A DNA stretch of 64,000 nucleotides from Loktanella sp. 5RATIMAR09 (GTDB taxonomy: Bacteria; Pseudomonadota; Alphaproteobacteria; Rhodobacterales; Rhodobacteraceae). The notes below the pieces were generated by a model. It was not told the origin of the DNA. It saw only the letters and a program-made list of their open reading frames with translations, and made no database searches. The stretch's first letter is position 1; the number at the start of each line of letters is the position of its first letter. This document shows, piece after piece, positions 1 to 64,000 of the stretch. The position numbers were made by a program, and so were the translations under genes. Where the stretch lies: NCBI RefSeq assembly GCF_001419985.1, contig NZ_LJAL01000004.1:361757-425756 (forward strand). Reading direction: 5' to 3'.

Positions 1-126
1 GAGGTCAATTTCACCGGCTTTCCCGCGCCACCGCCGCGCAGCAATCGCATGATGTCGTTTGGTATAGTCATTGGCGACAATCTCCTCCGCCGCTAAACCT
101 GCGTGATATCCAACAGAACCGGTCAT
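1..126 (-). CDS. yraN: YraN family protein (partial, cut by window edge)
   Basis: Only the first 42 codons lie in the window. The translation runs through GYHAGLAAEEIVANDY and ends in RWRGKAGEIDL, which matches the start of the YraN/UPF0102 family, a small nuclease-fold protein of unknown cellular role. The ATG at 126 overlaps the rsmI stop codon (ATGA), so it is translationally coupled to rsmI. The rsmI-yraN order is common in proteobacteria. The call rests on the N-terminal motif and gene order; the rest of the gene is outside. Confidence 0.85.
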   Translation of the reverse strand, partial: MTGSVGYHAGLAAEEIVANDYTKRHHAIAARRWRGKAGEIDL

Positions 127-983
127 TCATCATCCCCCAACTGCAAGGCAATCTGGTAGACCTGCCGGCGCGGCAGCCCCAATGCACCGGCCACAACAGT
201 CGCCGCATCTTTCACACGCATGGTTTTCATCGCTTCCCGTAACGCCCCGTCAATATCGTCATCAGCGACCGCAACGGCACCGGCACGCCCCACCAACACA
301 ACGAGTTCGCCTTTGACCGCCCGATCAGCAAAAACATCCGCCAGCGTCGCAAGCGATCCCCGCGTGATCTCTTCAAACTTTTTCGTCAACTCGCGGCAAA
401 CCACCGCTTCTCTCTCATCCCCCAGAATATCGCGCAAATTAGCTAACATTTCCCCAACGCGTTTCGGGCTTTCGTAAAATACTAAAGTAAACGGAATATC
501 GCGCAGTGTCGCGATTTCGTTTTCGCGCTGCTTTTTGCCCGAAGGCAGAAAACCGACAAACGCAAAGCGGTCCGTGGCCAGCCCCGACACCGTCAAACCT
601 GCCAGTACCGCAGAAGCCCCCGGCGCGGTCGTCACTGCGACCCCCTCTTTGATCGCAGCGCGGCCCAATTCATACCCGGGATCCGCCACTAACGGTGTGC
701 CCGCCTCGGAGACGTAAGCCACTGATTTCCCCGACTTCATATCCGCAACCAGCCGCGCGACAGCGCCGTCACCGCTGTGATCGTGAAACGCCACAACCTT
801 GCGCCCATTGAGCGGAACGCCGTGTATTTCCATCAGCTTGCGCGCTGTCCGCGTGTCTTCGGCGGCAATCAGATCAGCGGACGCCAGAATATCCAGCGCG
901 CGCAACGTGATATCGCGCGCCGATCCAATTGGCGTGGCCACAAAATACAGACCGGCAGAGAGTGGCTTGCTTATAAAATTCAT
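123..983 (-). CDS. rsmI: 16S rRNA (cytidine(1402)-2'-O)-methyltransferase
   Basis: 286 aa, full length for RsmI, which methylates the 2'-O of C1402 in the ribosomal P site using SAM. Visible signatures of the tetrapyrrole-methylase fold are VATPIGSARDIT (about residues 15-26), AEDTRTAR (41-48) and SEAGTPLVADPG (about 92-103). Later segments include FVGFLPSGKKQR, FYESPKR and KGELVVLVG. The gene is divergent from the lipoprotein gene at 1088 and is followed by yraN with a 4-base overlap. No unusual features. Confidence 0.97.
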   Translation of the reverse strand: MNFISKPLSAGLYFVATPIGSARDITLRALDILASADLIAAEDTRTARKLMEIHGVPLNGRKVVAFHDHSGDGAVARLVADMKSGKSVAYVSEAGTPLVADPGYELGRAAIKEGVAVTTAPGASAVLAGLTVSGLATDRFAFVGFLPSGKKQRENEIATLRDIPFTLVFYESPKRVGEMLANLRDILGDEREAVVCRELTKKFEEITRGSLATLADVFADRAVKGELVVLVGRAGAVAVADDDIDGALREAMKTMRVKDAATVVAGALGLPRRQVYQIALQLGDDE

Positions 984-1087
984 CTCTGGACCCGCTGGCC
1001 CCCTGCTTTATGATGGACCTCAACATCGCGGCGGGACATGAGGCCTCGGCCAACTGCCGTTCGCGCGAAACAGGAGGAATACCACGC

Positions 1088-2272
1088 ATGTTTGCTCGTT
1101 TCAGCAACGCCCGCAAGTCGCTCGCGCGCTTTTTTGCATTTACCGCCCTGCTTTGGCTGGCAGCCTGTGATGTCACTTTGGCACCTGAAGCCAATGTTGG
1201 CCGCGCAATCGACCCCGATGAACCGATCGAAGTGGCCCTGCTGGTGCCTGGCGGTTCAGCACAGGAAACCGACAATCAACTGGCACGGAATTTTGAAAAT
1301 GCGGCCCGCCTTGCGATCGCAGACCTGCAAGGCGCAACTATTGACCTGCGTGTCTACAATACCGCCGGTGGCAACCCGCAACAGGCCGCACTGGCGGCGA
1401 CGCAAGCTGTCAACGAAGGCGCAAAGATCATTATCGGGCCGCTTTACGGCGAGGCGGCAAATGCCGCCGGTGTCGCCATCGCTGGCCGAAACGTGAACGT
1501 GCTCGCATTCTCGAACAACAGCGCCTTTGCGGGTGGCAACGTGTTCATTTTGGGGCCGACATTCGACAATACGGCAGATCGTCTTGTCCAGTTTGGCACA
1601 CGTCAGGGCATCAGCCGCTACTTTGTCGTCCACGGCGACGATCTGCCCGGCCGCGTCGGCCGCGATGCAATCACCTCGGCCATCCAAAGAAACGGTGGCG
1701 AGGTTTCCGGCGTGGATAGCTACCAGCTGTCACAGCAAGGCATCTTTACCGCCACACGCCGGATTGTGTCCAATGTGCGCAGTTCGGGCGCGCAGGGCGT
1801 GTTTACCACGGCCAGCGCAAACGCCGATTTGCCAATCCTTGCAACAGCTCTGCCCGACGCGGGCATGGATACAGACCGCAGCCGCTTTATTGGCCTGACA
1901 CGCTGGGATACGCTGCCCCAGATGGCCGCATTGCCAGGCCTTGAAGGCGGGCTTTTCACGGTCCCCGATCCGGGACCGTCGACACTTTTTGCCAACCGCT
2001 ATGCCGCGACCTATGGCGAAACACCGCATCCTTTGGCAGGCCTTGCTTATGACGGCATCGCTGCAATCGGAGCACTTGCCGCGGCAGGTAACACACGGGC
2101 CGTGACCAAAGAGGCCCTCATCCAGCCACAAGGGTTCCGCGGCACGTCCGGTGTCTTCCGTCTGCTGCCCAATGGCCTTAACCAGCGCGGCCTTGCCGTT
2201 GCTACATTTCAAAACAATCAGGTTGTAATCCTTGACCAAGCCCCAAGAAGTTTTGGCGCCCCAGGCCTCTGA
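1088..2272 (+). CDS. penicillin-binding protein activator, LpoA-like lipoprotein
   Basis: 394 aa from the ATG at 1088, which has a strong AGGAGG eight bases upstream; the reading frame also extends upstream to 1010 without a comparable site. The N-terminus is a lipoprotein signal with lipobox LAAC. The remainder has the type I periplasmic-binding fold of LppC/LpoA and amino-acid receptor proteins (segments VALLVPGG, KIIIGPLYGEAA, LAGLAYDGIAAIGAL). The family includes outer-membrane activators of peptidoglycan synthases; activity here is inferred. It stands divergent from rsmI, and its 3' end overlaps the glnD start by 41 bases. Confidence 0.82.
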   Translation: MFARFSNARKSLARFFAFTALLWLAACDVTLAPEANVGRAIDPDEPIEVALLVPGGSAQETDNQLARNFENAARLAIADLQGATIDLRVYNTAGGNPQQAALAATQAVNEGAKIIIGPLYGEAANAAGVAIAGRNVNVLAFSNNSAFAGGNVFILGPTFDNTADRLVQFGTRQGISRYFVVHGDDLPGRVGRDAITSAIQRNGGEVSGVDSYQLSQQGIFTATRRIVSNVRSSGAQGVFTTASANADLPILATALPDAGMDTDRSRFIGLTRWDTLPQMAALPGLEGGLFTVPDPGPSTLFANRYAATYGETPHPLAGLAYDGIAAIGALAAAGNTRAVTKEALIQPQGFRGTSGVFRLLPNGLNQRGLAVATFQNNQVVILDQAPRSFGAPGL

Positions 2273-5048
2273 ACCCAAAACAGCATCAACACAAAGTACG
2301 CCGGACAGTTTGATCTGCCCGGCGTCCGTCATTTTTGACAACAACGCCGTGCAAGCCCAGATCGACGCGGCAATCGCCGCCGCTTCATCCGAACGCGACA
2401 TCCGCGCCGCGACCGTTGCTACATTGGCCCAAGCACGCCGAAGCGGCATGGCCCAGATTGCGGCAGCCTTCGAAGCACAGCCCTTTGCATCGCGCCCGAC
2501 GACGCGGGCCTATAGCTGGCTGACCGACCAGATCGTGCAGACCGTGCTGGATGTGGCGCAAAACCACCTCCACCCGCTGCCTAACCCCACCGAAGGCGAA
2601 CGCCTGTCACTGATCGCTGTGGGCGGGTATGGCCGGGGCGAGATGGCACCCTATTCGGATGTCGATCTGCTGTTTCTGACGCCCTACAAAATCACGCCTT
2701 GGGCGGAGAGCGTCATCGAATCCATGCTGTATATGCTGTGGGATCTGAAACTGAAGGTCGGACACGCGAGCCGCACCGTCAAAGACTGCCTGCGTCTGGC
2801 GAAAGAAGATTACACGATCCGTACCTCTCTTGTGGAATACAGGTATCTGGCCGGTGATGCCGATCTGGCAGCGAAACTTGGTCAGCGCCTCTGGACCGAC
2901 CTTTTCAAAACGACTGCCAGCGATTTTATCGAAGCCAAGTTGGAAGAACGCGCCACACGCCACCGCAAACAGGGCGGGCAACGCTATGTTGTCGAACCCA
3001 ACGTAAAGGAAGGCAAGGGCGGGCTCCGTGATCTGCAATCGCTGTTCTGGATCAGCAAATACATCAATGGCGTGAAAGACGCGGCCGATCTGGTCAATCT
3101 GGGGGTTTTTACAGCCGAAGAATTCGAAACCTTTGTCACCGCCGAAGATTTTCTTTGGGCGGTCCGCTGTCATCTGCACCTGATCGCGGGGCGCCCTGTC
3201 GACCAGTTGACCTTTGACATGCAGGTTCAGGTGGCGGACGCAATGGGATACACAGACCACGGCGGCCGCCGCGGGGTTGAACATTTCATGCAGGCCTATT
3301 TCCGGCAGGCCACCCATGTGGGTGAATTGACGCGCATTTTCCTGACGGCACTTGAAGCCAATCACACCAAGCAAGAACCCGTGCTCGTACGACTTCTTGC
3401 GCGGCGCAAAAAGGCCAAGCCGCCCTACGCGATCAAACAGAACCGGCTGACGATTGCAAACGAGCGGGATTTCTTTGCCGACAAGGTGAACATGCTGCGG
3501 ATCTTTGAAGAGGCGCTGCGCACGGGCACATTACTGCACCCTGATGCGATGCGGCTGATCTCGGCCAATCTGCACCGGATCGACGAAGACCTGCGCAACG
3601 ACAAAGAGGCGCGGCGGATCTTCCTTGATCTGCTGCTGAAGCACGGCAACCCCGAACGGGCGCTGCGACGGATGAACGAATTGGGGGTGCTGGCCGCATT
3701 CATCCCCGAATTCGCGCCCATCGTCGCGATGATGCAGTTCAACATGTACCACCACTACACGGTGGACGAACACACGATCCAATGCATCAGCAACTTGGCG
3801 CAGATCGAACGCAAGGAACTGAACGAGGAATTGCCGGTCTGTTCAGGTATTCTAGAACGCGGCGTGAACCGCAAGGTGCTTTATGTGGCGCTCCTGCTGC
3901 ACGATATCGGCAAAGGGCGTGACGAAGACCATTCCATCCTTGGCGCCCAGATTGCGCGCAAGGTCGCACCTCGGCTGGGGCTGAACAAGAAGGAATGCGA
4001 AACAGTCGAATGGCTGATCCGCTATCACCTCTTGCTGTCCGATGTGGCGCAAAAGCGCGATATTTCGGAACCCCGCACCGTGCGCGGCTTTGCCAAGGCG
4101 GTAAAGTCGGTCGAACGGCTCGAGCTTCTGACCACCCTTACGGTCTGCGATATTCGCGGCGTCGGTCCCGGGACATGGAACAACTGGAAGGCGGTTCTGA
4201 TCCGCAACCTTTACAAAGCGACCAAATCAGCGCTGGAAACCGGCCTTGAAGATCTCAACCGCGAGAGCCAGGAGGCCGAGGCAAAACGCGCCCTGCGCGC
4301 CGAGCTTGCCGATTGGGACAAGAAAGCGCTCAAGACCGAGATCGGACGCCACTATGGCACCTACTGGCAGGGGCTTCCGCTCTCTGCGCAGACGATTTTT
4401 GCAAGACTGCTGTCCGAGATCAATGACGATGAAATCAAGATCGACCTTATGCTGGACGAAGACCGCGACGCGACCCGCGCCTGCTTTGCCATGGTCGACC
4501 ATCCCGGTCTCTTCAGCCGCATGACGGGTGCCTTGGCGCTAGTCGGTGCGAACGTCGTGGACGCGCGCACCTACACATCCAAAGACGGCTATGCGACGGC
4601 CGTGTTCTGGATACAGGACGATGACGGAAACCCCTATGAGGCCGCACGGATGCCACGCCTGCGCACCATGATCGAGCGCATCCTGCGTGGCGAAATCGTC
4701 GCCAAAGAAGCGCTGAAAGACAAAGACAAGATCAAGAAGCGCGAACGCGCCTTCCGCGTTCCCACGACCATTAGCTTTGATAACGAAGGCTCCGAAATCT
4801 ATACGATCATCGAGGTCGACACCCGCGACCGTCCGGGACTGCTTTATGACCTGACGCGGACGCTGGCGAATAATCACGTCTATATCGCCTCTGCCGTAAT
4901 CGCGACCTACGGTGAGCAGGTCGTGGATACCTTCTATGTCAAAGACATGGTTGGGCTGAAATATTACAACGAGGCCAAACGCGCGTCGCTGGAACGCAAA
5001 CTGCGCGAAGCCATCGCCCAAGGCGCCAAGCAGGCGGTGGCAGGATGA
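2232..5048 (+). CDS. glnD: [protein-PII] uridylyltransferase / uridylyl-removing enzyme
   Basis: 938 aa if the TTG at 2232 is the start. No better start lies before the nucleotidyltransferase domain, but an internal start is possible. Domains in order: nucleotidyltransferase motif GGYGRGEMAPYSDVDLLFL (about 131-149), GlnD helical region, HD hydrolase motif LLHDIGKGRDEDHS (about 555), and two C-terminal ACT domains (from about 755 and 855). GlnD senses glutamine and uridylylates or de-uridylylates PII proteins to control nitrogen assimilation. It overlaps the upstream lipoprotein gene and, by ATGA, murJ. Confidence 0.97.
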   Translation: MTKPQEVLAPQASEPKTASTQSTPDSLICPASVIFDNNAVQAQIDAAIAAASSERDIRAATVATLAQARRSGMAQIAAAFEAQPFASRPTTRAYSWLTDQIVQTVLDVAQNHLHPLPNPTEGERLSLIAVGGYGRGEMAPYSDVDLLFLTPYKITPWAESVIESMLYMLWDLKLKVGHASRTVKDCLRLAKEDYTIRTSLVEYRYLAGDADLAAKLGQRLWTDLFKTTASDFIEAKLEERATRHRKQGGQRYVVEPNVKEGKGGLRDLQSLFWISKYINGVKDAADLVNLGVFTAEEFETFVTAEDFLWAVRCHLHLIAGRPVDQLTFDMQVQVADAMGYTDHGGRRGVEHFMQAYFRQATHVGELTRIFLTALEANHTKQEPVLVRLLARRKKAKPPYAIKQNRLTIANERDFFADKVNMLRIFEEALRTGTLLHPDAMRLISANLHRIDEDLRNDKEARRIFLDLLLKHGNPERALRRMNELGVLAAFIPEFAPIVAMMQFNMYHHYTVDEHTIQCISNLAQIERKELNEELPVCSGILERGVNRKVLYVALLLHDIGKGRDEDHSILGAQIARKVAPRLGLNKKECETVEWLIRYHLLLSDVAQKRDISEPRTVRGFAKAVKSVERLELLTTLTVCDIRGVGPGTWNNWKAVLIRNLYKATKSALETGLEDLNRESQEAEAKRALRAELADWDKKALKTEIGRHYGTYWQGLPLSAQTIFARLLSEINDDEIKIDLMLDEDRDATRACFAMVDHPGLFSRMTGALALVGANVVDARTYTSKDGYATAVFWIQDDDGNPYEAARMPRLRTMIERILRGEIVAKEALKDKDKIKKRERAFRVPTTISFDNEGSEIYTIIEVDTRDRPGLLYDLTRTLANNHVYIASAVIATYGEQVVDTFYVKDMVGLKYYNEAKRASLERKLREAIAQGAKQAVAG

Positions 5049-6607
5049 AACCCATCCGGCTGATGGCTGGCTTTTTCACCGTCGGCATCTGGACGTTACT
5101 CAGCCGCGTGATGGGCTTTGTGCGTGATATCATGATTGCCGCCTACCTTGGCACCGGCCCCGTGGCCGAGGCATTTCTGGTCGCCTTTTCGCTGCCCAAT
5201 CTCTTCCGCCGCTTCTTTGCCGAGGGGGCGTTCAACATGGCCTTCGTGCCGATGTTCTCTAAAAAGGTCGAAAGCGGTGAAGATGCCCAGCGCTTTGCAC
5301 AAGACGCCTTTGTCGGTCTTGCGGGCGTGCTGACAGTCTTCACTGTGATCGGCATCATCTTGATGCCAGCACTTGTCACACTAATGGCCAGCGGCTTTCT
5401 CGGGTCTGAGCGGTTTGATCTTGCAGTCTACTACGGACGCATCGCCTTTCCCTATATTCTCTTCATCTCGCTGACGGCTCTGCTGTCGGGGGTTCTGAAT
5501 GCCGTGGGCCGGTTTACAGCGGCGGCAGCCGCACCCGTTCTGCTGAATGTCATCTTTATCGTCGCACTGGTCATTACCGGCCTGACCGGCGATGCTACGG
5601 CACCTGATGCCCAATCCAGCATCGGCCAATCCCTTGCAATTGCGGTACCGATTGCGGGTCTCGCGCAGCTTGCGCTGGTTTGGGTCGCAGCCAAGCGTTC
5701 GGGCTATTCCCTGCGCCCCGGCATGCCCAAAATCACCCCCGAACTGAAACGCCTTGCCATCATCGCAGCGCCCGCAGCTCTCGCGGGCGGTGTCGTGCAG
5801 ATCAATCTTCTTGTTGGCCGCCAAGTCGCGAGCTTCTTTGAAGGCGCTGTTGCATGGCTCAATTACGCCGACCGGCTCTATCAATTGCCCCTTGGCGTCG
5901 TGGGGATCGCAATCGGGGTTGTGCTGCTGCCCGATCTGTCACGCCGTCTGCGCGCGGGTGATGATGCAGGCGGCCAAGATGCGTTTAACCGTGCCTCTGA
6001 AATCAGCCTTGCGCTGACTATTCCCGCTTCCGTCGCTCTCATGGCGATCCCGATCCCGCTGGTCAGCGTCCTATTTGAGCGCGGCGCATTCACCAGCGAT
6101 GATACCGCCGCGACAGCTCTGGCCGTCGCAGTCTACGGTCTAGGCCTGCCTGCCTTTGTGTTGCAAAAAACCCTGCAACCACTGTTCTTTGCCCGCGAAG
6201 ACACCAGACGGCCCTTCTACTATGCCCTTGCCGCCATGGTTCTGAACGCGGCACTAGCCATCGGATTATCACCGCAAATCGGCTTTATTGCAGCGGCCAT
6301 CGGCACGTCCCTGACGGGCTGGGCGATGGTTGTGATGCTGATGCGCGGCGCGCGAACCATGGGTGACGCAGGAAAATTCGACGCGCGTTTCAAAAAGCGG
6401 CTGGGGCGGATCATCCTGTCAGCACTCGTGATGGGCGCGATCCTCTTTGCAAGTGCTACGGTGATGACGCCCTTCTTCGGCATCGCAACACTGCGTTATC
6501 TGGCACTGCTGGTTTTGGTGCTGATCGGCATCGTCAGCTACTTTGGCATCGGTCATCTGCTGGGCGCGTTCAAACTGTCCGAGTTCAAACGCAACCTGCG
6601 CCGCTAG
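5045..6607 (+). CDS. murJ: lipid II flippase MurJ
   Basis: 520 aa, strongly hydrophobic throughout, the usual length for MurJ/MviN, which flips lipid II across the inner membrane during peptidoglycan synthesis. Family signatures are the N-terminal TLLSRVMGFVRDIMIAAYLG, LPNLFRRFFAEGAFN (about residues 50-64) and INLLVGRQVASF (about 254-265). The start ATG overlaps the glnD stop by four bases. The stop codon shares CTAG with the stop of the convergent rhomboid-fold gene. Confidence 0.96.
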   Translation: MKPIRLMAGFFTVGIWTLLSRVMGFVRDIMIAAYLGTGPVAEAFLVAFSLPNLFRRFFAEGAFNMAFVPMFSKKVESGEDAQRFAQDAFVGLAGVLTVFTVIGIILMPALVTLMASGFLGSERFDLAVYYGRIAFPYILFISLTALLSGVLNAVGRFTAAAAAPVLLNVIFIVALVITGLTGDATAPDAQSSIGQSLAIAVPIAGLAQLALVWVAAKRSGYSLRPGMPKITPELKRLAIIAAPAALAGGVVQINLLVGRQVASFFEGAVAWLNYADRLYQLPLGVVGIAIGVVLLPDLSRRLRAGDDAGGQDAFNRASEISLALTIPASVALMAIPIPLVSVLFERGAFTSDDTAATALAVAVYGLGLPAFVLQKTLQPLFFAREDTRRPFYYALAAMVLNAALAIGLSPQIGFIAAAIGTSLTGWAMVVMLMRGARTMGDAGKFDARFKKRLGRIILSALVMGAILFASATVMTPFFGIATLRYLALLVLVLIGIVSYFGIGHLLGAFKLSEFKRNLRR

Positions 6608-7284
6608 GCCCGTTCCCGCATCCGGCGCACCAGACTGGCCCACCCGCCGGGTGCCAGCAGTGTCGAGAGGACGAAACCCGTCACAAATCCGGTGAGTTCG
6701 GAAATCCACTGGCTGTTGCCGCCAAAGATCAGACCGAAGATGAGCTGGATCGCCAAGAGAAACCCGATCAGCCGGAACGCCATGATCTGGTTCTCTCCGG
6801 CACTTCCAAGCCGCAGCCACAACACATAGGTATAGGCCCCGATCAGACCGTAAACCGGCGTAAAGGCCCCAATAAGCAATGTGGTGTCAGCCGCCAGCAA
6901 CCCGAAAACGACCGCACCGGCAATGCTGGTGACAACATAGACACCCAGCACTTTGAGCGATCCGTAATACTCGGCTGTATACTTCCCCAAAGCGAGGACC
7001 AAAGCCGCACAGAACGCCATCTGGATCAGGTCGCCATTGATAAATGTGTAGGTGAAAAACCGCTTGAGCATATCAAGGCTGTAGTCCCCGCTTACCAGCA
7101 CTCGGTCCAGCACCGCAGGGGCAAAGCCGAATTCCTCAATCGCGGCAATCCGCCAGCCCAATCCGCGCGGGCCACCGATGATCCCTGCATTCGCTAGCTG
7201 AAAGACAACTTCGATTCCGACGATCGCAAGCGCCAGCACGATAATCACGACGGGCAGAGTGTTGAACGGGCTTTCGGGCTTCAT
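6604..7284 (-). CDS. rhomboid-fold membrane protein lacking catalytic residues
   Basis: 226 aa from the ATG at 7284 (MKPESPFNTLP); the frame continues upstream to 7389 but that extension reads as leader. Six or so membrane segments fit the rhomboid fold. Where active rhomboids have GASG with the serine nucleophile, this protein has GAFTPVYGLIGA. The TM6 catalytic His position (HxxG) reads ISELTGFVTG. The L1/TM2 His and Asn positions read FINGDLIQMAFCA. All key residues are therefore replaced, so it is probably a pseudoprotease. It is divergent from trpS and convergent with murJ. Role unknown. Confidence 0.8.
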   Translation of the reverse strand: MKPESPFNTLPVVIIVLALAIVGIEVVFQLANAGIIGGPRGLGWRIAAIEEFGFAPAVLDRVLVSGDYSLDMLKRFFTYTFINGDLIQMAFCAALVLALGKYTAEYYGSLKVLGVYVVTSIAGAVVFGLLAADTTLLIGAFTPVYGLIGAYTYVLWLRLGSAGENQIMAFRLIGFLLAIQLIFGLIFGGNSQWISELTGFVTGFVLSTLLAPGGWASLVRRMRERA

Positions 7285-7373
7285 AAGGGGTCTCGCAGGG
7301 CTGTTGACGTTGACGCATCGCTCGGACATGGGTATGCGACCCCTGCCCCGAAATCCAGAGCGGACATTGCACC

Positions 7374-8390
7374 ATGAGCCAAACACCATTCACACCGCGC
7401 GTCTTCTCGGGGATCAAACCCTCAGGCGGGCTGACACTTGGCAACTATTTGGGCGCGATCAAGCGGTTCGTCGGCATGCAGGGCCAGATGGAAACCATCT
7501 ATTGCGTCGTCGATATGCACGCGATCACCGTCTGGCAGGATCCCAAGGAACTGGCCAATATGACCCGCGAAGTGGCCGCCGGATACCTTGCTGCGGGCCT
7601 CGACCCCAGCCAATCCATCCTGTTCAACCAAAGCCAGGTTGCAGCCCATGCCGAATTGGGATGGATTTTCAACTGCGTCGCCCGCGTTGGCTGGATGAAC
7701 CGCATGACCCAGTTCAAGGACAAGGCAGGCAGCAACGCCGAGAAAGTGTCGCTGGGTCTCTACGCCTACCCTGCGCTGATGGCGGCAGACATCCTGCTCT
7801 ATCACGCCACGCATGTGCCCGTGGGCGAGGACCAGAAACAGCACGTTGAATTGACACGCGACATCGCCGCGAAGTTCAACCATGACTTCAAAACCGATTT
7901 TTTCCCGCTGACCGAACCGGTCATCGAAGGCCCCGCCATGCGCATTATGAACCTGCGTGACGGGACCAAGAAAATGTCCAAGTCGGGCGAAAGCGATATG
8001 GAACGCATCAACATGACCGATGATGCCGATAAGATCGCCAAGAAATTCAAGAAGGCAAAAACCGACCCAGAGCCGCTGCCCGAAACGGTCGAGGGCCTGA
8101 AAGACCGCCCTGAAGCCCGCAATCTGGTCGAGATTTACGCAGCCCTCAATGACATGACTGCCGAAGCCGTCATTGCCGAATACCCCGGCGCGGGCTGGGG
8201 TACATTCAAACCGGCGCTGGCCGATCTGGCGGTTGCGAAACTGGCCCCGATTTCAGAAGAGATGGCACGCTTCATGGCTGATCCGGCAGAGATCGACCGG
8301 ATCCTTGGCGCGGGCGCGGAAAAAGCGCGGGCCATCGCCAATCCGATCTTGCGGGATACCTATGATATCGTGGGGCTACTGCGCAGCTAA
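7374..8390 (+). CDS. trpS: tryptophan-tRNA ligase
   Basis: 338 aa, the usual bacterial length. It charges tRNA-Trp in the cytosol. The class I aminoacyl-tRNA synthetase HIGH-equivalent lies in [14 protein letters not shown] (about residues 15-28), and KKMSKS (about 199-204) is a perfect KMSKS loop. [18 protein letters not shown] and [11 protein letters not shown] are further TrpRS signatures. It is divergent from the rhomboid-fold gene, with 89 bases between the start codons. Confidence 0.98.
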
Positions 8391-8556
8391 CGCAAACCGC
8401 AGCGCAGGCAGCATAAGCGGCGGCTGTGCGGTCTGGTTTCAACGCGTCGCTGCGACAGAGGCCTCAAATACTGCTGGCAGGGCTTGATACTGCAGGGCCT
8501 TTGGCAGACATGCCGCTAACCCATTGGTTGCATCCGCGCCACGTATCAAAAGCAGA

Positions 8557-9135
8557 CTACTGCGTGACAGTTGCGTCAGACAACAAGCTGTCGATTTGCC
8601 GTGTGATCTGATCCGAAAGCGGATTTACACGAGAGACAAAAGTGTCGACAACCTGTCCCTGCCGATCAAGCAAGACCTTGTTGAAATTCCATCTGGGCGA
8701 AAATCCAGCCTCTTGACGGAGTGACTGATAAAACGGATGTGCATTGCGCCCTTTCACTCCGGTAATCACAGTCATGGGCATGTCAATGCCATAGATGAGC
8801 TCGCAAAACTCTTTGACCTCGGCGTTGCTTGCCAGCTCTTGGTTGAAATCGTCCGAGGGGACCGCAAGCACCACCAATCCTTGATCGCGGTAGCGGTCAT
8901 AAAGCGCCTGCAATTCGCGATACTGCTCTGTAAAGACACACATCGAGGCTGTATTGACCACAAGAACAGGCTGCCCTTCCCATTGCGCGAGGGTCAATGT
9001 CCCACCATCAATTGAGTCGAACGGGGTCTGTCTATCAAGTGCAGTGGTCTGGCTGCTCCACAAGACAAAAAATGCTGTCAGGACGCACAGCGCGCTTAAC
9101 TTGAGTCGGAACATATGTCGTTTGGCCATGATCAT
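8557..9135 (-). CDS. glutathione peroxidase, exported
   Basis: 192 aa. A hydrophobic N-terminal segment (about residues 10-28) suggests export to the periplasm, which distinguishes it from the shorter cytosolic family members. The peroxidatic motif reads NTASMCVFTEQY, with Cys (not selenocysteine) at about residue 66, and the WNFNK motif near 147 matches the family WNF signature. It reduces peroxides with thiols; whether glutathione or thioredoxin is the donor cannot be read from the sequence. The start could also be the ATG two codons in. It stands alone, convergent with trpS. Confidence 0.9.
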   Translation of the reverse strand: MIMAKRHMFRLKLSALCVLTAFFVLWSSQTTALDRQTPFDSIDGGTLTLAQWEGQPVLVVNTASMCVFTEQYRELQALYDRYRDQGLVVLAVPSDDFNQELASNAEVKEFCELIYGIDMPMTVITGVKGRNAHPFYQSLRQEAGFSPRWNFNKVLLDRQGQVVDTFVSRVNPLSDQITRQIDSLLSDATVTQ

Positions 9136-9465
9136 AAATGCACTCTCGAACTGCTACGCCAACACTTAGTCCGTTCCTCCGGACTTCAAGCTCTTGGTGA
9201 AGACCCGCGCGGCCCAATTGGCAATCGGTGATCACTGCGTCCGATAACCTGAGTGCAATGCAGCCGTTCATCGGACCTCACCCCTTGCGTGGTGTGGAAC
9301 GCTCGTTTTCTTGCGTTTTTCATTGCGTCGCATCTCTGTGACCTGCCCCAAACTGCATAGCGGAACGAAAATGTGCATTTCTGCACATCGAATATTATGA
9401 AATGCGTATTTTGTGCAAATATGAGATGACGTATCTTAATGTCATGCACAAACAAGAGGCACACC
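9136..9465. promoter_or_regulatory. 330-base intergenic region with an inverted repeat
   Basis: This gap lies between the divergent peroxidase and VOC genes. The clearest element is a 7-bp inverted repeat, ATGTGCA at 9371-9377 and TGCACAT at 9382-9388, about 80 bases before the VOC start. A further TTGTGCAAAT lies at 9411-9420. The arrangement suggests an operator for the downstream gene. No confident promoter hexamers or RNA gene were recognised. Confidence 0.4.
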
Positions 9466-9960
9466 ATGTCTGCACCTTCAACAGCCCGCGTCGGGCACGT
9501 TCACCTGCGGGTCTCTGATCTTGAACGCTCTATTGCCTTTTACGCAGGCGTTCTGGGTTTCGGATTAACCCAACGCTACGGCGATCAGGCGGCGTTTCTT
9601 GCCGCTGGCGATTATCACCACCACATCGGCCTGAACACGTGGGACAGCCTTGGTGCAACACCGCCACCTGCGGGGCACACTGGCCTCTACCACACGGCCT
9701 TTCTGTACCCCGACAGAAAGTCGCTGGCCCAAGTCGTCCGGCGCGTGCTCGATGCGGGCGTTCCACTTGATGGCGCAGGCGACCACGGGGTGAGCGAGGC
9801 GATCTATCTGCGTGACCCTGACCAGAACGGCGTTGAGCTATACTATGACCGCCCGGTGGCGGTCTGGCCCCGCGATGCAGACGGCACGCTCGCCATGACC
9901 AATAACCGGGTTGATTTGCCAGCCCTCTTGGCGCTGGCCGAATCGTCGTCACAAAACTGA
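9466..9960 (+). CDS. VOC family (glyoxalase/extradiol dioxygenase-like) protein
   Basis: 164 aa from the ATG at 9466, chosen because AAGAGG precedes it; an in-frame ATG at 9439 lacks a site. It is a single vicinal-oxygen-chelate domain with likely metal ligands in GHVHLRVSDLERS (N-terminal His), GLYHTAFL (His) and GVELYYD (Glu). The set resembles one half of CatE-like catechol 2,3-dioxygenases, but the short length and unknown substrate do not allow a specific reaction to be named. An inverted repeat upstream suggests regulation. Confidence 0.8.
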   Translation: MSAPSTARVGHVHLRVSDLERSIAFYAGVLGFGLTQRYGDQAAFLAAGDYHHHIGLNTWDSLGATPPPAGHTGLYHTAFLYPDRKSLAQVVRRVLDAGVPLDGAGDHGVSEAIYLRDPDQNGVELYYDRPVAVWPRDADGTLAMTNNRVDLPALLALAESSSQN

Positions 9961-10141
9961 ATCCCTTAGGTCCCACAACAAGGGGGCGTCGAAGAATCGC
10001 GCAACTGTCCGCAAAGGTGTTTCTCGTCCCGTGATCACCTGGGTCGGCTCATGCGTCCGGTGTACCCCCGACATCGGACGCATCCCCCACTTTACCCTCC
10101 CATTTCGTGGGCCTAGGGTGGCCGCAAAGGGAGATTGCAAC

Positions 10142-11005
10142 ATGGCGACCGGCAAAAACATCCGCACCTATTTCGAAGGCACATGGCATGAAGGCGACGT
10201 CCCTGTGATGCGCGCGGCGGATCATGGCGCGTGGCTGGGAACGACGGTTTTTGATGGCGCGCGCTTTGTGAACGGGCTCATGCCTGATCTTGACCTGCAT
10301 TGCGCCCGCGTGAACCGTTCAGCCGAGGCGCTGATGATCACGCCGACCGTCAGCACAAAAGACATGATCGCGATCACAAAAGAGGGTCTGGCAAAATACG
10401 CCACAGGCGCCGCCGTGTATATCCGCCCGATGTATTGGGCAATCCACGGCGATGCCACAGCGATTGTTCCCAGCGCCGAGGAAACCGGTTTTGCCATTTG
10501 TCTTGAAGAAATCCCTTTTGCTGCGGCAAGCGCCACGACAACACTGGGCCTGACCAAATTCCGCCGTCCTGTAATCGACGACGCGGTGGTGAACGCCAAG
10601 GCAGGCTGCCTTTACCCCAATAACGCCCGGATGCTGGCCGAGGTCCGCGCCCGTGGTTTTTCAAACGCACTCGTCGCCGATGCGATGGGCAACGTGGCCG
10701 AGACAGCAACCGCCAACGTCTTTATGGTCAAGGATGGCGAAGTTTTCACCCCCATCCCCAATGGCACCTTCCTGTCCGGCATCACGCGCGCACGGCACAT
10801 CTCGAACCTGCGTGCGGAAGGCGTCAAAGTGCATGAAACCGTACTCACCTTCGATGATTTCCGCGGCGCTGACGAGGTTTTTCTTTCGGGCAACATGTCC
10901 AAGGTGACGCCCGTCACCGCATTCGAGGATACGCAATATCAGGTTGGTCCTGTGACCCGCCAAGTACGTGAAATGTATTGGGACTGGGCGGCCGGCACTG
11001 CATAG
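10142..11005 (+). CDS. branched-chain amino acid aminotransferase (class IV)
   Basis: 287 aa from the ATG at 10142, preceded by GGGAGA; the frame is open further upstream but has no better site. PLP-dependent class IV fold: DHGAWLGTTVFDGAR near residue 28, the probable PLP lysine K153 in VVNAKAGCLYPNNARML, then GNVAETATANVFMV and the phosphate-binding loop region near TFLSGITRAR. It interconverts branched-chain amino acids and 2-oxo acids. A D-amino-acid aminotransferase or 4-amino-4-deoxychorismate lyase is less likely. Monocistronic as far as can be seen. Confidence 0.9.
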   Translation: MATGKNIRTYFEGTWHEGDVPVMRAADHGAWLGTTVFDGARFVNGLMPDLDLHCARVNRSAEALMITPTVSTKDMIAITKEGLAKYATGAAVYIRPMYWAIHGDATAIVPSAEETGFAICLEEIPFAAASATTTLGLTKFRRPVIDDAVVNAKAGCLYPNNARMLAEVRARGFSNALVADAMGNVAETATANVFMVKDGEVFTPIPNGTFLSGITRARHISNLRAEGVKVHETVLTFDDFRGADEVFLSGNMSKVTPVTAFEDTQYQVGPVTRQVREMYWDWAAGTA

Positions 11006-11074
11006 CAGGCAACGCAATCTGTCGTTGCCAGCACGTGAAGGATGCGCCACACTTACCCCAAGAGGGAGAGCAAC

Positions 11075-11530
11075 ATGCGTAAGTTTCTGGTCGTTTTGGA
11101 TGACAGCCGCGAGTGCCTGAATGCGATGCGCTTTGCTGCGATGCGCGCATCCCATACCGGTGGCGGCGTGGCTGTTCTGTCCATCATCCCGCCTGACGAA
11201 TTCAACCACTGGATCGGCGTGGGCGAGATCATGCGCGCCGAGGCCCGCGAGCGGATCGAAGTCCACTTTGAAGTCTTTGCGAAATGGATGCGCGACAAAC
11301 AGAACGTTGATCCTGAACTCGTGATCCGCGAAGGCGAGCCGCTCAGTGAAATTATCGCCTATGTGAACGAAGACCCCGAAATCGGCGTTTTGGTTCTGGG
11401 GGCCGGCATTGATAGCAAAGGCCCAGGGCCCCTGGTGTCACAACTCAGCAAGCAATCCGGTAGCCTGCCTGTCCCGATCACGATTGTGCCGGGTGATCTG
11501 TCCAAAGAACGGCTCGAGGCGATCACATAG
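11075..11530 (+). CDS. universal stress protein (UspA family)
   Basis: 151 aa from the ATG at 11075, with GAGGGAG upstream. One Usp domain: N-terminal KFLVVLDDSRECLNAMRFA and a C-terminal GVLVLGAGIDSKGPGPLVSQL region that fits the nucleotide-binding G-rich loop in approximate form. Usp proteins are cytosolic stress-associated ATP or AMP binders with no single defined reaction. It lies between the aminotransferase and nfuA, each with its own leader. Confidence 0.87.
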   Translation: MRKFLVVLDDSRECLNAMRFAAMRASHTGGGVAVLSIIPPDEFNHWIGVGEIMRAEARERIEVHFEVFAKWMRDKQNVDPELVIREGEPLSEIIAYVNEDPEIGVLVLGAGIDSKGPGPLVSQLSKQSGSLPVPITIVPGDLSKERLEAIT

Positions 11531-11619
11531 CCCTGCACGGCCGATTTAGAATCATTCCAAACCTTGACATCAGCGTCTGTCGGTCGCATATCTAAAGCCT
11601 GACAAAAAAGGTTGGCCAC

Positions 11620-12183
11620 ATGTTCATCCAGACTGAATCGACACCAAACCCCGCAACGCTCAAGTTTCTGCCCGGCCAGAACGTGCTTGAGGTCGGCACC
11701 GCCGACTTCCCAAGTGTCGAGGCGGCTGAAAACTCGCCGCTCGCCAAGCGCATCTTTGCCGCCGGTGGTGTGACGGGCGTCTTCTTTGGCCTTGATTTCG
11801 TGACCGTCACGAAGGCCGACGATGTCGCGTGGGACCACATCAAACCGGGTATTCTTGGCGCGATCATGGAGCACTATCAATCCGGTCAATCCGTGATGGC
11901 CGATGACCATAAACCGGTCAGCGGGCATGCCGAACACAGCGGCGAGGACGCCGAGATTGTCGGCCAGATCAAAGAACTGCTTGATACCCGCGTGCGCCCG
12001 GCCGTGGCACAGGATGGTGGCGACATCACCTTCCACGGATTTGAGCGCGGTATCGTGTACCTGCACATGCAAGGTGCATGCGCCGGTTGCCCGTCATCAA
12101 CGCTGACCCTGAAAATGGGTATTGAAAACCTGCTGCGCCACTACATCCCCGAGGTGGTCGAGGTGCGGCCAGTTGCAGCCTAA
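11620..12183 (+). CDS. nfuA: NfuA-type Fe-S cluster carrier
   Basis: 187 aa. An Nfu_N domain (MFIQTESTPNPATLKFLPG, residues 1-19 onwards) is followed by a C-terminal NifU-like domain with the cluster-binding pair C154-x-x-C157 in GACAGCPSSTLTLKMGIE. It delivers [4Fe-4S] clusters to client enzymes. The last 11 bases overlap the probable TTG start of tsaB, so the two may be translationally coupled. Confidence 0.93.
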   Translation: MFIQTESTPNPATLKFLPGQNVLEVGTADFPSVEAAENSPLAKRIFAAGGVTGVFFGLDFVTVTKADDVAWDHIKPGILGAIMEHYQSGQSVMADDHKPVSGHAEHSGEDAEIVGQIKELLDTRVRPAVAQDGGDITFHGFERGIVYLHMQGACAGCPSSTLTLKMGIENLLRHYIPEVVEVRPVAA

Positions 12184-12751
12184 GCCAATTATCTTGGCAT
12201 TCGACACATCGGCGGCGCATTGCGCCGCCGCTTTGCTGTTGGGCGACCGGATTGTCACGCGCGTCGATGAAATGGCCAAAGGGCAGGCCGAGCATCTGAT
12301 GCCGATGCTGGAAGACATGCTGACCGCTGAAGACCTGACATGGCGCGACCTTGACGGCATCGGGGTTGGTGTCGGCCCCGGGAATTTCACAGGCATTCGC
12401 ATCGCGCTATCTGCCGCACGCGGTCTGGCTCTCGGCCTTGGCAAACCGGCAATTGGCGTGAACGGGTTTGACGCCCGCGCCCATGGCGAAACGCTCCCCT
12501 ACACGGCAACCATTCCCGCCCCGCGCGACCAGTCCTACACCCAAGAATTCCGCGACGATGGCACGACAAGCGATCCCGTCCAGAGCGCAGAGCCCGCACA
12601 TGCGCAAAAGGGCGCAGAGGTGCTGATCAGCGCCGTTGCCCAAATCACTGCTTCGCGCCTCGCAACAGACCACCCGCGCCCAGCGCCCCTTTATATCCGC
12701 AGCGCGGACGCCGCCCCGCCGCGCGATCCTGCACCGGTCTTGCTGCCATGA
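12173..12751 (+). CDS. tsaB: tRNA threonylcarbamoyladenosine biosynthesis protein TsaB
   Basis: 192 aa from a TTG at 12173 (MQPKPIILAFDTSA). No ATG is available before the conserved ILAFDTSAAHCAAAL N-terminus, and an earlier TTG at 12122 would place unrelated residues ahead of it. The ASKHA motif GIGVGVGPGNFTGIRIALSAARGLA is diagnostic. TsaB partners with TsaD and TsaE in t6A modification of tRNAs. It overlaps nfuA upstream and rimI downstream (ATGA). Confidence 0.9.
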   Translation: MQPKPIILAFDTSAAHCAAALLLGDRIVTRVDEMAKGQAEHLMPMLEDMLTAEDLTWRDLDGIGVGVGPGNFTGIRIALSAARGLALGLGKPAIGVNGFDARAHGETLPYTATIPAPRDQSYTQEFRDDGTTSDPVQSAEPAHAQKGAEVLISAVAQITASRLATDHPRPAPLYIRSADAAPPRDPAPVLLP

Positions 12752-13167
12752 CGCCATCAGAGCTGGCTACACTTCATGCGGCCGCGTTCAGCGCGACACG
12801 CGCGTGGTCGGCCGATGAATTTGCGGACCTGCTCAAACACCCCGGCACTTTTGTGATCGGTGATGCGCACAGTTTTGCGCTGATCCGCACCGTGCTGGAT
12901 GAAGCCGAACTTTTGACGATCGCCACCGCCCCCACGATGCGGCGACAGGGCCTTGCACGCGCCGCATTGACGGCAGGTGAGAGACGGGCGCAAACAGAAG
13001 GCGCTGTCACACTCTTTCTTGAGGTCGCAGAAGACAACGACCCGGCAATCGCACTTTACACCGCGTCCGGCTATCGCCAGATCGGGCGGCGTCCCGGCTA
13101 TTATCTGCCTAAAGATGGGGCACCATTGGCCGCCCTCGTCTTGCGCAAGTCACTGACTGTGATCTGA
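12748..13167 (+). CDS. rimI: ribosomal protein S18-alanine N-acetyltransferase-like GNAT protein
   Basis: 139 aa GNAT domain. The acetyl-CoA pyrophosphate-binding segment is ATAPTMRRQGLARAALTAGE (the usual Q/RxxGxG/A loop), followed by LFLEVAEDNDPAIALYTASGY, the standard RimI C-terminal pattern. RimI acetylates the N-terminal alanine of ribosomal protein S18. The position directly after tsaB, overlapping it by ATGA, is the conserved tsaB-rimI pairing and supports the specific name. Confidence 0.88.
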   Translation: MTPSELATLHAAAFSATRAWSADEFADLLKHPGTFVIGDAHSFALIRTVLDEAELLTIATAPTMRRQGLARAALTAGERRAQTEGAVTLFLEVAEDNDPAIALYTASGYRQIGRRPGYYLPKDGAPLAALVLRKSLTVI

Positions 13168-13354
13168 CTTGGCGTCAGCCTGTCGATAACGGTGATTTTG
13201 ACCTTTCGACGCCTGATATCACTTAAAAAGCGGTTGATCTTCCCCGCAAGGCAAGGCCTTATCTTACGATGACCGGCATCAGATCGGCTCAGACTTCACT
13301 GAGGGGGGCACCACGCCCGCAAAACACCTCGCGTAACGACCTGGGAGACTACGA

Positions 13355-14350
13355 ATGACACTTATGCAAAAATTTCTCGGCGCATCTGCCGTACTGGCGT
13401 TGACAGCCGGTACTGCCGCTGCAGACCCCGCAATCCTGTTCGATCTTGGTGGCAAGTTCGACAAATCCTTCAACGAAAGCGCCTATAACGGGGCCGAGCG
13501 TTGGGCGACCGAAACAGGCGGCTCTTACGCCGAGGTCGAAATCCAGTCTGACGCGCAGCGTGAACAGGCCATCCGCCGTTTCGCTGAATCCGGCGCAAAC
13601 CCGATCGTTATGGCAGGCTTTTCATGGGCCACACCACTGGCCGAAGTCGCAGCCGACTATCCAGACACCAAGTTTGCTATCATCGACATGGTCGTTGACG
13701 CGCCCAACGTCCGCTCTGTTGTGTTCAACGAGCATGAAGGGTCCTACCTTGTCGGCATGATGGCCGCGATGGCCTCCGAGAGCGGCACCGTGTCCTTCGT
13801 GGGTGGCATGGACATCCCGCTGATCCGCAAGTTCGCTTGTGGCTACGCGCAAGGTGCACTGGCCGTGAACCCCGACGCTACCGTCATTGCCAACATGACG
13901 GGCACGACTCCTGCCGCTTGGAACGATCCGGTGAAAGGCTCCGAACTGACACTGGCACAGATCAGCCAAGGGTCTGACGTTGTGTTTGCAGCCGCTGGCG
14001 GCACCGGCGTTGGCGTTCTGCAAACTGCAGCTGACGAAGACATCCTGTCCATCGGCGTTGACGCAAACCAGAACTACCTGCACCCGGGCGAGGTTCTGAC
14101 ATCCATGCTCAAGCGCGTTGATAACGCGGTCTATGAGGCCTTCACACAAGGCACAGACCTTGAAACAGGCTTCAACGTCATGGGCGTTGCGAACGAAGGC
14201 GTGGGCTACGCGCTGGACGAATTCAACGCAGAGCTGGTGACCGCCGACATGCAAGCCGCCGTTGACGCAGCAGCCGCATCCATCGCCGCAGGCGAACTGG
14301 TTGTCCACGACTACACAGCTGACGAAACCTGCCCCGCGCTGAGCTTCTAA
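13355..14350 (+). CDS. BMP family nucleoside-binding periplasmic protein
   Basis: 331 aa. The signal peptide ends near AGTAAA/DPAILFD, with no lipobox, so it is a soluble periplasmic receptor. The mature part has the BMP/PnrA fold: DLGGKFDKSFNESAYNGAERW, VGMMAAM, VGGMDIPLIRKFACGYAQG and ADEDILSIGVDANQNYLHPG. Family members bind purine nucleosides for an ABC importer, which fits the transporter genes that follow and the phosphorylase at the end of the operon. A hairpin follows the stop, so the receptor is likely made in excess over the membrane parts. Confidence 0.93.
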   Translation: MTLMQKFLGASAVLALTAGTAAADPAILFDLGGKFDKSFNESAYNGAERWATETGGSYAEVEIQSDAQREQAIRRFAESGANPIVMAGFSWATPLAEVAADYPDTKFAIIDMVVDAPNVRSVVFNEHEGSYLVGMMAAMASESGTVSFVGGMDIPLIRKFACGYAQGALAVNPDATVIANMTGTTPAAWNDPVKGSELTLAQISQGSDVVFAAAGGTGVGVLQTAADEDILSIGVDANQNYLHPGEVLTSMLKRVDNAVYEAFTQGTDLETGFNVMGVANEGVGYALDEFNAELVTADMQAAVDAAAASIAAGELVVHDYTADETCPALSF

Positions 14351-14374
14351 GCCAGTCCTGACGGCCAAAACAAC

Positions 14375-14408
14375 AAAGGCCGCGCTGAGCAATCGGTGCG
14401 GCCTTTTG
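14375..14408 (+). terminator. hairpin after the nucleoside-binding protein gene
   Basis: Arms AAAGGCCGC (14375-14383) and GCGGCCTTT (14398-14406) form a 9-bp stem running into a short T run. It lies 24 bases after the receptor stop and before the ATPase gene. It could act as a partial terminator or 3' stabiliser that sets receptor-to-transporter stoichiometry. Confidence 0.7.
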
Positions 14409-14428
14409 CATAAGGAACAGGTGCCAAT

Positions 14429-16033
14429 ATGTCCGATACAGCCCCCGCGATTGAGCTGAAAGGTATTTCCAAAGCCTTTGGCCCTGTTCAGGCCAACAAA
14501 GACATCTCGATCCGCGTCATGCCCGGGACGATCCACGGGATCATCGGCGAAAACGGCGCGGGCAAGTCCACGCTGATGTCGATCCTCTACGGCTTCTACA
14601 AAGCCGACAAAGGCGAGATTTTCATCGCGGGCAAAAAAACATCCATTCCTGACAGTCAGGCGGCAATCGCTGCAGGCATCGGGATGGTGTTCCAGCATTT
14701 CAAACTGGTAGAAAACTTTACCGTTCTGGAAAACGTGGTTCTGGGGGCCGAGGACAGCGGCCTGTTGCGCCCGTCACTGGCACGCGCGCGGCGCGAACTC
14801 AAAAGCCTTGCTGAAGAATACGAACTGAACGTCGATCCGGACGCTCTGATCGAAGAGGTCGGCGTCGGCATGCAACAGCGTGTCGAGATCCTCAAGGCGC
14901 TGTACCGCAAAGCCGATATTCTCATCTTGGATGAACCCACAGGTGTGCTGACACCCGCCGAAGCAGACCATTTATTCCGCATCCTTGAGAACCTTAAGCG
15001 CGAGGGCAAAACGATTATCCTGATCACGCATAAACTGCGCGAAATCATGGAAATCACCGATACTGTCAGCGTGATGCGGCGGGGCGAAATGACCGCAACA
15101 GTCAAGACCTCTGAAACCAGCCCGCCCGCGCTGGCCGAACTGATGGTCGGCCGCAAGGTATTGCTGCGCGTGGACAAGGCGCCGGCGCAGATCGGGCGCA
15201 AAATCCTTGAGGTCAAAGACCTTAATGTAACTGACAGCAAAGGCGTTCATCGTCTTAAAGGCGTCAGCTTTGACGTACATGCCGGCGAAATCCTCGGGAT
15301 CGCGGGTGTCGCAGGCAACGGGCAGTCCGAGTTGCTGGAAGTGCTGGGCGGCTATGAAAAGGCCACCGGCAGCATCAAGGTGAACGGCGATGAAATTGAT
15401 CTGACAGGTGCGAAATCCAACGGCCAGAGCAGACGCGCGCGCGGCATCAGTCACGTCCCCGAAGACCGCCAGCGCGAAGGGCTGATCATGGACTTTCAGG
15501 CGTGGGAAAACACCGCCTTTGGCTATCATCACGATGCGCGCTATCAGAAAAACAGATTGCTGATGGACAATGCAGCCATCCGTAAAGACACCGAAGAAAA
15601 GATGGCGCGTTTCGACGTCCGCCCGCCCGATCCAAGCCTTGCCGCGAAGAGCTTTTCAGGCGGCAACCAGCAGAAAATCGTCCTCGCGCGCGAGATTGAA
15701 CGCAACCCTGACCTTTTGCTGATCGGGCAACCGACACGCGGCGTGGACATTGGGGCGATCGAATTTATCCACCAGCAGATTGTTGCACTTAGGGATCAGG
15801 GCAAAGCAATTTTGTTGGTTTCCGTGGAGTTAGAAGAGATTTTGTCGCTCTCAGACCGGATTGCGGTTATGTTTGACGGAAAAATAATGGGCGAGCGGAT
15901 GCCTCAGGACACAGACGAAAAAGAACTCGGGCTCTTGATGGCCGGGATGACCACCGAACCGCGTGGGCCACTCCATGAGGCTGTCGCGGCACAACTGGCG
16001 ACCGCAGGCCGCGGCACGGCCAAGGAGGTCTGA
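14429..16033 (+). CDS. nucleoside ABC transporter, ATP-binding protein (double ATPase)
   Basis: 534 aa with two ABC domains, as in YufO/sugar-type importers. The first has Walker A GENGAGKSTL (about residues 36-45), a signature region reading GVGMQQRVEILKAL (a degenerate C-loop) and Walker B ILILDEPT. The second has GVAGNGQSELLEV in place of a classical Walker A, signature SFSGGNQQKIVLAREI, and LLIGQPTRGVD. Such asymmetry is normal for this family. It energises the two permeases at 16037 and 17545. It starts 21 bases after the hairpin. Confidence 0.95.
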   Translation: MSDTAPAIELKGISKAFGPVQANKDISIRVMPGTIHGIIGENGAGKSTLMSILYGFYKADKGEIFIAGKKTSIPDSQAAIAAGIGMVFQHFKLVENFTVLENVVLGAEDSGLLRPSLARARRELKSLAEEYELNVDPDALIEEVGVGMQQRVEILKALYRKADILILDEPTGVLTPAEADHLFRILENLKREGKTIILITHKLREIMEITDTVSVMRRGEMTATVKTSETSPPALAELMVGRKVLLRVDKAPAQIGRKILEVKDLNVTDSKGVHRLKGVSFDVHAGEILGIAGVAGNGQSELLEVLGGYEKATGSIKVNGDEIDLTGAKSNGQSRRARGISHVPEDRQREGLIMDFQAWENTAFGYHHDARYQKNRLLMDNAAIRKDTEEKMARFDVRPPDPSLAAKSFSGGNQQKIVLAREIERNPDLLLIGQPTRGVDIGAIEFIHQQIVALRDQGKAILLVSVELEEILSLSDRIAVMFDGKIMGERMPQDTDEKELGLLMAGMTTEPRGPLHEAVAAQLATAGRGTAKEV

Positions 16034-16036
16034 GGA

Positions 16037-17128
16037 ATGGATGTGATGCCAAAGTGGGCCGACGTCGTCCTGATCCCCCTGATCTCGATCCTGCTTGCGG
16101 CGATCCTGTCTGCCTTGGTCATTCTGGCCATCGGTGAAAATCCGTGGGCCGCGCTCAAGCTGATGGTGAATGGCGCTTTGGGCTCCACTTATGGCTGGGG
16201 GTATACGCTCTATTACGCCACAAACTTTATCTTCACCGGTCTTGCCGTCGCCATCGCATTTCATGCGCGGTTGTTCAACATCGGCGGGGAAGGACAGGCC
16301 CTCATCGGCGGTCTGGGTGTCGCTGTCATCTGCCTGTTCATCCCGTGGCCACATTGGACGCTGGCGCTTTTGGGCTCTGCGATCGGCGCGGCGCTCTTTG
16401 GTGCGGCATGGGCCGCAATCCCCGCATTCCTGCAGGCCAAACGCGGCAGCCACATCGTGATCACCACGATCATGTTCAACTTTATCGCGGCTGCGGTACT
16501 GAACTACTTTCTGATCGGTGCATTGAAAGCACCCGGCATGGAACCGGCAACCGCCAAATTCCCACAAGCAACGCACCTTCCCTCGTTTCAGGACATGTTC
16601 AACTTCGGCGAAACGACATTCTTCCGTGGCGCACCCGCCAACGTGACTTTCTTTGTCGCCATCGCGGCCTGTCTGTTTCTTTGGATCCTGATCTGGAAAA
16701 CACGGCTTGGGTATGAACTGCGGTCCTTCGGGCACTCGGAATCGGCGGCAAAATACGCGGGCATCAGCCCGACCAAAATCATCATGGTCACCATGCTTAT
16801 CTCCGGCGGTCTCGCCGGCATGATGGCCATCAACAACGTCCAGGGCGAGGCCGAACGGCTGGTCCTGAACGCAGTGGAGGGGGCGGGCTTTATCGGCATC
16901 GCCGTCGCACTGATGGGGCGCAGCCATCCTTTCGGGGTATTGCTGGCGGCCCTTCTTTTCGGCTTTCTATATCAAGGCGGCGCAGAACTCGCCCTATGGA
17001 CGTCGATCCCCCGTGAGCTGATTATTGTAATACAGGCTTTGGTAATCCTCTTCACGGGTGCACTGGATAATATGGTGCGCATGCCGCTCGAGCGGCTATT
17101 CCTGGCAATGAGGAGAGCAAAAACATGA
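16037..17128 (+). CDS. nucleoside ABC transporter permease 1
   Basis: 363 aa, about 9-10 membrane segments, BPD_transp_2 family (YufP-like). Signature stretches are FHARLFNIGGEGQALIGG (about residues 75-92) and AEAERL-like EGAGFIGIAVALMGRSHPFG near 275-295. It pairs with the second permease to form the membrane channel of the BMP-type importer. It begins 3 bases after the ATPase stop and overlaps the next small gene by ATGA. Confidence 0.94.
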   Translation: MDVMPKWADVVLIPLISILLAAILSALVILAIGENPWAALKLMVNGALGSTYGWGYTLYYATNFIFTGLAVAIAFHARLFNIGGEGQALIGGLGVAVICLFIPWPHWTLALLGSAIGAALFGAAWAAIPAFLQAKRGSHIVITTIMFNFIAAAVLNYFLIGALKAPGMEPATAKFPQATHLPSFQDMFNFGETTFFRGAPANVTFFVAIAACLFLWILIWKTRLGYELRSFGHSESAAKYAGISPTKIIMVTMLISGGLAGMMAINNVQGEAERLVLNAVEGAGFIGIAVALMGRSHPFGVLLAALLFGFLYQGGAELALWTSIPRELIIVIQALVILFTGALDNMVRMPLERLFLAMRRAKT

Positions 17129-17544
17129 CAGGACAATTCAAAGTCGGTGTCGATGATGACACCGGAGCAGACCTGGGCTTTGTGCTCAGTTGTTTGGCAC
17201 TCGGCATGATTTCGATGGAAGAGCTCCACCAGTGGGTTCACCATGTGATTGAGCAAACCCCCGCAGCCGAAGTACCGCCGCATCTGGTGGCACTTTTGTC
17301 ACTGCAACGCCCGACAAGCGTGTTGATGCCAGCAGAAAACGTGATGCCGCGCGTCCCGCATGATCCGTTCATTACAGATGACCGGTTCGATGCGATGCTG
17401 GGCTTGCAGTTTTTTCTGCGCAAAGACAAAACACAGGCCGTGGACATCACCCAAGCCGAGGCCGAAGCCGCCCTGCGCCGCAATCCAGAGGTCGCCGACC
17501 GCTTCTTTGACCTCTTCCCCTTCCTGATGGAGAAAGCTGCCTAA
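17125..17544 (+). CDS. unknown 139-aa protein inside the nucleoside importer operon
   Basis: I do not recognise a family. The protein is soluble-looking, rich in Leu, Glu and Pro, with no signal peptide, membrane segment or Cys pair typical of metal sites; a segment LHQWVHHVIEQ is amphipathic. It overlaps the first permease by ATGA, and its stop is followed directly by the ATG of the second permease. It must therefore be translated together with the transporter. It could be a cytosolic accessory or regulatory part of the importer, but this is inference from position only. Confidence 0.8.
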   Translation: MTGQFKVGVDDDTGADLGFVLSCLALGMISMEELHQWVHHVIEQTPAAEVPPHLVALLSLQRPTSVLMPAENVMPRVPHDPFITDDRFDAMLGLQFFLRKDKTQAVDITQAEAEAALRRNPEVADRFFDLFPFLMEKAA

Positions 17545-18513
17545 ATGGATTTTGCGACCCTTTTGCAGATGCTGGACGCCACGTTGCGTCTGGCAACCCC
17601 GCTTCTTCTGGCCTGTCTTGCAGGTCTGTTTTCCGAGCGGGCCGGTATCTTTGATATCGGGCTTGAGGGTAAAATGCTGGCAGCAGCTTTTCTATCGGCC
17701 GCCATCGCCGCAGTGACCGGCAATGTATGGCTCGGGCTGTTGGCAGGCATCGGCGCGTCGATGATCCTGTCGGCGGTGCACGGGCTTGCCTCGATCACCT
17801 TTCGCGGGAACCAACTGATCTCGGGCGTCGCGATCAATTTTCTGGCGGCAGGTCTGACGGTTGTCATTGCGCAAAGCTGGTTCGCCCAGGGCGGGCGGAC
17901 CCCGCAACTGTCGGGGGATGCGCGGTTCAATCCGATTCAACTGCCCTTTGCCGAAGCACTCCAGAACGTGCCCGTCATCGGGCCGATCTACTATGAACTG
18001 ATTTCCGGCCACACGATCCTTGTTTATGTCGCCCTGCTGATGGTGCCGTTGACGTGGTGGATCCTGTTCCGCACCCGCTTTGGTCTGCGTCTGCGTGCCG
18101 TGGGCGAAAACCCTGCCGCCGTTGATACCGCAGGCGTGTCGGTGATCTGGCTGCGTTTTGCCGCCGTGGGCATCTGTGGCGTTCTCTGCGGCATCGCAGG
18201 CGCCTATCTTGCCACAGCCCTGCAAGCGGGCTTTGTCAAAGACATGAGCGCGGGGCGCGGCTATATCGCGCTGGCAGCACTGATTTTTGCCAAATGGCGG
18301 CCGTGGTATGCACTCTATGCCTGCCTGCTCTTTGGTTTCCTGCAGGCGATGTCCCTACGCTCGGACGTGGTGGCGAATGTTGTCGGCTTCCAGGTGAACG
18401 GCCAGTTCCTTGACGTGCTGCCCTATATCCTGACGGTCGTCATTCTGGCCGGTTTTGTTGGCAAGGCGATCCCGCCACGTGCAGGGGGCGCGCCTTATGT
18501 CAAAGAACGCTAA
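17545..18513 (+). CDS. nucleoside ABC transporter permease 2
   Basis: 322 aa, about 8-9 membrane segments, BPD_transp_2 family (YufQ-like). The N-terminal FSERAGIFDIGLEGKMLAAAF motif (about residues 30-50) parallels the NIGGEGQ motif of the partner permease. GAYLATALQAGFVKDMSAGRGYIALAALIFAKWRP near 225-260 is typical. The start abuts the stop of the 139-aa gene, and the 3' end overlaps the phosphorylase by 17 bases. Confidence 0.94.
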   Translation: MDFATLLQMLDATLRLATPLLLACLAGLFSERAGIFDIGLEGKMLAAAFLSAAIAAVTGNVWLGLLAGIGASMILSAVHGLASITFRGNQLISGVAINFLAAGLTVVIAQSWFAQGGRTPQLSGDARFNPIQLPFAEALQNVPVIGPIYYELISGHTILVYVALLMVPLTWWILFRTRFGLRLRAVGENPAAVDTAGVSVIWLRFAAVGICGVLCGIAGAYLATALQAGFVKDMSAGRGYIALAALIFAKWRPWYALYACLLFGFLQAMSLRSDVVANVVGFQVNGQFLDVLPYILTVVILAGFVGKAIPPRAGGAPYVKER

Positions 18514-19303
18514 AGACCTCGCCACCCTGATCAGAAAGGCGGCGGGTGACGCGCCCGTCCGTATTGGCCTGATCCTCGGATCGGGCCTGGGGCATATCGC
18601 AAACGAAGTGGACGGCACCGCCATTCCTTACACCGACCTGCCCGGCTTTCCCCATGCCGGTGTGTCGGGCCATAACCCCAATCTTGTGATCGGCACCCTT
18701 GAGGGGGTGCGCGTCGCTGTGTTCGGCGGACGTGCGCATTATTACGAAAGCGGGCGCGGTGACGCCATGCGCCTGCCCTTGGAGGTCCTGCGTGAACTGG
18801 GGGGCGATACGATGATCGCCACCAATGCGGCGGGCTCGATGCAGGTCGATATGCCCACAGGCTCCATCATGTGCCTGTCCGACCATATCAATTTCTCCGG
18901 CCTGAACCCCCTGATCGGCGAGCAGACCGACGCGCGCTTTGTGCCGATGAAAGACGCCTACGATCCTGCAATCCGCAAAGCGCTACATGCCGCCGCCAAA
19001 GCCGCTGATGTTGCAATGGCTGACGGTGTTTACGCGTGGTATTCGGGCCCTTCGTTCGAGACACCTGCCGAAATCCGCGCGATCAAGATGCTGGGGGCTG
19101 ACGCCGTTGGCATGTCCACCGTCCCAGAAGTCATCCTTGCGCGGTTCCTTGGCCTCAAAGCCGCTGCAATCTCGACCATCACCAACATGGCCGCAGGGAT
19201 GAGCGACGAAGCGATCAGCCACGAACATACCAAAGCCATGGCCCCGATCGGGGCGGCCAAGCTGGAAAAAGTTCTGCGCGGTTATCTGCGGTCCCTGCCC
19301 TAA
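18497..19303 (+). CDS. purine nucleoside phosphorylase (PNP-I/trimeric type)
   Basis: 268 aa from the ATG at 18497 (MSKNAKDL), which has CAGGGGG upstream. Motifs: LILGSGLGHIANEVDG with the phosphate-binding serine, FGGRAHYYESG, ATNAAGSM, and GPSFETPAEIRAIKMLGADAVGMSTVPE, followed by TNMAAG carrying the base-contacting Asn. It splits imported purine nucleosides into base and (deoxy)ribose-1-phosphate. Its place as last gene of the importer operon makes a salvage route plausible. A different, hexameric-type phosphorylase is encoded at 29150. Confidence 0.93.
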   Translation: MSKNAKDLATLIRKAAGDAPVRIGLILGSGLGHIANEVDGTAIPYTDLPGFPHAGVSGHNPNLVIGTLEGVRVAVFGGRAHYYESGRGDAMRLPLEVLRELGGDTMIATNAAGSMQVDMPTGSIMCLSDHINFSGLNPLIGEQTDARFVPMKDAYDPAIRKALHAAAKAADVAMADGVYAWYSGPSFETPAEIRAIKMLGADAVGMSTVPEVILARFLGLKAAAISTITNMAAGMSDEAISHEHTKAMAPIGAAKLEKVLRGYLRSLP

Positions 19304-19437
19304 GTCCAAAATCAGCGCAATCATAAGTCCACGTGGCAGAATTGCTGCGTTTGCATATCAAAACGGCTCGCATCGTTTGACATAAACGCCTTATAGGTTT
19401 TTGGTGCTGGCAACGGCTCAAACGTCCGGAACAGCTC

Positions 19438-20358
19438 ATGCAAATTTACCTCCCCATCGCCGAGGTTTCGGTGAATATATTCCTTCTATTGGGACTCGGC
19501 GGAATCGTGGGCGTTTTGTCGGGCATGTTCGGTGTCGGCGGTGGTTTTTTGATGACACCGTTGCTGTTCTTTATCGGCATCCCGCCGGCAGTTGCCGTCG
19601 CAACAGAAGCCAACCAGATCGTCGCCTCGTCTTTTTCCGGCGTCCTTGCGCACCTGAAGCGAAAAACGGTGGACCTGAGGATGGGCACCGTGTTGCTGAT
19701 CGGGGGTCTGATCGGCTCGGGCCTTGGTATTACGCTTTTCAACTACCTGAAAGCGCTGGGTCAGGTCGAACTGCTCGTCCAGCTTTGTTACGTGGTCTTT
19801 CTTGGCATGATCGGCTCAATGATGTTCATCGAGAGCCTGAACGCGATCCGCAGATCGTCCAAACCGGGTGGGAGTGCGCCCAAGCGGCGCAAGCATAACT
19901 GGGTTCACAACCTGCCCTTCAAAATGAAGTTCCGTGTATCCGGTCTCTATATTTCGGTCATTCCACCACTGATGGTCGGGGTGCTTGTCGGTATTCTGGC
20001 CGCCATCATGGGGGTCGGCGGCGGCTTTATCATGGTGCCTGCCATGATCTATCTGCTGGGGATGCCCACCAAGGTCGTTGTGGGCACGTCGCTGTTCCAG
20101 ATCATCTTTGTGACGGCTTTCACAACCATGCTGCATGCGACCACAAACTTCACGGTTGATGTGGTCCTTGCGGTTCTTTTGCTTGTGGGCGGTGTGATCG
20201 GTGCGCAGATCGGCACCCGTATCGGCGTGAAAATGAAGGCCGAGCAGTTGCGTATCTGGCTTGCCATCATGGTGCTTGCCGTCTGCGGCAAACTGGCGTT
20301 CGATCTGCTTGTCATGCCAGCCGAGCTCTATTCATTGGGCACAGGGGGGCACCCATGA
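19438..20358 (+). CDS. sulfite exporter TauE/SafE family permease
   Basis: 306 aa with about 8 membrane segments and the two internal repeats typical of the family: LGLGGIVGVLSGMFGVGGGFLMTPLL near residue 15 and VGVLVGILAAIMGVGGGFIMVPAM near 180. The family exports or imports small sulfur or organic anions; the substrate here is unknown. It overlaps the downstream TIGR02186 gene by ATGA, a pairing that suggests a shared task. The 134 bases upstream show no clear terminator for the nucleoside operon. Confidence 0.9.
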   Translation: MQIYLPIAEVSVNIFLLLGLGGIVGVLSGMFGVGGGFLMTPLLFFIGIPPAVAVATEANQIVASSFSGVLAHLKRKTVDLRMGTVLLIGGLIGSGLGITLFNYLKALGQVELLVQLCYVVFLGMIGSMMFIESLNAIRRSSKPGGSAPKRRKHNWVHNLPFKMKFRVSGLYISVIPPLMVGVLVGILAAIMGVGGGFIMVPAMIYLLGMPTKVVVGTSLFQIIFVTAFTTMLHATTNFTVDVVLAVLLLVGGVIGAQIGTRIGVKMKAEQLRIWLAIMVLAVCGKLAFDLLVMPAELYSLGTGGHP

Positions 20359-21104
20359 TCCGCCTTGTTGCGCTGTTGCTTTTACTGGCCAGTCCTGCAA
20401 AAGCTGAAGAAATCGTTCTGGGACTAAGCCAGGACGAGGTCGCCATTACGGCGACCTTCGAAGGCTCGGACATCCTGATCTTTGGCGCCATCAAACGCGA
20501 TCGCCCCGTCGAGGTTCCGGGCGACCTGGGTGTGATCGTCACGATTGCCGGCCCTGATGAATCTGTCACTGTGCGCAAGAAGGATCGTCGCTTTGGCATC
20601 TGGGTGAACACGGACTCCGTAGATGTCGATGTCGCACCCACATTCTATGCTGTAGCAACAAACCGGCCCTTGGAGGAAATCCTCACACCTGCCGAAGACC
20701 TGAACACGCGGATCAGCATGCAACGCGCGATCCGCTCTGTCGGGGCCACCGTTGATGACCCGCAAAACTTTACAGAAGCACTGATCCGCATCCGTGGGGC
20801 GCAGGGGCTGTACCAAACCATCCCCGAAGGGGTTTCCGTTGCAGAAGAAGCGCTGTTTCGCGTGCTGATCCCGCTCCCTGCAAACCTGACCGAAGGTGAT
20901 TATGTCGCCGAGATTTACCTGACACGCGACAAACAAATCATCGACCTCTATACCACAACCATTCCTGTCAAAAAGGTCGGGCTGGAACGCTGGCTCTATA
21001 ACCTCGCGCATGAAAACCCGTTTCTTTACGGGTTGATGTCGCTGTCGATCGCAATCGCAGCAGGCTGGGGCGCATCCGCCGCATTCAGCGCCTTCCGCCG
21101 TTAA
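20355..21104 (+). CDS. TIGR02186 family membrane-anchored protein
   Basis: 249 aa. An N-terminal signal peptide (LVALLLLLASPAKAEE) is followed by a beta-rich extracytoplasmic domain and one C-terminal membrane segment (about residues 222-243, LYGLMSLSIAIAAGWGASAAF). It matches my memory of TIGR02186, a conserved alphaproteobacterial family without known function, often beside a TauE-like permease as here. It may serve as periplasmic partner of that permease. The stop shares TTAA with the stop of the convergent SDR gene. Confidence 0.82.
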   Translation: MIRLVALLLLLASPAKAEEIVLGLSQDEVAITATFEGSDILIFGAIKRDRPVEVPGDLGVIVTIAGPDESVTVRKKDRRFGIWVNTDSVDVDVAPTFYAVATNRPLEEILTPAEDLNTRISMQRAIRSVGATVDDPQNFTEALIRIRGAQGLYQTIPEGVSVAEEALFRVLIPLPANLTEGDYVAEIYLTRDKQIIDLYTTTIPVKKVGLERWLYNLAHENPFLYGLMSLSIAIAAGWGASAAFSAFRR

Positions 21105-21811
21105 CCGCGCCCGATATGCGGCATCTTTGTCGCCATGACCATCATGGATTGCACATTTGCCTCGGGTGGCAATGTCGCCATGTGAAATACTGACCGCGCC
21201 ACATCTTCAACGGCCATGCTGGGCAGCGGATCCAACCCTTGCGCCGCGCGTGTTTTTTCAAGGTTCAGCACCAGATCAGTGCGCGCATTGCCGATATCAA
21301 TCTGCCCGCAGGCAATATCAAAGGGGCGTCCGTCCAACGACAGCGTCTTTGTCAGCCCGCTGACACCGTGCTTAGTAGTGGTGTAACAGATCGACCCCTC
21401 ACGCGGCGTGAACGCCGAGATTGATCCATTGTTGATGATCCGTCCACCCTGCGGCGTCTGCGCGCGCATCCGGCGAAAGGCGGCACGGGCGCACAGGAAC
21501 ATGCCCGTCAGGTTCACATCAATGACCTTTTTCCAGTCCGCCAAAGCGATCTGGTCTATGGTTGTCTGCGGCCCGAACATCCCGGCGTTGTTGAACAGCA
21601 CATCCAGATGGCCGAAACCGGCAAAGGCCGCATCAACCGCCGCCTCATCCGTGACATCACACGGCATCGGAACCGCATTTTCATGGGTGATCTCCGCCAG
21701 CGCATCAGCACGCCGTGCGATCAATCCGACACGCCACCCTTGCGAGAGGAAATGCTCTGCCGTGACCCGGCCGATGCCACTGCTGGCGCCCGTGATCATG
21801 ATTGATTTCAT
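21101..21811 (-). CDS. short-chain dehydrogenase/reductase
   Basis: 236 aa classical SDR. The cofactor loop is TGASSGIGR (residues 7-15), NNAG lies near 90-93, and the catalytic Ser, Tyr and Lys are in NNGSISAF and YTTTKHG (YxxxK). Arg residues after strand 2 (LIARRADAL) suggest NADP(H) preference. The substrate cannot be assigned. It is translationally coupled to the helicase gene upstream (ATGA overlap). Confidence 0.9.
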   Translation of the reverse strand: MKSIMITGASSGIGRVTAEHFLSQGWRVGLIARRADALAEITHENAVPMPCDVTDEAAVDAAFAGFGHLDVLFNNAGMFGPQTTIDQIALADWKKVIDVNLTGMFLCARAAFRRMRAQTPQGGRIINNGSISAFTPREGSICYTTTKHGVSGLTKTLSLDGRPFDIACGQIDIGNARTDLVLNLEKTRAAQGLDPLPSMAVEDVARSVFHMATLPPEANVQSMMVMATKMPHIGRG

Positions 21812-23334
21812 ATCTCTTCGCTCCTTAACTCGAGCGGTGCCGCCGGCACTTCAAGATCATCGACGCGCAAGACACCCTGCGGCCGCGCCAGACGGTTGCG
21901 CACGACCCAGCGCAACTGGGTCTCCGCCCGCGTAATCGCGACATAGGCAAGGCGCTTCCAAAGCGGCTGTCCCGCCTCAACCCGCCCCATCCGCGAGGCC
22001 GCGTAGATATCTGGCGCAAAGACCTGTACCGTGTCCCACTGCGATCCTTGCGCCTTGTGGATCGTGACAGCCGCGCCATGCAAAAACGTGGCCCCCATGC
22101 GCGCAGCGAAGGGGATGAAAGGCTCTTCATCACCCTCTTGTTCGATTTTCACGATACTTGCTGCACTTACCTGCGGGTCCTCTGCCCCCATTACATGCAG
22201 GCGCGAAAACCCCGGCTTGCGGCCCGGCCCCAGGTAAATAACCTGGGCGCCCTTGATCAGACCGCGCGCCTCAAGATCAAGGCGCTTCTTGCGGTGCTTC
22301 AGCGGCAGTTCGATACCATCACAAATCAACGGCTCCCCCGCCAACAACTCATCGACCGGCGCGGCAAAGGCGGCGCGGAACGCATGGATCAAACGGATAC
22401 GGGTCGCGTTGCGCCACACCAGACAGGGCGAACGCGCCATCAAATCGGCCTCGACGCGTTGGGCCATGACAACACGATCGTCCATCTTGGCCGCTTCTTC
22501 GACCATCCGCTCGAACCCCTGAAAATCCAGCTGCGGATCGGCCAGGGCATGGGCCAGATCAAGGATCGGGTTGCCCGCATCCTGTCTGTGGATACGGTTC
22601 AGCGTCAGCACGCGCGGCGCTGGCAAAGTTTCAAACACCATCCCGCCAGAGGATTGCACCGGCGGCAATTGTGCCGGATCACCGAATAAAAGAAGCGTCG
22701 GGAAAATTTCCTTCAAATCCTCGAACTGCTTTTCATCCAGCATCGAACTTTCATCCACGAAACCGATGTCCAACGCCTCTTCGCGCCGCTTCCAACCGGT
22801 GATGAAATCGCTCCCGCGCAGACCCGCGGCAGCAAGTGCTGCAGGCACGGATTTATTGATCTGGTAAGACGCAAACGCACGATCAAGCGCGATATCGCTC
22901 AGACCCTCGATCTCGGGCCTGTCACCTTGGCCCGCCAGCCATTCGGCGACCTTTTCGTATTCCGGGTCATAGACCGGCGTATAGAGAATGCGGTGGATCG
23001 TGGTCGCAGGGACGCCACGATTGCGCAACACGCTGGCCGCTTTGTTGGTGGGTGCAAGAATAGCCAGTGTGCGCCGGTCCTTGCGCTTGCGCCCTTCCCA
23101 ATCGCCGGAAATCACATCGACGCCCGCTTCCTCCAACGCACGATAAAGTTTGGCCAGAAGCATCGTCTTGCCCGACCCCGCCTTGCCGATGACCGCCAGC
23201 ACAGATGTGCTGTCGGACTGTGGCGGTTGCAGCAGATGATCTTCCAGATCGACACCGGATTGGCGCAAGGCGACGGCGATATTATCCCAGGCCTCGGCCT
23301 GATCGTCAGAGAATGTGATGGTGGGCGCGTTCAT
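21808..23334 (-). CDS. ATP-dependent DNA helicase, RecD/UvrD_C_2-like
   Basis: 508 aa from the ATG at 23334 (MNAPTITFSDDQAEAWDNI); an open extension to 23430 lacks a good start context. Superfamily 1 motifs: Walker A GKAGSGKTMLLAKL (about residues 53-66), LAPTNKAASVLRNRG (motif Ia), FVDESSMLD (motif II), LLFGDPAQLPP (motif III), and C-terminal AAVTIHKAQGSQWDTV with YVAITRAETQLRWV (motifs V-VI). It is related to RecD2/TrwC-type 5'-3' helicases; the precise role is unknown. Coupled with the downstream SDR. Confidence 0.88.
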   Translation of the reverse strand: MNAPTITFSDDQAEAWDNIAVALRQSGVDLEDHLLQPPQSDSTSVLAVIGKAGSGKTMLLAKLYRALEEAGVDVISGDWEGRKRKDRRTLAILAPTNKAASVLRNRGVPATTIHRILYTPVYDPEYEKVAEWLAGQGDRPEIEGLSDIALDRAFASYQINKSVPAALAAAGLRGSDFITGWKRREEALDIGFVDESSMLDEKQFEDLKEIFPTLLLFGDPAQLPPVQSSGGMVFETLPAPRVLTLNRIHRQDAGNPILDLAHALADPQLDFQGFERMVEEAAKMDDRVVMAQRVEADLMARSPCLVWRNATRIRLIHAFRAAFAAPVDELLAGEPLICDGIELPLKHRKKRLDLEARGLIKGAQVIYLGPGRKPGFSRLHVMGAEDPQVSAASIVKIEQEGDEEPFIPFAARMGATFLHGAAVTIHKAQGSQWDTVQVFAPDIYAASRMGRVEAGQPLWKRLAYVAITRAETQLRWVVRNRLARPQGVLRVDDLEVPAAPLELRSEEI

Positions 23335-23395
23335 GGGACGACTGTATCGGGACAGCAAAGGCGCTGCTAGCGCATTCGCTATGCCGGGGTCAGGT

Positions 23396-23611
23396 TCAGG
23401 ACCGGCGCGCCGGTCCGCCTTTGACAGCAAGGCCGCGCATCACATCATGTTCCGCGTGATGGTGACACGCATCGTGGACTGGGCTGGACGCGATCTCAAC
23501 CTGTGCGACAAGCTCGGCCTCTTCCAGCTGTGCCCGCAACATTGGCAAATCATTGTCGCGCGCAAAACTGCGCAGATCGGCCAGCACATCAATGATCCAA
23601 TCGCGTCCCAT
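23396..23611 (-). CDS. small unknown protein, 71 aa
   Basis: No family recognised. It begins MGRDWIIDVLADLRSFARDN, an amphipathic helical start with an acidic/leucine pattern, and has a His-rich middle (HDACHHHAEHD) that could bind metal. It is encoded 61 bases upstream of the helicase start on the same strand, so may be co-transcribed. Composition and codon use look coding, but no ribosome-binding site stands out. Moderate confidence that it is real. Confidence 0.55.
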   Translation of the reverse strand: MGRDWIIDVLADLRSFARDNDLPMLRAQLEEAELVAQVEIASSPVHDACHHHAEHDVMRGLAVKGGPARRS

Positions 23612-23684
23612 GATGCACCGTCCCTACAAAGTATTAAGGAATAATTAAAATTTCTGGTCAGGCGGCCTTTCCCTGCGGAAACGC

Positions 23685-23716
23685 AAAAGGCGTCACCGTT
23701 TCCGGCGACGCCCTTT
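23685..23716 (-). terminator. terminator of ccr
   Basis: Stem GGCGTC (23689-23694) with GACGCC (23707-23712), extended inward by CCG/CGG after one mismatch. Read on the minus strand it ends in a TTTTG run. It lies about 20 bases after the ccr stop. Confidence 0.75.
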
Positions 23717-23736
23717 GTGGGAATATAGCGGGCACC

Positions 23737-25017
23737 CTAGCGCATCCGCGAGGCTTCCAATGTATCCTCAAAGGTGCGCAGACCCATCTTCGGCGCTTGG
23801 ACAAGCACCGCCATATTGCCCGGCTTATGCTCATTGCGGCGCATCTTCGTATGGGCCTGCGGGATCGCATCCCAGCCAAAGCATTCCGACATGCACGGAT
23901 CAAGCCGCTGCTCCAGCATCAGCTTATTGGCCGCGCTCGCCTGCTTGAGATGGGCAAAATGGCTACCCTGCAAACGCTTCTGGTGCATCCACATATACCG
24001 CACGTCGAAGGTACAATTGAAACCGGTGGTGCCGGCACAAATCACGACCATGCCACCCTTCTTGCAGACCAGGGACGATACAGGGAACGTGGCCTCGCCG
24101 GGATGTTCGAAGACCATATCAACGTTCACGCCTTTGCCGGTGATCTCCCAGATTGCCTTGCCGAACTTGCGGGCCTCTTTCAGCCAGGTATTATATTCGG
24201 GCGTATTCACTGTGGGCAGCTGGCCCCAGCAGTTGAAATCGTTCCGGTTGATGACACCCTTCGCACCCAGTGACATCACAAACTCGCGCTTGCTCTCGTC
24301 GCTGATGATACCAATCGCATTCGCGCCAGCCGTGTTGATCAACTGGATGGCATAAGACCCCAGACCACCCGAGGCACCCCAGACAAGCACGTTCTGTCCG
24401 GGCTTAAGATCATGCGGCTCATGCCCGAACAACATCCGGTATGCAGTCGCCAGCGTCAGCGTGTAACATGCGCTTTCTTCCCATGTCAGGTGCTGAGGAC
24501 GGTGCATCAACTGCTGGGACTGAACGCATGTAAACTGGGCAAATGACCCGCCAGCCGTTTCATAGCCCCAGATGCGCTGACTGGGCGAATACATCGGATC
24601 GCCACCGTTGCATTCCTCATCATCGCCATCATCCTGATTGCAATGGATCACAACTTCGTCGCCAACCTTCCAGCGCTTGACCTTGTCACCCACCGCCCAA
24701 ACGATCCCTGCAGCGTCAGAACCCACGATCTGATACTCTTCTTTATGGATATCAAACGGGCTGACAGGGATACCAAGACCCGCCCAGACTCCGTTATAGT
24801 TCACGCCAGCCGCCATCACGAGAACCAGAACCTCGTGGCTGTCGAGCTTTGGCACATCCACAACTTCGAGCTGGAACGCCTTCTCGGGCTCGCCATGGCG
24901 TTCACGGCGGATCACCCACGCATGCATCTTTGCAGGCACATAGCCCAAAGGTGGCATCTCGCCGACTTCATACAGGTCTTTCTCGGGTGCCGTATAAGCA
25001 GTTTGGTCGAGGGCCAT
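23737..25017 (-). CDS. ccr: crotonyl-CoA carboxylase/reductase
   Basis: 426 aa from the ATG at 25017 (MALDQTAY), the start seen in related proteins; an ATG four codons earlier (25029) is also possible. It reductively carboxylates crotonyl-CoA to (2S)-ethylmalonyl-CoA with NADPH and CO2, the key step of the ethylmalonyl-CoA pathway. MDR fold: NYNGVWAGLGIPVSPF, GSDAAGIVWAVG, the Ccr-specific acidic insert CNQDDGDDEECNGGDP, GYETAGGSFAQF, nucleotide loop VWGASGGLGSYAIQL, and GSHFAHLKQA near the C-terminus. A 13-bp palindrome upstream is shared with ecm. A terminator follows. Confidence 0.97.
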   Translation of the reverse strand: MALDQTAYTAPEKDLYEVGEMPPLGYVPAKMHAWVIRRERHGEPEKAFQLEVVDVPKLDSHEVLVLVMAAGVNYNGVWAGLGIPVSPFDIHKEEYQIVGSDAAGIVWAVGDKVKRWKVGDEVVIHCNQDDGDDEECNGGDPMYSPSQRIWGYETAGGSFAQFTCVQSQQLMHRPQHLTWEESACYTLTLATAYRMLFGHEPHDLKPGQNVLVWGASGGLGSYAIQLINTAGANAIGIISDESKREFVMSLGAKGVINRNDFNCWGQLPTVNTPEYNTWLKEARKFGKAIWEITGKGVNVDMVFEHPGEATFPVSSLVCKKGGMVVICAGTTGFNCTFDVRYMWMHQKRLQGSHFAHLKQASAANKLMLEQRLDPCMSECFGWDAIPQAHTKMRRNEHKPGNMAVLVQAPKMGLRTFEDTLEASRMR

Positions 25018-25096
25018 CGCAGTCTCCATCAGTCAGCTTCCAATGTTGCCGCGCCGCAGAATCAAGCGCGTTTTCCATTGAATACGGGATGAGAAA

Positions 25097-25109
25097 GCAA
25101 CTTTGCAAC
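25097..25109 (-). promoter_or_regulatory. GTTGC direct repeat upstream of ccr
   Basis: On the minus strand this reads GTTGCAAAGTTGC, 80-92 bases before the ccr start. It resembles the TTTGCAAA-type half sites described for PccR/RamB-family regulators of propionyl- or acetyl-CoA metabolism. The match is partial and the assignment is inference. Confidence 0.3.
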
Positions 25110-25127
25110 CCTATTTAGATCATTTTT

Positions 25128-25140
25128 GTAATTTAATTAC
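25128..25140. promoter_or_regulatory. 13-bp palindrome upstream of ccr (shared with ecm)
   Basis: GTAATTTAATTAC is a perfect odd-centred palindrome 111 bases upstream of the ccr start, touching the stop codon of the acyltransferase gene. The identical 13 bases occur at 26635-26647 before ecm. This suggests an operator recognised by a dimeric regulator of the ethylmalonyl-CoA pathway. Confidence 0.6.
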
Positions 25141-26534
25141 TCTGCAACTGCAGAAACCTCGTCCGAGTGTGCTGCAACTGCATCAAAATGATGCGCAATA
25201 GAATTGGCGTAGAAACTCAGAACGTCATGCCCTTCCGCCGTGACCGAAATCGCGCCATTGGTCTCGACAAGCAGGCCGCGCCCCCGCAACCGGCTCAGCG
25301 CGTCGTGCACAACTTCATGCGCCTCACGCCTGGGGCAAGGCAGCTTGCGCTCTTTCAAAAGCGTGATGGACCGCGCCACCGAGGCCTCAAGATCGGTAGT
25401 GGTCACCGGCGCTGCCAACAGGATATGCCGCGCCACCAAGGGAACACCGACAACCGGTGTCACATCGCCAATCCGCTTCATCAACTCCCGGGCAAGCTGT
25501 TCTGTCAGATCACTGTCCGTATCGCCATGATATTTCGAAAGCTCCAGCGGCTCGCCAAAACTGACGGAGGCAACCCCGAAGCCTCTGAACCGCCCTGTTA
25601 TGCGCAGACCAATATGGCGTGCAACGCGCCCGAAAATCGAAAACAACGACGGCTTAAACCTGCGCGTGCCGGATTTGTCGGCGGCAATCAGGATCGTATC
25701 TTCCAGCACACGGTCATAATTCACCGCAACCGGCACAAAGATCACCTCGCGGGCCTTGGGATCAAAGTCCTCAACAATATAATTCAGCAACCCCATACGC
25801 GGCGGGGCCAATAATCCGTTCAGGCTCAGCCCGCCTTCGGGAAAGACCGCCTGGCTCACACCGCCGCGCGTGGCCATTTGCACATAACGGGCCAGCACTT
25901 TGCGATAGAGCGCGCCCCGCGATTTGCGCCGGATGAAATATGCGCCAAGCATGCGGATCACCGAAGACAGCGGCCACACCCGCGCCCACTCTCCCACAGC
26001 ATAAGACAGCGCACCGGCATTTGCTGCCAGATAGGTGACCAGCACATAATCCATATTGCTGCGATGATTGATGACAAAGATCACAGTCGCATCAGGATCA
26101 ATCTTTTCCAGCCGCTTTCGGTCGAACGTGCCCAGTTTGATCCGGTAAAGCGATTTGGACAGCCACTTTGCCAGTCTGATGCCGACACTGAAATAGGCGG
26201 TCGCAGAAAAGCCCGGCACAATCTCGCGCGCATAGCGGCGGGCCTTTTCAAAGGCGACATTCTCGGGGATTTTTTCCTTATTGGCGTGGTCGACAATGGC
26301 CTGCGTTACTTCAGGATCGTAAATCAAACGCTGGATCATGTCATACCGCCGCGCCAGCTTGAACGGCTCGATCGGGCGCTGGAGGCGCTGGTTGAGCTTG
26401 CCAATGACCCGTTCGGCCCGCTTACGGAAAAACCAGCGCACCGAGGGGAACAGAAAATGCGATGCAAAAGTCACTGCGGCGAACAGGACAATAAGAACGA
26501 AGGCCCAAATGGGCAGTGAGATCGTTTGCGTCAT
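25137..26534 (-). CDS. 1-acyl-glycerol-3-phosphate / glycerol-3-phosphate acyltransferase (PlsB-like)
   Basis: 465 aa. An N-terminal membrane segment (about residues 7-27) is followed by the PlsC/PlsB acyltransferase domain. The catalytic HX4D motif is NHRSNMDYV (about 152-160), with a later AYFIRRKSRG motif and VFPEGGLSLNG (about 230-240) corresponding to acyltransferase block III. Length and motif spacing are closer to PlsB-like proteins than to small PlsC enzymes. It acylates a glycerol phosphate in membrane lipid synthesis. It lies between ccr and ecm on the ccr strand; a metabolic link to that pathway is not evident. Confidence 0.85.
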   Translation of the reverse strand: MTQTISLPIWAFVLIVLFAAVTFASHFLFPSVRWFFRKRAERVIGKLNQRLQRPIEPFKLARRYDMIQRLIYDPEVTQAIVDHANKEKIPENVAFEKARRYAREIVPGFSATAYFSVGIRLAKWLSKSLYRIKLGTFDRKRLEKIDPDATVIFVINHRSNMDYVLVTYLAANAGALSYAVGEWARVWPLSSVIRMLGAYFIRRKSRGALYRKVLARYVQMATRGGVSQAVFPEGGLSLNGLLAPPRMGLLNYIVEDFDPKAREVIFVPVAVNYDRVLEDTILIAADKSGTRRFKPSLFSIFGRVARHIGLRITGRFRGFGVASVSFGEPLELSKYHGDTDSDLTEQLARELMKRIGDVTPVVGVPLVARHILLAAPVTTTDLEASVARSITLLKERKLPCPRREAHEVVHDALSRLRGRGLLVETNGAISVTAEGHDVLSFYANSIAHHFDAVAAHSDEVSAVAE

Positions 26535-26634
26535 ACGCAGAAGGTGACAGGGAACTTGGCCTAGGTAAATCCCGTCATGCCGCGTTGCGGCGAATTGACA
26601 GCGCCATAAAATGTCCGATAAACACCCTCATGGC

Positions 26635-26647
26635 GTAATTTAATTAC
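26635..26647. promoter_or_regulatory. 13-bp palindrome upstream of ecm (shared with ccr)
   Basis: GTAATTTAATTAC identical to the site before ccr, here extended to a 17-bp palindrome by flanking GC and GC (26633-26649). It ends 25 bases before the ecm ATG, a position where a bound protein would probably block transcription or its start. Confidence 0.6.
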
Positions 26648-26672
26648 GCGAATTGATTCAGGAGAGCCGTAA

Positions 26673-28640
26673 ATGTCGCAACCGCAGAAAGACCGCCCTT
26701 GGCTGTTTCGCACATACGCAGGTCATTCCACGGCCTCTGCCTCGAACGCGCTATATCGCGGCAACCTTGCCAAAGGTCAGACCGGTCTTTCTGTCGCTTT
26801 CGATCTGCCCACCCAAACCGGCTATGACAGCGATCATATCCTCGCCAAAGGCGAGGTCGGCAAAGTTGGCGTGCCCGTGAGCCACCTTGGCGACATGCGT
26901 ACGCTTTTTAACGATATCCCGTTGGATCAGATGAACACCTCGATGACGATCAACGCGACAGCGCCTTGGCTTTTGTCGCTCTACATCGCGGTGGCGGAAG
27001 AACAGGGCGCGGATGTAAGCGCGCTGCAGGGGACAGTCCAGAACGACATCATCAAAGAATACCTCTCACGCGGGACCTATATTTGCCCGCCCGAACCGTC
27101 CCTGCGCATGATCACCGACGTGGCCGCCTACACCCGCGAACACCTGCCCAAATGGAACCCGATGAACGTCTGTTCCTACCACCTGCAAGAGGCGGGCGCG
27201 ACACCGGAAGAAGAGCTTGCCTTCGCGCTGGCCACTGCCACCGCCGTACTGGACGATCTGAAAGGCAAAGTGCCCGCCGCACATTTCCCCGCCATGGTCG
27301 GCCGCATTTCCTTTTTCGTGAACGCCGGTATCCGTTTTGTGACCGAGCTTTGCAAAATGCGCGCCTTTGTCGAATTATGGGACGAAATTTGCGCCACCCG
27401 CTATGGTGTCGAAGATGCCAAATACCGCCGTTTCCGTTATGGCGTGCAAGTCAATTCGCTTGGCCTGACCGAACAGCAGCCCGAAAATAACGTCTATCGT
27501 ATCCTTTTGGAAACGCTTGCCGTGACATTGTCGAAAAACGCCCGCGCCCGTGCCGTGCAATTGCCCGCTTGGAACGAAGCATTGGGTCTGCCGCGCCCTT
27601 GGGACCAACAATGGTCACTGCGGATGCAACAGATTCTGGCTTATGAAACCGATCTTCTGGAATTCGACGATCTTTTCGATGGGAACCCCGCAATTGACCG
27701 CAAGGTGAATGAACTGAAAGATGGCGCGCGTGCCGAATTGGCACAAATTGACGGAATGGGCGGGGCCGTTGGTGCAATTGCCTATATGAAATCGCGCCTT
27801 GTCGAAAGTAATGCAGCGCGCATCGGCAATATCGAAAAAGGCGAAACGACAGTTGTCGGCGTCAACAGATGGCAGGCTGGCGAACCTTCGCCGCTTACCG
27901 CAGGCGAAGATGCCATCATGGTCTCTGACCCAAGGGCCGAGGCCGACCAACTCCGCCGCCTCGCGCAATGGAAAGCCGGCCGCGATAATGCAGCCGTAGG
28001 AGATGCGCTAGCCGCACTGCGGACCGCCGCCAAGGATGGCAGCAACATTATGCCCCCTTCCATCGCCTGCGCACGCGCAGGTGTGACAACCGGTGAATGG
28101 GCCGACGTGATCCGCAGCGTCTTTGGCCAGTACCGCGCGCCTACCGGCGTCAGCAGCAACCCGTCCAACCGTACCGAAGGCCTAGAGGATTTGCGCGAAC
28201 AGGTCGATCTGGTCAGCGCGGCCCTCGGTCGCCGCCTGAAATTTCTTGTCGGCAAACCGGGATTAGACGGCCATTCAAATGGCGCCGAACAGATTGCTGC
28301 GCGCGCGCGCGATTGCGGCATGGAGATTGATTACGAAGGCATTCGCCTTACGCCCGAAGAAATTGTGACAGCCGCACAAAATGGCGACGTCCATGTGATC
28401 GGACTTTCTATTCTCTCGGGTTCCCATATTCCCTTGGTACGCGATGTTATGGCGCGCCTGCATACCGCTGGCATAGCCCATATTCCTGTCATCGCCGGCG
28501 GTATTATTCCTGAGGATGATGCAATTGAATTGCGCGCAATGGGTGTTGCGCGGGTCTATACGCCAAAGGATTTCGAATTGAACAAGATCATGAACGACAT
28601 TGTTACCTTGGTCGACCCGCGATCAGTCGCGGCGGAATAA
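26673..28640 (+). CDS. ecm: (2R)-ethylmalonyl-CoA mutase
   Basis: 655 aa, the length of Ecm. It converts (2R)-ethylmalonyl-CoA to methylsuccinyl-CoA with adenosylcobalamin. The N-terminal mutase domain contains FRTYAGHSTASASN and LSVAFDLPTQTGYDSDH, the substrate-binding region; the C-terminal cobalamin domain has DGHSNG with the Co-ligating His at about residue 534, and GLSILSGSHIPLV. The AGHSTAS stretch differs from the AG(Y/W)STA of methylmalonyl-CoA mutase, consistent with the Ecm clade. GGAGAG precedes the ATG. Divergent from the acyltransferase gene; the shared palindrome lies in its leader. Confidence 0.94.
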   Translation: MSQPQKDRPWLFRTYAGHSTASASNALYRGNLAKGQTGLSVAFDLPTQTGYDSDHILAKGEVGKVGVPVSHLGDMRTLFNDIPLDQMNTSMTINATAPWLLSLYIAVAEEQGADVSALQGTVQNDIIKEYLSRGTYICPPEPSLRMITDVAAYTREHLPKWNPMNVCSYHLQEAGATPEEELAFALATATAVLDDLKGKVPAAHFPAMVGRISFFVNAGIRFVTELCKMRAFVELWDEICATRYGVEDAKYRRFRYGVQVNSLGLTEQQPENNVYRILLETLAVTLSKNARARAVQLPAWNEALGLPRPWDQQWSLRMQQILAYETDLLEFDDLFDGNPAIDRKVNELKDGARAELAQIDGMGGAVGAIAYMKSRLVESNAARIGNIEKGETTVVGVNRWQAGEPSPLTAGEDAIMVSDPRAEADQLRRLAQWKAGRDNAAVGDALAALRTAAKDGSNIMPPSIACARAGVTTGEWADVIRSVFGQYRAPTGVSSNPSNRTEGLEDLREQVDLVSAALGRRLKFLVGKPGLDGHSNGAEQIAARARDCGMEIDYEGIRLTPEEIVTAAQNGDVHVIGLSILSGSHIPLVRDVMARLHTAGIAHIPVIAGGIIPEDDAIELRAMGVARVYTPKDFELNKIMNDIVTLVDPRSVAAE

Positions 28641-28738
28641 AGCCGAAACTCTGCGCTTTTGGATAGGCCATTACGATTTCAAGATACTGTTTGAATAGAA
28701 TTATGGTATTCGTTCAGGAGCGAATTGGAGAAACACAA

Positions 28739-29077
28739 ATGTATCCTGATCTGAAATCAATGACCCGAAAAGAGCTAGAAAAACTGCAAGCCAGTGTTGA
28801 GAAAGCTTTGGCGCGGGTGACAGAAAATGAAAAGAAAGCCGCGCGCGCTGCGGCAGAAAAAGCGGCGGCTGCGCATGGATTTTCACTCGCGGAGATCACA
28901 GATAGCGCACCAGCAAAAAGAGGACCCAAACCAAAGTCAGGCCCTAAAACGGTATCGCCGGCAAAATATAAAAACCCGTCTGATCCAACGCAAACCTGGA
29001 CGGGCAAAGGACGTCAACCGCAGTGGTTCAAGGCGGCTATCAAGACGGGCACCTCGCCTGACAACATGGAAATCTAG
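28739..29077 (+). CDS. H-NS/HvrA-type nucleoid protein
   Basis: 112 aa from the ATG at 28739, with GGAG eight bases before it. An N-terminal coiled-coil oligomerisation region (residues 1-55, KELEKLQASVEKAL) is followed by a basic Pro/Lys linker (KRGPKPKSG) and the C-terminal DNA-binding motif TWTGKGRQPQWF, the H-NS core. Such proteins bind AT-rich DNA and silence foreign genes; HvrA in Rhodobacter regulates photosynthesis and nitrogen genes. It may be relevant to silencing the island at the right of the window. Confidence 0.9.
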   Translation: MYPDLKSMTRKELEKLQASVEKALARVTENEKKAARAAAEKAAAAHGFSLAEITDSAPAKRGPKPKSGPKTVSPAKYKNPSDPTQTWTGKGRQPQWFKAAIKTGTSPDNMEI

Positions 29078-29149
29078 CTTTCTACAAATCCCGCTTCCTT
29101 CGGCGCTGCGCCCTGCATAGACTGAGCGGCACATTCACAGGAGGCTGAG

Positions 29150-29866
29150 ATGACCATCCACATTGGCGCCGAAAAGGGCGACATTGCATCAACCGTTCTG
29201 ATGCCGGGCGATCCCTATCGCGCCAAATGGGCGGCAGAAACTTTTCTGAAAGATGTGCGCTGCATTAATGAAGTGCGCGGCATGCTCGGTTTTACGGGCA
29301 CATGGAACGGCCATAGGGTAACAATCCAAGGGTCCGGCATGGGGATGCCGTCGCTGTCGATTTACGCGAACGAATTGATCAAGGACTATGACGTGCAAAC
29401 CCTGATCCGTATCGGGTCGTGCGGCGGCATGCAAAAGAACGTAGGCATTCGCGATGTGATCCTGGCCATGACAGCCTCGACACTCTCAACGCCGTCTCGC
29501 GGCATCTTCAAAGACCTTAGTTTCGCACCCTGCGCTGACTACAGCCTGCTCGCGGCGGCGCATAACGCAGCACAGGCGAAAGGGGTACCAACCCATGTTG
29601 GCGGGATCTATTCATCGGATGTCTTTTACGACGAACGCCCCGACCTGAACGAACAAATGATCCGGCACGGTATACTGGGCGTCGAGATGGAAGCCGCTGA
29701 GCTATACACCCTCGCTGCCCGTTACGGTCGGCGCGCCTTGGCGGTCCTGACGGTCAGTGATCACCTGATCACCCATGAAGCGCTTCCCGCCGAAGAGCGT
29801 GAAAGATCATTTGGAGATATGGTCGAAATTGCCCTGACCGCAGCTTTCGCACCGGCCACCTTGTAA
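29150..29866 (+). CDS. deoD: purine nucleoside phosphorylase, DeoD type
   Basis: 238 aa, full length for the hexameric DeoD family. The N-terminus [29 protein letters not shown] is diagnostic, followed by [51 protein letters not shown] with the ribose-contacting Glu and the catalytic Asp. It phosphorolyses purine (deoxy)nucleosides. AGGAGG-like CAGGAGG precedes the ATG. It is not linked to the importer operon at 13.3 kb, which carries its own trimeric-type enzyme. Confidence 0.96.
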
Positions 29867-29867
29867 A

Positions 29868-29924
29868 GGGGGCCTTGCCCCCGGCCCTGCGGGCCTCCCC
29901 CAGGATATTTTCGGGCCAATAATA
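29868..29924 (+). repeat. intergenic repeat, copy 1
   Basis: A GC-rich hairpin segment (GGGGGCC..GCCCCC) followed by GGATATTTT and GGCCAATAATA. A copy in inverted orientation lies at 30042-30099. This kind of hairpin plus GAGGATATTT tail is, from memory, a frequent interspersed element in Roseobacter-group intergenic regions. Confidence 0.6.
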
Positions 29925-30006
29925 ACGAAGAATTAACCTACTTTGGCGATGATCAGCGCTGCGGTACAGGCGGGGACGCCGATGGCCGTGGCCGGTAATA
30001 ACCGGA

Positions 30007-30038
30007 AGGGCTCGCGCGATGGATCGCGGGCCCTTTTT
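30007..30038 (+). terminator. terminator-like hairpin between deoD and sdhB
   Basis: AGGGCTCGCG (30007-30016) pairs with CGCGGGCCCT (30025-30034) as a 10-bp stem with one G-U, followed by TTTT. It is oriented to end transcription from deoD. Confidence 0.7.
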
Positions 30039-30041
30039 CAA

Positions 30042-30099
30042 TATTATTGGCCTGCAAATATCCTCGGGGGGAGCGTCAGCGGGGGGCAGACAGCCCCCC
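30042..30099 (-). repeat. intergenic repeat, copy 2 (inverted)
   Basis: On the minus strand this reads a GC-rich hairpin (GGGGGCTG..), then GAGGATATTTGCAGGCCAATAATA, matching copy 1. It lies between the deoD terminator and the sdhB stop and could serve as the sdh operon 3' end. Confidence 0.6.
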
Positions 30100-30112
30100 T
30101 GTATGCTCTCGT

Positions 30113-30892
30113 CTAGACAGTACGTTCGACCATCATGCCTTTGATGTGCGCAATCGCTGCCGCTGGGTTCAGGCCCTTCGGGCATGTTTTCGCACAGTTC
30201 ATGATCGTGTGGCAGCGGTAGAGTTTGAAGGGGTCTTCAAGCTGATCCAAGCGCTCGCCTGTTGCCTCGTCACGGCTGTCGATGATCCAGCGGTAGGCGT
30301 GCAAAAGCGCGGCTGGCCCTAGATAGCGATCACCGTTCCACCAATAAGACGGGCAGGAAGTTGAGCAACACGCGCACATGACGCATTCGTACAAACCGTC
30401 CAGTTTCTTACGGTCATCAACAGACTGCTTCCACTCTTTGGCAGGACGGTTTGTCTTTGTCTCGAGCCACGGCATCACAGAGGCGTGCTGGGCATAAAAG
30501 TGTGTCAGGTCCGGGATCAGGTCCTTGATCACCGGCATATGCGGCAACGGATAGATTTTCACGTCACCCTTGATCTCATCCATGCCGTAAATGCAGGCCA
30601 GCGTATTGATCCCGTCGATATTCATCGCGCAGGACCCACAAATCCCCTCGCGGCAGGAGCGACGGAACGTAAGCGTCGGATCAATTTCGTTTTTGATCTT
30701 GATCAGCGCATCCAGCACCATCGGGCCACAGTTATCCATATCAATGAAATATGTATCCAGCTGCGGATTCTTGCCGTCATCGGGGTTCCAGCGATAGACC
30801 TGCACTTTGCGCAGGTTCGTCGCGCCCTCCGGCTTGGGCCAGGTTTTACCCACTTTCATGCGGGAGTTCTTGGGAAGTGTCAGTTGTACCAT
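30113..30892 (-). CDS. sdhB: succinate dehydrogenase iron-sulfur subunit
   Basis: 259 aa. It carries electrons from the SdhA flavin to ubiquinone through three Fe-S clusters. [2Fe-2S] ligands lie in [16 protein letters not shown]; the [4Fe-4S] and [3Fe-4S] ligands are in [18 protein letters not shown] and [17 protein letters not shown]. Last gene of the sdhC-D-A-x-x-B operon, 38 bases downstream of a small lipoprotein gene rather than next to sdhA. Confidence 0.98.
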
Positions 30893-30930
30893 TTTTCGTT
30901 CCTTCCGTCAGGGCTTGCGCCCGAATACCT

Positions 30931-31218
30931 TTACATGGCGCGTAAACGCGGCGGCCGAATTGGCGCTTCGCCGGTTAGATTGAAGACGCAGCTTTCATAA
31001 ACCGCAATCGGGTCAAGCCCGCGGATCGCATCTGCGCTGATGCTGAGTGTACCGCTGGTAAGTAGTCCGCTCTCGCTATTTGCGCCAATGCTTAGATCAA
31101 TCTCTGGTCCCTGTGCGGCGCGCGCACGCTCTTCACAGCGCTCTGCCGCCCGTTCCGGTGTGACCGGTGCACAGGCCGCAGTCAGCAATGCAGACCACAA
31201 GAGTGCAGCGCGGATCAT
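30931..31218 (-). CDS. small lipoprotein 2 within the sdh operon
   Basis: 95 aa from the ATG at 31218 (MIRAALLWSALLTAAC), which overlaps the stop of the preceding lipoprotein gene by ATGA; a longer frame exists but starts in that gene. It has a lipobox LTAAC and a mature part with a conserved-looking Cys pair (ERCEER and YESCVF) that could form a disulfide. No family recognised. It is translationally linked to the sdh genes; a role in the complex or its assembly is a guess from position. Confidence 0.72.
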   Translation of the reverse strand: MIRAALLWSALLTAACAPVTPERAAERCEERARAAQGPEIDLSIGANSESGLLTSGTLSISADAIRGLDPIAVYESCVFNLTGEAPIRPPRLRAM

Positions 31219-31535
31219 AGATTTACCCCGAGCGAATTGTTGACTGTGCAACGCACCGTCTCTGGGCGCTGCGCAATCCGGACAATCAGATCTGTCGTCG
31301 CGTCATTGGCTCCAACCACAGCCCCCTGCGCGATCTGTATGATCTCGCCCGATGAGGCATTGTCGATAATACAGTCCGTCAGCGGACGTGCATCAACGCC
31401 GGGAAAGCGCGCCTGCACTGCGTTATTGACGACACCTTTCGCCGCGTCACGCGCCAGCATGTCGCCTGTCGGACCAAGGTCCTGCATGCAACCCGCGAGC
31501 ATCGCCACCGCGCCAAATGTCGCCAGAAAACGCAT
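31215..31535 (-). CDS. small lipoprotein 1 within the sdh operon
   Basis: 106 aa. Signal [16 protein letters not shown] with lipobox LAGC, then a mature domain with two further Cys (LTDCIID, VRCTVNN). The ATG overlaps the sdhA stop by one base (TGATG), so translation is coupled. No family recognised. The segments LARDAAKGVVNNAVQARFPG and VVGANDATTDLIVRIAQRPE suggest a small mixed fold. It precedes a second small lipoprotein and then sdhB. Confidence 0.75.
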   Translation of the reverse strand: MRFLATFGAVAMLAGCMQDLGPTGDMLARDAAKGVVNNAVQARFPGVDARPLTDCIIDNASSGEIIQIAQGAVVGANDATTDLIVRIAQRPETVRCTVNNSLGVNL

Positions 31536-33340
31536 CAGAATGTCCGTTCTTTCGGCGCAATCTTGGCTTCCGAGATGCCGCCTTCGGCTTCGGTTGTCAG
31601 GCCAGCGGTGATCACCGGACGGTAGCTCAGCTTCACTTTCGCACCATCCACATGGCTGATCGTGTGCACCCGCCAGTTCTTGTCGTCACGCGTTGCATAG
31701 TCCTCATGCGCATGTGCGCCCCGGCTTTCCTTGCGCGCCTCAGCACCGACAATCGTCGCCAGCGCGTTCGGCATCAGGTTGGTCAGTTCCAGCGTTTCCA
31801 TCAGGTCGCTGTTCCAGACGAGGCTGCGGTCAGTGACAGACAGATCGTCCATCTTGTCCGCAATCGCTGTCATCTTCGCAACACCCTCGGCCAGCGTTTT
31901 ATCGGTGCGGAACACCGCCGCATCGGCCTGCATCGCCTTTTGCATTTCAAGACGCAGTTCCGCAGTGCCGACGTTGCCCTTGGCATGGCGCAGACCGTCG
32001 AAACGGTCAAAACACGCATCAACCGACGCTTGGTTCAATGTCGGATTGGGCGCGCTCCGGTCCACAACCTCACCAGCGCGGATTGCAGCAGCACGGCCAA
32101 AGACCACGAGGTCGATCAGGCTGTTCGATCCCAGACGGTTCGCGCCATGCACCGATGCACAGCCCGCTTCGCCCACGGCCATCAAGCCGGGTACAACCGC
32201 ATTCGGGTCTTTCTTCGTGGGGTTGAGCACCTCACCGTAATAGTTCGTCGGAATACCGCCCATGTTATAGTGCACCGTCGGCAGAACCGGGATCGCCTCT
32301 TTCGTCACGTCCACGCCCGCAAAGATGCGCGCGCTTTCCGAGATACCCGGCAGACGTTCAGCCAATGCCTCTTTCGGCAGGTGGTTGAGGTTCAGGCTGA
32401 TATGGTCGCCATTCGCCCCCACACCGCGCCCTTCGCGGATTTCCATCGTCATGCAGCGGCTGACATAGTCGCGCGGTGCGAGGTCTTTGTAGTTGGGCGC
32501 ATAGCGCTCCATGAACCGTTCGCCTTCGGAGTTGGTCAGATAACCACCCTCGCCACGCGCGCCTTCGGTGATCAGACAACCCGCACCGTAGATGCCGGTG
32601 GGATGGAACTGCACAAACTCCATATCCTGCAACGGCAGACCCTGACGGGCGACCATACCGCCGCCGTCACCTGTGCATGTGTGGGCAGAGGTGGCGCTGA
32701 AATAAGCACGGCCATATCCGCCTGTCGCCAGCACAACAGTCTTGGCGTTGAAGACGTGCATGGTGCCGTCGTCCAGCTTCCAAGCGATCACACCCTGACA
32801 GATGCCATCGTCGGACATGATCAGATCAAGTGCGAAATATTCAATATAGAACTCGGCCTGCTGTTTCAGCGACTGGCCATAAAGCGTGTGCAAAATCGCG
32901 TGTCCGGTCCGGTCAGCGGCGGCACAGGTGCGCTGCACAGGCGGCCCCTCGCCAAACTCGGTGGTGTGACCACCGAACGGACGCTGATAGATCTTGCCCT
33001 CTTCGGTGCGCGAAAACGGCACGCCATAGTGCTCAAGCTCGTAAACCGCCTTGGGTGCCTCACGTGCCAGATACTCCATCGCGTCGGTATCGCCCAACCA
33101 GTCAGAGCCTTTGACCGTGTCATACATATGCCACTGCCAGCTATCAGGGCCCATGTTGCCAAGAGACGCCGCAATGCCACCTTGGGCCGCAACCGTATGC
33201 GAACGGGTCGGGAAAACCTTGGTGATACAGGCCGTCCGCAGGCCTTGTTCGGCAAGACCCAAAGTGGCCCGAAGTCCGGCGCCACCAGCCCCGACTACGA
33301 TCGCGTCATAGGTATGGGTTTCGTATTCATAAGCAGCCAT
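31535..33340 (-). CDS. sdhA: succinate dehydrogenase flavoprotein subunit
   Basis: 601 aa. FAD loop [14 protein letters not shown] (about residues 15-28); the covalent FAD histidine is H48 in [14 protein letters not shown]; the substrate/active-site region is in [23 protein letters not shown], and [14 protein letters not shown] is a late family signature. It oxidises succinate to fumarate at the cytosolic face of the inner membrane. Downstream of sdhD by 21 bases, coupled to the lipoprotein gene at its end. Confidence 0.99.
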
Positions 33341-33361
33341 AAGTGATAAGCTCCGCGGGAA

Positions 33362-33733
33362 TTAAAGGGCGATACGGACGATTGCGAAAATCGCAAAAGC
33401 CGCCGCAGCATAGGACAGGCAGATCATGCCGATAATCGCCGCCTTGCGTGCGAAACCGTGAACATAATCCTCAATCAGGGTTTGGACACCCAACCGGTAA
33501 TGAAAAAAGCCGACCAGCATGGTCAGGATCGCGACCACGGCAGGGAAAGGCCGCTGGTAATAGGCGATCACCTCTTCATAGGAAGACCCGAGGATCGATC
33601 CGAAGGTAAAGATAAACAGCGGCGTCAGGATCAGGAGGGCGACAGACGTCACCATCATCTGCCAGTGATGCTCGGTCCCGGTCTTGGCCGAGCCCATGCC
33701 GGATGCGCGTTTGCGATCAGTCAAAAAAGCCAT
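33362..33733 (-). CDS. sdhD: succinate dehydrogenase membrane anchor subunit
   Basis: 123 aa with three membrane segments (about residues 28-50, 62-83 and 94-118). HYRLGVQTLIEDYVH is the characteristic SdhD stretch containing the haem-proximal region. It anchors the catalytic subunits and contributes to the quinone site with SdhC. It lies 12 bases after sdhC and 21 before sdhA. Confidence 0.95.
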   Translation of the reverse strand: MAFLTDRKRASGMGSAKTGTEHHWQMMVTSVALLILTPLFIFTFGSILGSSYEEVIAYYQRPFPAVVAILTMLVGFFHYRLGVQTLIEDYVHGFARKAAIIGMICLSYAAAAFAIFAIVRIAL

Positions 33734-33745
33734 ATCAACGCCCCC

Positions 33746-34129
33746 TTATACAACAATCACGGTGAAGATCGTCATCAAGACCGACAGCACCATCATCATC
33801 TGCGCGGCCAACTCGGACTTATCGACATCAAGCATGCGGCCACTGTCCCACACCAGATGGCGCAGGCCACCCAGCAGGTGATACCAAAGGCCCAGCACCG
33901 ACAGCGTCATGACCAAATCGCCAAACCAGCTCGTGACAAAACCGTTGGCGGTCGCGAACGCCTCGGGTCCTGATGCAGCGGCAACGAACCACCAGACGAT
34001 CATCAACGCCGCCACAATGAGCGCGTTGCCGGTAATGCGGACCAGAATTGAGGACATCGAGGTCCATTGCGGACGATAGATCGTCAGATGCGGTGAAAGC
34101 GGGCGATTGCCCCGGTTCACGTCAGCCAT
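33746..34129 (-). CDS. sdhC: succinate dehydrogenase cytochrome b556 subunit
   Basis: 127 aa from the ATG at 34129, with AAGGGA upstream; the frame is open to 34198 but only this start has a site and matches the family N-terminus. RPLSPHLTIYRPQWTSM is the SdhC signature and HLLGGLRHLVWD contains the haem b ligand His. Three membrane helices. First gene of the sdh operon. The leader contains two hairpins and, 141-171 bases upstream, the paired TGTGATCACA operators. Confidence 0.97.
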   Translation of the reverse strand: MADVNRGNRPLSPHLTIYRPQWTSMSSILVRITGNALIVAALMIVWWFVAAASGPEAFATANGFVTSWFGDLVMTLSVLGLWYHLLGGLRHLVWDSGRMLDVDKSELAAQMMMVLSVLMTIFTVIVV

Positions 34130-34152
34130 ATCAGTTCCCTTCGTTGGCTTGT

Positions 34153-34249
34153 GTCGTCGGTCAGACGACGCCTTTGGAGTATGTTCTGCACCATTCACAG
34201 CACAGAGTCACGCGCAGCGCGACCATCAAACCGTGAAAAATGGTCGCGC
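34153..34249 (-). promoter_or_regulatory. two hairpins in the sdhC leader
   Basis: A perfect 10-bp stem, GCGCGACCAT (34217-34226) with ATGGTCGCGC (34240-34249), and a 6-bp stem, GTCGTC (34153-34158) with GACGAC (34164-34169), both lie between the operator pair and the sdhC ATG. Neither ends in a T run on the minus strand, so leader structure rather than termination is more likely. Confidence 0.45.
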
Positions 34250-34269
34250 AAAGCCACCTTTTTTCAAGT

Positions 34270-34300
34270 TGTGATCACACGTTTCTAAACTGTGATCACA
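34270..34300. promoter_or_regulatory. paired TGTGATCACA operators upstream of sdhC
   Basis: Two exact copies of the palindrome TGTGATCACA at 34270-34279 and 34291-34300, start-to-start distance 21 bp (two helical turns). The same pair with the same spacing precedes sucC, and a single copy precedes the GntR/FCD regulator gene. The half sites fit the TNGT...ACNA pattern of FadR-subfamily operators. Confidence 0.75.
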
Positions 34301-34337
34301 AATATCCCGCTTTGTTCTAACAAGAGGTTAGCCCGCG

Positions 34338-35363
34338 TCACGCAGGCATCAATGCCCAGTAATCCAGATCAAGAAGCACATCCGCGTGATACTTGCCATC
34401 GTCCCCCCGCAGCACCCCCGCCGCCCCTTTGGTGGCCACCAACCGCAACCGGATCGCACCGACACCCGGCGCATCCGTTTCGGCAACGTCCAGCACCTCG
34501 GACCACGCGCGCACCGTATCACCCGCAAAACACGGGTTCGCATGCGCGCCCCCGTTCAGCGCGACAATCATCTGCGCATTGGCCAACCCGTTGAACGACA
34601 AAGCCCGCGCCAGCGAGATCACATGACCCCCGTAAATCAACCGCTTGCCATCCGCACGGTTGGTCGCATCAAAATGCACCTTCGCGGTGTTCTGCCATAG
34701 ACGGGTCGCCAACATGTGTTCGGCTTCTTCGATGGTCACAGCATCCACATGGTCGATGATTTCACCCACCGTATAATCACCCGACCGGTGCGGTTCACCC
34801 GCCAGCGTGAAATCATAGTCCTGAAAGGTCAGCCCCTGAGGGATCACGAGATCACCGACCGCGACAGCGTCCGCCAGATCAGGGATTATCGCCTCGGGCG
34901 CATCACCTGCACCGCGCTTGCGCACCATCACCCAGCGCACATAGCTCAGCACCTCTTCACCGCGCTGATTGCGCCCCGTCGTGCGCACCCAGACCACACC
35001 GGTTTTTCCGTTCGAGTTCTGCTTGACGCCAATCACCTCGGACTGCGACACCAACGTATCACCCGCATAAACAGGGCGCAGCCAGCGCCCCTCGGCATAG
35101 CCCAGATTGGCGACCGCGTTCAGCGACACATCCGGTACGGTCTTGCCAAAGACGGTGTGAAACGTGACCAGATCATCCATAGGCGAGGCAGGCAAGCCGC
35201 AAGCGCGCGCAAATTCATCCGAAGAATAAAGCGCACCACGGGCGGGATAGAGCGCATGATAGAGCGCACGTTCGCCACCTGAAATCGTGCGCGGCACGGC
35301 GTGTGTGATCACATCCCCAACGGCGTAATCCTCAAAGAACCGGCCTGCGTTTGTCTTGGTCAT
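34338..35363 (-). CDS. mch: mesaconyl-C1-CoA hydratase (beta-methylmalyl-CoA dehydratase), MaoC family
   Basis: 341 aa with two hot-dog/MaoC-like halves, the length of Mch. It hydrates mesaconyl-C1-CoA to (2R,3S)-beta-methylmalyl-CoA in the ethylmalonyl-CoA pathway. The N-terminal FFEDYAVGDVITHAVPRTIS is typical; a second MaoC-like segment includes TNRADGKRLIYGGHVISLARALSFNG. It is followed nearby by a malyl-CoA lyase/thioesterase gene of the same pathway on the same strand. The DUF1737 gene overlaps its start by ATGA. Confidence 0.93.
   Translation of the reverse strand: MTKTNAGRFFEDYAVGDVITHAVPRTISGGERALYHALYPARGALYSSDEFARACGLPASPMDDLVTFHTVFGKTVPDVSLNAVANLGYAEGRWLRPVYAGDTLVSQSEVIGVKQNSNGKTGVVWVRTTGRNQRGEEVLSYVRWVMVRKRGAGDAPEAIIPDLADAVAVGDLVIPQGLTFQDYDFTLAGEPHRSGDYTVGEIIDHVDAVTIEEAEHMLATRLWQNTAKVHFDATNRADGKRLIYGGHVISLARALSFNGLANAQMIVALNGGAHANPCFAGDTVRAWSEVLDVAETDAPGVGAIRLRLVATKGAAGVLRGDDGKYHADVLLDLDYWALMPA
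35304..35313. promoter_or_regulatory. isolated TGTGATCACA inside the 5' end of mch
   Basis: An exact copy of the sdh/suc operator lies 50-59 bases inside the mch coding region (codons for DVITH). It is unpaired. It may be a coincidence of codon use or an intragenic operator. Confidence 0.3.
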
Positions 35364-35563
35364 TGCTGCCCCAATTTCATCTCGGACGAATAGGGCGTGT
35401 CGATTTCTTTAGTCACCGCCTGCCCGCAACGCATCACCCCGTTGGCATGGTCAAAGGCATAGGTCGGATCGCCATAAAGCTCCCAGCCCTTGGACAACGC
35501 CTCGGACACTTTGTGGCAAAATGCCGAGGTGTCGTCCTCGGTCAACAAACGATAGATTTTCAT
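35360..35563 (-). CDS. DUF1737 domain protein
   Basis: 67 aa from the ATG at 35563 (MKIYRLLTEDD). The pattern FCHKVSEALSKGWELYGDPTY and CGQAVTKEI is characteristic of DUF1737, a short domain of unknown function common in Roseobacter genomes. It overlaps the mch start by ATGA and lies 4 bases after the NnrU-like gene, so it belongs to this gene group. Confidence 0.85.
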   Translation of the reverse strand: MKIYRLLTEDDTSAFCHKVSEALSKGWELYGDPTYAFDHANGVMRCGQAVTKEIDTPYSSEMKLGQQ

Positions 35564-35567
35564 AGTC

Positions 35568-36122
35568 TTACCCCCAAGGTGCGACGCCAAGTGCGTAGTG
35601 GATCAACATGACAACCACGGTCACAACGATGGTCACAACAACCGCCACAATCTCTTTCTTGAATGGCGCGCGTGCGGGGCGCACCCAAGGCCCTTCTTGC
35701 GCATTGATGAGCACAATTTCCAAAATCGCCCAAGCGAGCAAACCGCCGAACAGAATAAACGACGCAGTATCGCCATTCACCAGCAAATGCGCCACCGCCC
35801 AGATCGAGAAACCGGTCAGCTGCGGGTGCCTCACCTTCGTGCCCAGCCAAATTTTCGCGCCCTTCGCCGCACTGGCGGCGTAGAAATAGAAGGCCACAAT
35901 CATCAGCAGGTTGTTGATGCCGACCCACATCGGATCACGACCCCAATAAACAGCGCCATCCGCGGCACGATACCCCAGCACCATCAAAACGACGCTCAGG
36001 ATAATGGCGACCGCCATAACCGGATAGCCCGCTCCACCCAGAGACGCCCGCGCGCCCGGTGCAAGCCGTTTGAACAAATGCGCCGCCCACCAAAGGGCAA
36101 CGCCAGCGATAAGTAGTGTCAT
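35568..36122 (-). CDS. NnrU-like integral membrane protein
   Basis: 184 aa with about five membrane segments and the NnrU pattern MWVGINNLLMIVAFYFYAASAAKGAK and VRHPQLTGFSIWAVAHLLVNGDTAS, containing conserved His residues. NnrU was first linked to denitrification gene clusters, but no such genes are present here, so the role is open. It overlaps the malyl-CoA lyase gene start-to-stop by ATGA and is followed by DUF1737 and mch. Confidence 0.85.
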   Translation of the reverse strand: MTLLIAGVALWWAAHLFKRLAPGARASLGGAGYPVMAVAIILSVVLMVLGYRAADGAVYWGRDPMWVGINNLLMIVAFYFYAASAAKGAKIWLGTKVRHPQLTGFSIWAVAHLLVNGDTASFILFGGLLAWAILEIVLINAQEGPWVRPARAPFKKEIVAVVVTIVVTVVVMLIHYALGVAPWG

Positions 36123-36961
36123 GCAGTCTCCAATGCAGCGATAGCCTCAGCTTTCGCCAACGTCGCGCGCGCCGTGACGATATGCAAGTTCTCAACGATG
36201 CGGCCATCAACCACAGCCACCCCCTGCCCCTCGGCTTCGGCCGCTTCAAAGGCGGCAATCTGGCGACGGGCCAGATCAATCTCATCCGCCGTCGGGCCAA
36301 AGGCGGCATTGGCAATCGCCACTTGGGCGGGATGGATCAGGGTCTTGCCGTCAAAGCCCATATCGCGGCCTTCTTCGCATTCCGCGCGCAGCCCGTCTTC
36401 GTCCTTGAAGGCATTATAAACACCATCAAGCGCCACAATCCCCGCAGCCTTCGCCGCCAGCAAGCAATGCTGCAACGCCATCGTCAGCGCACCGCGGGTG
36501 CGCGAATTCAGATCCTTTCCCAGATCATTCGTGCCCAGAACAAAGCCCGCAATCCGAGGGTGCGCTGCGATACTTTGGGCATTTATAACCCCCTCCGGCG
36601 TCTCCATCATTGCCCAGATCGGCAGATCTGGCACCATCGCCGCCAGCGCATCCACATCGGCAGGGCCATTCACCTTTGGCAACAGGATCGCGTCACAATC
36701 CATCGCCGCAACCGCAGCCGCATCGGCCGCCCCCCATTGGGTATCAAGCCCGTTGATCCGCACGATTTTGAGGCGCGGCCCATAGCCCCCGTCCGCAAGG
36801 GCGGCATAAAGCGTATCCCGCGCCGCGACCTTGGCGTCAGGCGAAACAGCGTCTTCCAGATCAAACAGAATTACATCAACCGGCAGCCCGCGCGCCTTTT
36901 CCAAGGCCCGATCCTTGGACCCGGGGATATAGAGGGCTGAACGGTAGGGGCGGCTATGCAT
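36119..36961 (-). CDS. (3S)-malyl-CoA thioesterase / malyl-CoA lyase family (CitE-like)
   Basis: 280 aa from the ATG at 36961 (MHSRPYRSALYIPGSK), with GAGGAAG upstream. HpcH/HpaI-CitE TIM-barrel motifs: LYIPGSKDRALEKA, FDLEDAVSPDAK, ILLPKVNGPADVD, AMMETPEGVINA with the metal-binding Glu, GTNDLGKDL with Asp, and DGKTLIHPAQ. The length is nearer Mcl2, the (3S)-malyl-CoA thioesterase of Rhodobacter, than the 318-aa Mcl1 lyase. This, with mch nearby, points to the ethylmalonyl-CoA pathway. Lyase versus thioesterase cannot be settled here. Confidence 0.88.
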   Translation of the reverse strand: MHSRPYRSALYIPGSKDRALEKARGLPVDVILFDLEDAVSPDAKVAARDTLYAALADGGYGPRLKIVRINGLDTQWGAADAAAVAAMDCDAILLPKVNGPADVDALAAMVPDLPIWAMMETPEGVINAQSIAAHPRIAGFVLGTNDLGKDLNSRTRGALTMALQHCLLAAKAAGIVALDGVYNAFKDEDGLRAECEEGRDMGFDGKTLIHPAQVAIANAAFGPTADEIDLARRQIAAFEAAEAEGQGVAVVDGRIVENLHIVTARATLAKAEAIAALETA

Positions 36962-37145
36962 CGAATCTTCCTCGCAATAATGTTGCGCGGAAGAGGCCAG
37001 AAACCATCCAATCATTCAAGCCCAAATTGCCGCAACGCAGCGACCGGCGCCATCGTTACGGTGTGTTAACCAATTTTGCGTAAGCTCCCCCGACACTTGA
37101 TCCCACGACGGATCACCATGATCCGCTTTGTACAAGGGGAACCAA

Positions 37146-37457
37146 ATGAAACGTATCTTATTCCTGATGTCTTTCGGGATCTGCGGCATGATGCTGGCCG
37201 CGCAGCAGGCGCACGCGCAGGGGAATTGCGCGGACCACGCCACGGTCGTTGAAGGCTTGGGCGAACACTATGGCGAAAGCCGCCAATCCATCGGGCTGGC
37301 AGGGGATAATTCCGTGGTGGAAGTCTTTGCCTCCATGGACACAGGATCTTGGACCATCACGATCACCCGGCCCGGCGGGCTGACATGCCTTGCCGCCGCA
37401 GGGCAGGCCTACCAATATGTGAACGAACCATTGGCGAATTTCGACAGCCAGAGCTGA
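37146..37457 (+). CDS. small secreted protein of unknown function
   Basis: 103 aa from the ATG at 37146, with AAGGGGA upstream. A clear signal peptide ends near AHAQ (residues 20-24), and the mature part has two Cys (NCADH, LTCLAAAG) that could form a disulfide. The segment SVVEVFASMDTGSWTITITRPGG looks like a beta-hairpin. I recognise no family. It stands alone between divergent and convergent neighbours. Confidence 0.75.
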   Translation: MKRILFLMSFGICGMMLAAQQAHAQGNCADHATVVEGLGEHYGESRQSIGLAGDNSVVEVFASMDTGSWTITITRPGGLTCLAAAGQAYQYVNEPLANFDSQS

Positions 37458-37473
37458 GAACCAGTGGTCCGGC

Positions 37474-38229
37474 TTAGGTCAACGCGATCCAGATAAGCCG
37501 GACACCTGTCAAAAGCAGCAACACATATGTCAGCCCAAAGAACAAACGCTCCGGTATCCAATAGTGGGCCTTCACACCCAGCCACGCACCAATCAGGGCG
37601 AATGGGGCCAGCAAGAGGCTACCCATCATCGTGTCCCAGCTGAAGATACCCAAAAACGCATAGGGCACCGCCTTCATCCAGTTCACTGCCCAAAAGACAA
37701 CCACCGTGGTCGCCTGAAACGTCGTCTTGCTCAGGCCCTGTGACAGCAAAAACACCGCAGAGGGTGGGCCACCCGCATGGCTGATAAAGCTGGTAAACCC
37801 GCTCACCAGGCCCGCAATCCATGCAAATGGCGCGGAAAACGGCATGATCGGGATCTTGAGCCAACCGATGGCGCGCGCCCATTGAAAAGCAACGAATGCC
37901 AGACAAATCGCGCCGATCAGCAACCTGAACACATCAGCATCAACCGAGGCATAGAGCCATGCCGCAATAATGCACCCGGGCACCGCCCCGATCATCAGGC
38001 CTTTGGCAGATGGCCAATGCCACTTGCCCCAATAGGGTTTCAACGTGGCGGCATCCACCAGCATAAAGAGTGGCAAAACAATCCCCAAAGCAGCCCCCGG
38101 CGGAACCACCAGCGCCAGAATCGCACCGCCGACAAAGGCCGCACCCGACCCGAAACCAGCCTTGGACATACCGCCAAAGATGATCGCGGGGATGCCCACC
38201 GCAAAAAATTGCCATCCGAATTCAATCAC
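37474..38229 (-). CDS. TauE/SafE family permease
   Basis: 251 aa from a GTG start, about eight membrane segments. N-terminal GIPAIIFGGMSKAGFGSGAAFVGG and central FTSFISHAGGPPSAVFLL are the two family repeats, the latter with the HAGGPP motif typical of this branch. The substrate is unknown. It differs from the other TauE-like permease at 19438 and lacks a TIGR02186 partner. Convergent with the small secreted protein gene. Confidence 0.88.
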   Translation of the reverse strand: MIEFGWQFFAVGIPAIIFGGMSKAGFGSGAAFVGGAILALVVPPGAALGIVLPLFMLVDAATLKPYWGKWHWPSAKGLMIGAVPGCIIAAWLYASVDADVFRLLIGAICLAFVAFQWARAIGWLKIPIMPFSAPFAWIAGLVSGFTSFISHAGGPPSAVFLLSQGLSKTTFQATTVVVFWAVNWMKAVPYAFLGIFSWDTMMGSLLLAPFALIGAWLGVKAHYWIPERLFFGLTYVLLLLTGVRLIWIALT

Positions 38230-38268
38230 GCAAGCAGTCCAAAATACCCATCATTCCAGCATCGTTAG

Positions 38269-39351
<1,083 letters not shown>

Positions 39352-39373
39352 GCAATCTGCACATGAACGATAC

Positions 39374-39403
39374 AAGGGGCTGTCCTACGGGGCGGCCCTT
39401 TTT
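39374..39403 (+). terminator. mdh terminator
   Basis: AAGGGGCTG (39374-39382) pairs with CGGCCCTTT (39393-39401) including G-U pairs, followed by further T. It overlaps the end of the convergent glycosyltransferase gene. Confidence 0.8.
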
Positions 39404-40418
39404 ATTTGTGCAAATAGCCCGTCACATGGGTCTTGTTGACCTCCACCCAGCCATCAATGGCTTGCGGGCTTGCATCTGCAACCTGTCCTGCAAAATACCG
39501 TGTTACGACAGGGGCCGGATCAAAGGCCCGGTCATCCCAAAGCCCGCGCTCCACCAAAGACTTGATGGTTGGTGCGTCAACAGATTTCAGGCGGTGATAA
39601 AGGCTTTCCGCCATGTCCGGTGCCGCCATCAACGCCTCTGCCTGCCGCCGCCGGTGATCTGACGGCGGCATCCCGTCATGATCGTTCAGCGCCCGTATCA
39701 TCCGCGACAGTTTGTAGAACCAGTGGTGCGGCGTCAGACCTTCGAAATGCAAAAGTTCCAGCACCTCGTTGGTCGCACGTGTGCTGACAACCTCTTGGGC
39801 CGACTTGGGCTGTCTTGGCCGGTGGATCGACATATTCAAATCGCGCCCCGTCCGCACAAAGGCCTTGCCCTGCGCATGCCCCGCCAGCCCCCGGTTCGTC
39901 ATCTTGAAATCCGCGCCAAAGACCGCCGTCCCCCGCTTTGCAGGCCCCTGAAACGGACGCCGGAACGCGCCATCAAACAGTTCCGCACCGATCTTGCCCA
40001 TCGGGTGGACACGCTCAGCCACCCCCAGAATGAAACATTCGGTCTCGGCCTCGACCCCGGCCAAAACATCCGCCACAGGCATGGCCGCGCGCAGATACTC
40101 ATCCGCGTCACAATGTAAAATCCAATCCGCTGCGGTGCGCTGATAGGCATCCTGCGCATTGCGCACCTGCCGGATCTCATGGCGATGCGGGCGCGGCTTT
40201 CCGAAGCGGTCCCAATGCGCCGCATCGCAAGCCACCACCGTCACCTGCGGCAAGTGGGTAAAATCAACCGTTCCCGCCGCAGTCGGGCCGTCAAAATACA
40301 AAAATACCTGCGCCGCCCCCAGCGACAGGTGCCACGCCACGAAGGCCTGCAACAACGCAGGAGGTTCATCAACGGTAGCAACGACGGCCCATGAAGGTGT
40401 TTCTGTCAACATCGGCAC
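39402..40418 (-). CDS. glycosyltransferase family 2-type protein
   Basis: 338 aa. Glyco_tranf_2_4-like: N-terminal VVATVDEPPALLQAFVAWHLSLGAAQVFLYFDG, then RNAQDAYQRTAADWILHCDADEYL, where DAD is the metal-binding DxD. The C-terminal half (HRPRQPKSAQ, LHFEGLTPHHWFYKL) matches a Roseobacter family of glycosyltransferases acting on unknown acceptors, probably cell-surface polysaccharide. No signal or membrane segment. Convergent with mdh; the operator region for sucC lies beyond its start. Confidence 0.8.
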   Translation of the reverse strand: MPMLTETPSWAVVATVDEPPALLQAFVAWHLSLGAAQVFLYFDGPTAAGTVDFTHLPQVTVVACDAAHWDRFGKPRPHRHEIRQVRNAQDAYQRTAADWILHCDADEYLRAAMPVADVLAGVEAETECFILGVAERVHPMGKIGAELFDGAFRRPFQGPAKRGTAVFGADFKMTNRGLAGHAQGKAFVRTGRDLNMSIHRPRQPKSAQEVVSTRATNEVLELLHFEGLTPHHWFYKLSRMIRALNDHDGMPPSDHRRRQAEALMAAPDMAESLYHRLKSVDAPTIKSLVERGLWDDRAFDPAPVVTRYFAGQVADASPQAIDGWVEVNKTHVTGYLHK

Positions 40419-40487
40419 TTTGCTACCATAGTCACGAATCTTTCAAAATGGATTAAAACAGGCACAGTCTGAGCACACCTTGCCTTT

Positions 40488-40518
40488 TGTGATCACAGTA
40501 AAAAAATCTGTGATCACA
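40488..40518. promoter_or_regulatory. paired TGTGATCACA operators upstream of sucC
   Basis: Exact copies at 40488-40497 and 40509-40518, start-to-start 21 bp, the same arrangement as before sdhC. They lie 98-128 bases before the sucC ATG. A TATATA at 40555-40560 may be part of a promoter downstream of the sites, but no convincing -35 was found. Confidence 0.75.
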
Positions 40519-40615
40519 AATGTTCGATTTTCCCCTGATTTCCGATTTTTCGCTTATATAGCGTAGATTTTCCATGTTTAGGTGCCGTCAACCGAAGCCA
40601 AATTGGAATTGTCTT

Positions 40616-41809
40616 ATGAACATTCACGAATATCAGGCCAAAGCCTTGCTGCGCAGCTATGGCGCGCCCGTCTCTGATGGCCGCCCCGTCACCCGCGCCG
40701 AGGACGCCAAAACCGCAGCAGGCGAACTTGATGGTCCGCTGTGGGTTGTCAAAGCCCAGATCCACGCAGGTGGACGCGGCAAAGGCAAATTCAAAGAGGC
40801 CGATGCCGGCGAAGCCGGCGGCGTGCGCTTGGCCAAATCGGTCGAAGAGGCTGCACAGGAAGCCAAGAAGATGCTGGGCCGCACATTGGTCACGCACCAG
40901 ACCGGTCCTGCGGGCAAGCAGGTGAACCGCATCTACATCGAAGACGGCTCAGGCATCGAGACAGAAATGTACCTCGCCCTGCTGGTCGACCGCGCGACAA
41001 GCCGCATCGGCTTTGTCGTCTCGACCGAGGGCGGCATGGACATCGAAGAAGTCGCTGAAAATACGCCCGAGAAGATCCTCAACTTCACCGTTGATCCGGC
41101 AACCGGATATCAGCCGTTCCACGGCCGTCGCGTTGCTTTCGCGCTGGGGCTGAAAGGCAATCAGATCAAACAGTGCGTGGCGCTGATGGGCAACCTCTAC
41201 CGCGCTTTCACTGAAAAAGACATGGAGATGCTGGAGATCAACCCGTTGATCGTCACAGACGGCGGTGATCTCAAAGTACTCGACGCCAAGGTCGCTTTCG
41301 ACGGCAACGCCATCTACCGCCACGCCGATATCGCCGCCCTGCGCGACGAAACCGAAGAAGACCCCAAGGAACTGCAAGCTTCCAAGTACGACCTGAACTA
41401 TATCGCCCTCGACGGCGAAATCGGCTGCATGGTCAACGGCGCAGGTCTTGCCATGGCGACAATGGACATCATCAAACTCTACGGTGCTGAACCTGCCAAC
41501 TTCCTCGACGTGGGCGGCGGTGCGACGAAAGAGAAGGTGACCGAGGCCTTCAAGATCATCACATCCGACCCGCAGGTCAAAGGCATCCTTGTGAACATCT
41601 TCGGCGGCATCATGCGCTGCGACGTCATCGCAGAGGGCGTGATTGCGGCCGTGAAAGAGGTCGGCCTGCAGGTCCCACTGGTTGTGCGCCTTGAAGGGAC
41701 GAACGTCGAAAAAGGCAAAGAGATCATCCAGAACTCCGGCCTTGATGTGATCGCAGCGGACGACCTGAAAGACGGCGCGCAGAAGATCGTGAAAGCCGTC
41801 AAAGGTTAA
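40616..41809 (+). CDS. sucC: succinyl-CoA ligase [ADP-forming] beta subunit
   Basis: 397 aa from the ATG at 40616 ([12 protein letters not shown]), the canonical N-terminus; the open frame from 40574 is leader. ATP-grasp domain: [33 protein letters not shown], and the C-terminal [17 protein letters not shown]. With SucD it makes succinate, ATP or GTP and CoA from succinyl-CoA. First gene of sucC-sucD-sucA-sucB-MAPEG-MAPEG-lpd; the paired operators precede it. Confidence 0.98.
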
Positions 41810-41813
41810 TCCC

Positions 41814-41835
41814 GTAGGGTGGGTGAAACCCACGC
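41814..41835 (+). repeat. 22-base hairpin repeat between sucC and sucD
   Basis: GTAGGGTGGGTGAAACCCAC plus GC, which folds by itself (GTGGGT-type arms). The same 22 bases occur at 47047-47068 and, inverted, at 47025-47046. It looks like a dispersed intergenic repeat. Confidence 0.65.
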
Positions 41836-41863
41836 GATGCAAAGATTTTAAGGAGCCACCAAC

Positions 41864-42748
41864 ATGGCCATTCTCGTAAACGAAAACACCAAAGTGATCT
41901 GTCAGGGCCTTACCGGTTCACAGGGCACATTCCACTCCGAGCAAGCGATTGCCTACGGCACCAAAATGGTCGGCGGCGTGACCCCCGGCAAAGGCGGTCA
42001 GACGCACCTTGATTTGCCGATCTTCAACTCGGTCCACGAAGCCAAGCATGTGACCGAAGCCAACGCATCGGTTATCTACGTGCCGCCACCCTTCGCAGCG
42101 GATTCAATCCTTGAGGCCATCGACGCCGAAATGGAACTGATCATCTGCATCACCGAAGGCATCCCTGTCCTCGACATGATGCGTGTGAAGAAAGCGCTGG
42201 AAGGCTCAAAGTCCCGCCTCATCGGGCCAAACTGCCCCGGTGTCATCACGCCTGATGCGTGCAAAATCGGCATCATGCCCGGCCACATCCATAAGCGCGG
42301 CTCGGTCGGCGTTGTCTCCCGCTCCGGCACCCTGACCTATGAAGCCGTCAAGCAGACGTCCGACAGCGGCTTGGGCCAGTCCACCGCCGTCGGCATCGGC
42401 GGCGACCCTATCAAAGGCACCGAGCATATCGACGTGCTGGAAATGTTCCTTGCAGATGACGAAACCCAATCCATCATCATGATCGGCGAAATCGGCGGCT
42501 CTGCCGAAGAGGAAGCGGCACAGTTCTTGGCCGATGAGCGCAAGAAAGGCCGCTGGAAACCGACAGCCGGTTTCATCGCAGGCCGCACTGCCCCTCCGGG
42601 CCGCCGCATGGGCCACGCCGGTGCGATTGTCGCAGGCGGCAAAGGCGACGCGGAAAGCAAGATCGAAGCGATGAAATCCGCAGGTATCGTTGTGGCTGAC
42701 AGCCCCGCAACGCTGGGCGAGGCTGTGCTGGAAGCGATCGGTAAATAA
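41864..42748 (+). CDS. sucD: succinyl-CoA ligase [ADP-forming] alpha subunit
   Basis: 294 aa. CoA-binding N-terminus [35 protein letters not shown], then [27 protein letters not shown], and the phosphorylated His in the [11 protein letters not shown] region. Pairs with SucC. AGGAGCC precedes the ATG. Two identical hairpins separate it from sucA. Confidence 0.98.
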
Positions 42749-42755
42749 ACGCGAG

Positions 42756-42817
42756 GTCCCGGATCAGGTCCGGGACTTCACCCCACATACAACGCAGTCC
42801 CGGAGCAAATCCGGGAC
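42756..42817 (+). repeat. two identical hairpins between sucD and sucA
   Basis: GTCCCGGA and TCCGGGAC form an 8-bp stem twice: at 42756-42776 with loop TCAGG and at 42797-42817 with loop GCAAA. Stems are identical while loops differ, as in REP-like elements. No T run follows, so they may pause RNA decay or polymerase rather than terminate. Confidence 0.7.
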
Positions 42818-42848
42818 CTCATCATCGGCAACCCACTGAGGTCAACTT

Positions 42849-45806
42849 ATGAACGACCATTCCCCCAACGACGTTTTCCATGCCTCTTCATTTCTGCAAG
42901 GCCATAACGCGGAATACGTGGAACAGCTTTATGCCCGTTATGCCGACAACCCCGGTGCTGTCGATGAAAGCTGGCAGGCGTTCTTCCGATCCTTGGGTGA
43001 TACCCCTGCAGATGCCAAGGCCGAGGCTGCAGGCCCGTCTTGGGCGCGCGGCGACTGGCCCCCAGCCCCCAACGATGATCTGACCGCTGCGCTTGACGGC
43101 CAATGGCCCGCCGAACCCGAGGCTGCAGGCAAAAAGATCAAGGAAAAGGCTGCCGAAAAGGGCGTTGAACTCGACGAGACTCAGGTCCGCAACGCGGTGC
43201 TCGACAGCATCCGCGCGCTGATGATCATCCGCGCCTACCGTATTCGTGGCCACCTGATTGCCGACCTTGATCCGCTGGGGATGCGCGAGAACGTGCCGCA
43301 CCCCGAGCTTGACCCGAAATCCTATGGCTTCACCGCCGCCGACATGGACCGCCCGATCTTTATCGACAACGTGCTTGGCCTCGAAGTGGCCACGATGAAC
43401 GAGATCATGGCGATCGTGCAGCGTACCTATTGCGGCACATTTGCGCTGCAATACATGCACATTTCCAACCCCGAAGAGGCCGGTTGGCTGAAAGAGCGCA
43501 TCGAAGGCTATGGCAAGGAAATCGCCTTTACCAAGGAAGGGCGCAAGGCGATCCTGAACTCTCTGGTCCAGGCCGAGGGTTTCGAGAAATTCCTGCACGT
43601 CAAATATATGGGCACCAAGCGTTTCGGCCTTGATGGCGGCGAAAGCCTGATCCCTGCGATGGAACAGATCATCAAACGCGGCGGGCAGTTGGGCCTTGAG
43701 GATATCGTCATCGGCATGCCGCACCGTGGCCGTCTGTCGGTGCTCGCCAATGTGATGCAGAAACCCTATCGCGCGATCTTTAACGAATTTCAGGGCGGGT
43801 CGTTCAAGCCCGAAGACGTGGATGGCTCGGGCGATGTGAAATACCACCTCGGGGCATCATCCGATCGTGCGTTTGATGACAATTCCGTCCACCTGTCACT
43901 GACGGCGAACCCCTCGCACCTTGAGGCGGTCAACCCGGTCGTTCTGGGCAAGGTCCGCGCCAAGCAGGACCAGAAGAAGGACAAGGATCGTACCAAGGTC
44001 ATGGCCGTGCTGCTACACGGTGATGCGGCCTTTGCGGGACAAGGCGTTGTGGCCGAAGGCTTTGGCCTGTCCGGCCTCAAGGGTCACAGGACCGGTGGCA
44101 CCATGCATATCGTGGTGAACAACCAGATCGGTTTTACCACCGCGCCGCATTTCAGCCGCTCGTCACCTTACCCAACCGATATTGCGCTGATGGTCGAGGC
44201 GCCGATCTTCCACGTGAACGGCGACGATCCAGAGGCTGTGGTCCACGCCGCCCGCGTCGCGACCGAATTCCGCCAGAAGTTCCATAAGGACGTGGTGCTG
44301 GATATCATCTGCTACCGACGCTTTGGTCACAACGAAGGCGACGAGCCGATGTTCACCAACCCGGTGATGTACAAAAAGATCAAAAAGCAAAAGACCACGC
44401 TGACGCTCTACACCGAGCGACTGGTGCGCGACGGGTTGATCCCCGAAGGCGAGATCGAAGACATGAAAGCCGCGTTCCAAGCCTATCTGAACGAGGAATT
44501 CGAATCCGGAAAGACCTACAAACCCAACAAGGCCGACTGGCTGGACGGCAAGTGGTCTCATCTGGACCGCAACAAGGACGACTATCAGCGCGGCGCGACC
44601 GCAATCGAGGAAAAGACCTTCGCGGACATCGGCAACGCGCTTTCCAACGCGCCCGAGAACTTTCCATTGCACAAAACTGTTGCGCGCCTGCTCGACGCCA
44701 AGGCCACCATGTTTGAAACAGGCGAAGGAATCGACTGGGCGACCGGCGAGGCACTGGCCTTTGGTTCGCTTCTGACCGAAGGCTATCCTGTGCGTCTTTC
44801 GGGGCAGGACAGTACACGCGGCACATTCAGCCAGCGGCATTCCGGTCTGATCAATCAGGACAACGAAGAGCGCTATTACCCGCTGAACCATATCCGCGAC
44901 GGTCAGGCCCATTACGAAGTCATCGATTCGATGCTTTCGGAATATGCGGTTCTCGGCTTTGAATACGGCTATTCACTGGCTGAACCCAACGCACTCACAC
45001 TGTGGGAAGCGCAGTTCGGCGATTTCGCCAATGGCGCGCAAATCATGTTCGACCAGTTCATCAGCTCTGGCGAAAGCAAATGGCTGCGGATGTCGGGCCT
45101 CGTGTGTCTGTTGCCACATGGCTACGAAGGACAAGGGCCCGAACACTCCAGCGCGCGTCTGGAACGGTTCCTGACAATGTGCGGCGGCGACAACTGGATC
45201 GTCGCAAACTGCACGACGCCTGCGAACTATTTCCACCTGCTGCGCCGTCAGTTGCACCGGACCTACCGCAAGCCGTTGATCCTGATGACACCCAAGTCGC
45301 TCTTGCGGCACAAACTGGCCGTGTCAAAGAAAGAGGAATTCACCACCGGTTCCAGCTTCCACCGCGTGCTCTGGGATGATGCCCAGCAGGGGAATTCGGA
45401 CACCAAACTGGTTGCGGATGACAAAATCAAACGGGTCGTGATGTGTTCCGGCAAGGTCTATTACGACCTGCTGGAAGAACGCGACGCGCGCGGGATCAAC
45501 GATGTGTACATCCTGCGGTTCGAGCAGTTTTACCCGTTCCCAGCGCAATCGGCGATGAAAGAACTCGAACGGTTCAAGAATGCCGAAATGGTCTGGTGTC
45601 AGGAAGAGCCGCGCAATCAGGGGGCGTGGGCGTTTATGGAACCCAATATCGAATGGGTGCTGACACGGTCCAAAGCGAAACACACCCGGCCTACCTACGT
45701 GGGGCGCGCCGCCGCCGCCTCGCCTGCCACAGGTCTGGCCAGCAAACATAAAGCAGAACAAACAGCGCTCGTGAATGATGCGTTGACCATCGAAGGAACA
45801 AAGTAA
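42849..45806 (+). CDS. sucA: 2-oxoglutarate dehydrogenase E1 component
   Basis: 985 aa, full length. It decarboxylates 2-oxoglutarate with thiamine diphosphate and passes succinyl to the lipoyl group of SucB. The N-terminal [19 protein letters not shown] is the E2-binding start; [14 protein letters not shown] (about residue 290), [15 protein letters not shown] with the ThDP-binding GD...N region, FGHNEGDEP, and [21 protein letters not shown] are family blocks. The start is preceded by GAGG. The stop overlaps the sucB start (TAATG). Confidence 0.98.
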
Positions 45807-47014
45807 TGAGCACCGAAGTCCGCGTCCCCACCCTTGGCGAATCCGTGACCGAGGCCACCGTCGCCACATGGTTCAAACAGCCTGGCGATGCCGTGGCCGT
45901 TGACGAAATGCTCTGCGAGCTGGAAACCGACAAGGTGACTGTCGAAGTGCCAAGCCCCGTTGCAGGCACCCTGTCCGAAATCGTAGCCAACGAGGGTGAC
46001 ACCGTTGGTGTTGATGCGTTGCTGGCACAGATCAGCGAAGGCGATGCCGCGCCAGCGCCAAAAGCCGAGAAGCGCGAAGAGGCCCCCAAGGCCGAAGAGC
46101 AGCCCGCCCCCGCCGCCACAGACGAAGGCGACAAAGACGTTGAGGATGCGCCATCGGCCAAGAAACTGATGGCAGAGAACAACCTCACTGACGTCAAAGG
46201 CACCGGCAAAGACGGCCGCGTGATGAAAGAAGACGTGCTCAACGCGCTTTCATCATCCGCGCCTGCATCTGCGCCAACGTCCGCTCCGCGCGCGCCCGTC
46301 GCCGCATCCCAAGCGGACCGCGAAGAGCGCGTGAAAATGACAAGGCTAAGACAGACCATCGCCAAGCGTCTGAAAGACAGCCAGAACACCGCCGCCATGC
46401 TGACCACCTATAACGAGGTCGACATGACCGAGGTGATGGCGCTGCGCAACGAATACAAAGACCTGTTCTTGAAAAAACATGGCGTCAAACTGGGCTTCAT
46501 GTCCTTCTTCACCAAGGCCTGCGTGCATGCTTTGAATGAAGTGCCAGAAGTGAACGCCGAAATCGACGGGACGGACGTGGTCTATAAAAACTACGTCAAC
46601 ATGGGCATCGCCGCAGGTACGCCCACAGGCCTTGTGGTGCCGGTGATCAACGACGCCGACCAGATGTCCTTTGCCGCCATCGAAAAGGCGATTGCCGAAA
46701 TGGGCGCCAAAGCCCGCGACGGCAAGCTGAGCATGGCCGAAATGCAAGGCGGCACTTTCACTATCTCGAATGGTGGTGTTTACGGCTCGCTGATGTCCTC
46801 GCCCATCCTGAACCCCCCGCAGTCGGGCATCCTCGGCATGCACAAAATTCAGGACCGCCCGATGGCGATCAATGGTGAGGTCGTGATCCGTCCGATGATG
46901 TATCTGGCACTGTCTTACGACCACCGGATCGTGGACGGCAAAGGTGCGGTGACGTTCCTTGTCCGGGTGAAAGAGGCGCTTGAGGATCCACGCCGTTTGT
47001 TGATGGATTTGTGA
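45806..47014 (+). CDS. sucB: dihydrolipoamide succinyltransferase (E2)
   Basis: 402 aa. Lipoyl domain with the modified lysine K43 in ETDKVTVEV, an Ala/Pro/Glu-rich linker (about 80-105), a peripheral subunit-binding domain ([21 protein letters not shown]), a second Ala/Pro linker and the catalytic domain ending [13 protein letters not shown] with the HxxxDG site. It transfers succinyl to CoA within the 2-oxoglutarate dehydrogenase complex. It overlaps sucA by one base. Confidence 0.98.
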
Positions 47015-47024
47015 TGGATCACGC

Positions 47025-47068
47025 GCGTGGGTTTCACCCACCCTACGTAGGGTGGGTGAAACCCACGC
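47025..47068. repeat. perfect 44-bp palindrome after sucB
   Basis: Two 22-base arms meet without a loop: 47025-47046 (starts GCGTGGGTTTCACCCACC) and its exact reverse complement 47047-47068. Each arm is the element also found once between sucC and sucD. In RNA it would make a very stable hairpin between sucB and the MAPEG genes. Confidence 0.8.
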
Positions 47069-47095
47069 TTGCCACATAAACCAAAAGGAAACCCT

Positions 47096-47482
47096 ATGAC
47101 ACCTGAACTCCAATACCTCGTCTACGCCGTTATCCTGCTGATCGTGCACGTCCTCGTGCAGGCGACCTTCAGCGATCTAAGCAAAGGCCTTGGCTGGGCG
47201 TTGGGTCCACAGGATGAAGAACGTGAGCAAAATGTCACCGCTGCACGGATCGAACGCGCCTTACGCAATTATCTGGAAACCTTGCCGGCTTTCATCGCAT
47301 TGGCCCTAACGCTTGCCGTCACCGAATTGGGCAACGCCACCTCCGCTCTTGGTGCCGCGATCTGGTTCTGGGCGCGCGTCGCCTATATCCCCGCCTATGC
47401 CTCCGGCGTTCCGCTGGTGCGCTCGGTTGCATTTTTTGCGTCATTGGCAGGATTGGTCATGATGATTTTGCCGCTGTTGTGA
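47096..47482 (+). CDS. MAPEG family membrane protein A
   Basis: 128 aa from the ATG at 47096, with AAAAGGAAA upstream. Four membrane segments. RIERALRNYLETLPAFIALAL and ARVAYIPAYASGVPLVRSVAF are the MAPEG signatures (membrane-associated proteins in eicosanoid and glutathione metabolism). Bacterial members have unproven substrates. It lies between sucB and lpd and is followed one base later by a second MAPEG gene. Confidence 0.85.
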   Translation: MTPELQYLVYAVILLIVHVLVQATFSDLSKGLGWALGPQDEEREQNVTAARIERALRNYLETLPAFIALALTLAVTELGNATSALGAAIWFWARVAYIPAYASGVPLVRSVAFFASLAGLVMMILPLL

Positions 47483-47483
47483 T

Positions 47484-47894
47484 ATGACCCCCGAACTCAC
47501 CGTCCTCGCCCTCGCCGCTCTGCTCCAAGGCGTCCAGTTCATCCTCATGGCGATCCCTGCCAATATCGAACTCGGCCCCGGCAAAACCATGTCGCCCCGC
47601 GACGCCAGCCGCATGGGTAAACCCTTGGTCGAACAAGTCAGCGATAAGACCGCGCGCCTTTTCCGCGCGCTGAACAACCATTTCGAGGCACTCATCCTCT
47701 TCACCATCGCCGTTGTCGTCATCACCCTTGGCGACAAAGGCACCGGATTTTCGGCCATCTGCGCATGGACCTATCTGGCCGCCCGCGTTCTTTATGTCCC
47801 CGCTTATTACTTCGGCCTCACCCCGTGGCGGTCACTAATTTGGTTTGTGGGGTTCACCTCAACCATGCTGATGATACTGTCGGCCCTGATATGA
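47484..47894 (+). CDS. MAPEG family membrane protein B
   Basis: 136 aa, four membrane segments. KTARLFRALNNHFEALILFTIAVV and AARVLYVPAYYFGLTPWRSLIWFVGF match the MAPEG pattern. It starts one base after protein A; the pair could form a hetero-oligomer or be a duplication that has diverged. It lies 62 bases upstream of lpd within the TCA gene cluster. Confidence 0.85.
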   Translation: MTPELTVLALAALLQGVQFILMAIPANIELGPGKTMSPRDASRMGKPLVEQVSDKTARLFRALNNHFEALILFTIAVVVITLGDKGTGFSAICAWTYLAARVLYVPAYYFGLTPWRSLIWFVGFTSTMLMILSALI

Positions 47895-47956
47895 CATATG
47901 TATGTACGGGTTGTGCACGCGCTGTGTACGCCCTGTGACACCCTAAAGGAGACCCC

Positions 47957-49345
47957 ATGTCCAGCTATGACGTCATCGTAATCGGCGCCGGTCCCGGCGG
48001 CTATGTTTGTGCTATCCGCTGTGCCCAGTTGGGCATGAAAGTGGCCTGTGTCGAAGGGCGCGAAACGCTGGGCGGCACCTGCCTGAACGTGGGCTGCATC
48101 CCGTCGAAGGCTATGCTGCACGCCACCCATATGCTGCACGAAGCCGAACATAATTTTGCAACCATGGGCCTGAAGGGCAAAGCGCCTTCCGTCGACTGGA
48201 AACAAATGCTGTCCTATAAGGATGACACGATTGCCCAGAACACTGGCGGCATCGAATTTCTGTTCAAAAAGAACAAGGTAGACTGGATCAAAGGCTGGGC
48301 TACAATCCCCGAAGCAGGCAAAGTCAAAGTCGGTGACGAAGTGCACGAGGCCAAGCACATCGTTATCGCATCAGGGTCCGAAGCCGCATCCCTGCCCGGC
48401 GTCGAGGTCGATGAAAAGACCGTCGTCACATCCACAGGCGCGCTGGAACTGGGCAAGATCCCCAAGAAACTCGTCGTGATCGGCGCAGGCGTCATCGGGC
48501 TTGAGCTGGGCTCGGTCTATGCCCGTCTGGGGGCCGAGGTCGAGGTGATCGAATTCCTTGATGCTATCACCCCCGGCATGGACAAAGAAATCGCCCGTCA
48601 GTTCCAGAAAATGCTGACCAAACAGGGGCTTAAATTTACTCTTGGTGCGGCTGTGCAAGGCGTCGAAGTCAAGAACAACAAGGCCACCGTCACCTATAAA
48701 CTGCGCAAAGACGATAGCGAACACACGCTTTCCGCAGACACCGTTCTGGTCGCCACCGGGCGCAAACCCTACACCAAAGGGCTGGGTCTGGAAGAACTCG
48801 GCGTTGAGATGTCCGAACGCGGCCAAATCAAAACCGACGGCAAATATGCGACGAATGTGGCGGGCATCTACGCTGTTGGCGACACCATCGCAGGCCCCAT
48901 GCTGGCCCATAAGGCCGAAGACGAAGGCATGGCCGTCGCCGAAGGCATCGCAGGCCAACACCCCCACGTCAACTACGGTGTCATTCCCGGTGTGATCTAC
49001 ACACATCCCGAGGTGGCAAATGTGGGTGAGACCGAAGAAACCCTGAAAGAACAAGGGCGCAAGTACAAAGTCGGCAAGTTCCCCTTCATGGGCAACGCGC
49101 GTGCCAAGGCCAATTTCGCAGGTGACGGGTTTGTAAAGATCCTCGTAGATGCGACCACCGACCGCGTGCTGGGCGCGCATATCATCGGCCCGATGGCAGG
49201 TGACCTGATCCACGAAATCTGCGTGGCCATGGAATTCGGTGCAGCCGCGGAAGACCTTGCACGGACTTGCCACGCGCATCCAACCTACTCCGAGGCTGTG
49301 CGCGAAGCCGCCCTTGCCTGCGGTGACGGCGCGATTCACGCCTAG
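47957..49345 (+). CDS. lpd: dihydrolipoamide dehydrogenase (E3)
   Basis: 462 aa. FAD loop [21 protein letters not shown], redox-active disulfide in [16 protein letters not shown] (about residues 38-53), NAD loop [22 protein letters not shown], and the C-terminal [15 protein letters not shown] with the catalytic His-Glu. It reoxidises the lipoyl groups of SucB. AAAGGAGA precedes the ATG. Last gene of the suc cluster. Confidence 0.98.
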
Positions 49346-49352
49346 ATTTCGT

Positions 49353-49390
49353 GGGCCGGACCGGCCTTTTGTGCCGGTCCATGCCGGCCC
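49353..49390 (+). terminator. hairpin after lpd
   Basis: GGACCGGC (49358-49365) pairs with GCCGGTCC (49373-49380), with an outer GGGCC/GGCCC stem. There is no T run after it, so it may be a 3' stabiliser or a Rho-assisted end. Confidence 0.5.
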
Positions 49391-49579
49391 CGCTCCTGAT
49401 GAGGAACGGTTCTCGGGCAGGCAATTTTAGCTGTGACCCGAGAACACTTGCTGCAAAAACAGCACATTGGACGGGCAATTGCTTGCTTTTCGGGGGTTTT
49501 CAGAGAGATAACAGGGACAACTGCGGTCGTTTTCTGCCTTGATAGCGGTGACCGTCAATAGTGAGTCCGAGAACACCGC

Positions 49580-50416
49580 ATGAAGCGTTTCATTGTTGCC
49601 CTCTTCTTGAGTTTCCTCATCACTGGTCCAGCGCAGGCATGGACAGCGAACTCGGGGTTTTTCGCGGATCTCGAATATGTCGCTGGCACCGACATCAACG
49701 CCCCTAACGGCGCATCCCTGTCGCTTTGCCATGAAACAAGAGATATCCGGATTTTGGGATATACGGTTTCCAGCAACATCCTTGGCTATGTTTTGTCCAC
49801 GGACCGTTGCACAGGACAGATCGAACGGCCCTTCAGCCCGCAGCAAATGGAAACGGCGCAGTCACTGAACCTGATTGACGCGAGCCTGCCTTCTGTGGCG
49901 CGCAACAGCCTGCAACGCACCATTCAGAACTATGGCATCTGGGTCGCCATAAGCCTTGCCCTTATCGCCGTCATCTGGCGGCGCATGAAATCGTTGCTCG
50001 GTCTCGACCCCACCGCACCGATGCGCAAGAAGGCGACACAGCGCATCCTGACGGCGATGTGTTATGTGGGCAAATGCGACGGGATTGTTGCATCGAATGA
50101 AATTGCGCTGATCACCAAAGCAGCAAGCCGTCTGACGCGGACCAACATTCCGTCCACAGAGGTTATTCGCATCACCGACCATATTGACCTGAACCTGACG
50201 CCGCAGGACTTTATCAACTTCGGCAAAGGTCTGCGCGATTCCGAGAAAGATGTCATGATGCGCGGTGCGTTTTTGGTGGCGCTTTCGAGTGGACGGATCA
50301 TTCCAAGCGAATACGCCTTTATAACCAATCTATCCTATGGGATCGGCATGCCCGGCGAAGATTTCCGGCGGGTGATGAACCTCGCGCTGGAAGATCTCGA
50401 TATCTACGGAACCTAA
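49580..50416 (+). CDS. membrane protein with cytosolic TerB-like domain
   Basis: 278 aa. A signal peptide or first membrane segment (residues 1-20, ends AQA) leads to an extracytoplasmic part of about 95 residues with two Cys (LSLCHE, TDRCTG). A membrane helix follows (about 117-134, GIWVAISLALIAVIW), then a helical C-terminal domain (ILTAMCYVGKCDGIVASNEIALI, DVMMRGAFLVALSSGRIIPSEYAFI) that resembles TerB, a metal-associated tellurite-resistance fold. Function unknown. Its stop shares bases with the convergent gntR-type gene. Confidence 0.7.
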   Translation: MKRFIVALFLSFLITGPAQAWTANSGFFADLEYVAGTDINAPNGASLSLCHETRDIRILGYTVSSNILGYVLSTDRCTGQIERPFSPQQMETAQSLNLIDASLPSVARNSLQRTIQNYGIWVAISLALIAVIWRRMKSLLGLDPTAPMRKKATQRILTAMCYVGKCDGIVASNEIALITKAASRLTRTNIPSTEVIRITDHIDLNLTPQDFINFGKGLRDSEKDVMMRGAFLVALSSGRIIPSEYAFITNLSYGIGMPGEDFRRVMNLALEDLDIYGT

Positions 50417-51063
50417 CCCTTCAGCATCCGCAAACCTTGGGTCGAATCGGCGCGCACAGCCAAGCGCAGACCCGGCTCGTCACCGGCCTTCAAGGCTGCA
50501 AGGATCAGTTTGTGATGTGCCGGCGGATCGGTGCGGTTCAGCCGCCCGTAAAGCGCCCGCATCGTCGGCCCCAATTGCAGCCACACCGTTTCTGTCATCG
50601 CCAGCATCGCAGGGGCCTGGGCGCGCAGGTAAAGCGTGCGGTGGAACTCTAGGTTCAGGCGGATATAGCCCGTTGCATCATGCCGCGCGATAATCTGATG
50701 AAAGCCCTGATTGAGCGTCTCTAGCCGTTCAATCAGCGCAAAATGCGCCCGTGGCAAAGCGCGCGATGCAAGCTCGGCTTCCAGCAGGGCCCGCAAGGTG
50801 GCCAGCTCTTCAATCCGCTCGTTCGAGAGTTCCGGTGTCGAGACACGCCCCGATGACGACAGGAATAACGCACCTTCGGCAACCAACCGGCGCACAGCCT
50901 CGCGTGCAGGCGTCATCGAGACGTCATAGGTTTTGCCGATACCCCGCAGCGTCAGGGCTTCGCCGGGTGCGATTTCCCCGTGCATGATCCGCGCCCGCAA
51001 AGCCCGGTACACCCGTTCGTGTGCGGCAGTCGTATTTTCTTGGGGGCGCGGCTGGATCATCAT
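50413..51063 (-). CDS. GntR family regulator, FCD (FadR) subfamily
   Basis: 216 aa from the ATG at 51063 (an adjacent ATG at 51060 is equally possible). N-terminal winged helix: VYRALRARIMHGEIAPGEAL, SMTPAREAVRRLVAEGAL. The C-terminal FCD domain has probable metal-ligand His residues in NLEFHRTLYLRAQ and PPAHHKLILAAL; such domains bind small organic acids. One TTGTGATCACAA lies 8 bases before the ATG, fitting autoregulation, and the same palindrome is paired before sdhC and sucC. I infer that this protein controls the TCA genes; the ligand is unknown. Confidence 0.88.
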   Translation of the reverse strand: MMIQPRPQENTTAAHERVYRALRARIMHGEIAPGEALTLRGIGKTYDVSMTPAREAVRRLVAEGALFLSSSGRVSTPELSNERIEELATLRALLEAELASRALPRAHFALIERLETLNQGFHQIIARHDATGYIRLNLEFHRTLYLRAQAPAMLAMTETVWLQLGPTMRALYGRLNRTDPPAHHKLILAALKAGDEPGLRLAVRADSTQGLRMLKG

Positions 51064-51070
51064 GGGGCTT

Positions 51071-51082
51071 TTGTGATCACAA
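51071..51082. promoter_or_regulatory. TTGTGATCACAA operator at the gntR-type gene
   Basis: A perfect 12-bp palindrome in the 31-base gap between the metallopeptidase stop and the regulator start. It contains the same 10 bases found in pairs before sdhC and sucC. Binding here would cover the translation start region of the regulator gene. Confidence 0.72.
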
Positions 51083-51094
51083 AAAGCAGATTGG

Positions 51095-51784
51095 TCAATC
51101 GTCGAAAACAATGCGATGCAGCTTGTCGCCCTCTTCACGCAGCCATTGCCTGTGTTGATCATAGGCAGGGCAGAGTTTTTCAACGACAGACCAGAATGCC
51201 GGTTGATGGTTCATTTCAACCAGATGGGCGACCTCATGGGCAGCCACATAGTCAAGCACGGCAGGCGGGGCCATGATCAACCGCCATGAATACATCAAAG
51301 CGCCGGTGCTTGAACAAGATCCCCAACGGGACCGTGTGTCGCGGATCGACAGGCGCGTATAGGTCTTGCCCAGTTGCTGCGCATAGCGGTCCGAGGCCTG
51401 CGCAAGCGCGTCGCGCGCGGCGTGGCGCAAAAGCGCCTTGGTCTGGACCGCGGCGGACGCACCAGCAGTGACCTCAATGCGATCCTCGGCAATCCGCGCA
51501 CGTTTGCCGGCACCCACAACAATCGGCATTGCCACCCCGCGCACCGGCACACTCTGGCCCACTTGGGCCACCATCGCAGGGCGCATATCCGCAAGGTGGC
51601 CGCGCAGCCACGGTTCTTTGGCGCGCAAGAAAGCGATTCCCTCACGCTCGGGCGCAGATCGTGGCAACGTCAGCGTCACACGACCATCCAGACGCGAAAC
51701 ACGCAACGACAGGCGCTTGGCGCGTATAGAACGGCGCAAAACCACCTCGATCGGGGGGTTGCCTTTCAGGGTATGACGGCCCAT
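51095..51784 (-). CDS. YgjP-like (DUF45/M48) metallopeptidase
   Basis: 229 aa from the ATG at 51784 (MGRHTLKGNPP), with AAGGTGG upstream. The DUF45 pattern is clear: RRSIRAKRLSLRVSRLDGRVTLTLP, TRSRWGSCSSTGALMYSWRLIMAP, and the zinc motif HEVAHLVEMNHQPAFW (HExxH with a downstream His). E. coli YgjP is the type example; substrates are not established. It precedes the GntR-type gene by 31 bases on the same strand and is divergent from the FYDLN-acid gene. Confidence 0.9.
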   Translation of the reverse strand: MGRHTLKGNPPIEVVLRRSIRAKRLSLRVSRLDGRVTLTLPRSAPEREGIAFLRAKEPWLRGHLADMRPAMVAQVGQSVPVRGVAMPIVVGAGKRARIAEDRIEVTAGASAAVQTKALLRHAARDALAQASDRYAQQLGKTYTRLSIRDTRSRWGSCSSTGALMYSWRLIMAPPAVLDYVAAHEVAHLVEMNHQPAFWSVVEKLCPAYDQHRQWLREEGDKLHRIVFDD

Positions 51785-51894
51785 ATCCACCTTCTTGGTT
51801 TTCAAGTGCCAAAGGCTTTGACACAGCCCCTCGCTTATGGCAGTTGGCACCGATCACCCGCAAGGGAAGACAGAGATTTTTGAAGGGATAGCCT

Positions 51895-52218
51895 ATGCCT
51901 AAGGAAGAGTGGGGCACAAAGCGCCTTTGCCCCGAAACCGGCAAACGCTTTTACGACCTGAACGCGACGCCAATCATTAGCCCCTATACCGGCAATGAAG
52001 TCACCGTTGACACATCCAAGACCCGTACAATGGTCGCGGATGCCGAGGATGCACAAACCGCCAAGATGAAGGATGTCGAAGAAGACGATGATCTGGTTCT
52101 TGACGACGACGATGATGAAGATGTCGATCTCGGTGATGATGTTCTGGAAGACGATGACGACGATGACACCGTCTCGCTTGACGAACTTGCGGACGTCACC
52201 ACGAACGACGATGATTAA
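51895..52218 (+). CDS. FYDLN-acid domain protein (TIGR02300)
   Basis: 107 aa. The N-terminal half has WGTKRLCPETGKRFYDLN and PIISPYTGNEV, a treble-clef-like pattern with one Cys retained. The C-terminal 45 residues are almost all Asp and Glu with scattered Val and Leu. This matches the alphaproteobacterial FYDLN-acid family of unknown function. ATAGCCT precedes the ATG without a strong site. A hairpin follows before tRNA-Ala. Confidence 0.92.
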   Translation: MPKEEWGTKRLCPETGKRFYDLNATPIISPYTGNEVTVDTSKTRTMVADAEDAQTAKMKDVEEDDDLVLDDDDDEDVDLGDDVLEDDDDDDTVSLDELADVTTNDDD

Positions 52219-52228
52219 AATGACTGCA

Positions 52229-52259
52229 CCGGGCGCGATTTTCTCTTGATCTCGCCCGG
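52229..52259 (+). terminator. hairpin before tRNA-Ala
   Basis: CCGGGCGCGAT (52229-52239) pairs with ATCTCGCCCGG (52249-52259) with one mismatch. There is no T run, so termination efficiency is uncertain. Confidence 0.5.
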
Positions 52260-52301
52260 CGCGCTGCATAGACAGCGGCAATCAGCGCAAGCTGTTAAGT
52301 T

Positions 52302-52377
<76 letters not shown>

Positions 52378-52415
52378 TCCCCTACAGATCAATACGTTAG
52401 CTGATTACTCGAGTG

Positions 52416-52438
52416 GTGTGACACATGAGTGTGACACA
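52416..52438. repeat. direct repeat just upstream of the integrase
   Basis: GTGTGACACA at 52416-52425 and 52429-52438, start-to-start 13 bp, immediately before the integrase ATG. Such repeats could be arm-type integrase sites or an operator controlling int. Confidence 0.45.
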
Positions 52439-52440
52439 CA

Positions 52441-54054
52441 ATGCGGCTACCTGCTTATCTTTCTGTCTCACGCCACGGAGTGTTTTACTTCCGTTGGCCC
52501 ATACCCCAGAACAATCCCAATCAACCTCGCAAGACCATTCGGGTTTCTCTCGGCACAAGATGCCCACGGGAAGCAAGAAGACTTGCAAGACATCTTGCAG
52601 CGTGCGGGGATCATTTCTTGGATCAGGTAGAAGTAGCCAACATGGATCACTCAGAGATACGGGCAACGGTTTACAAATACTTCCGGCAGCAACTTGTGGA
52701 CGGCAAGCAGCGGATTAATCAAACTGGCCCACTCAGCTCGCAGAAGATCGAGCACTACCAGCAGTCTCTTGAGCTTATGAGGGACGGGAACAAAACCTAC
52801 TGGCATTCCCTCGGAAGCGAGTATGCACGATCTGAATTGGCCAGCTTCTATGAAGCAACCGGGCTGTCGCCCGAGCATTGCCACGACATACAGCCACTGA
52901 TCTTGGATGAGATTAGGAAAGCCCGAATTGGGGCTTATGAGGCGATCCTGAGCCATGCAAAGGGTCTTGAGGTGTATGACTTTACCGATGCAACCACCCA
53001 ACCCACAGCCTCCCCAGACGACCAAGTGCGGCTGTCCGGGCATCCCACAATCAGCGAGGCCGTAGAGGCATTCTTCCGTGTCCATGAAAAGTCCTCAGAA
53101 TGGACGCCGGGCACCCTCCAAAAGCGCCGTGCAATCCTCGACATCGCCATTGAATGGTTTGGCCCTAATAGGTCGATGGGCGAGATTAGGAAGCGGGATG
53201 CATCTGACCTTAAGGAAGTCTTAATCGCGCTCCCCGCCAACCGTTCAAAAGTAGCCAAGCTACGGGGCGTGCCCCTGAGGGAAATGATTAGGGTTGATGA
53301 CTTGCCAAAGATCAGCAACGCAACGATCAACGCTCACCTAAGTGTTTTCAAGGTATTCTGGGACTGGTCCGAGAAACACGACTATGCCCCGGAGGCGCTG
53401 TTCCAGAACATGGCAGTTGGCAAGAAAGGTTCAGGTTCAAAGCAGCGGGCACCTTTCACTCAAGAGGCACTGGAATTGGCCTACAAAGCGCTGACCGACC
53501 CAGAGAGCAAGTTCTATGAGAAATCCAGCCACAGATGGGCAACACTGATAGCGATGTTCACAGGGGCAAGACTGAATGAAATCTGCCAGCTACAAATCAA
53601 CGACATAGTCGAAGACAACGGCCTTTGGATTTTCGACTTCAACGACAATGGGGATGAACTAAAGCGGATCAAGTCAGCGGCAGGCCGACGCTGTGTTCCG
53701 CTACACAGCACCTTAATCAAACTTGGCATACTTCAATACAGGGAGCAGATGATTGCACATGGCCACGACAGACTTTTCCCCGACTACTCATACCACCCAA
53801 AACACGGGTACGGCGATAAGTTAAGCAAGTGGTTCAACCGGACATTCGTTAAAGCACTGGACATCAAATCAGAGGCACACGTTTTTCATGGACTTCGGCA
53901 CACGTTTACCACTCGCCTTGGGCAAGCCAATGTAGCGACCGAGGTCATCCAGTTCATCATAGGACATGAACGAGAAGGTGTGACCCATCGGGTGTACATG
54001 CACGGATATAGCGCGGAGCAGTGCAAGGAGGCGGTGGAGCAGTTCAAACTATAA
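52441..54054 (+). CDS. tyrosine-type site-specific recombinase (integrase)
   Basis: 537 aa. N-terminal DUF6538-like segment (MRLPAYLSVSRHGVFYFRWP), a SAM-like core-binding region (about 205-330) and the catalytic domain. Catalytic residues: Arg in FTGARLNEICQL (about 376), HxxR in FHGLRHTFTTRLG (about 484), and the nucleophile Tyr in THRVYMHGY (about 518). It would insert and excise the island at the tRNA. The start is the first ATG; no strong ribosome site. GC content is lower than in the core genes. Confidence 0.92.
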   Translation: MRLPAYLSVSRHGVFYFRWPIPQNNPNQPRKTIRVSLGTRCPREARRLARHLAACGDHFLDQVEVANMDHSEIRATVYKYFRQQLVDGKQRINQTGPLSSQKIEHYQQSLELMRDGNKTYWHSLGSEYARSELASFYEATGLSPEHCHDIQPLILDEIRKARIGAYEAILSHAKGLEVYDFTDATTQPTASPDDQVRLSGHPTISEAVEAFFRVHEKSSEWTPGTLQKRRAILDIAIEWFGPNRSMGEIRKRDASDLKEVLIALPANRSKVAKLRGVPLREMIRVDDLPKISNATINAHLSVFKVFWDWSEKHDYAPEALFQNMAVGKKGSGSKQRAPFTQEALELAYKALTDPESKFYEKSSHRWATLIAMFTGARLNEICQLQINDIVEDNGLWIFDFNDNGDELKRIKSAAGRRCVPLHSTLIKLGILQYREQMIAHGHDRLFPDYSYHPKHGYGDKLSKWFNRTFVKALDIKSEAHVFHGLRHTFTTRLGQANVATEVIQFIIGHEREGVTHRVYMHGYSAEQCKEAVEQFKL

Positions 54055-54068
54055 GATGAACTCGGCGT

Positions 54069-55466
54069 TCACAGTTTACGCTCTATAAGGCGCGTTACCA
54101 AATCATCGACAACGGCACGAGACATTTCATAGCCTTCGAAGACAGCGAATAACTCCGACACAACCGCGTGCGTCTGATCTACAATCGTCTCGGGCGCTGT
54201 TATAAGCGGCACGGAAATCCGGCTCGTTACGCTATCTTGCTGGGCTCTTGCCGTTCCGCTCAGATACCTTGCAGGGTTTGCCCATGAAGAAAGTGCTCTG
54301 CCTTTCAGCCCGCTCCAACGAAATGCAAATTCAAGTGTAGTACTTTCTGGATCGCAACTCATTGCGTGTGAAAAGGCACGACCGACTGCTATCGCCTCGG
54401 CCACGCGAAGAACTGATATACCAAAGTCCAGTTTCGTAAGGGGTTGAGGCCCGCGCTTTGAACTAGTCAAATCATCTTCCAACGCACGTCTTAAGTAGAA
54501 CTTTCCAGACGGCTCTTTGCGCATGAAATCCAGATGCTTGCCGCCCCAATCATCATTCAGCGACAGGATGAGCGCCTCCCAGCCCCCGTCGAGAACATAA
54601 GGCTGGGATGATGCATCCTGAAATCCTGAACTATCAAGCCAGATGGGCCATCCGGTTAGAGTAGGATTGCTACTGTCCAGCAAACGCAGGAACTCTCGAT
54701 TGAGTTTTCCCGTATTACACCTGCCAACTAAATTTAGCGCAACTTCGAAACTGCCATGTGACGGAAGTTGCACCCCCGTCTCATTAACTCTGTTGAAGAA
54801 TTTAGTCTTTCCTTCTGACAGGAAGGACATGAGGTCTTCGTCAACCGAAGGGCTCGTGTCTAATCGCCCTCCTAACTCTCCTGCCATCGCCCTAAACGTG
54901 TCAGGCGTGAGACCGGATAGATGACGTCGCAAGAAGCGCCCAATATCAGCTTCGCGGTTCTCAAAACAAAGTCGGACAAGTTCAGGGAGATCACGATGCG
55001 GTATCTTGGCTGAACTAACGCGATTATTGGCTTGCAGAGTGCGAAAGTAGATATTGTCCACTTCGACTAAGAGGTGCCCCGACCCGTTGTCTATTGCCTT
55101 CTTTACAGCAACGGGGCTGAGAACACCCGAAGGTACGGTAATAACAACAAACTCTTGCCCGTCCAAAACCGGAAACAACACTTCTACATCAAAGGGCTCC
55201 GAGGAATGACGCGATGCAATTCCCTGAACTACATCGGGGTGAAACTCGGCTTTGACGTCTGAAGGTACATTTCCAAGGTCGGGTTGCATTGTAGTATCGT
55301 CGAAGCCAACAACGAAGTAGCCGCCGTCAAAGTTGCGAAGGGCCTGTAGCCCTTTTACCAGCTTTGCCTTTCCAGATGGAGTGGACGGGTCAAACCAACG
55401 CTTCACTTCAACCGAGCGCGTCTCCGACAGTGTCCGAATAAGCTGTTCCGCGTCTTCGAGTTTCAT
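54069..55466 (-). CDS. AlbA_2 (Schlafen-like) putative DNA-binding domain protein
   Basis: 465 aa from the ATG at 55466 (MKLEDAEQLIRTLSE); an open extension to 55559 is weak. Residues 1-150 fit the AlbA_2 domain: TRSVEVKRWFDPSTPSG, LVKGLQALRNFDGGYFVVGFDD, with the conserved Glu/Lys and the GG turn. The remaining 300 residues match nothing I recognise. AlbA_2 proteins occur in transcription regulators and in phage-defence loci. It lies next to the integrase and is divergent from the coiled-coil membrane protein gene. Confidence 0.75.
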   Translation of the reverse strand: MKLEDAEQLIRTLSETRSVEVKRWFDPSTPSGKAKLVKGLQALRNFDGGYFVVGFDDTTMQPDLGNVPSDVKAEFHPDVVQGIASRHSSEPFDVEVLFPVLDGQEFVVITVPSGVLSPVAVKKAIDNGSGHLLVEVDNIYFRTLQANNRVSSAKIPHRDLPELVRLCFENREADIGRFLRRHLSGLTPDTFRAMAGELGGRLDTSPSVDEDLMSFLSEGKTKFFNRVNETGVQLPSHGSFEVALNLVGRCNTGKLNREFLRLLDSSNPTLTGWPIWLDSSGFQDASSQPYVLDGGWEALILSLNDDWGGKHLDFMRKEPSGKFYLRRALEDDLTSSKRGPQPLTKLDFGISVLRVAEAIAVGRAFSHAMSCDPESTTLEFAFRWSGLKGRALSSWANPARYLSGTARAQQDSVTSRISVPLITAPETIVDQTHAVVSELFAVFEGYEMSRAVVDDLVTRLIERKL

Positions 55467-55612
55467 TCTCACCCAAACAAAATGTCCCAATGCACCCAGC
55501 GGTGATCCTAAGGCACTTACTAGGAAACGCAACTTCAACCATATGTTGTGAAAAAGCACACTTTATTGTAGCTTTGGAAGGCACTAATCAAGCAAGATAG
55601 GAGAAGATAGGA

Positions 55613-56908
55613 ATGGCCGACACGAGGCGAGTTTACAAGATTGACGATGCTACGTTGGTCAGTCTCTTCTCCAGTCTGGCAGACATGTTTCCGGAGCACC
55701 CTACCTCCGCGAAATTTACCGTATTGCAGGGGCTGAACTACGACTTAGAGGAAGCCTCTGCACTTGAGGGATTGACTGGTATCTACTCGTTCCAAGCTGC
55801 GGCATTCTCAGTCAAACTCGGGTCCAACAGGCAAATTTCGGTCAGCTTCAGAAGGAGCCTTAAGCAGGCGCAAAGCAATCAGTTAGAACCGTCCGCACGC
55901 TACGACGAGTTTGATATTTCTTTTGGTGGCGGTGATGGAGCGTTCTGGGAAGAAAACAAAGAACTAATCTCTGGTGTGGCAAGACTTGTCAGTGCCTTAG
56001 ACATAGCGCCGCCGCATGCAAGAGATACCGACGATGAGACGGTTTTGCATGAGTTGATGCGCGGGATCAGCTCTACACACAGACAAATGCTCGGGGGCTT
56101 GGACAAGGCTGTCAAAGATGCCAACGACCGACGCACAGAGTTAGAGCAGGAGGCTGACGAACGTGACAAGGCACGCCAAGCGAAGCATGAGGAAGCGCTA
56201 ACCGCACTCGCCAAAGAACGTGAGCAACTCCAGCTTCAATCTTACCGATCTGAGCGCCGCCGGATAATGCAGGAAATTACAAACGCTGAGGCGCTGGAGC
56301 GGAGACATGGACTTGCACCGACAGGTTCGGCCAGAGCACGATGGGCCGTTTTCTACGCAGCAATTCTCCTAGGTATGATTTCTTTCTTCATCACCTACCA
56401 AAGCCTCGCTCTGCTTGGAGCAGATGAGGCGTTAGCCCAGGGTATTATTGCATCCCTACCCGCAGAGTTTGGTACTGCTGAAGTTGTTCAATCAGTTGAT
56501 ACGGCACTCGGTACGACGAATTGGTATCTAATCATCCGAAGTATCTTTTCATCATTGGTGGGGATCGGTGCATTCGCCTACGCTGCTTCATGGCTCCGTT
56601 CATTCTATGACAGTGAAGTAGCTGCTGCTCGTTCAATTGACAAATACAACTACGACCTGATCCGGGCCAGTTGGATCATCGAAACAGTTCTTGAGGTGAA
56701 GCAAGAGCATGACAGCGTTGTACCAAACCTCTGGATCGAAGGAGTTACGCGAGGTCTATTCACCGAGACGGGATCACAGTCCACTACCGACGAAAGCGTA
56801 CAAGCGCTCAAAGCCCTCCTCGGATTTACGGCGTCAGCTTCTTTCGGACCGGAGGGACCGAAAGTGGAACTCAACCGCCGTACTGCCAAAAAACTGTCGG
56901 ATAGTTGA
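55613..56908 (+). CDS. coiled-coil protein with two membrane helices, unknown
   Basis: 431 aa. An N-terminal soluble domain (1-130) precedes a long charged coiled coil (about 148-232, with RTELEQEADERDKARQAKHE), a membrane helix (243-266), a periplasmic loop of about 35 residues, a second helix (304-328) and a C-terminal cytosolic domain of about 100 residues. No family recognised. Its start is 146 bases from that of the AlbA_2 gene, divergent, so they may share a control region and act together. Layout resembles membrane effectors in defence pairs, but this is inference. Confidence 0.75.
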   Translation: MADTRRVYKIDDATLVSLFSSLADMFPEHPTSAKFTVLQGLNYDLEEASALEGLTGIYSFQAAAFSVKLGSNRQISVSFRRSLKQAQSNQLEPSARYDEFDISFGGGDGAFWEENKELISGVARLVSALDIAPPHARDTDDETVLHELMRGISSTHRQMLGGLDKAVKDANDRRTELEQEADERDKARQAKHEEALTALAKEREQLQLQSYRSERRRIMQEITNAEALERRHGLAPTGSARARWAVFYAAILLGMISFFITYQSLALLGADEALAQGIIASLPAEFGTAEVVQSVDTALGTTNWYLIIRSIFSSLVGIGAFAYAASWLRSFYDSEVAAARSIDKYNYDLIRASWIIETVLEVKQEHDSVVPNLWIEGVTRGLFTETGSQSTTDESVQALKALLGFTASASFGPEGPKVELNRRTAKKLSDS

Positions 56909-56944
56909 TCACATCCCGCGCCGATACTGCTTCCAACTAAGTGA

Positions 56945-57013
56945 CTAAGGGAAATATCGGACATATTTTTGCGAGGGGCTATCTACTAGCCTTATCGCGC
57001 CATCTTCCCCCAT
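56945..57013 (-). pseudogene. possible remnant of the small MGE..KxVR protein
   Basis: A 22-codon frame starting ATGGGGGAA. Its translation (MGEDGAIRLVDSPSQKYVR) aligns without gaps to the start of the 73-aa frame at 62742-62963, with MGE, D, K and VR kept; the AGG/CGA difference at the Arg is synonymous. It stops at TAG after 22 codons. Over 68 bases the two regions are about 62 percent identical. It may be a decayed copy. Confidence 0.35.
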
Positions 57014-57084
57014 AGCCTAACGGGTTGATTGGCTATGACACAACCCATTGGATAAGGGCAGATCGCTTGAAAAAGGAGCAGGAG

Positions 57085-57558
57085 TTGAAGACGCTTAAGG
57101 ACTATATCAGTGAGGTGGAGGCCCGTAAAAATGACGAGCGGCCCGAAACGGTTGTTTTCTACCACTTTGATGAAACTGACCGTACGGCAGAAGTCGTGAT
57201 TAGATTACTGCTGAATGAAGCTAAGCCCCGTGTAGACTTAGGTAAAGGTAGAGCGATAATCCATCACAAGGCGCACATTCCCAATAATCAGGATCATCTC
57301 CATTTTGAGGTCAAGGGGACAAGATTTGCTGCCATCAACAAGGATGGAACTGCCCATGACAGGAGCCATGGGATTAAGCTGCAGAGGTGGGCTGTTGACG
57401 GTGCAAGTAAGCATTATCCAGATTTCAGAGTTCCTAAGGACGGGTTAATCGAAGACTGGTGTTGGCCGACTTCCGGAATACTCAATGAAGATAAGTCTGC
57501 AGTAATCCTACCGCCCAGTCTGCTGATAGAGGCGGAGCAGAGGATAATTGGCGTTTGA
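57085..57558 (+). CDS. unknown 157-aa protein
   Basis: Start is a TTG at 57085, chosen because AAGGAG stands six bases before it; TTG codons at 57025 and 57067 are also in frame, and there is no ATG at all. The protein has ETVVFYHFDETDRTAEVVIRLL, GKGRAIIHHKAHIP, DHLHFEVKGTRFAAINKDGTAHD and IEDWCWPTSG. The many His and Asp residues in a beta-rich pattern could mark a nuclease- or hydrolase-like site. Not recognised. Lower GC than the core; no partner gene directly adjacent. Confidence 0.65.
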   Translation: MKTLKDYISEVEARKNDERPETVVFYHFDETDRTAEVVIRLLLNEAKPRVDLGKGRAIIHHKAHIPNNQDHLHFEVKGTRFAAINKDGTAHDRSHGIKLQRWAVDGASKHYPDFRVPKDGLIEDWCWPTSGILNEDKSAVILPPSLLIEAEQRIIGV

Positions 57559-57953
57559 ATAATGGCTTGTCGTGCTCAGAAAACGGTCAAGAAGTCTGCC
57601 CGAGTCGCTTGCCCTACATAGACGGGTGGTGAGCGACCCTGGAACGGCCACCAATATCAGGAGTGCTTATAAACGCGTGGTTCTGCGAAGCGTAGGTTGG
57701 GGATTGTCCCGCCTCGATGTCTCACTGTTCGGATGTTGGCGATCCTGTCTTGAAAGATGAAACGCGGGCCTTTGGCGTAGGTATGCCTTAATTTGGGCTG
57801 GCGACTGGCCGTCTCGTCTGCAATTGTAGGGCGAGGCAGGGCAACATCCTCAATTCATTAATGAACAAGCAAGCGGCCAAATTGCCGCGAGAGAGAATGC
57901 ATGGGCAATTGGACGGTTACTCCGAATAACGTGAATCTTAACGGGGTGCGCCC
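57559..57953 (+). promoter_or_regulatory. 395-base region upstream of the methyltransferase gene
   Basis: No convincing gene. It holds a 12-bp palindrome TTCATTAATGAA at 57854-57865 and, closer to the start, an imperfect inverted repeat (CCAAATTGCC near 57880 and GGGCAATTGG near 57905). These are candidates for a controller site of the restriction-modification operon. No separate controller gene is visible. Confidence 0.35.
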
Positions 57954-60158
57954 ATGTCTCGGTTGACGGACCTGATCACTCAGGCGAAGGCCAAGGATGC
58001 GGACCTGGGGCGGGAGTTGGAGCGGGAGTTCAAGGCGCTGGCCGGTCGCCGGTCATTCGGGCTGAACTTTGAACGGCACACGCCCGAGACGGTCGAACTG
58101 CCCGGCAGGCCCATCCGCAAGGGTGACAAGGTGCGGGTGCTTCCGCCCCGTGGCAGCACGGAGAAGGGCGACAAGCGGCTGTGGAAGGTGGTGCGCACCA
58201 CCAAAGTCGATGTGCAGCGGGTGGCGGACCTGGCCCTGATCGGAACCGATGAGTCGGAGACGCAGACTGTTCCGGTGGGAGACCTGATCGTGGTGGCCGA
58301 GTTTCGGGACTACATCTACCCCGGCTTGGTAAGCACTGGAAAAGTCGAACGGGGCGGGGACAAGCCATTCCATACCGTGATCAACGGAGAGAACTTCCAC
58401 GCATTGGAAGCGCTGACCTTCACCCATCGGGGGAAAGTGGACGTGATCTATATTGACCCGCCCTACAACAGCGGAGCGAAGGATTGGAAATACAATAACG
58501 ATTACGTTGAGAAGGACGACTTATATCGGCATTCGAAATGGCTTGCGTTTATTGAGCGGAGGTTGCTGGTAGCCCGGCAGCTATTGAACCCAAAAAACTC
58601 AGCGCTTGTCGCAACTATTGATGAAAAAGAATACCTTCGGTTCGGTTTACTTCTTGAGCAAGTCTTCCCCGAAGCCAAGATGCAAATGATCTCCAGTTTG
58701 ATCAACTCTAAGGGAACTGGGCGCATGAATGAGTTCCGGCGCGTCGATGAATATGTGTTCTTTCTTTGGTTCGGAGACGCAAAGCTCGGAAAGCTCCCAA
58801 GTTACGGGAAGCAAGACGATGAGGGCAAAGAGGATGACGAAGAGCGTGAGATTGTGCCGCCAGTCGATGGAGAAGATGAGGCTGGCGAACCGACGTCAGG
58901 TATTGGCCTAGATTGGCAGACATTTAGACGCCGCGACTTAGCATCCAAACGCGGCACAAAGAAAGGCGGGCCACGCCAATTCTATCCAGTCTATGTGAAT
59001 GTCGCTTCGGGACAAATAGAAGAAATTGGTGAACCGCTACCGCATGGTACCCCGCGTGATCAGGCTCCGGAAAGAGAAGGCTGTATAGCGGTCTTTCCAA
59101 TCCGCAAAGACGGCACAGAGATGAACTGGTCTGCCATCGCACCAACCTTCAAGGAGCGTTGGAAAGACGGATACGCTAGAGCGGGTAAAGCGACGCCTGA
59201 AGAACCGCAGAAATACATTATACAGTATCTTAAAGGGGGTTCCATAAAAGACATTGAGGAGGGTCGGGCGGTAGTCCTCGGAAAGGCGGAGGATGGATCA
59301 GTGATAGCTGAGTATCCGGAAGAGAAAGCGAAGACCCCGACAACACAGTGGGCGCTCAGGTCTCACAATGCGGAGCATTACGGTACAGAAGTCATCAACT
59401 CACTTATACCAGGTAGGACATTTCCGTTTCCGAAGTCTCTTTATGCTGTCGAAGATGCGTTGCGGCTATTCATGGAAGAGAACAGCACTGCGGTCATTGT
59501 TGATTTTTTTGCTGGGTCTGGGACAACCGCGCACGCCGTCATGCGTCTCAATCGCCAAGATGGGCAAAAAAGACAATGTATTTCTATTACCAACAATGAA
59601 GTCGAAGCGGACAAGCAAATCTCGTTCGGGAAGGGCGCACTTCGCCCAGGTGATCCCGATTGGGAGAAATGGGGCATTTGCGACTACATCACCAAGCCGC
59701 GTATCAAAGCCGCGATCACAGGCAAGACGCCGGAAGGCAAGCCGATCAAGGGCGACTACAAGTTCACCGACGAATTCCCGATGGCCGATGGATTTGAGGA
59801 AAACGCCGAATTCTTCACTCTCACCTATGAAACCCCTGTCTCGATCAGCCACAACCGCGCCTTCGCCCGCATTGCCCCGCTTCTTTGGATGCGCGCGGGC
59901 AGCGAGGGGCGGCGCATTGACGCCTTGCCAGAAACCGGATGGGGCGTTGCGGACACCTACGGCCTGCTGACCGATCTAGACACCGCAGCGCCCTTCACAG
60001 AGGCCGTGGAAGCTGCAGGGGCCATTCGTGTCGCGTATATCGTCACCGACGATGACCGGCGCTTCCAGTCCGTCGCCCAGCGCCTGCCGGATGGGGTAGA
60101 GGCAGTGCGGCTGTATGAATCCTATTTGACCAACTTCCGCTTTGCGATGGGGCGCTGA
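57954..60158 (+). CDS. type III-like DNA methyltransferase (Mod), N6-adenine, beta class
   Basis: 734 aa. Motif IV DVIYIDPPYNSG (about residues 164-175) precedes motif I VDFFAGSGTTAHAV (about 515-528), the beta-class order, with the target recognition region between them. The N-terminus (1-60) is helical, and a KGDKVRVLPPRG segment follows. It methylates adenine in a sequence it recognises itself. The central part (about 58480-59640) has clearly lower GC than both flanks, suggesting replacement of the recognition domain by recombination. The stop is 3 bases from the helicase-nuclease gene. Confidence 0.92.
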   Translation: MSRLTDLITQAKAKDADLGRELEREFKALAGRRSFGLNFERHTPETVELPGRPIRKGDKVRVLPPRGSTEKGDKRLWKVVRTTKVDVQRVADLALIGTDESETQTVPVGDLIVVAEFRDYIYPGLVSTGKVERGGDKPFHTVINGENFHALEALTFTHRGKVDVIYIDPPYNSGAKDWKYNNDYVEKDDLYRHSKWLAFIERRLLVARQLLNPKNSALVATIDEKEYLRFGLLLEQVFPEAKMQMISSLINSKGTGRMNEFRRVDEYVFFLWFGDAKLGKLPSYGKQDDEGKEDDEEREIVPPVDGEDEAGEPTSGIGLDWQTFRRRDLASKRGTKKGGPRQFYPVYVNVASGQIEEIGEPLPHGTPRDQAPEREGCIAVFPIRKDGTEMNWSAIAPTFKERWKDGYARAGKATPEEPQKYIIQYLKGGSIKDIEEGRAVVLGKAEDGSVIAEYPEEKAKTPTTQWALRSHNAEHYGTEVINSLIPGRTFPFPKSLYAVEDALRLFMEENSTAVIVDFFAGSGTTAHAVMRLNRQDGQKRQCISITNNEVEADKQISFGKGALRPGDPDWEKWGICDYITKPRIKAAITGKTPEGKPIKGDYKFTDEFPMADGFEENAEFFTLTYETPVSISHNRAFARIAPLLWMRAGSEGRRIDALPETGWGVADTYGLLTDLDTAAPFTEAVEAAGAIRVAYIVTDDDRRFQSVAQRLPDGVEAVRLYESYLTNFRFAMGR

Positions 60159-60161
60159 GAC

Positions 60162-62753
60162 ATGAAATTCACGCTCAAGGACTATCAAGAAGAAGCCGTA
60201 TCTGGCGTCCTGGACAAATTGAAGAAGGGCCGCAAACGCTGGCATGAGGACAAGGAACTCAGCGCCTTTTCCCTGACCGCCACAACGGGCGCAGGTAAGA
60301 CGGTCATGGCGGCTGCGGTGTTCGAGGCGCTGTTCTTTGGTTCGGACGATCACGATTTTGAACCAGACCCCGGCGCGGTGGTGATCTGGTTTTCCGATGA
60401 CCCGTCCCTGAACGAGCAATCCAAGTATCGCCTCATGGAAGCAGCGGACAAGCTGACAGTTTCCGATCTGATCACGGTTGAGAATACCTTCTCTCGCGAA
60501 GCATTTGAACCTGGCAAGATTTACTTTCTCAACACTCAGAAGCTGGGCAAGTCGAGCCTGCTTGTCCGTGGGCATGACGCCGAAGACAATGGGGTGGAGG
60601 TGGCTAACGGGCTGCCCTTGATGCCCGATGCGCGTTCACACACGATCTGGGACACGATCCGCAACACCATCGAAGACCCGGACATGACCCTCTATCTGGT
60701 GCTGGACGAAGCGCATCGGGGGATGAAAGAGCCGGTAAAGGGGACCAAGACAATCGTAACGCAGTTGATCAACGGTCAGGGCGGGGTGCCAGGTGTGCCG
60801 GTGGTCTGGGGTATCTCAGCCACAGTGCAGCGTTTCGATGATGCGGTGAAGTCGATGCAGGACCGGACGGCGCTGCCCAATGTGGTGGTGAATTCCAAGC
60901 TGGTGCAGGATTCCGGTCTGTTGAAGGACACCATCAATCTGGACGTGCCGGATGAGGTGGGTGACTTCGCCACGGTGCTGCTGCGGCGCGGAACGCAGAA
61001 GCTGCGTGACATTACAAAGGCTTGGAATGCCTATGCCGCCGAACAGGGCGAAAGTGGCAAGGTGACGCCGCTTATGGTATTGCAGGTACCCAACACGCCG
61101 AACAAGGATGATGTTGGGACATGGCTGCAAACGATCTTTGACACATGGCCCGAGTTGCCAGCCGATAGCGTCTGCAACGTGTTTGGCGAGAAGAAGACCG
61201 AGAACTTCGGCGGGCATTCCGTTCCCTACATCGCGCCCGAGCGGGTACAGGAATCCGACCATGTGCGCATCCTGCTGGCGAAGGAAGCAATCAGCACCGG
61301 CTGGGATTGTCCCCGCGCCGAGGTGATGGTGTCGTTCCGGGCGGCAAGCGATCAGACGCATATCACGCAGATGCTGGGCCGTATGGTGCGGACGCCGCTT
61401 GCGCGACGCATACCCGGCAATGAGCGGCTGAACGCTGTCGATTGTCTGTTGCCGAACTTCAATCAGGCGACGGTGAAGACGGTTGTCCAATCCCTGATGA
61501 GCGGCGGCGATCTCGGCGACACGTTGCCCGGACGTCGGGTGCTGATCAATCCCAAGGAAATGTCGCCAAATCCGGCGGTCCCGCAAGAGGTGTGGGAAAA
61601 GCTGTTGTCGCTGCCGTCTAAGACCCAACCCAAAAAACAGGCTCGGCCCATCAAAAGGCTGACAGGGCTGGCGCACGAGTTGGCGGCAGATGCGATCCTG
61701 GCCGATGCGGGAAAGATGGCCCACGGACATTTGCATGCTTTGCTGGATATGGCCCAGGTCGACTATGCCGAGGCCATTGAGAAGGCACGACAGGCGGTCC
61801 TCACAGTTGAGGGCAAGACAGGCAGCACGGCAGTTGGCAGCACCGAGATGACCTTTGACGACTTCGTTGAAGATGCCGATCTAGCAGTGATTGAAGACGC
61901 ATACAAACGGGCCGCCCGCATGATTTCACCCGATGTGGCCAAGACCTACAGCGAATACTTGGCCGAGAAAAATGGGGACGGCGAAGATGAGGAAGAAGCC
62001 CTTGTCGAAGCCCATACAGATGTGGCTGCATTCGGCTTGATCCCGGCCATTAAGGATGATCTGGAAGCCGCAGCGGAAGCCCTTGCAAACGAATGGCTAA
62101 CCGCTCACGAGGTCGCAATTAAAGCCCTGAGCGACAAGCGGCAGGACGTCTACCGCGAGCTGCGGGAACTGAGCGCCAACCCTCTTGATGTGTCGTTGGC
62201 TATGCCGCGAAACAGTTTGCAGCCAACCGTTGAGGTCAAGGAAGACGGAACCGAACAGGCATTGCCGCTCCACGATCACCACTTGCTTTGTGGCGAGAAC
62301 GGCAAGTTCCCAGCTGCCTTCAATTCATGGGAACGTGAAGTGCTGACCAAAGAATCCCACCGCGAGGGATTCCTTGCATGGTATCGCAATCCGTCATCCG
62401 CCAGCCCGGAATCGCTGGGCATTACTTACCCGGATGACGCACATGAAAGCATCATGCGGCCCGACTTCATCTTCTTCTCAACTGGTGATGACGGAGCCGT
62501 TCAGGCAAACATCATTGATCCTCACGGGCAATTCCTGGCTGACTCATTGCCTAAACTGGTAGGTTTGGCCAACTACGCTGAGAGCCATGCAGATCATTTT
62601 GGCCGCATTGAAGCGGTTGCGGAGGTGAATAATAACTTCCGCGTTCTCGACCTGAAGAACGCAGAAGTGCGAGAAGCCATTCGTCTCGGGCCTAGCGCGA
62701 AGTCCTTGTTTGAAGGTAAGGCAGCTAAGCCCTATCCAAATTCAGTGGTGTAG
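60162..62753 (+). CDS. type III-like restriction subunit (Res), DEAD/DEAH helicase with nuclease-like C-terminus
   Basis: 863 aa. Superfamily 2 helicase: Walker A TTGAGKTVMAAAV (about 42-54), DEAH box LVLDEAHRGM (about 180), ISATVQRF (motif III), EAISTGWDCPRAEVMVSF and QMLGRMVRTP (motifs V-VI). The C-terminus has MRPDFIFFSTGDDGAVQANIIDPHGQ. A PD-(D/E)xK site would need Lys after the second acidic residue; here it reads DPH, so the nuclease site is unusual or lost. Partner of Mod; one operon with a 3-base gap. A convergent small frame overlaps its last 12 bases. Confidence 0.9.
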   Translation: MKFTLKDYQEEAVSGVLDKLKKGRKRWHEDKELSAFSLTATTGAGKTVMAAAVFEALFFGSDDHDFEPDPGAVVIWFSDDPSLNEQSKYRLMEAADKLTVSDLITVENTFSREAFEPGKIYFLNTQKLGKSSLLVRGHDAEDNGVEVANGLPLMPDARSHTIWDTIRNTIEDPDMTLYLVLDEAHRGMKEPVKGTKTIVTQLINGQGGVPGVPVVWGISATVQRFDDAVKSMQDRTALPNVVVNSKLVQDSGLLKDTINLDVPDEVGDFATVLLRRGTQKLRDITKAWNAYAAEQGESGKVTPLMVLQVPNTPNKDDVGTWLQTIFDTWPELPADSVCNVFGEKKTENFGGHSVPYIAPERVQESDHVRILLAKEAISTGWDCPRAEVMVSFRAASDQTHITQMLGRMVRTPLARRIPGNERLNAVDCLLPNFNQATVKTVVQSLMSGGDLGDTLPGRRVLINPKEMSPNPAVPQEVWEKLLSLPSKTQPKKQARPIKRLTGLAHELAADAILADAGKMAHGHLHALLDMAQVDYAEAIEKARQAVLTVEGKTGSTAVGSTEMTFDDFVEDADLAVIEDAYKRAARMISPDVAKTYSEYLAEKNGDGEDEEEALVEAHTDVAAFGLIPAIKDDLEAAAEALANEWLTAHEVAIKALSDKRQDVYRELRELSANPLDVSLAMPRNSLQPTVEVKEDGTEQALPLHDHHLLCGENGKFPAAFNSWEREVLTKESHREGFLAWYRNPSSASPESLGITYPDDAHESIMRPDFIFFSTGDDGAVQANIIDPHGQFLADSLPKLVGLANYAESHADHFGRIEAVAEVNNNFRVLDLKNAEVREAIRLGPSAKSLFEGKAAKPYPNSVV

Positions 62754-62963
62754 CCGTCCAAGAGTGCATTCCCCCCTTCCAAAAGGCTTTTGGACGGGCT
62801 GAAGCATGGAAGAGAATGATTCGCGTGTCTCTTTGACGAGATCGAGCGGGTTAGCGCGGTATCGGAGCGCAGCCGCAGCAAAGTCAGTTATTAGCCATTG
62901 TAAATCCCTGACACATTTTTTCGGGCAGGTATCTATACCGTCTCTTCTGCACGTTTCCCCCAT
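62742..62963 (-). CDS. small unknown protein convergent with res
   Basis: 73 aa starting ATGGGGGAA with a good AAGGTGAAGGGG upstream on the minus strand. KKCVRDLQWLITDFAAAALR and PLDLVKETRESFSSML look like two amphipathic helices. A related 22-codon frame lies antisense at 56945-57013. The end overlaps the res stop by 12 bases. No family named with confidence. A hairpin CCGTCCAA/TTGGACGG (62754-62797) lies within it and may end res transcription. Confidence 0.5.
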   Translation of the reverse strand: MGETCRRDGIDTCPKKCVRDLQWLITDFAAAALRYRANPLDLVKETRESFSSMLQPVQKPFGRGECTLGRLHH

Positions 62964-63040
62964 ACCCCTTCACCTTATCTCGTTTGGTGCTTGTTACATG
63001 CAGGCTTTCAAGCATGCAGTGGTGAGGTACGGTCCCCCAA

Positions 63041-63161
63041 TGTCTCACAGGGCATGGTCATACGGGATGTCTCGACAATCATTCGCAAGTGTCTCACATA
63101 ATACCCATTGACACTTTTGAGACATTCGCCCTAGACAGTCTAAGATGTCATTGAGACACTT
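63041..63161. repeat. cluster of TGTCTCA/TGAGACA repeats before the serine recombinase
   Basis: Heptamers TGTCTCA at 63041-63047 and 63090-63096, TGTCTCGACA at 63068-63077, and TGAGACA at 63118-63124 and 63152-63158. Two of them extend to a perfect 10-bp inverted repeat, AAGTGTCTCA (63087-63096) and TGAGACACTT (63152-63161). The layout resembles a resolvase res region or an operator for the recombinase, which starts 12 bases later. Confidence 0.6.
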
Positions 63162-63172
63162 ATAGGGATTGA

Positions 63173-63799
63173 ATGATGATTGTTGGATACGCTCGCACCT
63201 CGACACTGGACCAGACCGCAGGCCTTGAAGCCCAGCAACGGGACCTGACCCAAGCTGGCTGTGAGAAGGTCTTTGTTGAGCAGGTTTCATCAGTGGATGT
63301 GAAGGCCCGAGAGAAGCTCGCTGAGGCCCTTGAGTTCATCCGTGACAGTGACACCATCGTGGTCACCAAGTTGGACCGTATGGCCCGCTCAGTGGCTCAC
63401 CTGCTGGAGATACTTGAGGCCATAGAGGCCAAGGGCGCATCCCTTCGCATTCTCGATATGGCGATTGATACCAGCACTCCCAATGGCCGCCTGATGTTGA
63501 ACATCCTTGGCAGCGTTGCGCAGTTCGAGCGTGAGATCATGCTTGAGAGGCAGCGAGAGGGCATTGCTAAGGCCAAGGCTGAGGGCAAGTACAAGGGCAG
63601 GAGCCCAACAGCCCGCGCAAAGACTGATCAGGTTCTGACGCTCAAGGCAGAGGGCATTGGACCAGCAGAGATCGCCCGGCGTCTCAGAATTGGTAGGGCA
63701 AGCGTCTATCGCATCCTTAAAGAGCAAAAATCTGGTGGGCGCGAAGCGCCAGAAACAGACCCTCTGGCTATGGTCGCTACACCAACTGCTTCAGGCTAG
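63173..63799 (+). CDS. serine recombinase (resolvase/invertase family)
   Basis: 208 aa. The N-terminal catalytic domain begins MMIVGYARTSTLDQ with the nucleophile S10; VTKLDRMARSVAHLLEI carries the conserved Arg residues, and GRLMLNILGSVAQFEREIMLERQREGI is the long E helix. A Hin-like helix-turn-helix follows (GIGPAEIARRLRIGRASVYRIL). AGGGA lies four bases before the ATG. It is a small Tn3/Pin-type enzyme that resolves or inverts DNA at paired sites; the repeats just upstream are the likely target. Two adjacent ATG codons leave the start ambiguous by one residue. Confidence 0.93.
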   Translation: MMIVGYARTSTLDQTAGLEAQQRDLTQAGCEKVFVEQVSSVDVKAREKLAEALEFIRDSDTIVVTKLDRMARSVAHLLEILEAIEAKGASLRILDMAIDTSTPNGRLMLNILGSVAQFEREIMLERQREGIAKAKAEGKYKGRSPTARAKTDQVLTLKAEGIGPAEIARRLRIGRASVYRILKEQKSGGREAPETDPLAMVATPTASG

Positions 63800-64000
63800 C
63801 AGATAAACCGTTCCTCAGGCTAAACTGACCCGAAGTTGCCTTAAGCCCGTATCTGCATTGGCTATTTGCTTTGTCTGACTGCGTGTCTTATGGCACTAGT
63901 CAGCAGCTTCTAATCGGTTTAGTCCGACTACCGATGGATGGTCTTGCTTGTGGGTGCATCTATTTGCTTTGGTTTAACCCGAATTATAGGCAAGTCTGCT
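63800..64000. other. no recognised feature at the right edge
   Basis: The last 201 bases hold no convincing gene, tRNA fragment or attachment-site copy. The island continues beyond. Confidence 0.5.

What the first reader, a model, noticed from the sequence alone, without database searches (positions are those of the whole stretch)
34270..51082. A GntR/FCD regulator with a shared palindrome before sdhC, sucC and itself
TGTGATCACA occurs twice before sdhC (34270, 34291) and twice before sucC (40488, 40509), both pairs exactly 21 bp apart, and once (51072) just before the GntR/FCD regulator gene. A 10-base word is expected about 0.06 times in 64 kb, so five copies at three promoters is far above chance. 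I infer that this regulator controls succinate dehydrogenase and the 2-oxoglutarate/succinyl-CoA steps together and represses itself. FCD proteins bind organic acids, so a TCA intermediate or related acid may be the signal. I cannot recall a named regulator with this site.
Basis: partly seen in the sequence, partly recalled or inferred. Interest (0 to 1): 0.82.

Follow-up and report, generated by a model that had tools for sequence, protein, structure and literature searches.

The report
AkgR switch for TCA-cycle genes
A regulator gene that is very likely AkgR, described before in Rhodobacter sphaeroides, is predicted to turn on two blocks of TCA-cycle genes by binding twin DNA sites that occur in 338 of 394 genomes sampled from its bacterial family, and likely turns down its own gene through a third site.

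Summary
TGTGATCACA occurs as exact pairs 21 bp apart before sdhC and sucC, and once before the GntR/FCD gene. A sixth exact copy at 35304, inside a MaoC-type gene, was missed; 20 relatives lack it, so it is probably chance. The regulator is very likely AkgR (RSP_0981): one paper predicts RSP_0981 to control sucCD, sdh and sucAB-lpd, another calls AkgR an activator with GTGATCAC among its sites, and an R. sphaeroides-like genome carries a 74% identical ortholog near sdhB plus both pairs. The pair is in 338 of 394 family genomes, tracks the regulator gene, and is in 0 of 140 genomes from other alphaproteobacterial families. Not described in the papers I could search: the sdhC pair keeps helical phase with a conserved -35-like box; three genomes carry triple arrays at the same pitch; the regulator's own site lies 13 bp after a TTGAC box and almost abuts the start codon. 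I infer activation of sdh and suc and repression of a leaderless akgR promoter. Binding and expression were not tested.

The parts
50413..51063 (-). GntR/FCD regulator gene, likely akgR, 216 aa
   Evidence: PF00392 and PF07729; ATG start from the relatives
51072..51081 (.). single TGTGATCACA before the regulator gene, likely self-operator
   Evidence: exact; core kept in 62 of 80 named relatives
51093..51098 (-). TTGACC, -35-like box of the regulator gene (predicted)
   Evidence: TTGAC 13 bp before the core in 55 of 62 relatives that have the site, 12 bp in 2
34270..34279 (.). proximal TGTGATCACA before sdhC
   Evidence: exact; pair before sdhC in 20 of 20 fetched relatives
34291..34300 (.). 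distal TGTGATCACA before sdhC, 21 bp from the proximal one
34207..34212 (-). CGTGAC, -35-like box of sdhC (predicted); the hexamer 17 bp on (34184-34189, GCAGAA) is a poor -10 in this genome
   Evidence: box conserved and in helical phase with the pair
33746..34129 (-). sdhC, first gene of sdhCDAB (33746 down to 30113)
   Evidence: TIGR02970, PF01127; start at 34129 is my choice of ATG
40488..40497 (.). distal TGTGATCACA before sucC
   Evidence: exact; pair before sucC in 20 of 20 fetched relatives
40509..40518 (.). proximal TGTGATCACA before sucC
40616..41809 (+). sucC, first gene of sucCD-sucAB-lpd (to 49345)
   Evidence: NF001913; sucA, sucB and lpd also named
35304..35313 (.). sixth exact copy inside a MaoC-type gene, probably chance
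   Evidence: no counterpart in 20 relatives

Best explanation
This is very likely the AkgR regulon: the GntR/FCD protein is predicted to activate sdhCDAB and sucCD-sucAB-lpd from twin TGTGATCACA sites 21 bp apart upstream of each promoter, and likely represses its own gene from a single site inside that gene's promoter. Shown here: the sites, their 21-bp pitch, their conservation before sdhC and sucC, their co-occurrence with the regulator gene, and the phased -35-like box before sdhC. Inferred: each 10-bp palindrome binds one dimer; the 21-bp pitch (two helical turns) puts two dimers on one face of the DNA; at sdhC that face is kept in register with the -35 box about 57 bp downstream, or one turn less, or one or two turns more, which I read as upstream (class I-like) activation with the sites centred near -96 and -117. 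At the regulator's own gene the site sits between a TTGAC box and the start codon, so a bound dimer would block RNA polymerase, and the transcript would start at or near the ATG (leaderless). The controlling signal is unknown; a TCA-cycle metabolite is a guess.
For: Pair in 338 of 394 family genomes, reversed control pattern in 0 of 394, 0 of 140 genomes of other alphaproteobacterial families. Pair before both sdhC and sucC in 20 of 20 fetched genomes. Regulator (E <= 1e-30) and pair: both 333, regulator only 34, pair only 5, neither 22; Fisher p 1.8e-16. RSP_0981 predicted to control sucCD, sdh and sucAB-lpd; GTGATCAC among AkgR sites, AkgR called an activator. Ortholog 74% identical, close to sdhB, both pairs, in an R. 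sphaeroides-like genome. Offsets pair to -35-like box at sdhC: 38 of 43 have the box; 28 at 57-60, 10 others all near whole helical turns away. TTGAC exactly 13 bp before the regulator's own site in 55 of 62. Triple arrays at 21-bp pitch before sucC in three genomes.
Against: 34 of 367 genomes with a regulator hit lack an exact pair; with one mismatch allowed 14 of these 34 (and 2 of 22 without a hit) gain a pair somewhere, positions not checked. If the regulator hit must reach 1e-60, 11 genomes move to 'no regulator' and pair-only rises from 5 of 27 to 10 of 38 (hand count); one of these, G114, is rated 100% complete. The window's own sdhC -10 is poor (GCAGAA). No common sucC promoter was resolved. 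The self-site is missing in the R. sphaeroides-like genome and in 18 of 80 named relatives. The identity of G051 as R. sphaeroides is inferred. No p value is corrected for ancestry. The primary AkgR paper was not readable.
Confidence: 0.8

Rival explanations
1. Another FCD regulator of the same genome reads these sites, and this regulator gene is a neighbour that merely shares the motif.
For: The genome has 6 FCD proteins; PMC6365646 proposes that a Pseudomonas relative, 32% identical to AkgR, binds the same GTGATCAC, so paralogs could share the site.
Against: The pair tracks this regulator; its own promoter carries the site, while of the other five FCD loci only L122 has a core copy, about 1.1 kb before its FCD domain. 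Co-occurrence of the paralogs with the pair was not tested.
Confidence: 0.1
2. The protein is a repressor, not an activator, at sdh and suc, as it is likely to be at its own gene.
For: Many GntR/FCD proteins are repressors (recalled); the self-site has repressor geometry.
Against: AkgR is called a transcriptional activator in print; the sdhC pair ends about 57 bp upstream of the -35-like box and keeps helical phase with it, too far for simple blocking. DNA looping was not excluded.
Confidence: 0.1
3. The sites belong to a CRP/FNR-type protein, or are chance.
For: TGTGA and TCACA are the arms of a CRP site (recalled).
Against: The arms are fused, with no 6-bp spacer, as the sequence shows; PMC4344238 states that R. 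[quoted passage not shown] pairs are in 338 of 394 genomes, control in 0, and track the GntR/FCD gene.
Confidence: 0.02

Closest known systems
AkgR (RSP_0981) of Rhodobacter sphaeroides; Imam, Noguera and Donohue 2015, mBio e02461-14 (not held: known here from citing passages and recall)
   Same: GntR family; predicted targets sucCD, sdh, sucAB-lpd; GTGATCAC among its sites; ortholog beyond sdhB in an R. sphaeroides-like genome
   Different: Here the gene lies beyond lpd, on the other side of the suc genes, and has its own site in its promoter; the R. sphaeroides-like copy follows ygjP closely and has no such site
PS417_07240 of Pseudomonas simiae (deoxyribonate cluster), PMC6365646
   Same: 32% identical to AkgR; proposed site GTGATCAC
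   Different: Other pathway; one site 40-47 bp before the start codon, no pair described in the passage seen
CceR (RSP_1663), LacI family
   Same: Also predicted to act on sdh and mdh
   Different: Other protein family and other motif, [A/G/T]GTT N6-8 AAC[A/C/T]
E. coli McbR (PDB 4p9f), best hit among solved structures
   Same: GntR/FCD protein matched over residues 20-206, E 1.8e-19
   Different: Distant homolog; its site and targets were not compared

Membership tests
AkgR | GntR DNA-binding domain with FCD domain | tested here: met
   PF00392 and PF07729 above cut-off
AkgR | Orthology to RSP_0981 | tested here: met
   74% identical best hit (next 30%) close to sdhB in G051. G051 taken as R. 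sphaeroides from a 100% match over 170 residues to PDB 4l9y, 4.6 Mb and 7 contigs; its name is not shown by the tool
AkgR | Sites before sdh and suc operons | tested here: met
   window, G051, 20 of 20 fetched relatives; published targets
AkgR | GTGATCAC motif | tested here: met
   core of all five reported copies; motif named for AkgR
AkgR | Activates its targets | not testable with these tools
   needs expression data; phase at sdhC is only suggestive
CRP/FNR-type site | TGTGA-N6-TCACA | tested here: not met
   TGTGATCACA has no spacer between the arms (sequence)
Metal-dependent carboxylate-binding FCD domain | Asp and three His metal ligands (recalled) | tested here: inconclusive
   N137, H141 and H184 invariant in 113 ortholog rows, no clear last His; mapping to ligands is from memory, no structure made

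The most novel reading that the evidence does not exclude
AkgR is a two-mode, helix-phased TCA-cycle switch: face-aligned dimers at 21-bp pitch (pairs, sometimes triples) act as a movable upstream activator that tolerates whole helical turns but not half turns, while one dimer wedged between the -35 box and the start codon shuts a leaderless akgR promoter; in some genera the regulon has spread to further TCA genes such as fumC.
Probability: 0.5. Interest if true: 0.5.

Novelty: new member of a known kind. Interest (0 to 1): 0.35.

Why it matters
The 21-bp pitch, the whole-turn offsets before sdhC and the wedged self-site give a specific and cheap test of how one GntR/FCD protein could both activate and repress.

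Tried and rejected
Sixth site at 35304 as a MaoC operator: rejected, no counterpart in that gene or within 250 bp of its start in the 20 fetched relatives. The five other exact copies in the genome: four within long open frames, one (L001) about 90 bp before a gene that reads like an outer-membrane protein, not followed. CRP-like site: rejected on spacing. Two of the nine hits of the long-gap search (G303, length 109; G333, length 120) were off-phase but do not precede sdhC, so they were dropped from the phase count. Of 43 distinct sdhC upstreams, 5 have no GTGAC[AT] box and are outside the phase test. For the 37 hits the downstream gene was checked only for those whose loci were later in hand. 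A common -35/-10 for sucC was not resolved; only the distances to the start codon (14 of 50 at 96-101, 32 of 50 at 106-114, 4 longer) hint at a one-turn shift. In one search, 24 sucC rows 'without strict pair' are loci cut off before the promoter and were not counted. In one search one distinct pair had sucA as nearest known gene and was left out of the sdhC and sucC counts. The one-mismatch pairs were not placed relative to genes. Paper searches beyond: 1,242 papers, 20 listed, two useful; 5 papers, all seen already; 0 papers. Papers: passages seen of PMC4344238, PMC6365646, PMC4419725 and PMC5507952; only the reference entry seen in PMC11323563, PMC7471390 and PMC8557541; nothing seen of the AkgR mBio paper itself.

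Full report
Observation. With up to one mismatch there are 7 matches against a shuffled mean of 1.81 (largest 5 in 100 shuffles). The genome has 11 exact copies in 3.70 Mb. Of the five outside the window, four are within long open frames and one is probably intergenic; about 3.5 copies are expected from base count alone. The pairs are the signal: GTGATCAC-N13-GTGATCAC occurs twice in this genome, before sdhC and before sucC. The 35304 copy lies in a MaoC/mesaconyl-CoA-hydratase-like gene and has no counterpart in that gene, or within 250 bp of its start, in 20 relatives.

The regulator. The gene 50413-51063 (-) encodes 216 aa with GntR and FCD domains. Its closest named relatives are in Roseobacter sp. 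CCS2 (92%) and Yoonia maricola (91%). Of the 6 FCD proteins of the own genome, the nearest paralog is 32% identical.

It is very likely AkgR. [quoted passage not shown] sphaeroides. [quoted passage not shown] That RSP_0981 is AkgR is recalled from the abstract of mBio e02461-14, which is not held. G051 matches 100%, with 4.6 Mb in 7 contigs; the other listed genomes match at 95% or less. In G051 the regulator ortholog is 74% identical (next hit 30%), and of all spacings from N5 to N35 only N13 pairs occur, two of them. The order is lpd-sucB-sucA-sucD-sucC-[pair]-mdh-mcl-nnrU-meh-[pair]-sdhCDAB-regulator-ygjP, which fits the numbering from RSP_0962 through RSP_0974-6 to RSP_0981.

Conservation and co-occurrence. 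The pair occurs in 338 of 394 family genomes (by genus 337 of 393), and the reversed control pattern in 0 of 394. The regulator (E <= 1e-30) is in 367 of 394. By hand count over both lists: both 333, regulator only 34, pair only 5 (G096, G256, G264, G319, G325; 70-93% complete), neither 22; Fisher p 1.8e-16, uncorrected for ancestry. Seven of the 27 regulator-less genomes were identified by elimination, because the tool listed only 20. Of the 17 regulator-less genomes rated at least 95% complete, none has the exact pair. A stricter regulator cut-off of 1e-60 moves 11 genomes and weakens the table: pair-only becomes 10 of 38, among them G114, rated 100% complete (hand count). Allowing one mismatch, 14 of the 34 regulator-only genomes and 2 of the 22 'neither' genomes gain a pair somewhere; positions were not checked. 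Of 142 genomes drawn across the class only 2 have the pair, and both are of the same family (the own genome and G210), so 0 of 140 from other families. Whether those 140 have the regulator was not tested.

Anatomy at the targets. In 20 of 20 fetched genomes, chosen because one search listed two nearby pairs, one pair precedes sdhC and one precedes sucC. Over all loci in hand there are 94 distinct pairs with a known gene downstream: 50 before sucC, 43 before sdhC, 1 with sucA as nearest gene. Among the 80 regulator-fetched loci, where pairs were not selected for, 9 of 11 neighbouring cores less than 80 bp apart are 21 bp apart; the others are 31 and 55. Three genomes have three sites at 21-bp pitch before sucC. 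One genome (G042) has an extra pair before a class II fumarase gene.

Helical phase at sdhC. A box CGTGAC[AT], followed 17 bp later by TATnnn-like hexamers in many rows, lies downstream of the pair. In one search, 37 of 198 genomes matched the pair followed by GTGAC[AT]C after 40-70 bp; from the coordinates 33 matches are 93-96 bp long and the other four are 83, 85, 105 and 106. One search (gaps 67-97, 394 genomes) gave 9 hits, of which 7 precede sdhC. Over distinct sdhC upstreams, 38 of 43 have the box, at offsets 57-60 (28), 47-49 (3), 69-70 (4) and 78-79 (3). Some off-mode loci were fetched because they were off-mode; the searches that found them allowed any gap from 40 to 97. The ten off-mode offsets deviate on average 0.75 bp from whole turns of 10.5 bp around the mode; a uniform draw did as well with frequency 5e-6 in 200,000 draws, uncorrected for ancestry. 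I infer that the pair acts on polymerase from one face of the helix. The window itself has the box at the modal offset, but a poor -10 (GCAGAA). The sucC distances to the start codon fall in two groups, 96-101 (14 of 50, the window at 98) and 106-114 (32 of 50), about one turn apart, which is consistent but weaker.

Anatomy at the regulator. Before the regulator gene, 62 of 80 named relatives keep the 8-bp core, 57 of them the full 10-mer. In 55 of the 62 a TTGAC lies exactly 13 bp upstream of the core and in 2 at 12 bp; the other 5 have TTGAT at the same place. The first in-frame ATG or GTG is 8-12 bp after the core in 58 of 62. I infer a promoter whose -10 overlaps the operator and a transcript that starts at or near the ATG. 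The 18 without the core include Limimaricola and Roseibacterium loci, and the R. sphaeroides-like genome also lacks it, so self-control is not universal.

Signal. FCD domains often bind acids through a metal held by Asp and three His (recalled). In 113 ortholog rows (at least one gene is counted twice) N137, H141 and H184 are invariant and no clear last His is seen, so the pocket may be atypical. No effector was tested.

Verdict. A real, conserved regulon of a regulator that is very likely already named.

Noticed in passing
L121 (G042:C16:228293-228321): An extra 21-bp pair lies before a class II fumarate hydratase gene (TIGR00979), so in that genome the regulon may reach a further TCA step.
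   Followed up: partly
L243, L246, L253 (G285, G135, G191): Three palindromes instead of two, all at 21-bp pitch, before sucC.
   Followed up: partly
L242 (G296:C168:12436-12464): An extra pair before an open frame that reads like a thiolase (acetyl-CoA acetyltransferase) by eye; no family scan was made.
   Followed up: no
L001 (G000:C1:387938-387947): A single exact copy about 90 bp before a gene that reads like an outer-membrane protein; unpaired, possibly chance.
   Followed up: no
window 34338-37015: Genes for a mesaconyl-CoA-hydratase-like protein, an NnrU protein and a malyl-CoA-lyase-family protein lie between the two pairs, in the same order in the 20 fetched genomes.
   Followed up: no
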